This document shows, in pieces, positions 1 to 25,724 of a stretch of 25,724 nucleotides of DNA. The stretch covers positions 1 to 25,724 of the forward strand of contig JWZX01002929.1 in assembly GCA_001275005.1 (NCBI GenBank). The letters are read 5' to 3'. The notes beneath the pieces are model-generated. The model was not told the origin of the DNA. It made no database searches and was given only the letters and a program-made list of their open reading frames with translations. This DNA is from Chrysochromulina tobinii (taxonomy: Eukaryota > Haptophyta > Prymnesiales > Chrysochromulinaceae). Position numbers and translations under genes: made by a program. The first letter of the stretch is position 1; every line of letters starts with the position of its first letter.

Positions 1-121
1 CCGCCGCTGCCGCCTGTGCCTCCTCCAGGCGCGTCACGAGATCAGCCTTCTTGCCTGACGTGGGCAGGCCGAGCTTGGCCAGCTCCTCCTTGAGTTCTTC
101 CACTTTCATCTTCGACGCCAT
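1..121 (-). CDS. SAP-domain protein, N-terminal 40 residues (cut by window edge)
   Basis: The reverse strand opens with ATG at 121 and stays open to the window edge. It encodes MASKMKVEELKEELAKLG followed by LPTSGKKADLVTRLEEAQ. This is a clear SAP motif: helix, the 'LG(L)PTSGKKADLV' turn, then helix. SAP motifs bind DNA or RNA. When they sit at the extreme N-terminus they are typical of the SARNP/CIP29/Tho1 mRNA-export group, but also of other chromatin proteins. Only the first 40 residues are visible, so the full family cannot be settled. The start is supported because the SAP helix begins right after it. The gene is divergent from the propeller protein that begins at 390. Confidence 0.8.
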   Translation of the reverse strand, partial: MASKMKVEELKEELAKLGLPTSGKKADLVTRLEEAQAAAA

Positions 122-389
122 AATGCTGCTGAGTCTGCGGCTGGTGTGGATGCTCAGCACTGGCGGGGCTGCGCCGTCAATGGGAAAAGCAGTGCTCGCG
201 CGAAAAAAACCAATGACGTGAACAATCAATGATGCGGCGGGGCGGAGGAGGAAGTTCACGGAAGTCCCCAATCCCCCGCGTTCGAGATTTTGCAAATTGG
301 GTGTTGGATATATGTAACTGACTGACTTGACTGGACTTGTCAACCCGTCTGGCTGACTTACGTCCCGTTCTTGAGAAGCACGATCAACG
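122..389. promoter_or_regulatory. Divergent promoter between SAP-domain gene and propeller/TM gene
   Basis: This 268-nt spacer lies between two head-to-head start codons and should hold both 5' UTRs and promoters. It contains a homopurine run near 240-260 and a stretch around 318-345 rich in TGACT/TTGACT-like repeats. Similar TTGAC sequence recurs in the divergent spacer at 23543-23872. No canonical TATA box is evident, although a TATATG lies near 309. Assignment is by position only. Confidence 0.5.
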
Positions 390-2270
390 ATGGCCTTGGA
401 CCCCACCTGGGCCGTACAGGTGGGTAGTTCGGACCTGGTGCTTGCCCATGGCATCACGTACGATGGCGCGGGCGGTGCTTACGTGACGGGTCTCTTCAAC
501 GGCAACGCATCGTTCGGTTCTCTGTCCCTATTCGGTCAAGGCCTTAGCTCTTTCGTGACGCACGTGAACGCGTCGTCGGGCGTCATTGACTGGGCCATCA
601 AGGTGTTCGGTACATCTGAAGTTCATTGCACAGGCATCGCCGCGGATGGCAAGGGCGGTGCTCTCGTGACGGGCTACTTCGCAGGCAGCGCACTGTTTGG
701 CTCGAAGGCACTCATAGGCCAAGGCAACAATTTCGACGCGTTCGTGATGCACGTGACGGCATCGGGCAGCATCGACTGGGCCGTGCAGACGAGTGGCACA
801 TCACTGGACGTAGCAAACGGAATTGCGCACGATGGCGCGGGCGGTGCTCTCGTTACAGGCGTCTTCAGCGGCGTTGCATCGTTCGGCGGCACCACGAAGC
901 TCACAGCCCTAGGCAAGTTCGACGCGTTCGTGATGCACGTGACGGCATCGGGCGTCATCGACTGGGCCGTCCAGGCGGGCGGCACTCCCTCAGACTCCCA
1001 GATGCCCTCCTCAGGGAGTACTGATTTGCCCTCGTCCGATGTCCGAGGCAGAGGCATTGCACATGACGGCGCGGGGGGTGCTTTCGTGACTGGCTGCTTC
1101 AACAACAAGGCAGTTTTCGGCTCGACGATGCTCGTGTCTCAAGGCCTAATGGATGCGTTTGTGATGCACGTGACGGCATCGGGCGCCATCGACTGGGCCG
1201 TCCAGGCGGGCGGCGCGTCATTCGACCTACCCAATGGCATCGCGTACGATGGCGTTGGCGGTGCTTTCGCGACGGGCTACTTCAGCAACAAGGCGTCATT
1301 TGGCATCACGTCGCTCATAAGCCGAGGCAGTTCCGACGCGTTCGTGATGCACGTGACGGCATCGGGCGCCATCGACTGGGCCGTCCAGGCGGGCGGCACA
1401 GACACGGACCAAGGCAACGGCATCGCTTCCGATGGCGCAGGAGGTGCTCTCGTGACGGGCTACTTCACCGGAACGGCCTTGTTCGACACGACATCGCTCA
1501 CAACCCGAGGTTTAGCCGACGCTTTCGTGATGCACGTGACGGCGGCGGGCGCCATCGACTGGGCCGTCCAGGCGGGCGGCACGTCCTTCACCGAAGGGTA
1601 CGGCATCTCGTACGATGGCTGCAGTGGAGGAGCTCTGGTGACGGGCCAATTCATTGGGATGGTCTCATTCGGCTCGACGTCGCTCACCAGCTCCGCTAAC
1701 GCAGTCACTTGCTTCGCTGCTTTGCTCATGCCACCGCCGCCCCGGCCGCGAGAGATCGATCCATATACGTCGCCGTCGTCGCCAGCAGTCATGTTCGCAG
1801 CCCTTGCCGCCAGCCTTGCACTTCTTTTGGGGCTGCTGTTGGCGTGCGGCTTAGTGCGGCTTGTGTGCGGCTATCGTCGCCAGCGCCGCATGAGCGACCA
1901 CCTGCGAGCCTCGCGCGATCGCGCTCAGATGGATCTGCAGATGCTCGAGCACCGCTTCAAGCAGCGTCGGACTCCTCCGCATATCGTGTACCTCATTGAG
2001 GACTCGCTCGGGACGACGCTCGGGCACGTCCCTCCACGTCGAACGCCTCGTGGCAAGCAACGTGACGAGCACGGCCAACGAGACAAGCAGCGTGTCATAT
2101 GGCTACCTACCCCGACTAAGGCGCCGCCCTCCTCGATCCCTTTCCCACAAGGTATATCCAGGCCACCCAGCCCGTGCGTCTGGAGTGCTCGTGGCAGCAA
2201 GGGCGGCGGTGCTGGGAGCGCGGCAGCTGGGAGCTCAAGCGGGACCTCAAGCAGGGCCTCGCCAGACTAG
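390..2270 (+). CDS. Seven-repeat beta-propeller-like (SBBP-type) protein with one transmembrane segment
   Basis: This 626-residue open frame begins with about seven tandem repeats of 50 to 65 residues. The repeat pattern is WAVQAGGT... GIAxDGAGGALVTGYF...FGS..L...G..DAFVMHVTASGAID. Seven copies suggest a seven-bladed propeller, like SBBP-repeat proteins (inference). Repeat 4 carries an insertion of about 16 residues, and repeat 7 degenerates. A Pro-rich linker follows, then a strong membrane segment at about residues 467-492 (MFAALAASLALLLGLLLACG), then a basic tail with a helical stretch (SDHLRASRDRAQMDLQMLEH). This fits a single-pass surface protein with the propeller outside. No signal peptide precedes repeat 1, so an upstream exon may be missing. 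The last ~90 residues are low-complexity and could include an unrecognised intron. From about 2154 another frame is open too (YIQATQPVRLECSWQQG...). Confidence 0.72.
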   Translation: MALDPTWAVQVGSSDLVLAHGITYDGAGGAYVTGLFNGNASFGSLSLFGQGLSSFVTHVNASSGVIDWAIKVFGTSEVHCTGIAADGKGGALVTGYFAGSALFGSKALIGQGNNFDAFVMHVTASGSIDWAVQTSGTSLDVANGIAHDGAGGALVTGVFSGVASFGGTTKLTALGKFDAFVMHVTASGVIDWAVQAGGTPSDSQMPSSGSTDLPSSDVRGRGIAHDGAGGAFVTGCFNNKAVFGSTMLVSQGLMDAFVMHVTASGAIDWAVQAGGASFDLPNGIAYDGVGGAFATGYFSNKASFGITSLISRGSSDAFVMHVTASGAIDWAVQAGGTDTDQGNGIASDGAGGALVTGYFTGTALFDTTSLTTRGLADAFVMHVTAAGAIDWAVQAGGTSFTEGYGISYDGCSGGALVTGQFIGMVSFGSTSLTSSANAVTCFAALLMPPPPRPREIDPYTSPSSPAVMFAALAASLALLLGLLLACGLVRLVCGYRRQRRMSDHLRASRDRAQMDLQMLEHRFKQRRTPPHIVYLIEDSLGTTLGHVPPRRTPRGKQRDEHGQRDKQRVIWLPTPTKAPPSSIPFPQGISRPPSPCVWSARGSKGGGAGSAAAGSSSGTSSRASPD

Positions 2271-2835
2271 GGTCTTGCCGACGACGAGGGGCGGCCCACT
2301 GCGTGCGGCCGGCGTGCCGGACCACCCAGGATGTGAAAGTGAAGGTTTCTGCGACCTTTATAGTAACCGTCGTACGCTCGTACCTTCGATGCAACGATGT
2401 GCGAGCGATCATGCCGCGTCTGCATATCGGACCCAGCGCGCTTCTCGTCTCATCGTGTTGAAGGGTCGAGCTCTGTACCTATCAGCTCGCGCTGGGCCTT
2501 ATGGAGCCGGTTCGAAGTCCCCCTGTGTGCGGCACCCACATCATGATTCATGTGTCGAATGTGTGTGTTAGAAAATCACACAGACACGCTGGAGCGTCAC
2601 GCTGCTCGCTGGCCTTGTGCCCTTGTCACAGCACGCAGTGCATGACTGTGAGCTCACCGTCACTCCCTCACTCACTCACTCACTCACTGGTAACAGTACT
2701 TTTATTCATACCATAAGGGGTGTTAACCTCGCACGACTCGAAACATTGTCACACTACACATATTCATTCACACCTCATCTCTCACCGTCGGTGCGGTGTC
2801 GCGGTGTCGCGCGGCGGTGTTCCTCGACTCATCAC
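2271..2835. other. Intergenic region with a (TCAC)n microsatellite
   Basis: This holds the 3' flank of the propeller gene and the promoter of the next gene. An open frame on the + strand runs to 2461 and could be an alternative 3' exon of the propeller gene, but I found no in-phase splice pair to attach it. A short (TCAC)n tract lies near 2660-2690 (ctcactcactcactcact). No RNA gene or protein domain was recognised. Confidence 0.5.
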
Positions 2836-3432
2836 ATGCTCGTTTTGCTCCGGACCTTGCAACATCCGCACGCTCGGCCGCGACTCGGCTACGCCGTCCG
2901 CCATCGCTTCTCCTCGAGCCGCCGCTTTCCGCCCAAGGACGACGACGACGAACAGCCGATGAGCGAAATCAACGTACCTATGATGCCCAACGCCATTCAC
3001 ACGATGGCTGGCGTTGTAGGAGGCTTCGTGCCGCCACTGGTGGGATGGAGTCTTCTGAGCGCCTCCGGCGCTGGCGTGGCCGCGGGTGTCGTCCTAGATC
3101 TTTCTTGTCAGTTAGCCTGGAACACGATGATGATCGCACGAACCGTGCAGCAGCATCGCAAGCGAGCTGAAGCAGGCGAGCGCGCACGAGCGGCCATTGG
3201 AGTGACATTTGGGCCGACGCTGGCGGCTGCTGGATTCGCAGCTGTCACCGTGCTCGCGCGCTACTCGTATGAAAAATACTACGCGGCTCCGACTCTGAGT
3301 CCGCTCGCCGACTTTGCAGACGCAAGGTCGGCCTGGGCGCTGGAGCGTCGCGTAGACGAGCAGCAGCGCGCAATCGAGCTCTTGCGGCAGGAGGTGGCGA
3401 CCCTGCATCGGCAGCCGAGTCAGCGCGAGTAG
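2836..3432 (+). CDS. Small putative mitochondrial membrane protein
   Basis: I place the start at ATG 2836, giving 198 residues. The frame is open further upstream but reads as low-complexity UTR. The N-terminus (MLVLLRTLQHPHARPRLG, then RHRFSSSRRF) is rich in Arg and Ser with no acidic residues for about 30 residues. That is typical of a mitochondrial or plastid targeting peptide. After an acidic run (DDDDE) come two hydrophobic segments at about residues 57-90 and 119-142. A short amphipathic coiled coil follows near 168-192 (LERRVDEQQRAIELLRQEV). The arrangement is TM-TM-coiled coil, as in small inner-membrane proteins, but I do not recognise the family. The stop codon lies inside a 31-bp tandem duplication. 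Confidence 0.6.
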   Translation: MLVLLRTLQHPHARPRLGYAVRHRFSSSRRFPPKDDDDEQPMSEINVPMMPNAIHTMAGVVGGFVPPLVGWSLLSASGAGVAAGVVLDLSCQLAWNTMMIARTVQQHRKRAEAGERARAAIGVTFGPTLAAAGFAAVTVLARYSYEKYYAAPTLSPLADFADARSAWALERRVDEQQRAIELLRQEVATLHRQPSQRE

Positions 3433-3466
3433 TAGGCATCGGCAGCCGAGTCAGCGCGAGTAGTAG
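3405..3466. repeat. 31-bp perfect tandem duplication spanning a stop codon
   Basis: Positions 3405-3435 and 3436-3466 are identical 31-mers beginning gcatcggcagccgagtcagc. The first copy encodes the last residues (QPSQRE) and the stop codon of the gene ending at 3432. The second copy falls in the 3' UTR. Confidence 0.95.
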
Positions 3467-4056
3467 GTCCCCAACTCGAGTGGATCGCCGTTGTAGGTCT
3501 CCGTCGAGACTCGCGCGAGTGTTTGAGAGAGTACAGAGTTTGGTAACGACGCGATAGTGGATAGAACATAGATGAAACGCGCCTGATACTTGCCTGATAG
3601 AACAAAGATAGAACATAGATGAAACTTGCCTGAGAGGTGTCGCGTCAAGGCTGTGGCAGGTGCCTTATCTACCTATTCGATTCCGAGCGCGGCGACGCCA
3701 CCCGTAAACACGATAGCGGCGCTTAAATTAACGGAGCCGGCGTGATGATACACGAAATCGGGTTGAAGTGTGGAGGCAGGGGGCGCAGGCACGGGGGCGC
3801 AGGCACGGCAGGGGTGTGCTGTGGAGGAGTGGAGGCCGGGGGCTATCCACCAAGTTCAAGCCACTAGAGTCGATCCACCACTGACCGCCGGGAAAGAACG
3901 CGAAGTCGGACGGCGAAGCGCGGCGACCCGCCCAGCCCCGGTGAGAAACGCACACGGAACGTGATCTCGAATCCATCGTCACGACTCCGAATTCGCCGTC
4001 CGGGCCGATCATCATCCTAGCTCAAATGGTCATCCGCGCGCGTATCCAATTGAGGT
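3433..4056. other. Convergent intergenic region
   Basis: This spacer lies between the 3' ends of the mitochondrial-type gene (+) and the aspartic protease gene (-). It carries the two duplications listed separately, a short GC-rich repeat 'gcgcaggcacgg' near 3780-3810, and a near-duplicate 'tcatccgcgcgcgta' near 4030-4070. The open frames here are short and show no domain. Nothing else is supported. Confidence 0.5.
3560..3625. repeat. Spaced 19-bp direct repeat
   Basis: The sequence gatagaacatagatgaaac occurs at 3560-3578 and again at 3607-3625, offset 47 bp. A related 'cttgcctgata/cttgcctgaga' pair lies alongside. It is in the non-coding 3' flank. Confidence 0.85.
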
Positions 4057-5704
4057 TCATCCGCGCGCGTACTGCTCGCCGCACGGCGCAAATGCGTACG
4101 CGTCGCGCAGGGCGGCCGTCCGGGGCGTGAGCCTGGCACAGTCGGCGTCCACAAAAGCAATAGTACCGTTACCCATATCAAAGAGGACCTCGCGCTGTCG
4201 AAGCACCGATGCCCCCAGCACGGTGCCCTTGTGCCCGTTGTTGAAGATGTCGGCGCAATAGTGGCGCTCATCTCGGCGCTCATCTCGTGCGGCGAAGCGT
4301 CGGCCCCAGCTGCGGTGCCACCAAGAGCCGCCCTGATTGGGATACATTCGCTCCTGATTTGAAGACAGCCTCCAGGAGCCGCCGTCGCCGCCGCCGCTGT
4401 CGTTCACGTGCCGCGCGTCGCCCTCGCCGCCGTCACCTTCAATCAACGGGTATTCGACCATATAGTGCGCCGGCCGCAGCAGCAGCGGCCGGCTGCCTTC
4501 GGGCCCATCGAGCACCAGCGCGATCGTGGGCATCGCGCTCAGCTCGGCCGGCGTCATCCGCGCACACGCTCGGTGGAACCCAACGCGCCGTAGCGATGGG
4601 TGATGCTGACGCAGCCGCAGGTGGAGCGCGCGCCATAGCGGAGTCGACGCGAAGAAGAAGGAGGTGCCCGAGTCGACGACCGCCGGGTTGTACGCGCTCA
4701 CGGGCAGCCGGAGCGAATGGAACCGAAGCGGAGACGCACGCTGCCATGCATGGCTTCTAGGCCATCTGCGGTTCTGTCGACGTTCCGAGATGATCGCCGA
4801 GTTGAGTGCCGGTCCCGTTGCAGTGCCCACCTTCACATCCCGCACGTGTAACGGTAAAGCGTTCGGTGGCTTTCGCGACCATGCTGCCGATGGTGGCACC
4901 GTTCGGGCGCGCCAGCAGCGAGCGGCTGCCGCCCGAGTGCCCTGCTAGCAGCAGCAGGCCGATACGTTCGCCGAGACAGAGAGAGAAGGTATTGGCCGCA
5001 CCCTGCCGAGTGGCGACGAGCGCTTGCACCACGCTCGGAAGCGTTGCCCGTCGCGCTCCTGCGCCATATACGTCGGTCTGCAAGCCGAGGATGCCATCGG
5101 CGGGCTGAGAGCGGAACTTGCCGGACTCATGCGTCTGGCATCCAAAGTAGACGGGCGGTGTCGCGGCGGCCACGGCAGCCGCCGGAGGCGCGCTGGAGCT
5201 GCCGCCGTCGGTGGGCTGATCGCTGCGAGCGCGCCGATTGCTGGGACTCGAGGATGCCGAGTGCGCCGGCACCGCTGCCCACAGGTGCATCACGTCGCGC
5301 ACCACATAGCCGTGGATGGCCGAGCCCTCGACATAGCCTACGTTGAAGTTGCAATCGCCTGCGCCGTCTGCCGTGCATTGTTCGCACACGCCGCGTGTCG
5401 GGCAGTGGACGCGCTCGGCGGTGCGCGAAGTGCGTTCATCAAAGCGGCCCCCGATGCCACTGCGATGTTCACCGCAATTCTGGCACGTGTGGCATGGCAC
5501 CGATGTGATCGAGGAGCCCGTGTCGACGACCAGCTCAAAGGAGCGTGCCGGCGTGCCAATGCAGACGACGGCACTGAAGTAGCCTGGCGAGATGAGAGCT
5601 CCGGTGAGCTTGCCACGGTCTGACAGGCGGCGACCAGATGCGTTGAATTGCAAGGTTTCTCGGTAGACGAGGCGGCCCGCAGTCGCATCGATGGCCGAAG
5701 CCAT
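4057..5704 (-). CDS. Pepsin-type (A1) aspartic protease, two exons
   Basis: The model joins 5704-4853 and 4740-4057, 511 residues, phase 0. The first lobe has GYFSAVVCIGTP then the catalytic VVDTGSS with Asp61. Next is a Cys-rich stretch (CHTCQNCGEH...CPTRGVCEQC) and the flap-region signature FGCQTHESGKF...QPADGILGL. The second lobe has VVDSGTSFFF with catalytic Asp307 in the spliced protein. The intron (112 nt, GT...GGCAG) is needed because the first frame stops at 4757 while the second lobe is open in another frame. Start: ATG 5704 is the first Met in frame. The frame runs open further upstream with no Met, so a signal-peptide exon may be missing. The Cys pattern resembles BACE/nepenthesin-like enzymes of protists. 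A Ser/Pro/Ala-rich insertion separates the N-lobe elements. Secretory or vacuolar location is likely from the family. Confidence 0.82.
4741..4852 (-). other. Intron of aspartic protease gene
   Basis: The donor is ACC|GTTACACG and the acceptor CATGGCAG|CGTGCG, 112 nt. It joins 'ATERFT' to 'RASPLRFHSLRL' in phase 0. CGTGCG occurs both near the donor and at the acceptor, so the exact boundary has some uncertainty. It has no 10-bp minisatellite. Confidence 0.65.
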
Positions 5705-5920
5705 CGGGCACTTCCTCGCCCTGCTGTGAACATCGCTGACTCTTTTTCGAGTCACGCTTTTTGTTTCAAGCAAAATGCGTCAGCGGCATGAGTCGAGTTA
5801 ACTGACCTTTTTCTATGACGAAGTTGAGAAGTTTCCGCGAAGAACTCCTTCTTCCGCACGGGCATCCCGACGGGCGGCCGGACCTTGTCACCAACAACGG
5901 AGGCCCTCCAGATCACAGGC
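5705..5920. promoter_or_regulatory. Divergent promoter between aspartic protease and UNC93-like gene
   Basis: The two genes face away from each other with about 216 nt between the chosen starts. Coding frames on both sides extend into it (UNC93 frame open from 5828, protease frame open to 5773). Part may therefore be coding or contain 5' introns. Confidence 0.4.
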
Positions 5921-7914
5921 ATGCTGATGACTCGTGGCAGCGAAGCGCTCCTGCATCGTCAAGGCATCCTCAACCCAATCGCCATCAAGATGAATTTCCT
6001 GCGGATGACGGTGATGTTTTCGATCAACCACGGGGCGGTGTCGGCTGTGCTCAACCTCTGTGTGGTCGTCCTCGGCTCGGTCGGCTCGTACATGAACGGC
6101 GCGCTGTACGTTGCGTACGCGGCCACCGCGCTCTGCGGCTCCGGAGCCATCGTTGGTCTGCTCGGCTGCCGCGGCGCGCTCATCGTCGGCACCGCTGTGT
6201 ACTGCGTGTGAGCAGCCGCCCCCAAGCGTTTCGCACGCACGCGCGCGCGCGCGCGCCTCCCGATTGCCGGCGACGCATACTCACGGAGTGCACCTCGTGC
6301 TCGTCGCCCCATCTGCTGCTCTCAGGTACGTCGGTGCATTCCCGCTCCTGCTTGTGGTGACGGACCCGTCGTCGCAGATTGCGATCGCCATCTTCGGCGG
6401 CGCGATCGGTGGCGTGGCGGCCGGCTTCCTATGGACGGCCCAGGGCGCGTACTTCACGACCTCGGCGCGGCTGTACGCGGAGGCGCACGACGACGGCACG
6501 GTCACGCCCAAGCAGGCGACCGCCACCTTCGCGGCACTCTTTGGAGCTACGTATTTGGGCTTTGAGCTGATTCTCAAACTCGCTCCGCTGCTGATCACGA
6601 TCGTCGAAGACATGGGCGGGTCCGGCGGCGAGGTCAACGCGAGCGCGGCCTTTCCGCCGCCGCCGCCGCCGCCCTACCTGCCTGGCCTCACCCCGCCGAG
6701 TTCGCCCAGCCTGCCATCAGAGGAACCCAACGGCTCCGGCCGTTACGTTCCGAAGACATCCGATGTGGTGATCGCTGTGCTGTACTCGATCTGCTCGATC
6801 CTCTCGTCGGTGGGCATGACGACGATCTGGGACCTCGAACGCCGCCAGAGCGCCCTCACCATGAACGGGGATGCTTCCTCAGGCCGACCGGCCCCCTCCT
6901 CCTCCACCTCCTCGCCGGCGCCCCCGCCGACGCCCAAATTCTCCATCGAGCGCCTCATGTCGGCCGTGCTGCTCTGGTACAAGCGGCCCGACGTCCTGCT
7001 GCTCTCGCCCGTCCAGATCACGTTCGGCTTCTGCGCGGCCCTCCTCGGCCTCGTCGTAGGCCACCAGGTGGTACCCAAGGCCTTCCCAGGGCGTGTGGCC
7101 ACAGCCGCCAGCTGCCTCTCGGCCATGGTCGCGCTCATCGCAGCGTTGCTGCAAGTGAGTGCCTCTGAGTGCGATTGAGTGCCCCTGAGTGCCCCTGAGT
7201 GCCACCCTGAGTGTCACAGAGTGCCTCTGAGTGCGATTGGTGCGATTGAGTGCCACTGAGTGCCTCTGAGTGCCTCTGAGTGCCCTGAGTGCCACCATGA
7301 GTGCAATTGACGAATGCGTCCATCACGGCGCTGATCGCAGTATCCATTCGGGAAGGCCGCGGTGCTCATCGGCAAGCCGCCATTGATGCTCGTCGGCTTG
7401 TCGGCCTTCGCGGGCCTCGCGTCGCTCTGCTTGCTGCTCGACCTCGAGCAGGTCAGTGCCACTGAGCCGCTGATTACAACTGAATGCCACGGATTACCAA
7501 TGCACGCTTGCTGCTTGACCTCGCGCAGCTCGCTGCCATCGGGACGCTGATGACCACTGATTGTCGCTGATTGCATGCTTGCTGCTCGACCTCGCGCAGC
7601 TCGCTGCCATCGGGACGCTCGTGCTCTGCTACGTGCTGCAAGGCGTAGGGCGTGCCTGCTACGAGGGCACGAACAAGGCGCTCTACGCCGACCTCTTCCC
7701 CCACGACAGCGAGGCGGCCTTCTCCAACATTGTGCTTGCTAATGGTGCCGCGTCGGCGATCGGCTTCTTCATGTTCCCGAGCTTCACCAATGGTGCCATC
7801 GCCGCCACCGCCTTCTCGAGCGCGTGTGTCGCCATCGTCGCCTATGTGATCGCGGAGGCTCTCACCCGCTGCAAGGGCACCTCCACCCCTCCGGAGCTGG
7901 TCACTATACGCTGA
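5921..7914 (+). CDS. UNC93-like major-facilitator transporter, four exons
   Basis: The model joins 5921-6207, 6326-7154, 7341-7451 and 7600-7914, 513 residues, with every junction in phase. There are about twelve hydrophobic segments. UNC93/MFS features include GVAAGFLWTAQGAYFTTSARLYAE (a 'LWTAQGxY' motif) and LFGATYLGFELILKL in the first half. The C-terminal half has VLQGVGRACYEGTNKALYADLFP then FSNIVLANGAASAIGFFMF, matching UNC93 'GxGDxxxNTQxxALxxxLFP...SAIGFF'. A long central loop is Pro/Ser-rich (PPPPPPPYLPGL). UNC93 proteins are membrane proteins linked to channel regulation or receptor trafficking; the substrate here is unknown. Start uncertain: ATG 5921 is the first Met in frame, but the frame is open from 5828 and an upstream exon is possible. 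Introns 2 and 3 are minisatellite-bearing. Confidence 0.8.
6208..6325 (+). other. Intron 1 of UNC93-like gene, with (CG)n tract
   Basis: The donor is CTGCGT|GTGAGC and the acceptor CTGCTCTCAG|GTACGTC, 118 nt. It is required because the frame stops at TGA right after the donor. A (CG)n run with potential for Z-DNA lies at about 6239-6257. It is not of the 10-bp repeat type. Confidence 0.75.
7155..7340 (+). repeat. Introner-like intron 2 of UNC93-like gene (10-bp minisatellite)
   Basis: This 186-nt intron has donor CTGCAA|GTGAGTGCC and acceptor CTGATCGCAG|TATCC. Most of it is a 10-bp minisatellite, CTGAGTGCCT with variants such as ATTGAGTGCC, on the sense strand. Splicing joins ...IAALLQ to YPFGKAAVLIG in phase 0. 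Confidence 0.85.
7452..7599 (+). repeat. Intron 3 of UNC93-like gene carrying copies of its own exon junction
   Basis: This 148-nt intron has donor CTCGAGCAG|GTCAGTGCC and acceptor CTCGCGCAG|CTCGCTGCC. Its last 23 nt (7577-7599) repeat the last 23 nt of exon 3 (7429-7451) with one mismatch. A further copy at 7506-7548 matches 7577-7619 at 42 of 43 positions, so it includes 20 nt of the next exon. Using the inner copy as acceptor leads to a stop (…DCR*), so the outer one must be used. Between the copies lie CTGATTG-type units. Confidence 0.85.
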
Positions 7915-8565
7915 TCGAGGTCATTTCGTACATACTACCCACATCGCCCCCACGCCATCCCGTAGCCTTCGCCCGCTCCGGAGCTGGGATCATCGCGGAT
8001 GCTGTGGTCCTCCGTACATTGTTATGATAACGACGGTCGGGCGACGCGCGCTCGATAAGACGGCAAAGAACAAGAACGGTTCCACTTTTAGTTAAAATGT
8101 GAATTAAAAACTAGTAAAATTAAATGTTCAAAATGTGAAAGATTTTCGCAATCGACTCACATTTGACTGTTTACCGCCGATTCCCCGGTGTCCGCCATCC
8201 GCTACCGTGGTCCGAGCGTACTCGCCGGCGGGCGACGCGACGGAAGCCACGTACGGTTTCGTACGGTACTTGAAACCCGTACGGTACAAGAAGACAAAAG
8301 AAGAATGAAGATATCCCCGCGAAGTGCGAAGACCGCAGCAAAGCACGTGCGCGACCGCCTCGACCCGCAGTGCCGAATCCACTCACACCAGCGTCGCACA
8401 GCAGCCATAGTGGTTGCCAGATCGAGATCGACGTTCGACCCGCGCCGCTGTATGAGTACTGTAACTAAGACTATCGCAGGCAGAACGGTGCCCCCCGCGC
8501 CGAGCGCCGTGTTGAGCGTCGTGGTGAGCGCCGTGCGATGCGAGTGCCGTGCGTGCCTTGTCGCG
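7915..8565. other. Convergent intergenic region with AT-rich island and short inverted repeat
   Basis: This spacer separates the 3' ends of the UNC93-like gene (+) and the FABP-domain gene (-). Positions about 8085-8150 are strikingly AT-rich for this window (ttaaaatgtgaattaaaaac, with aaaatgtga repeated). At 8251-8282 GTACGGTTTC faces GAAACCCGTAC across GTACGGTAC, a hairpin with one bulge. Likely it holds 3' UTRs and polyadenylation signals. No gene is recognised. Confidence 0.5.
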
Positions 8566-10707
8566 TCACTGTAGACTAAAAGTGCGGTGGCAGACGGCGC
8601 CGCCGAGCTTCATCTCGAGCACGAGCTTACCTGATGAGGGAGGCACTCAGACGCACACAGAGCCACTCAGAGCCACTCAGAGCCACTCAGAGCCACTCGG
8701 GGCCACTCATCGTCACTCAGAGCCGATCAGAGCCAATCAGCGCCAATCAGCGAGGTCTCATCTCGAGCTCGAGCTCACCGTCCTTGAGATAGCGACGCAG
8801 CACCGTATGGCGTGGGTGTTCCCCGACGGTTTCATTCACCGTCGTGACGAGCACGTCGCCCTCCCACGCATTCTTCTTCTCCCATTTCGAATCAAACAGC
8901 TCCTCTTGCTGCGTAACCTGATGAGCGAGGCAATCAGACGCACTCAGACGCACTCGGACGCACTCAGAAATCACCACCAGAGGCACTCAAAAGTCCACAG
9001 TGCAGCGTCACCCCTATAGGGAATGCCTCGACCTTCAGGCCCCACGGCGCCTGCACGGTGAACTGCCACACGCCGCCCTTGCGTTCCCAGGACTGCACCG
9101 GCTTGAGTCCTAAAGCGAGCTTGCGTTTCATGTAACTCACGCCCGCAGCCTTGAGGAATTCGTCAAAGTTCGACGAGTCCGACAGCTGCCACACGCCTGT
9201 GAGCTCCACGGCCGGCGGCGACTGAGAGGCACTCGGAGGCACTCAGAGGCACTCGGAGACACTCAGAGACTAATGGCCCACTCGCCTGTGAAGTCGACGG
9301 ACGGTTCGCCCTTGGGTGACCTCGCCTCAATAGCCTTCTCTACCACCACTGTCGCTGAGCTCGATCCGGAGCTCGATGGCGTTGAAGGCTGGCTCATCGA
9401 CGCTTGCACGTGAGACTGAGACTCTTTGAGCGAGTCCATGGCGGCCGCCGCCCTGGCACGATCCGCGGCGGCCGCCTTGAACCGTCGGATGACGTGCCTG
9501 ATGAGAGAGGCAATCAGAGGCAATCGGAGGCGATCAGAGGCGATCAGAGGCGATCCGAGGCGATCAGAGGTGATCGTAGGACGACGCGCCTTTGCCGCGT
9601 GAAGAGCACCATCAGCGACGCGAGTGACATTCGATCGAGGCGCGTCTCATCATCGACGGAGGCGGTGGCGGGAGATGCAGCGGGAGATGACGGAGATAGA
9701 AGTCTCCCTGGCAGTGGGGTCATGGAGTCTTCCGGCGGATGAGTGCCTCTGATGACCTCTGATTGCCGTCGTAATGAGCCATCTGGAGCGCCGGGTGAAG
9801 CTAGCAATGCAGGCGTGCTCATCCCTTGCACCTGATGAAGGACGCAATCATAGGGAGCATCAGAGGAGTCCGCAGGAGACCATCAGAGGCAGCCCAATGC
9901 ACTCTGAGCAAACCCGATGCAAGCTGGGCAAACCCGATGCAAGCCGAGCAAACCCGATGCAATCAGGGACGACCCCGATGCGCCCAGACGCGCCCAGGCG
10001 CACCCAGACGCACCCATCCGCACTCAGGCGCACGCAGACCCGAGCAGGCGCAAGCAGGCGCGCACCGCGCTGAAGACGCTCGCATTCCCTAACGATCTCC
10101 GGCGAGCTCCGCGCGACGATTGGCCATATGGCGACGGAGTACTCGACGATCGAGAGCCTTCGGAGACTGCGCAGCCTGGCGACTGCGGCGTGTTCATCGC
10201 GGCCCCCCGCGGCGACAGCGTTTCGGTGAAGGCTGACTGCGGGGTGTGGAATGCGTCCCGTGGAGACTCTGCAGCGGCCCTTTCAAACGCGACTCGCACG
10301 GCATCGGCGCCCAAGGGGGTGTTGAACTCGTACCCGGCGTGGAGCGACGGCTCGGGCGTGTCTAAAGGGGTCAGCAATTCGACGCTGATTTGCCGTCGTA
10401 CAACCAGTGGGCTATTGACTTGCACCGTCAGGGGGCTGTCTTCCGGCGGCGACGGTGCCCTGCTCGTAGGAGTGGGCGCGCTCTTCGCAGCTGGGTTTGC
10501 ACCACCGATGGCAGGCACATCGCTCTCTGCAGCTAGTGATTCAGTGATAGGCACTGACCGATGGGCTCGAAGCTGCCTATCATCGTCCAGCTCTAGCGGG
10601 ATAGGCGTCACGTGCTGCCCGTGATTCTCCGCAACAGTCAGCACAACATCAGCTTGGGCTTTGCTCGCAGCGCACGCACAACATATCACCATACTGGCCA
10701 CCGTCAC
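8566..10707 (-). CDS. Protein with C-terminal FABP (lipocalin-superfamily) domain, six exons
   Basis: The model joins 10707-10066, 9831-9590, 9497-9286, 9196-9012, 8917-8779 and 8630-8566, 494 residues, all junctions in phase. The last ~134 residues (from VDFTG, about 361) are a complete cytosolic FABP/CRABP-type beta-barrel. They begin VDFTGVWQLSDSSNFDEFLKAA, followed by GVSYMKRKLA, and end DGKLVLEMKLGGAVCHRTFS; compare 'F.G.W.L..S.NFDEYLKALGV' and 'DG.LV..M..G.VVC.R.Y'. These barrels carry fatty acids or retinoids. The first ~360 residues are Ser/Thr/Pro-rich with many TP motifs (LLTPLDTPEPS, NTPQSP) and a short Ala-rich helical part. MTVASMVICCACAASKAQA could be a signal peptide, odd for a FABP. 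The next Met is residue 6. Five introns, four minisatellite-type with the shared 3' end, interrupt the gene. Confidence 0.85.
8631..8778 (-). repeat. Introner-like intron 5 of FABP-domain gene
   Basis: This 148-nt intron has donor GACG|GTGAGCTCGAG and acceptor CTCATCAG|GTAAGCTCGTG. The first 21 nt of intron and of next exon match at 19 positions. The body is CTGAGTGGCT-type 10-bp units. It ends TGAGTGCCTCCCTCATCAG. Splicing gives DGKLVLEMKLGG, the expected end of a FABP barrel. Confidence 0.88.
8918..9011 (-). repeat. Introner-like intron 4 of FABP-domain gene
   Basis: This 94-nt intron has donor ATAGGG|GTGACGCTGCA and acceptor CTCATCAG|GTTACGCAGCA. Intron start and next exon start match at 9 of 11 positions. 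Units are CTGAGTGCGT. It ends TGATTGCCTCGCTCATCAG. Splicing joins FPIG to VTQQEELFD. Confidence 0.85.
9197..9285 (-). repeat. Minisatellite intron 3 of FABP-domain gene, GC-AG
   Basis: This 89-nt intron has donor TTCACAG|GCGAGTGG and acceptor CTCACAG|GCGTGTGG. An imperfect direct repeat of 18 bp (15 matches) straddles both junctions. CTGAGTGCCTC units fill the 5' half. The intron lacks the CATCAG end seen in its neighbours. Splicing yields the canonical VDFTGVWQLSDSSNFDEF. Confidence 0.75.
9498..9589 (-). repeat. Introner-like intron 2 of FABP-domain gene, GC-AG
   Basis: This 92-nt intron has donor GGCAAAG|GCGCGTCGTCC and acceptor CTCATCAG|GCACGTCATCC. The first 18 nt of the intron match the first 18 nt of the next exon at 13 positions. 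Units are CTGATCGCCT/CTGATTGCCT. It ends TGATTGCCTCTCTCATCAG. The donor is GC, not GT. Confidence 0.8.
9832..10065 (-). repeat. Introner-like intron 1 of FABP-domain gene
   Basis: This 234-nt intron has donor AGCGCG|GTGCGCGCC and acceptor TTCATCAG|GTGCAAGGG. GTGC is shared at both boundaries. The body holds degenerate 10-bp units and about three copies of a 20-bp unit containing TTGCATCGGGTTTGC. It ends TGATTGCGTCCTTCATCAG, the shared terminus. Confidence 0.85.
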
Positions 10708-11054
10708 TGCTCTTCCTGCTGCCGGTGCGCGATGCGCTCGCTAGCTCGCACGCACGCTATCGACGATGATGAGCACAACGCCCGACGAAGGGGTCCCCAC
10801 ACACCATGCTTGCGGAATTTCTAACTTGAAACTTTGTTTAGTGTTGCGAACAATGCCTCCATGGAGACCGGTCCGAAGCCGCTAGCCCGCACACGGCTGC
10901 CTCCTCACGCGGGAGGGGGACAGTATCCTACAGATCGGAGGGAGATGGCGTGCCTAAGTGCTGCGGTCCGAGCAGCGGTGCGGCGCGATCCGATGACAGC
11001 ATGCAGCTAAAACGTGAACCCCGTGATCGGCCGCACCCGTGCCCACCCCCTCCC
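10708..11054. promoter_or_regulatory. Spacer: 3' flank of PDK1-like kinase gene and promoter of FABP-domain gene
   Basis: Both neighbours are on the minus strand, so this 347-nt spacer holds the kinase 3' UTR and the FABP promoter. A local AT-rich patch near 10820-10850 (ttgaaactttgtttagtgtt) is the only distinctive element. No gene is recognised. Confidence 0.45.
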
Positions 11055-12631
11055 TCAGACGAGCACTCCCTCATCTTGGACGCCCTTGCGCTCTTGCATG
11101 CCACGCCCGTCACGGCGCTCATCCTCGTCCTCGCTACCCTCGTCCTCGTCGTCCTCGTCCTCCTTATCCTCAGTCGTCCCATCGGCGCCAAGCTGCTCGC
11201 GAAGCATCACATCGTCGAGGTCGTCCTCGATCTCCGTCGGCTTCGCGCCCATGCCCAGATAACCACGCAGCTCGTCAGTGAGCAGCTCCCTCTTGATGCA
11301 TTCAAACCCAATGCGCTCCTTGAAGGGCGCAGGCCAGCGAGCGATCGCTGTGGGTGTCCCCAAGGCGCTGCTGCCTTCGGCGCGTACCTTCATCATCACC
11401 TCGCGCATGGCTATCTCCGACAGCATCGGCAGCGGCACCTTTTGCTTGTACAGGTCGCGCGCGCGCGCACCCTCAAAGAACGGGTGCGCGCGAATCGCCT
11501 CGTGATCATACGTACCTGTGGGGAAGAGGGAATCGCGCCGTGGTGAGCACTTGCATGCCATCGGGAGCGAATCGCCTCGTGATCATACGTACGGGTCATA
11601 CGGAACGCAGCCACGCTCGAATCGGAGCCCTCCTCGCCGCCCTTGTCCTTCTTCTTGACGCCGAGCTGGTCGGCGGGCGGCACACCCGCCGGCCAACGGC
11701 CCCCGAGCCGTTTTGCGGGCTCGAGCACCAGGAGCTTTCCGATGAGGTCCGCCGCGACGACCGGCACGCCCTCGGGAAGTTGATACTTGCGCGCGAGGAC
11801 GCGCTTGAAGGTGAGGTAGTCGGAGCCGCCGCGAAAGGGCGGTTTGCCCACGAGGATCATCGCCACGAAGCAGCCAAACGACCACAGGTCCGCGCGCTGG
11901 TCCGCAAACTTGTTGTTGATCGTCTCTGGCGCCATGTACTCGGGCGTCCCGAGAAACTCTTTGAAGCCCTTGCGGCGCGGCCGCTTGCCACCCTCGTCCT
12001 CGTCGTCGAGGCCGAGCTTGATCGGGTTGCGCAGGAGCTTCGCCGTCCCAAAGTCGATCATCTTCACGTGGCCGTCTCCGCTGATCAGCACGTTCTCGGG
12101 CTTCACGTCGCGGTGGACGACGTCGTGCTCATGCAGCCACTGCAACACCTCGAGTACCTCGGCGGCGTAGTTGCGCGCAATTGTCATCGGCAAGCCCGTC
12201 TTGTGGCAGCACTGCCACAGCTCGCCACCCGGCACCGCCTCCATCGACAGGTATGCCGCGCCCACGTCCTGGAAAGCGTGGTACAGCTCGACAATCGACG
12301 GGTGGCGCAGCCGGCTGAGCACCCAGCGCTCGATGAGCACCTCGTCCATCTTGTGGTAGCGCTTCACTTTGGTCTTATCGATGATCTTGAGCGCGACCGT
12401 CTTGTGCGTCGAGCGCAGCGTCGCCTGGAAGATTTGGGAGTAGTTGCCCTCGCCGAGCAGCACCTCCAAGTCAAAGTTCTGCAGCGTCACCTGCTGCTGC
12501 TGGAAGCCGTTCATCTGCTCGCTGCCGGGCACCAATACCTCGCCCTTGAGCAGCCGCCACTGGCGATAGCCGCACGCTCGCTCGACGAGCGGCTCCGCGG
12601 GCGTGAACGCAGGAAGAAGGAAGGCTTCCAT
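11055..12631 (-). CDS. AGC-type Ser/Thr kinase, PDK1-like, two exons
   Basis: The model joins 12631-11593 and 11515-11055, 499 residues. Kinase landmarks in order: glycine loop GEGNYSQIF (60-68), VALKII with Lys82, HRDVKPEN (173-180), DFGTAK (193-198), GTPEYMAPE (228-236), DLWSFGC. DFGTAK and 'IERWVLSRLRHPSIVELYHAFQD' are characteristic of PDK1, the kinase that activates other AGC kinases by activation-loop phosphorylation. Here a charged insertion (LDDEDEGGKRPRRKG) lengthens the activation segment. Exon 2 supplies the end of the C-lobe (TYDHEAIRAHPFFEG). The C-terminal tail is very acidic (EDKEDEDDEDEGSEDEDE). I see no PH domain, unlike metazoan and plant PDK1. ATG 12631 is the first Met in frame. 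The single intron carries an exact 26-bp repeat of the following exon. Confidence 0.85.
11516..11592 (-). other. Intron of PDK1-like gene bounded by a 26-bp exact direct repeat
   Basis: This 77-nt intron has donor ATGACCC|GTACGTATG and acceptor TCCCCACAG|GTACGTATG. The first 26 nt of the intron (11592-11567) are identical to the first 26 nt of exon 2 (11515-11490). The other 51 nt are unrelated to either flank and end in a polypyrimidine-type acceptor (CCCTCTTCCCCACAG). Retention would shift the frame and remove the AHPFF motif. Confidence 0.88.
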
Positions 12632-13005
12632 CTTCGCGACGTGGCGTTCACAGCGAGTCCACAGTGAATAGAGAGTGGGTCGACTTCAACCATCGACTGA
12701 AGGTAGGACCAATTCCAGCGGAGTTCATAATATTAACGCAGCCGACGCATTCCTGCTTTGGAGCATGTTCCGACGCTGCCAATTGGCCTTGCCAATTTCG
12801 AATTTGCATTGGCCAATTGGACGCTGCCGAATCAGGATGCAGGAAGCTCACTGCGATCTCTGTTGGGCAATGCCCCTCATGCGCGCGCTCGACACCGTTA
12901 TTACGCAACACTGACGCGACAGCGCCCGGCTTGAAGATCACACGCGGACAGGGCGACCTCGCCCCTACCGTACCTAAACCATTCCAATCTGTGCAACGAA
13001 ACGTA
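12632..13005. promoter_or_regulatory. Spacer upstream of PDK1-like gene with CCAAT cluster and inverted repeat
   Basis: This lies between the COX19 stop (13006) and the kinase start (12631), both minus strand. At 12779-12820 CCAATTGGCC and GGCCAATTGG form 10-bp perfect arms around AATTTCGAATTT-rich sequence. The block is bounded by the direct repeat GACGCTGCC (12772-12780, 12820-12828). Several CCAAT pentamers on both strands lie about 150-190 nt upstream of the kinase ATG, where NF-Y-type boxes often sit (inference). An open frame through the region shows no domain. Confidence 0.5.
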
Positions 13006-13432
13006 TCACCTTCCTGGTTCACGTAGCCCAGCAAGAAAGCCTCGACGTCGCTGCTCGGTCGATGGCGATGTGTCCGGCGCCTCCGGGCTCGGAGCGGCGG
13101 ACCTGCGGAAGCCAAGCTTTTCGAGCTGCTCTTTGGCCATGAGCTCTCTGTGGGCGCGTGAAGCGAACGAGCAACGCGTAAGAGGTGGAAGCGAGGCCAT
13201 GCGTTCCCACATATTCACGTGCTGGCGCTCACGTGTCCATGCGGCACTGGAGGTACGCTGCTGAGAGAATGCGGCAAGCTTCGGATTGCGCTTGCATGCC
13301 GTTATCCTTCAAGCACGCCATGTACGCCTTCTTGGGCTCGGAGCATTCGCCAAAGTGGTCGAGAGGGAAGCTACCCTTGTCGGGCGGCTTCGGCGGTAGG
13401 CCTCGAGCTGGCACGGACGCATGAGACGCCAT
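13006..13432 (-). CDS. COX19: COX19-like twin CX9C cytochrome c oxidase assembly factor, two exons
   Basis: The model joins 13432-13233 and 13147-13006, 113 residues. The sequence KPPDKGSFPLDHFGEC is the typical COX19 opening. The twin CX9C motifs are CSEPKKAYMAC and CRILSAAYLQC. After splicing the protein reads CRMDTELMAKEQLEKLGF, which closely follows the family 'CRM...LM..E.LEKLGF'. COX19 is a small intermembrane-space protein needed for copper delivery during complex IV assembly; it folds by MIA40-dependent disulfide formation. The gene is short as expected, with a Ser/Pro-rich C-terminal extension of about 35 residues. The 85-nt intron (GAC AC|GTGAGC ... GCCCACAG|AGAG) is plain, without minisatellite. 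Confidence 0.9.
13148..13232 (-). other. Intron of COX19 gene
   Basis: This 85-nt GT-AG intron has donor GACAC|GTGAGCGCC and acceptor CGCCCACAG|AGAGCTC, phase 2. It has no tandem repeat and no boundary duplication, so it serves as an ordinary-intron comparison within this window. Confidence 0.85.
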
Positions 13433-13550
13433 GTCCGTGCGGTCGTCGAGGCGAAGTCACGTGCTGATCGAGTTCGGGACCAAGATCTCTCCGTTCCGGC
13501 ATTCGCATTTCGCGCGCCGCTGACCTTTTATAATCGCGTGAACAATACGC

Positions 13551-15071
13551 CTATCCGAACCAATGCGCGGCACTGTTTGCGTCGGCGGCAGGCGAAGGAC
13601 GCACGGTCGGCAGGTACCACGGGTCTTGCAGGTCTGACTGACAATTTCCCGCACCGCCTCGTCCGCCACCATCCTCGTGTACATGCCACAGGTCAGCACC
13701 GCGCTCGTCATGGCGCTCGTTCAGCTGCATCTCCGTCGACGCCTGCTCACCGAGCTGCGAACGGCGCTCGTCCGCAGCGCGCGGACGCGCCGTCCTGGGC
13801 ATAAGCGCCGTACTGGGCGCCTGCCTCAGCGCTCCTGGAGGCCCCGGGACAATCATGCGAGGGCGCTCTCCCGGCGCGCGCGCTGGCAGCGGCGGGCGGG
13901 GCGGCGCGTGCTTGAGCGCGAGTGCAGACGCCGCGGGCAGCCGCCCGAACGTCGAACGCCACATCCGTCGGAGCTCAGCCTTGGTCTGCACGACCTTCAC
14001 AGCGTTCTCGACCCAGCTGAGGCCCTCCTCCTGTGGGAATTGCTCGTAGAGGACGTCGAGAATGATGTCCAGCAGCGATCGCTGCTGCTGCTGCTGCTGC
14101 TGCTGGGGGCACTGATGCTGCGGCGGCGGCGACAGCTGCGTTGCAAACGGCGGCTTCTGCGGTGGTGGCTGCTGCGCGGTCATTGGCGCTGTCATGCGCG
14201 CGTCCCGTGAAGAAGTCTGTGAAGAAGCCTCTGCCTCCGGGGTGGCAGCCGCGTCAGACTCGGGAGGCTCGAAGATGCCATTCGCGTCGGCGGCCATCTC
14301 CCTGACAGCGTGCTCCGCCGCCTCAATCTCGTCATCGAGCTCGTCGAGCCACGCAAGCGCACGTGTCACCTCCTGCGGAGTGAGAGCTGGCGCATCGTCG
14401 CGTCGGCGTTCGGCATGGAGCTGTGCGAGCGCGCGCTCCTTGGCGTCTATGGCGGCCTCGCGTTCGCGCCGCAGCTCCTCCATCGCGTCCAGCCACGTCG
14501 CCTCCCGCTCGGCGAGATCCTCGACCTCCGCTGCGAGATCCGCCTGCCACTTGAGAGTCCGGCGCGCCTGCGAGATGAGCGCCTTGAGCTCGTCGCACAC
14601 CTCCCACGGCGTCGGCCGCGCGAGGGCCTCGACCAGGTCGACGGTCCGTACGCCGTTGACGACGCTCGGGTAGTGCACCACGGTCAGCACGGCGTCCGGG
14701 TGCGCGGCCTCATACACCTCGCGGAGCACGTGGCTTTCACGGCGAGGCACGTGCCAGCAGACGCCAGCGGCCATCAACTCGGCGAGGTTGGCGTACCAAT
14801 CTGTGTGAAGGCGCTCGAGCATGCGCTCGCGAATGGCGGCGTGACCCTCATCGAAGGGCGGTGGCGCCTCGCCGGCGGCGGCGATGCGAGCCGCATCCGG
14901 TGTCAGCGAGAGTGCCGCAAGATCAATCAAGAGCGCCGGGGGCTCCAAACGATCATCGGCAGCGTCCGCGGTGGCATCGCCAATCACGGTGGGCGCAACG
15001 AAGGCATCTTCGTCCTCGCGCGGCGCGAGCGGCGCGAGCTCAAAGTTGTCGTCGTCCCACACCACCGACAT
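13551..15071 (-). CDS. Hypothetical polyQ, coiled-coil protein
   Basis: This 506-residue open frame starts at ATG 15071 (MSVVWDDDNFELAPLAPRED). The acidic Trp-containing start faintly recalls eIF3j but nothing else does. There is a helical part near residues 75-130 (ERMLERLHTDWYANLAELMA). A long charged coiled coil lies at about 175-245 (LAAEVEDLAEREATWLDAM..., ALAQLHAERRR). A Pro/Gln region with eight consecutive Gln follows near 322-330. A further helical segment is LLDIILDVLYEQFPQEEGLS. The C-terminal ~100 residues are Pro/Arg-rich and could include read-through of an intron. I do not recognise the family. It is divergent from the MYB-CC gene. Confidence 0.6.
   Translation of the reverse strand: MSVVWDDDNFELAPLAPREDEDAFVAPTVIGDATADAADDRLEPPALLIDLAALSLTPDAARIAAAGEAPPPFDEGHAAIRERMLERLHTDWYANLAELMAAGVCWHVPRRESHVLREVYEAAHPDAVLTVVHYPSVVNGVRTVDLVEALARPTPWEVCDELKALISQARRTLKWQADLAAEVEDLAEREATWLDAMEELRREREAAIDAKERALAQLHAERRRDDAPALTPQEVTRALAWLDELDDEIEAAEHAVREMAADANGIFEPPESDAAATPEAEASSQTSSRDARMTAPMTAQQPPPQKPPFATQLSPPPQHQCPQQQQQQQQRSLLDIILDVLYEQFPQEEGLSWVENAVKVVQTKAELRRMWRSTFGRLPAASALALKHAPPRPPLPARAPGERPRMIVPGPPGALRQAPSTALMPRTARPRAADERRSQLGEQASTEMQLNERHDERGADLWHVHEDGGGRGGAGNCQSDLQDPWYLPTVRPSPAADANSAAHWFG
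14082..14105. repeat. (CTG)8 trinucleotide repeat encoding polyQ on the minus strand
   Basis: Eight uninterrupted CTG units on the + strand read as eight CAG codons in the hypothetical protein, preceded by QHQCPQ. Such tracts are prone to length change. Confidence 0.9.
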
Positions 15072-15696
15072 GGACTGGAGTCGAGGACAGTCGTGTGAAC
15101 GTTACCTTTGCCGAAACTGCACAGCAACTCTTCTACCCGCGGGAATCGAGGCGCGAGGCACGCTCGGCGTGCTCAGCGTCCAGCAACGAGAGAAGTGCCG
15201 ACCGGTCGAGGCAGACGCACGCGGCTCCCTTGCGCGGCTCAAAAAGTCCTCACCGCTCACGAGGTGGGAGGTGTCAACGTCAGATCGTCAGTCCACCGCC
15301 CACGAATTCTGCGTCCAGGTGTCCCCGAGCGGCGGAGATTTTTAGCGGCGGCCTCGCCGCGGAGATCCGATCTGAAAAGTAGGATGCTTTTTCCCTGGAC
15401 GGTTTCGAGATGAAAAATTCAATAGCGTTGCATAAAAGAGGAATTTCCGACGCGACACGTGTGATCAAACGCATCAACGGAGCCGAGATCACAAGGGAGG
15501 TCTTACGCGCAATTTCCGTTCCGTCAATTGTGTGTCGGATGCGAGCTGAATAGGTCTCTGAATCTGCACCTTTGCATTGGGTACGCATGGCCTCTGGCCT
15601 TGTTTCCCTCGTCCAGCGCGCCTGATCGACCCTCGGAAGCTCACACGTGCCTGTGCTCGCCTCACCCTGCGTCGCAGGTCCACCCTGCGCGCACCC
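15072..15696. promoter_or_regulatory. Divergent spacer between polyQ gene and MYB-CC gene
   Basis: This 625-nt head-to-head spacer holds both promoters and 5' UTRs. The frame of the MYB-CC gene is open for ~120 nt upstream of the chosen Met but lacks an in-frame ATG there. A lower-GC patch lies near 15400-15550. No motif stands out strongly. Confidence 0.45.
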
Positions 15697-17322
15697 ATGC
15701 ACGACGGGATGAGCTCCATTGCTGAGGCACCCCGAGGAAACCTCCGACCCAACTATTCCTATGGCTCACTCGCGGCTGCTGAGCAGCTTGAGGCGCTCAT
15801 GCGCCACCCTCCGCCACCCGCCGTGGACTCACTCGCAAGCCGGCGCGCGCATGCGATGTACGGCGCATCGCACATCAGCAGCGGCATGTGTGGCCTGGGC
15901 CAGTTCGGCTCGGCGCCCACTCATGAGCCGACTTTCAGTGGGCCTGGCAGCGACGCGAGCGGGTTTATGGGCGGCCTGGACCGTATGGACTTTTCGCAGG
16001 CCTATGGCGGCAACATGGGCGGCAACATGGGAGGCGGCCTCATGCGCGGCGGCTTCAGTGAGTCGGCCTCCGGCGGCATGCCGATGTCATCGTCGATGCA
16101 ACAGCACCATGCGAGCCTCGCCGCGGCATCGGCGCTGGGCGCCGGTGGCGGCTATTACACCGCGAGCCGCGGCAGCTGCATCGAAGACGACGGCGCCACG
16201 CGCTCCTCGCTCTCCATGATGCACAGCGCAGGCGCAGCGGTTCGCAGCATCCAGCCTACGCCGGGCCTAGCGTCCATGGCGCAGGCGCCGGCGATGGCGA
16301 GCGCCTACGGCGGCTACGGCGGCGGCGGCGGCTACTTTGGGGTGGGCTCGGCTCCCGGCCCGGTCCTGAGTGACTCGGTCTCGCCCACACACATGGGCGG
16401 CATGGGCGGCATGGGTAGCATGGGCGGCGGCTCGCCACAGGGCGATGGTTCGGCTGGTCAGAAGCGGCGTTTCGTGTGGACCCCCGAGCTTCACCAGCGC
16501 TTCGAAGCCGCCGTCAATGCGCTCGGCCTCGACATTGCGAAGCCGAAGACCATCCTCAAGCTGATGAACGTCGACGGGCTCACCAAGGCCAACATCAAGT
16601 CGCATCTCCAAAAGTACCGGTGCATGATGGCCAAACGGTCGACGGACTCGGGAGGCAAGGGCGGCGAGGGCTCGAGCGGCTCTTACACGGGCCTCGTGCC
16701 ATCCAAGCCGGGGAGCGCCAACGGCAGCGTCGACTCGCGCTCGACGGCGGCTCTCGAGTCCGAGGGCTTCGGATCGATGGGAGAGTCGACTGAGGAGGAC
16801 CCTGCCGCGCAGCTCGACCTCGAAGGGTCGAAGACGTCTCTACATAAGAACCTTGAGGTACAGGAGATGACGCTGCAGGTCCAAATGGAGCTCCAGAGAG
16901 AGCTCTCGCGCCAGCTCGAGCTGCAGAAGAAGCTGCAGGCCGAGATGGAGAGCCTGATCGCTGCCAACGTGGAGGTGAACACCAACACCAAGATGGGCTC
17001 CATCCTGTCGCTCAAGGCCAAGCTGCAGAAGGATCTCAAGGACCACCTTCGCATGCAGCATCAGCTCCTCGAGCAGCTAAATAGCGTGGTGCTGCCTGCC
17101 GTCGAGCGGCTCGACACACAAGAGTCCGATGACAGCACCACTGCCACCGCGTCCGCGTACGCTGATGCCGAGAAGAAGCGTGCGAACGTGTCGTCGGCGC
17201 CTGCCGTGTCGGCGTGCAAGAATAGTAGCCTCTCCTCTGATGACGGCGACGATGACGAGGACGAAGAGGACGATGAGGACGATGAGGAGGAGACGCCCTC
17301 GAAGCGCCCCAAGGCGACGTGA
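15697..17322 (+). CDS. GARP/MYB-CC transcription factor, PHR1-like
   Basis: This single-exon frame has 541 residues from ATG 15697. The N-terminal half is rich in Gly, Met, Ser and Ala (GGNMGGNMGGG, GGMGGMGSMGGG), like an activation or low-complexity region. Residues ~255-312 form a GARP Myb-like domain: KRRFVWTPELHQRFEAAVN, LGLDIAKPKTILKLMNVDGL and the diagnostic SHLQKYR. At 386-421 a coiled coil reads LEVQEMTLQVQMELQ, RELSRQLELQKKLQAEMESL. It matches the MYB-CC 'LQMEVQRRLHEQLEVQ' signature of plant PHR1 and green-algal PSR1, which control phosphate-starvation genes. A second coiled coil lies near 435-465, and the tail is acidic (DDGDDDEDEEDDEDDEEE) then basic (SKRPKAT). The Myb core also resembles B-type response regulators, but no receiver domain is present. 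A role in phosphate response is inferred from the family. Confidence 0.85.
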   Translation: MHDGMSSIAEAPRGNLRPNYSYGSLAAAEQLEALMRHPPPPAVDSLASRRAHAMYGASHISSGMCGLGQFGSAPTHEPTFSGPGSDASGFMGGLDRMDFSQAYGGNMGGNMGGGLMRGGFSESASGGMPMSSSMQQHHASLAAASALGAGGGYYTASRGSCIEDDGATRSSLSMMHSAGAAVRSIQPTPGLASMAQAPAMASAYGGYGGGGGYFGVGSAPGPVLSDSVSPTHMGGMGGMGSMGGGSPQGDGSAGQKRRFVWTPELHQRFEAAVNALGLDIAKPKTILKLMNVDGLTKANIKSHLQKYRCMMAKRSTDSGGKGGEGSSGSYTGLVPSKPGSANGSVDSRSTAALESEGFGSMGESTEEDPAAQLDLEGSKTSLHKNLEVQEMTLQVQMELQRELSRQLELQKKLQAEMESLIAANVEVNTNTKMGSILSLKAKLQKDLKDHLRMQHQLLEQLNSVVLPAVERLDTQESDDSTTATASAYADAEKKRANVSSAPAVSACKNSSLSSDDGDDDEDEEDDEDDEEETPSKRPKAT

Positions 17323-18393
17323 GCAGAGACATCTATTGACGGCCGTGGCGTGCAATATAGTCGTCAGTGGACGCCTAGAGACATCTATTGACGGCCGTGG
17401 CGTGCAAGATGGATCCGAACGGCGAGCCACCGCCGGCTGGCACGCACGCAGAGTATGTGGCTTCAATCAACCGAAATCAGGGTGCGCACGGGAGCGTGTG
17501 GTTACTTCAGGGTGCCCCACGGCCGACCGGGCCGCACGCGCGTCAAGTGCGAACCTTCACAAGTGGACACAGGACGCGTGCCGCGAGGAGAGAGTGACGT
17601 ACGCGACGGGCGACATACATGCTACGGATGTGGAGAGAGAGACCACATGAGAGAGAGAGACCACAGATGCATGTGCACAGAGAGAGCGATAGCCGCGAGA
17701 GACGACAGATGCACACAGAGCGTCGTGTCGTTTCCGTGGTCGTGGCGCGAGTGCAAGTATATACACGGTGCTGTGGGCATGCCGGTGTGGAAAGACGTGG
17801 TGGTGTCAGTTCCGTTGCGCGCCCTCATGAGTGATGAGACCGAGGCATGCGACGGGCCCGCACATGATGGTTGATGCGGTGCACGGCATGTTCAGATCAT
17901 GTTGATGATCATGATTGTGCCGGCCTGCGGCTGCACTATTCCGTGATTTATATTTCCGTTTTTCGTTTAAAAGATTAAAACATTTTTATCGCGACCGTCA
18001 GATGTCCTCTTCCCGGATCCCGCCCGGGCCCGCTCTCCCGCTCACGCCGCCCGGGGCGGGGGCCGTGTCCACGCCCGCCCCTAGCGGCGGGCCGATCGTA
18101 GTGCGCCGAGCGGAGCGGACAGCTCCGACACCGCCGCGGCTCATCGGCATCGGCGCGGATCTTCGCAGGTTCGCAGCATATCGCGTGTGAGAGGTCCCAC
18201 ATGTGGTGATGGTCCATCGCCGGACCGCATCCTCAAAACGGCTCAAATGACGAATCCTTCGAAACTGACCGGGCGTAGCAGAACGGAATTGCAATCGAGA
18301 TACGAGAAACACTACCCCGCATTTGCCACCAAACGGAATCCGATCGCGAATCCCGCAAATGATGGACGAGATGTGCGAATCATCTATTTCAAT
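17323..18393. other. Convergent intergenic region with GA-rich repeats and an AT-rich island
   Basis: About 1.07 kb lies between the 3' ends of the MYB-CC gene (+) and the PTE-related gene (-). It contains the 31-bp repeat pair and a GA-rich patch at about 17630-17720 with gagagagagaccaca twice. An AT-rich island lies at about 17938-17996 (ttcgtttaaaagattaaaac). A 62-codon frame at 18002-18190 is Pro-rich without recognisable features. No RNA gene was recognised. Confidence 0.5.
17325..17407. repeat. Spaced 31-bp perfect direct repeat after the MYB-CC stop codon
   Basis: Positions 17325-17355 and 17377-17407 are identical 31-mers containing agagacatctattgacggcc, offset 52 bp. They begin three bases after the TGA at 17320-17322. 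Confidence 0.92.
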
Positions 18394-19767
18394 TCAAGGG
18401 GGCGCGCACGAGAAGGGGACGACGAAGTTGGCCTTGCGGTGCTGAGCCATGCAATGCATCGAACAGTAGCGCTTGTCAAACTTCTCGTAGTACTCGTGGT
18501 CCGTTGGGAGCGCCTCGGCGAGATGGACCGCCTCTTCATACCCAGCGTGGCATCCGTTGCACTCCCACACCTTGACCAGCCGAGACGTGCGCTCGGGCGG
18601 CCGCCACCAGCTCAGCAGACGCGACGCGTTGCCCGCGCGCAGCGCGTCGACGTCCACCTCGCTGAGGTTGGCCCGTCTGAGACGGCCAACGAAGCTTCGG
18701 ATCACATGGGTCAGGCCGGCTCCGCCAAAAGTGGCGAGTTGCAGGCGTGAGCTGACCGCATGCGACAGTACCAGCTGCGACGCATGGCCCGCTGCGGCGA
18801 GCGCCGCCACCTCGCGTGCCACCTCGGAGTCCGTCGGCGGAGGTGCGAGTTCAGCGTCCACGTAGTCGGCACCGGCCACACTCCACGTGTCGCCAAGCCC
18901 GTCGAAGCACAAGGTGACGCCGAGCCGGAGGAGCTGCAGGAGGGCCTCACGCCGCTCGGACGCGAGCAGGTTCTGCGCATGCGCCACGATGATCGACCCT
19001 GCTCTCGCACCCTGAGCTATCAGGCACTGGACGCCCTCCAGCGCACCCGAACCGTCGCCTGGGCATGCAGGCAGTGGACAAAGGATCGGAGCACCCGTGC
19101 GCAACTGCGCACGGCCGAGGGCGCGCAGCGTGGCCGTGCGTGCCCGTGCGAGCTCGGGCGTGAGCGATGACGCGGCCGCTAGTGCGGGAACCTCGCCCGT
19201 CGTCAGTATTCCCGCACGCACTGCCGTCGCAGAGCCGCGTACAGCGATGCCAGAGGTGAGCTCGGCAACCAGTCGGTCGGCCATCTCGTCGACCGGTTCG
19301 TCTTGTTGCATGGCAGTGTCGGAGACGTCGAGCGGCTGCTCCTCCGGAGCGCGCATGGCCTCGTCGACACTCACACCGGCCGCCATGATGATGTTGACCT
19401 TGGTCAGCTGCGACAGCGAGAGCAGACCCTCGGCGTCTCGTCCGACAACGGTGCAGTCGACAACGGTGCAGCCGGCAGGGCCAGTCGCATCTCGGAGCGC
19501 CGCGAGCTCCTGCATCAAGACATCGACGCCTGGAGAACGCAATGCAGCCAAGCAATGCCGCGGCTGGCTGCGGATCTGGTGGAGCCGGCCGAGCGATATG
19601 AGATCGTTTGCGAGGGCAGGAGAAGCAGCTTGCTGGAAGCGCGAGGTGAAGTCAAAGAGCAAGTGCTCGTGCACGAGGATGTCCCCCGTGAGCGAAGCGG
19701 TGGCCCCGGTGACGCAGATCGCCCGAGGCCTGCTGTCGTCTGCGTCGCGGCGTGAACCCTCGGCCAT
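18394..19767 (-). CDS. Phosphotriesterase-related (PTER-like) protein with added Cys/His domain; active site incomplete
   Basis: This single exon has 457 residues from ATG 19767. The amidohydrolase-type barrel shows TGDILVHEHLLFDF (His33 and His35, the HxH metal pair), CTVVDCTVVGRDAEGL ('T.VD.T..G..RD'), RAGILTTGEV (Glu192, near the bridging Lys/Glu) and VAHAQN with His263. It also has TFGGAGLTHVIRSFVGRL ('YGG.GY.HI...F...L'). By comparison with family motifs remembered for PTER, two ligands look lost. The usual His in 'P..IH' is ILCPLP here, and the usual Asp in 'V.(A/S)HD' is SHA (Ala337). Residues 398-457 add a small domain with C403xxC406, C435xxxC439 and H443 (VWECNGCHAGY...DKRYCSMHCMAQHRK), resembling a treble-clef or MYND-like zinc site. 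This is likely a non-catalytic or altered-function homologue (inference). Confidence 0.82.
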   Translation of the reverse strand: MAEGSRRDADDSRPRAICVTGATASLTGDILVHEHLLFDFTSRFQQAASPALANDLISLGRLHQIRSQPRHCLAALRSPGVDVLMQELAALRDATGPAGCTVVDCTVVGRDAEGLLSLSQLTKVNIIMAAGVSVDEAMRAPEEQPLDVSDTAMQQDEPVDEMADRLVAELTSGIAVRGSATAVRAGILTTGEVPALAAASSLTPELARARTATLRALGRAQLRTGAPILCPLPACPGDGSGALEGVQCLIAQGARAGSIIVAHAQNLLASERREALLQLLRLGVTLCFDGLGDTWSVAGADYVDAELAPPPTDSEVAREVAALAAAGHASQLVLSHAVSSRLQLATFGGAGLTHVIRSFVGRLRRANLSEVDVDALRAGNASRLLSWWRPPERTSRLVKVWECNGCHAGYEEAVHLAEALPTDHEYYEKFDKRYCSMHCMAQHRKANFVVPFSCAPP

Positions 19768-20148
19768 TGCGCGCACTCTACTTTCAGTGAAGCGCCATGT
19801 TGGGCATCCAGTTTCCCACTCTCGGTCTCGGCCACGCGTCTCTCTGTCGGCTCACAGCGCGCACCAGTAAGCGTGCACAGTCTCAGCGGGTGCAGTTCTG
19901 GTGCTGTACCGGTGTCCCGGCTCCCCCGGTGTCAATTTACCGGTATCGGTGATAAGTACCCCTGGTCCAGGGGTACCGTATGGTTTTGGTATAGGCGCGA
20001 TTCATCGTCGATGACCGCCGAGGACCGCCGAGTCATCATTACTTCGACAGTGGAACGGTTCAAAAACACCGGTCTCAGGTGGGGAACCCAGGGGACAAAC
20101 ACCGGTACATCCAGATTCGTCTCTTCTTCCCGCTCCGAAATGGGTGTT
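19768..20148. promoter_or_regulatory. Spacer: 3' flank of helicase gene and promoter of PTE-related gene
   Basis: Both neighbours are on the minus strand. The region has a perfect 21-bp palindrome (listed separately), several CCGGT(A/G) elements and a TATAGG near 19990. The 'acaccggt' octamer recurs near 20068 and 20098. No gene is recognised. Confidence 0.45.
19956..19976. promoter_or_regulatory. Perfect palindrome with 10-bp arms
   Basis: GTACCCCTGG and CCAGGGGTAC are exact reverse complements around a single T. It lies about 190 nt upstream of the PTE-related start and 175 nt past the helicase stop. It could be a dimeric transcription-factor site or an RNA hairpin; the sequence alone does not decide. 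Confidence 0.6.
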
Positions 20149-23100
20149 CTAGCCCCTCCGTGCACCGTAGCGATACTTGGTCAGCAATCGGCGAGGCTTC
20201 TTCCTCTCGCTTTTGGTACCTCCAGCTGCACCCCTGTCTCTTGGTGCCTGCACGGCCAGCCGGGCCGTCTTTCCCCCTCTCACCTTGCGCTTCAGCTCGA
20301 GCCTCTTTTGCTTCGGCGGCTCGGCGGGGAGGGCACACTGCTCTAGGAGTGGCTGGACCATGTTCAGCAGAGGCTGCCCATCGAAGCGGCCGCAGTGACC
20401 GCGATCTCCGAGGGCTTCGTCAATGACGCGCGCAAGCCTCGCGCCGACGGCGTGGCGAGCCTCGACGATGAGCTCCGCGGTCGTCTCGCTCGCATCGACG
20501 CTCAGCCACTCGTCAACAGTCATCCGTGGACCCCCCGGCGCTGCCTCGAGTTTCAACTGCTCTCCCAAGAAGATGCATGCACCCAGAGGGGGTACAGGCG
20601 TCACGCCACGGATGAAGGCGTCGGAGGTGGCGACGCAGTCGTAGTACGCGAGGTATGGCGAGGCCCAACCCGTGCTGTTGAGACGAGCGCCGCAGCTGGC
20701 CGGGTGCAGCCGCGCCGTGTTGGGTTCGAAAGAGCTGGAAGGCGCATGCGGCACCGAGAGAGAGCGCCCCACACCCACGGCAGCGCTACGCATCTCGAGC
20801 ACGCACGTGCCGGGCCCGAGGACCGATCCGTCCTCCGAAAAGGTTTTCACGTACCTGATGAGTGGGAGGATCAGCGGACAATTATGGCGCTCTCAATAAC
20901 ATCCGAGGTCATCCGTGGGCATCCGTGGGCATCGGCGACGTACGCGAGGCGGGGGTACAACGCCACAGCGGTGAGTGCCGCTAGTAGCTCCGGTGTAGCT
21001 CCGAGCCCAGCTGCCGCCCCGCCTGGCGCCGCCCCGCCTGGCGCCGCCCCGCCTGGCGCCGCCACGCTTGGCGCTGCGGCTTGGGCCATGGACGACGTGG
21101 CCGCCTGCGCTCGAGCTCTCGCCTCGACGGCCCCAAGGGAACGCATACGCCGGGAGAGCAGCTTTGCCTCCCCAAGACTCTCAATCAGGTCCGCCTTGAG
21201 CGCTCGCATCTCTCCTAACACCTTGGGGCTGAGCGAGCGAGCCTCAGCCAGCTCGGCGCGCCTGTCTCCTACCCCCGCGGGGGTGGCGTAGAAGTAGGCT
21301 TGGTAGGCATGCAAGGCAGCCAGATGGTCGGATTGCGAGCCGCGCGCGAACCTCTCCTTGGACGCGGCGACGCGTCGTGCCTCCATAGCATCCAGCGGGA
21401 TCACAAACGGAGAACGCAGCGACAGCGCAGCGGCGATCGTCAGGGTTTCGTCAACGGCCCCAAACGCAACTCCCAGCACAAGCAGTTTGGCCAGCCGCGG
21501 CTCGACGGGTAGTTGGACAAGCAGGCGCCCTAACGGCGTGAGCTGTTCGGCGGCATCCAGGGCCTGCAATGCGGTGAGCTCTCTCACTGCGGCGGCGATG
21601 GCGTCGGCTGGAGGCGGCTCTGGAAGCGACGACAGCACGTCGGATGCCTTGTGAGGCAAGCGGAGCGCCTTCGTGGTCATCACGAGCGCCTCGAGTGAGA
21701 CCCTCAGTACCTGATGAAGCAGGCAACGGTGGTCATCAGTGGCCATCAGAGGTCATCGGTGGTCATCGGTGGTCATCAGTGATCATCGTGATCGTCAGTG
21801 GTCCTCAGTGGTCATCAGTGATCATCGGTGGTCGTCAGTGGTCATCAATGGACATGAAGTACCTCCGGCTCTGTCGCTGGCACCAGGACAGCATCCGAAG
21901 GAAACAGATGGTAGCACAGGCCCGCTCGCACACGCCCAGCCCTGCCGCGTCGTTGGCGCGCCTCTGCATCGGAGATGCAGACATCGTCGAGGCGCGTCAT
22001 GCGCGTGCTCGCGTCGTAGCGAACGCGCTTCACACGCCCCGTGTCGATCACCAGAGCGATGTCGTTGATCGTAATCGAGGTCTCTGCCACATTGGTCGCA
22101 AGCACCAGCTTCGTGACCCCGGCCGGCGCCGGCTGGAACACGCGCACTTGCTCATGAGGTGGCAACGCACCATGTAAGGGGATGACCCACTCCGCTCGCA
22201 CAGGGCCGTCGGGCGATGCGAGGACCCCAATGAGCACCCTCATCACCTCATCAATCTCGCCCGAGCCTGGCAGAAAGACGAGCACTCCCCCGCCCCCCTC
22301 AGCCTCCTTTGAGCTGACGAATCGACGCACCAGCTGCAGGATCAGGTCGACATTAATCGCGGTCAGGTCGAGCGCACGCAGGGCGTCGAGCACCGCCGGC
22401 GACGCTGTGGGGAATCGCTCCGCCACTTTGGCCTGCGGCATCAGCGCGACGCGTTCCGGGTTGTCGCTCTGCGCCGCCCGGCGACGCGCAGCCGCCGAGT
22501 GGATGCACCAGGGCGCCGAAGGGATGACCCGATGGTCCGTCTCCGCAAGTGCATGCTCGAGGTACCGAGTGGTCACCTCGTACGCACGCCCCTGCAGCCG
22601 CACGCGTGGCACCGGCAGCCGCAGCTGCTGGCCAAAGTACGCCTCGAAGTAGTCGCTGGCGAGCGTGGCACTCATGAGGCAGAGGCGCAGTCTTGGCAGA
22701 GGCGCCGTCCCAGTCGGTGTGCCGGTCGCATTTTTAGCCGCGTTCGTGCGGTTCACCGCTCGCCTCGAGCGACGCGCTGCCTCCTCTGACTGCCGGCGCT
22801 GCCTGAGCAACACGCGCCGCAGCGCCAAGAGCAAAAGGTCGTTCTCAACAGAGCGCTCGTGCACCTGATGAAGGAGGCAATCAGACGCACTCAGAAGCAC
22901 TCGGATACAATCAGATGCAATCAGATGCACCTCGTCCACGAGGACCACGTCGAAGCGGGCGAGACTCGGATCCTCTTCCAAGATGCGCAGCAGCACTCCG
23001 ACCGTGCATACAAGCAGGGCATTGCCGCGTGCCGACTGGCGCGACTCGCCGCGCACTGCGTATCCGACAGCTCCGTGCCCAATTCTCTCGCCGCGTTCGG

Positions 23101-23542
23101 CCGCGATGCGTTCTGCGACGCCCACGGCCGAGATCCGGCGCGGCTGCGTGAAGGCGATGCTTATCGGCCGCTTCGTGCGCGCAGCGTCCTCTAAGAGGTA
23201 TTGGGCGACTTGCGTACTCTTGCCGCATCCCGTCTGGCCTTCTACGAGGCTCACGGGCTTTCGTAGGGCGTCCAGAATCGCCGAACGCGAACGGTACACT
23301 GGCAGCTCCGCTCGTTCACGCGCCATTGGCCCTCCGCCCTTGAGCAACTGAGGGAGCGGCGGCCGCTTCGGCGTCGCATTGCGACGGACCTGCTGCTGCT
23401 GCTGCTCGCGAAGTGGTTCAGAAGCAGATTGCACACCCTTATCACCTAAATGCACCAAGTCGTCCAGTGCGCTGCGAACCAGCTTGGCCTTTGCCGGAGA
23501 TAGCTTGACGCGCCGAGAAGGCGGAGCCCAGGCCTCGCTCAT
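20149..23542 (-). CDS. DEAH/RHA-type RNA or DNA helicase, four exons
   Basis: The model joins 23542-22931, 22864-21863, 21710-20944 and 20854-20149, 1028 residues, all in phase. Motifs in order: I GQTGCGKSTQ (~102), Ia FTQPRRISAVGVAERIA, Ib TVGVLLRIL, II DEVHERS (~203-209, split by intron 1), III SATLA (~268), IV LVFLPGSGEIDEV, V ATNVAETSITI (~460), VI QRRGRAGR (~505). The helicase-associated winged-helix/ratchet part follows (LRVSLEALVMTTKALRLP; LTPLGRLLVQLPVEPRLAKLL). An OB-fold comes next (LYPRLAYVKTF...ARLHPASC...YLAYYDCVATSDAFIRGVTPV) and then a basic tail. This fits the DHX36/DHX57/DHX29 group of RNA helicases. ATG 23542 (MSEAWAPPSRR) is chosen. An upstream in-frame Met (MLHITAWLAPLVWL, about 23640) would add a hydrophobic leader. 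Three introns, all of the shared-3'-end type. Confidence 0.88.
20855..20943 (-). repeat. Introner-like intron 3 of helicase gene
   Basis: This 89-nt intron has donor CTCGC|GTACGTCGCC and acceptor CTCATCAG|GTACGTGAAA; GTACGT is duplicated. Units are GATGCCCACG. It ends TGATCCTCCCACTCATCAG. Splicing gives LYPRLAYVKTF, matching the OB-fold entry of DHX helicases. Confidence 0.88.
21711..21862 (-). repeat. Introner-like intron 2 of helicase gene
   Basis: This 152-nt intron has donor CCGGAG|GTACTTCATG and acceptor TTCATCAG|GTACTGAGG; GTACT is duplicated. The body is about a dozen 10-bp units of GATGACCACT type. It ends CCGTTGCCTGCTTCATCAG. Splicing joins ATEPE to VLRVSLEALVMTTKAL, the expected DEAH sequence. 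Confidence 0.9.
22865..22930 (-). repeat. Introner-like intron 1 of helicase gene, inside the DEVH box
   Basis: This 66-nt intron has donor GACGAG|GTGCATCTG and acceptor TTCATCAG|GTGCACGAG; GTGCA is duplicated. Units are CTGATTGCAT/CTGAGTGCGT. It ends TGATTGCCTCCTTCATCAG. It is 22 codons long with no stop, so the frame stays open if it is retained. Splicing restores contiguous DEVHERS. Confidence 0.82.
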
Positions 23543-23872
23543 GAGCGCCGCGTTTGAACTCCATCGTGGATGCCTAACGAGGATGCCAACATTTCCGCCT
23601 AGCCACACAAGTGGTGCCAGCCAGGCTGTGATGTGAAGCATGCAGGGGAGTCGAGGGAGTCGACCTTCGTCTAGCGTGACGCTGGGAGACACGGGTGGCC
23701 AGTCGAGTCCATTGCGCAGTGAAATTGGTGTGAAGCGACTTGCTTGTGTGTCCCTCATCTTCGGCTTGGCTGGAAGTGAAGTGACTTGACTTGACTTGAC
23801 TTGACTTGACTTGACTTGACTTGACAACTCCCATTCGTGCCTGGGGGAACGAGGAAAAACTAGCAAACGGAG
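23543..23872. promoter_or_regulatory. Divergent promoter between helicase and CAMK-type kinase genes
   Basis: The 330-nt head-to-head spacer contains eight tandem TTGAC pentamers at 23786-23825, about 50 nt before the kinase ATG. The helicase frame is open through the spacer, so an upstream helicase start cannot be excluded. No TATA box is seen. Confidence 0.55.
23786..23825. repeat. (TTGAC)8 pentanucleotide microsatellite
   Basis: Eight uninterrupted copies of TTGAC, preceded by the near-unit GTGAC. TTGAC is also the W-box core of plant WRKY sites, but a simple microsatellite is the more economical reading. Confidence 0.95.
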
Positions 23873-24928
23873 ATGGCATGGGTGCTGAACTCCCGCGTCG
23901 AGCTCGGTTCGGGCGGCTACGGCCGCGTGGTGCAAGCCACGGAGACGAGCACCGGCCGGATCGCTGCTGCCAAGGTCATCTCCACAACACGCATGAAGAT
24001 CACAGCCATCCAGAAAGAGGTCACACTCATGTCCAAGCTGAAGCACCCAAGCATCGTCGAGCTTCTCGGCTACGAAGAAGTGCCCGAGCAGAGACAAGTG
24101 GTAATTTACATGGAGCTTGCCGCTGGCGGCGAGCTCTTCTCGCGCGTCATCACCGCTGGCATCCTAATGGAGGATCAGGCACGTGTCTACTTCAATCAGA
24201 TTTTGGAGGGGGTGGGATTCATGCACTCCATGGGTGTCGTGCACCGCGACCTTAAGCTTGAGAATGTGCTGGTCGACGCTCACGACCACTGCAAAATTTG
24301 CGACTTGGGGCTGGCGCATGAGTACCAAGTGCTGAACGGCGAGACTCAGGTCACCTTGCTGCGTGAGGTGTGCGGCTCCAAGAGTTACTGCGCCCCCGAG
24401 GTTCTCGAGGGGCGCGGCTATGTGGGGTTCCCAGTCGACGTGTGGTCCTGCGGCATCTGCCTCTTCGCCATGCTCGCGGGCTTCTTCCCTCTCGTCGAGG
24501 CGGACGGCTCGGACTGGCGGTACGAGCGTGTGAAGATGGCGGCGGCGGCGCAGTGCTCGGCGACGCATACGATCTTCGGTTTCTACGTCCGTACGTGCAC
24601 CCTGACAACGGACGCGTCCGACCTGATTGACGGCATGCTCATCATCGACCCAGCGAACCGGCCCACCATCCAGGAGGTCCTGCAGGGCCCGTGGTGTGGT
24701 GGCATGAAAGGGGGCGAGAGCGAGGGGGAAGACGCGCGGCCTGTGTACCGCGAGCTAGGGGCGGGGCTCACCGCGGCGCAGCTCGAGGACATGTATGCGA
24801 CGGAGGACAACGGGGCGTTGAGGCGGCCAGTGTATCGCGGCGGGCCTGCTCTCGGCCCGCCGCCGATGCTCTGCAAGCAAGAGCAGATGTTCTGTGCTGA
24901 CTTCCATTACGAAGAGCACTCATCCTAA
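23873..24928 (+). CDS. CAMK-type Ser/Thr protein kinase
   Basis: This single exon has 351 residues. The kinase domain starts almost at the N-terminus. Landmarks: glycine loop LGSGGYGRVV (11-20), AAAKVI with Lys34, ELAAGGELFSRV hinge, HRDLKLENVLV (124-134), DLGLA at 144-148 in place of DFG, CGSKSYCAPEVL (168-178), DVWSCGICLFAMLAGFFPL. 'GGELF', 'CGSxxYxAPE' and 'DVWSCGxxLFxMLxGxxPF'-like sequence place it in the CAMK/SnRK/CHK1 group. DLG is a tolerated variant in active kinases. The C-terminal ~65 residues lack an EF-hand or calmodulin site that I can recognise. The substrate is unknown. It is divergent from the helicase gene. Confidence 0.85.
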   Translation: MAWVLNSRVELGSGGYGRVVQATETSTGRIAAAKVISTTRMKITAIQKEVTLMSKLKHPSIVELLGYEEVPEQRQVVIYMELAAGGELFSRVITAGILMEDQARVYFNQILEGVGFMHSMGVVHRDLKLENVLVDAHDHCKICDLGLAHEYQVLNGETQVTLLREVCGSKSYCAPEVLEGRGYVGFPVDVWSCGICLFAMLAGFFPLVEADGSDWRYERVKMAAAAQCSATHTIFGFYVRTCTLTTDASDLIDGMLIIDPANRPTIQEVLQGPWCGGMKGGESEGEDARPVYRELGAGLTAAQLEDMYATEDNGALRRPVYRGGPALGPPPMLCKQEQMFCADFHYEEHSS

Positions 24929-25286
24929 TCCAATCGGTTCGTTGGTGCGGACGTGATCGGCAATGTCGAGTTGATTGCAAACGATCGCAGGGGCGGTGAA
25001 GGCCGTGGTGGCATGGTGCTTGGTGGCGTGGAAGATGACGAAGTTTGTGGGGTTTTGGTCGCCACGTCGTGTTGATCAAGCTTTCGTTCACGCAACTCGT
25101 GTTTTCAGATTTCACGCGCCGTGACAGTGTCGTGCACTGGTTACTGCCGCCGATTGAGTGGCCAGTAACACACCGGTTGACGCGTCGTGTCAGCGCTACA
25201 GTTTACAGTGAGTACAGGGCGGGGTTTTCCTTTTCCTTCACACCTGACGTCGAACCTGACGCCTCTTCACAGCCTTTTCGGGTTCT
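24929..25286. promoter_or_regulatory. Spacer: 3' flank of kinase gene and promoter of Pro-rich protein gene
   Basis: This holds the kinase 3' UTR and the downstream promoter. GTTACTG and CAGTAAC form a 7-bp inverted repeat at about 25140-25169. No gene or strong motif was found. Confidence 0.4.
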
Positions 25287-25724
25287 ATGCTCTGGCGCCC
25301 ATTTTTGCTACTCGCGGCGGCGCCCGTGGCCACGAAACTGGCCGAACCTGAACCGATATCCGAGACCACCAGCTTGCCGCCGTCGCCGCCGGGCTACATC
25401 GAGGAGAAGTTGGCACTCTTTGCGGAGCTGCGACGACGCCTCCAGACGACGACTTCGACGTCTCCGCCACCCTCACCGCCGCCCTCGCCACCTCCGGCAC
25501 CGCCTCCGCCTTCTCCGCCGCCAACTTCACCGCCTCCTCCTTCTCCGCCGCCTCCGTCACCTCCTTCGCCATCGCCGCCGCCTCCGTCACCTCCGCCTCC
25601 ACCTTCTCCGCCGCCTCCGTCACCTCCTTCGCCATCACCGCCGCCTCCGTCACCTCCGCCTCCGGCACCGCCGCCTCCGTCACCTCCTCCGGCACCGCCT
25701 CCGCCTTCTCCACCGCCACCTTCA
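25287..25724 (+). CDS. Secreted Ser/Pro-rich (hydroxyproline-rich glycoprotein/pherophorin-like) protein, N-terminal part (cut by window edge)
   Basis: From ATG 25287 the frame is open for 146 codons to the window edge with no stop. It begins MLWRPFLLLAAAPVATKLAE, a plausible signal peptide with cleavage after an Ala-rich stretch. A short non-repetitive part follows (GYIEEKLALFAELRRRLQT). From about residue 57 it is an almost pure SPPPP/APPPP/PSPPPP repeat, the composition of extensin- and pherophorin-like wall glycoproteins whose prolines are hydroxylated and glycosylated. The globular domain, if any, lies beyond the window. An antisense Glu/Ala-rich frame over the same stretch is a composition shadow. 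Confidence 0.72.
   Translation, partial: MLWRPFLLLAAAPVATKLAEPEPISETTSLPPSPPGYIEEKLALFAELRRRLQTTTSTSPPPSPPPSPPPAPPPPSPPPTSPPPPSPPPPSPPSPSPPPPSPPPPPSPPPPSPPSPSPPPPSPPPPAPPPPSPPPAPPPPSPPPPS

Follow-up and report, generated by a model that had tools for sequence, protein, structure and literature searches.

Two families of predicted introns with long flanking duplications in Chrysochromulina tobinii: named donors and a candidate route of copying

Introns of the window and their host genes

Two unrelated genes of the haptophyte Chrysochromulina tobinii, one FABP/lipocalin-like and one encoding a DEAH/DHX36-like helicase, are located in the window (the whole 25,724-nucleotide stretch of contig JWZX01002929.1 analysed here) and carry introns with similar 3' ends. 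How do introns of unrelated genes come to end alike? A preliminary description had assigned one 18-nt end to seven of these introns. A search of the window with TGATTGCCTCNNTCATCAG (up to 3 mismatches allowed) returned 5 matches, all on the minus strand (8631, 8918, 9498, 9832 and 22865) and each with 0 or 1 mismatch, while 100 shuffled windows gave a mean of 0.11 matches and never more than 1. These correspond to FABP introns 5, 4, 2 and 1 and helicase intron 1, for which the claim stands (at most 1 mismatch); it does not extend to helicase introns 2 and 3, which end in ...CTTCATCAG and ...ACTCATCAG, respectively, and have only the last 7 nt, TCATCAG, in common with the family terminus. The lengths given for the seven introns (66-234 nt) were borne out (234, 92, 94, 148, 66, 152 and 89 nt), and the bodies, described as 10-bp minisatellites, are largely imperfect 10-bp arrays, helicase intron 3 being only partly so. 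Introns of this kind are referred to below as family 1; the PDK1-like kinase gene of the window holds a member of a second family (Table 1).

Table 1. Coordinates of the introns, host genes and duplications in the window
Feature	Position	Strand	Description
FABP/lipocalin-like gene	8566..10740	-	Pfam Lipocalin match under cut-off; upstream limit not a fixed start
FABP intron 1	9832..10065	-	234 nt; array body; 3' end CTTCATCAG; first 4 nt = start of next exon
FABP intron 2	9498..9589	-	92 nt; GC-AG; 3' end TGATTGCCTCTCTCATCAG; next exon matches 9/12 first nt
FABP intron 3	9197..9285	-	89 nt; GC-AG; 3' end CTCACAG; additional to the preliminary description
FABP intron 4	8918..9011	-	94 nt; 3' end TGATTGCCTCGCTCATCAG; next exon matches 9/12 first nt
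FABP intron 5	8631..8778	-	148 nt; duplication: 19/21 identity between its first 21 nt (8758-8778) and the next exon's start (8610-8630)
DEAH/DHX36-like helicase gene	20149..23542	-	alignment to DHX36
Helicase intron 1	22865..22930	-	66 nt; GTGCA flanking repeat; spliced protein VDE/VHER (junction at the slash)
Helicase intron 2	21711..21862	-	152 nt; TGATGACCAC array; spliced protein PE/VLR (junction at the slash)
Helicase intron 3	20855..20943	-	89 nt; GTACGT flanking repeat
PDK1-like protein kinase gene	11055..12631	-	spliced frame of 499 residues; one family-2 intron
Family-2 intron, kinase gene	11516..11592	-	77 nt; GCATGCAAGTGCTCACCACGGCG...CCCCACAG; no minisatellite
Target duplication copy 1, kinase intron	11567..11592	-	26 bp; identical to 11490-11515; gives 5' splice site GTACG
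Target duplication copy 2, kinase gene	11490..11515	-	26 bp; remains in exon
Further array insertion, plus-strand gene	7429..7619	+	two 48-bp host copies around it; probably same class

The starts of nine window introns were compared with the starts of the exons that follow them. Five scored at least 9 (10, 9, 10, 19 and 26) and the other four 5-7, against a control with a mean of 5.3 and a maximum of 9; loss of the intron-side duplication would be expected in older copies. In FABP intron 3, two imperfect copies of one exon segment hold both splice sites. The plus-strand gene at 7150-7630 contains two array regions and the 48-bp host copies, and is probably of the same class as the family-1 inserts. 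An Rfam search of the window gave no match. Other features of the window are (i) a phosphotriesterase-family domain that continues C-terminally into a VATC treble-clef domain (18394-19851, minus strand), (ii) a beta-propeller (SBBP) protein with 183-bp coding repeats (375-2270, plus strand) and (iii) a perfect 31-bp tandem repeat in two copies (3405-3467).

Reading frames and protein homology suggest that the inserts of both families are spliced as introns. Predicted splicing gave open frames in four genes (the FABP-like gene, the helicase gene, a GTPase gene at locus L018 and the PDK1-like kinase gene), and alignments of relatives cross 10 of their 15 junctions without a gap. The helicase aligned with DHX36 without a gap at junctions 1 and 2, junction 3 lying outside the aligned stretches. 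The FABP protein is 68% identical over 132 residues to its homologue P0001, gap-free over junctions 3 to 5 (junction 3 being near the alignment start), and at junctions 1 and 2 it resembles its relative by eye only. The GTPase gene, considered without its 5' region, contains six introns (four of them compound) whose predicted removal leaves 353 residues in open frame; over 234 of them, through junctions 2 to 6, the alignment with a 94%-identical relative is gap-free. In the kinase, PDK1 was matched on both sides of the family-2 intron, with the junction between the aligned stretches.

Families and flanking duplications across the genome

A genome-wide count of the terminus, which the preliminary description had proposed, was performed on 53.15 Mb in 2,253 contigs. 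It revealed 1,074 exact matches of the family-1 terminus (533 + 541, 19-mers) and none of the reversed pattern, and 728 of the 1,074 (68%) are directly followed by GT, compared with 6.5% of 11,823 CAGs in the DNA examined, which is itself rich in these elements. DNA sampled from the genome has 63.0% GC. The distribution is clustered: 44 contigs within C1-C256 account for the first 100 matches listed, against about 83 expected if contigs are treated as equal and their lengths ignored. Seven 3-kb stretches chosen by contig number contained no array element and two isolated TCATCAG, a weak comparison, since the mean density predicts about 0.4 exact termini in that much DNA. The bodies of family 1 are arrays of 10-11-bp units; the array at L022 has a 7-bp unit (ACTGATG) and that at L026 a 13-bp unit (GTGATTACTCTCT), both still with TGAT, hinting that array units can arise anew. 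At L018, L010 and L017 there are tandem copies of duplication plus insert (units of about 70-86 bp), as if unequal exchange between target duplications multiplied new introns.

Direct repeats around the inserts were analysed in two ways. In the first, the 3' flank of 169 elements (loci L004-L007, overlapping or nearby, were omitted) was sought upstream, and a score of at least 12 was reached in 73/169 cases, against 6/169 with swapped flanks. In the second, a direct-repeat scan around arrays yielded 145 oriented duplication pairs with an array and 193 without one in 21 dense sources, and 2 and 22, respectively, in 27 other loci; the dense loci were selected for holding the terminal motif, and insertion densities there are not genome-wide. 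Filtering of the 145 pairs (length 16-60, insert 18-160, identity, array content, and removal of duplications with CATCAG) retained 69 insertions, whose duplications have a median length of 28 bp (range 16-60, the search floor being 16); 35 of them are perfect. Just past the stop of the Myb-like gene of the window, at 17325-17407, a perfect 31-bp duplication surrounds a 21-bp insert that resembles neither family; from this case, the process that makes long duplications may reach beyond introns.

The duplications can supply splice sites. An exon-neutral GT-AG intron is possible in 35/69 insertions, against a mean of 6/69 in a control in which the duplication was read backwards, and this excess is real; GC-AG introns alone (7/69, control 10) are not above chance. 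Altogether an exon-neutral intron is readable in 42/69 insertions (control 16/69), where the duplication provides the 5' splice site, as some introner families co-opt theirs from the target duplication; the same test found none in 27/69. The 3' site of the 42 exon-neutral cases lies at the insert end (within 3 nt) in 16 and within the second duplication copy in 26. Duplication length and insert length were not significantly correlated in family 1 (rho -0.13, p 0.30, n 69) and only weakly in family 2 (rho -0.51, p 0.045, n 16) and in the pooled data after filters (rho -0.29, p 0.013, n 75), and a trade-off between them was set aside.

Family 2 has no array. Its core, GCATGCAAGTGNTCANCACGGCG, has 585 exact genome matches (23-mers) and the reversed control has 0. 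Of 27 distinct copies, 15 have a flanking duplication (control pairings: 1 of 81), with a median length of 29 bp (range 14-50), and in three copies (L062, L066 and L072) both ends are sharp, in the order duplication, GCATGCAAG...CCCCACAG, duplication. At L019, L025 and L014 there are composite inserts, in which a family-1-like array is followed by the family-2 core.

These lengths bear on whether the inserts are conventional introners, i.e. non-autonomous, MITE-like cut-and-paste DNA transposons moved by a transposase. Copies in many genes, a target duplication that gives the 5' splice site (as in some introners in the passages of Gozashti et al. 2022, PMC9860276) and the terminal CTGAT...ATCAG of family 1, its only inverted-type ends, would all suit such elements. 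The same passages, however, give DNA-type introners duplications of 3-9 bp, often with inverted ends, whereas those found here span 16-60 bp in family 1 and 14-50 bp in family 2; no terminal inverted repeats were seen by eye in family 2, and the truncated copies described below carry donor exon sequence. Cut-and-paste transposition thus fits the data poorly, and we consider it improbable.

Donors, insert ends and the copying process

Comparison between loci indicates that two introns are truncated copies of particular introns elsewhere, carrying bases derived from the donor exon. The insert at L002 (contig C19) shares 64 identical nt with C395, including donor exon sequence and GTACGG past the CAG. 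Its leader, which links the first duplication to the array, is host sequence at C395, recurring in the downstream exon of C395 and absent from that of C19, and the direction is therefore from C395 to C19. An insert on C107 shares 73 identical nt with C1396, starting in donor exon sequence and with GTG past the CAG; the starting stretch, TGAACTCCG, belongs to the C1396 exon, and therefore the direction is from C1396 to C107. Both pairs provide 5'-truncated copies of the LINE/SINE-like kind, and donor and recipient flanks are unrelated over the DNA compared (C1396 is known from 161 bases). Seven leaders were tested for a second copy, which was found for 3 and absent for 4. The third, that of L024 (C216), recurs at C380 with one mismatch (a leader-level match), while the leaders of L012, L058, L073 and L061 had no convincing second copy in the genome; places with 2 mismatches were the only ones found for L061, were equally given by a reversed control and were rejected. 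The 8-nt leader of the kinase insert, taken with the core, had no further copy with fewer than 2 mismatches.

The 64 and 73 nt common to these pairs at unrelated sites, together with the 1,074 exact 19-mers and 585 exact 23-mers, require copying. The pairs refute, as a full account, a tandem duplication of AGGT-bearing exon segments or filler break repair with subsequent local minisatellite expansion, in which intron likeness would come from selection for branch-site-like units; we regard this as highly improbable, even though duplications flank the inserts, odd units such as ACTGATG (L022) exist and splice sites lie inside the duplication in 26/42 exon-neutral cases. Tandem genomic duplication, as outlined in the passages of a review (PMC3443670), also draws both splice sites from two AG|GT copies of an exon segment, as in part of the insertions found here; here, however, the intron is not made only of duplicated exon, and the copies are separated by a foreign insert related to the families.

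The ends of the inserts were analysed for the 67 inserts of family 1 (the 69 filtered insertions minus two window rows outside that family). A constant 3' end was observed in 25/67, which end in TCATCAG, and 42/67 end elsewhere; the corresponding CACAG is at the boundary in 11/16 family-2 cases and absent in 5/16. Among the array inserts that hold TCATCAG, 25/26 stop within 5 nt of it and the remaining one continues for 13 nt. Microhomology exceeded expectation at the 5' join (1.33 vs 0.42, n = 46, equalled by 0 of 5,000 shuffles) and at the 3' join (1.15 vs 0.38, n = 27, equalled by 1 of 5,000) in a strict set that was not hand-cleaned, a few of its 46 members being family-2-like or probably coding repeats; values from the 67-insert analysis were left unused, as they are inflated by duplications that include the array. 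The earlier proposal that copies have spread between unrelated genes, where they sit as introns, thus finds support in the termini, the GT that follows them, the duplications, the spliced frames and the two donor-recipient pairs; the long target duplications, the second family, the donor-specific copying with exon-derived bases and the 42/67 inserts without a TCATCAG end go beyond it.

The explanation that we favour for the two families, their long duplications, the possible supply of splice sites, the microhomology at the joins and the two donor-recipient pairs, all apparent in the sequences compared, has as a whole a probability of roughly 0.6. Spliceosomal introns already present would be copied and then pasted at new exonic sites, the copy being 5'-truncated and, in the best-resolved cases, ending at the donor 3' splice site. 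A stagger of roughly 15-50 bp in the target break, once filled in, would leave the target stretch in duplicate, with one copy to either side of the insert. Where the duplication starts with GT, its first copy would become the new 5' splice site, while the insert would supply branch-site-like CTGAT units, pyrimidines and CAG; if AG|GT lies within the duplication, its two copies could supply both splice sites, and either route could restore the reading frame exactly. As template, a reverse transcriptase provided in trans would use excised intron RNA, starting at the nick with the 3' end of that RNA, in a LINE/SINE-like manner. The copy-and-paste part of this explanation is very probable, while for the RNA template the odds are about even.

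LINE/SINE elements inserted by target-primed reverse transcription show microhomology at the 5' join, 5' truncation and target duplications of variable length, all of which were also found here, and they favour one 3' end, which 25/67 family-1 inserts and 11/16 family-2 cases do as well; unlike these elements, the inserts have no tail and no reverse transcriptase assigned, and the mobile unit would be an intron. The stop at the 3' splice site, the 5' truncation and the long duplications of variable length look like the outcome of target-primed reverse transcription acting on excised intron RNA. Tentatively, at somewhat under even odds, this may be phrased as intron retrotransposition, in which reverse transcription of excised intron RNAs would begin with their 3' splice end where other exons carry staggered nicks, the fill-in duplication would provide the truncated copy with a 5' splice site, and donors could be introns of any kind rather than one special element, so that two unrelated families would spread by one machinery. 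The genome contains 26 RVT_1 matches (22 over cut-off), and at 20 of these loci (about 1.7-3.7 kb each) no convincing element was found that could be an autonomous partner, two motif matches being spurious.

That 25/26 copies with a donor-like 3' end stop there, though DNA is unmarked at that point, and that no donor exon follows the 3' splice site except for 3-6 nt in common, speak against the main rival to an RNA template, namely DNA template switching or patch repair. On this view, microhomology would let a stalled or broken end jump into an intron, copy part of it and return upstream, so that the target is written twice. We consider this possible, if rather unlikely: it agrees with the microhomology at both joins and with the variable 3' ends of the 42/67 family-1 inserts (these, and the CACAG missing in 5/16 family-2 cases, strict 3'-end-primed copying would not predict), and the GTACGG (6 nt) and GTG (3 nt) common to the recipients and the downstream exons of their donors are also expected from it. 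Arrays of the same locus are moreover more alike than chance (0.157 vs 0.106, sd 0.004, 500 permutations), a value inflated by tandem copies, with pairs 2-4 kb apart at baseline. RNA-templated copying and DNA template switching may both be in operation, and selection for spliceable insertions alone could yield the GT preference and the sharp 3' end.

Relation to known intron gain and significance

Introners as such are known, and the passages of Gozashti et al. 2022 (PMC9860276) include a family from a Chrysochromulina MAG, whose members bring a 5' site of their own, use target sequence as the 3' site and are flanked by 4-bp duplications. Like introners in those passages, both families described here consist of many similar introns at unrelated, non-homologous positions in an aquatic eukaryote, with a target duplication that yields a splice site; unlike them, they have duplications of about 14-60 bp, largely minisatellite bodies and traceable truncated copies of single donors. 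In Amoebophrya the duplications are 3-5 nt, according to the passages of PMC7789003. Direct repeats around new introns, suggesting staggered breaks, were linked to double-strand break repair in Daphnia (Li et al. 2009, in the passages of PMC3443670), but they are short there, while here they are long, the inserts belong to intron families and a donor is named twice. Rogers and Bendich 2025 (PMC11782384) likewise read direct repeats at intron borders as insertion marks; their repeats, from 213 assorted introns of many taxa, are shorter (4-30 bp, mean 11.4 bp), and the passages name no donors. In the open literature on introners, intron gain and haptophyte introns, taken mostly as titles and the beginnings of abstracts (subscription papers, preprints and supplementary tables lay outside this scope), no description of this intron class was found. 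Further work is that of Read et al. 2013, reportedly on E. huxleyi repeats, and of Huff et al. 2016.

The survey in the passages of PMC9860276 removed families consisting of short repeats, by requiring a consensus not made of them. Family 1, with its array bodies, would be excluded by this rule, and family 2 would pass it and may already be present in the tables of that survey. Since repeat-filled introns were filtered from so large a published survey, the class may be under-counted.

The origin of new introns is an old open question; intron transposition has often been proposed, and its donor is hard to trace. In two cases here, both donor and recipient are named, with the direction indicated by exon-derived bases. 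The long duplications would make it understandable that a copy lacking a 5' splice site of its own could function at once, and duplications of about 28 bp, combined with the apparent copying between genes, give an exceptionally clear picture of a possible origin of new introns.
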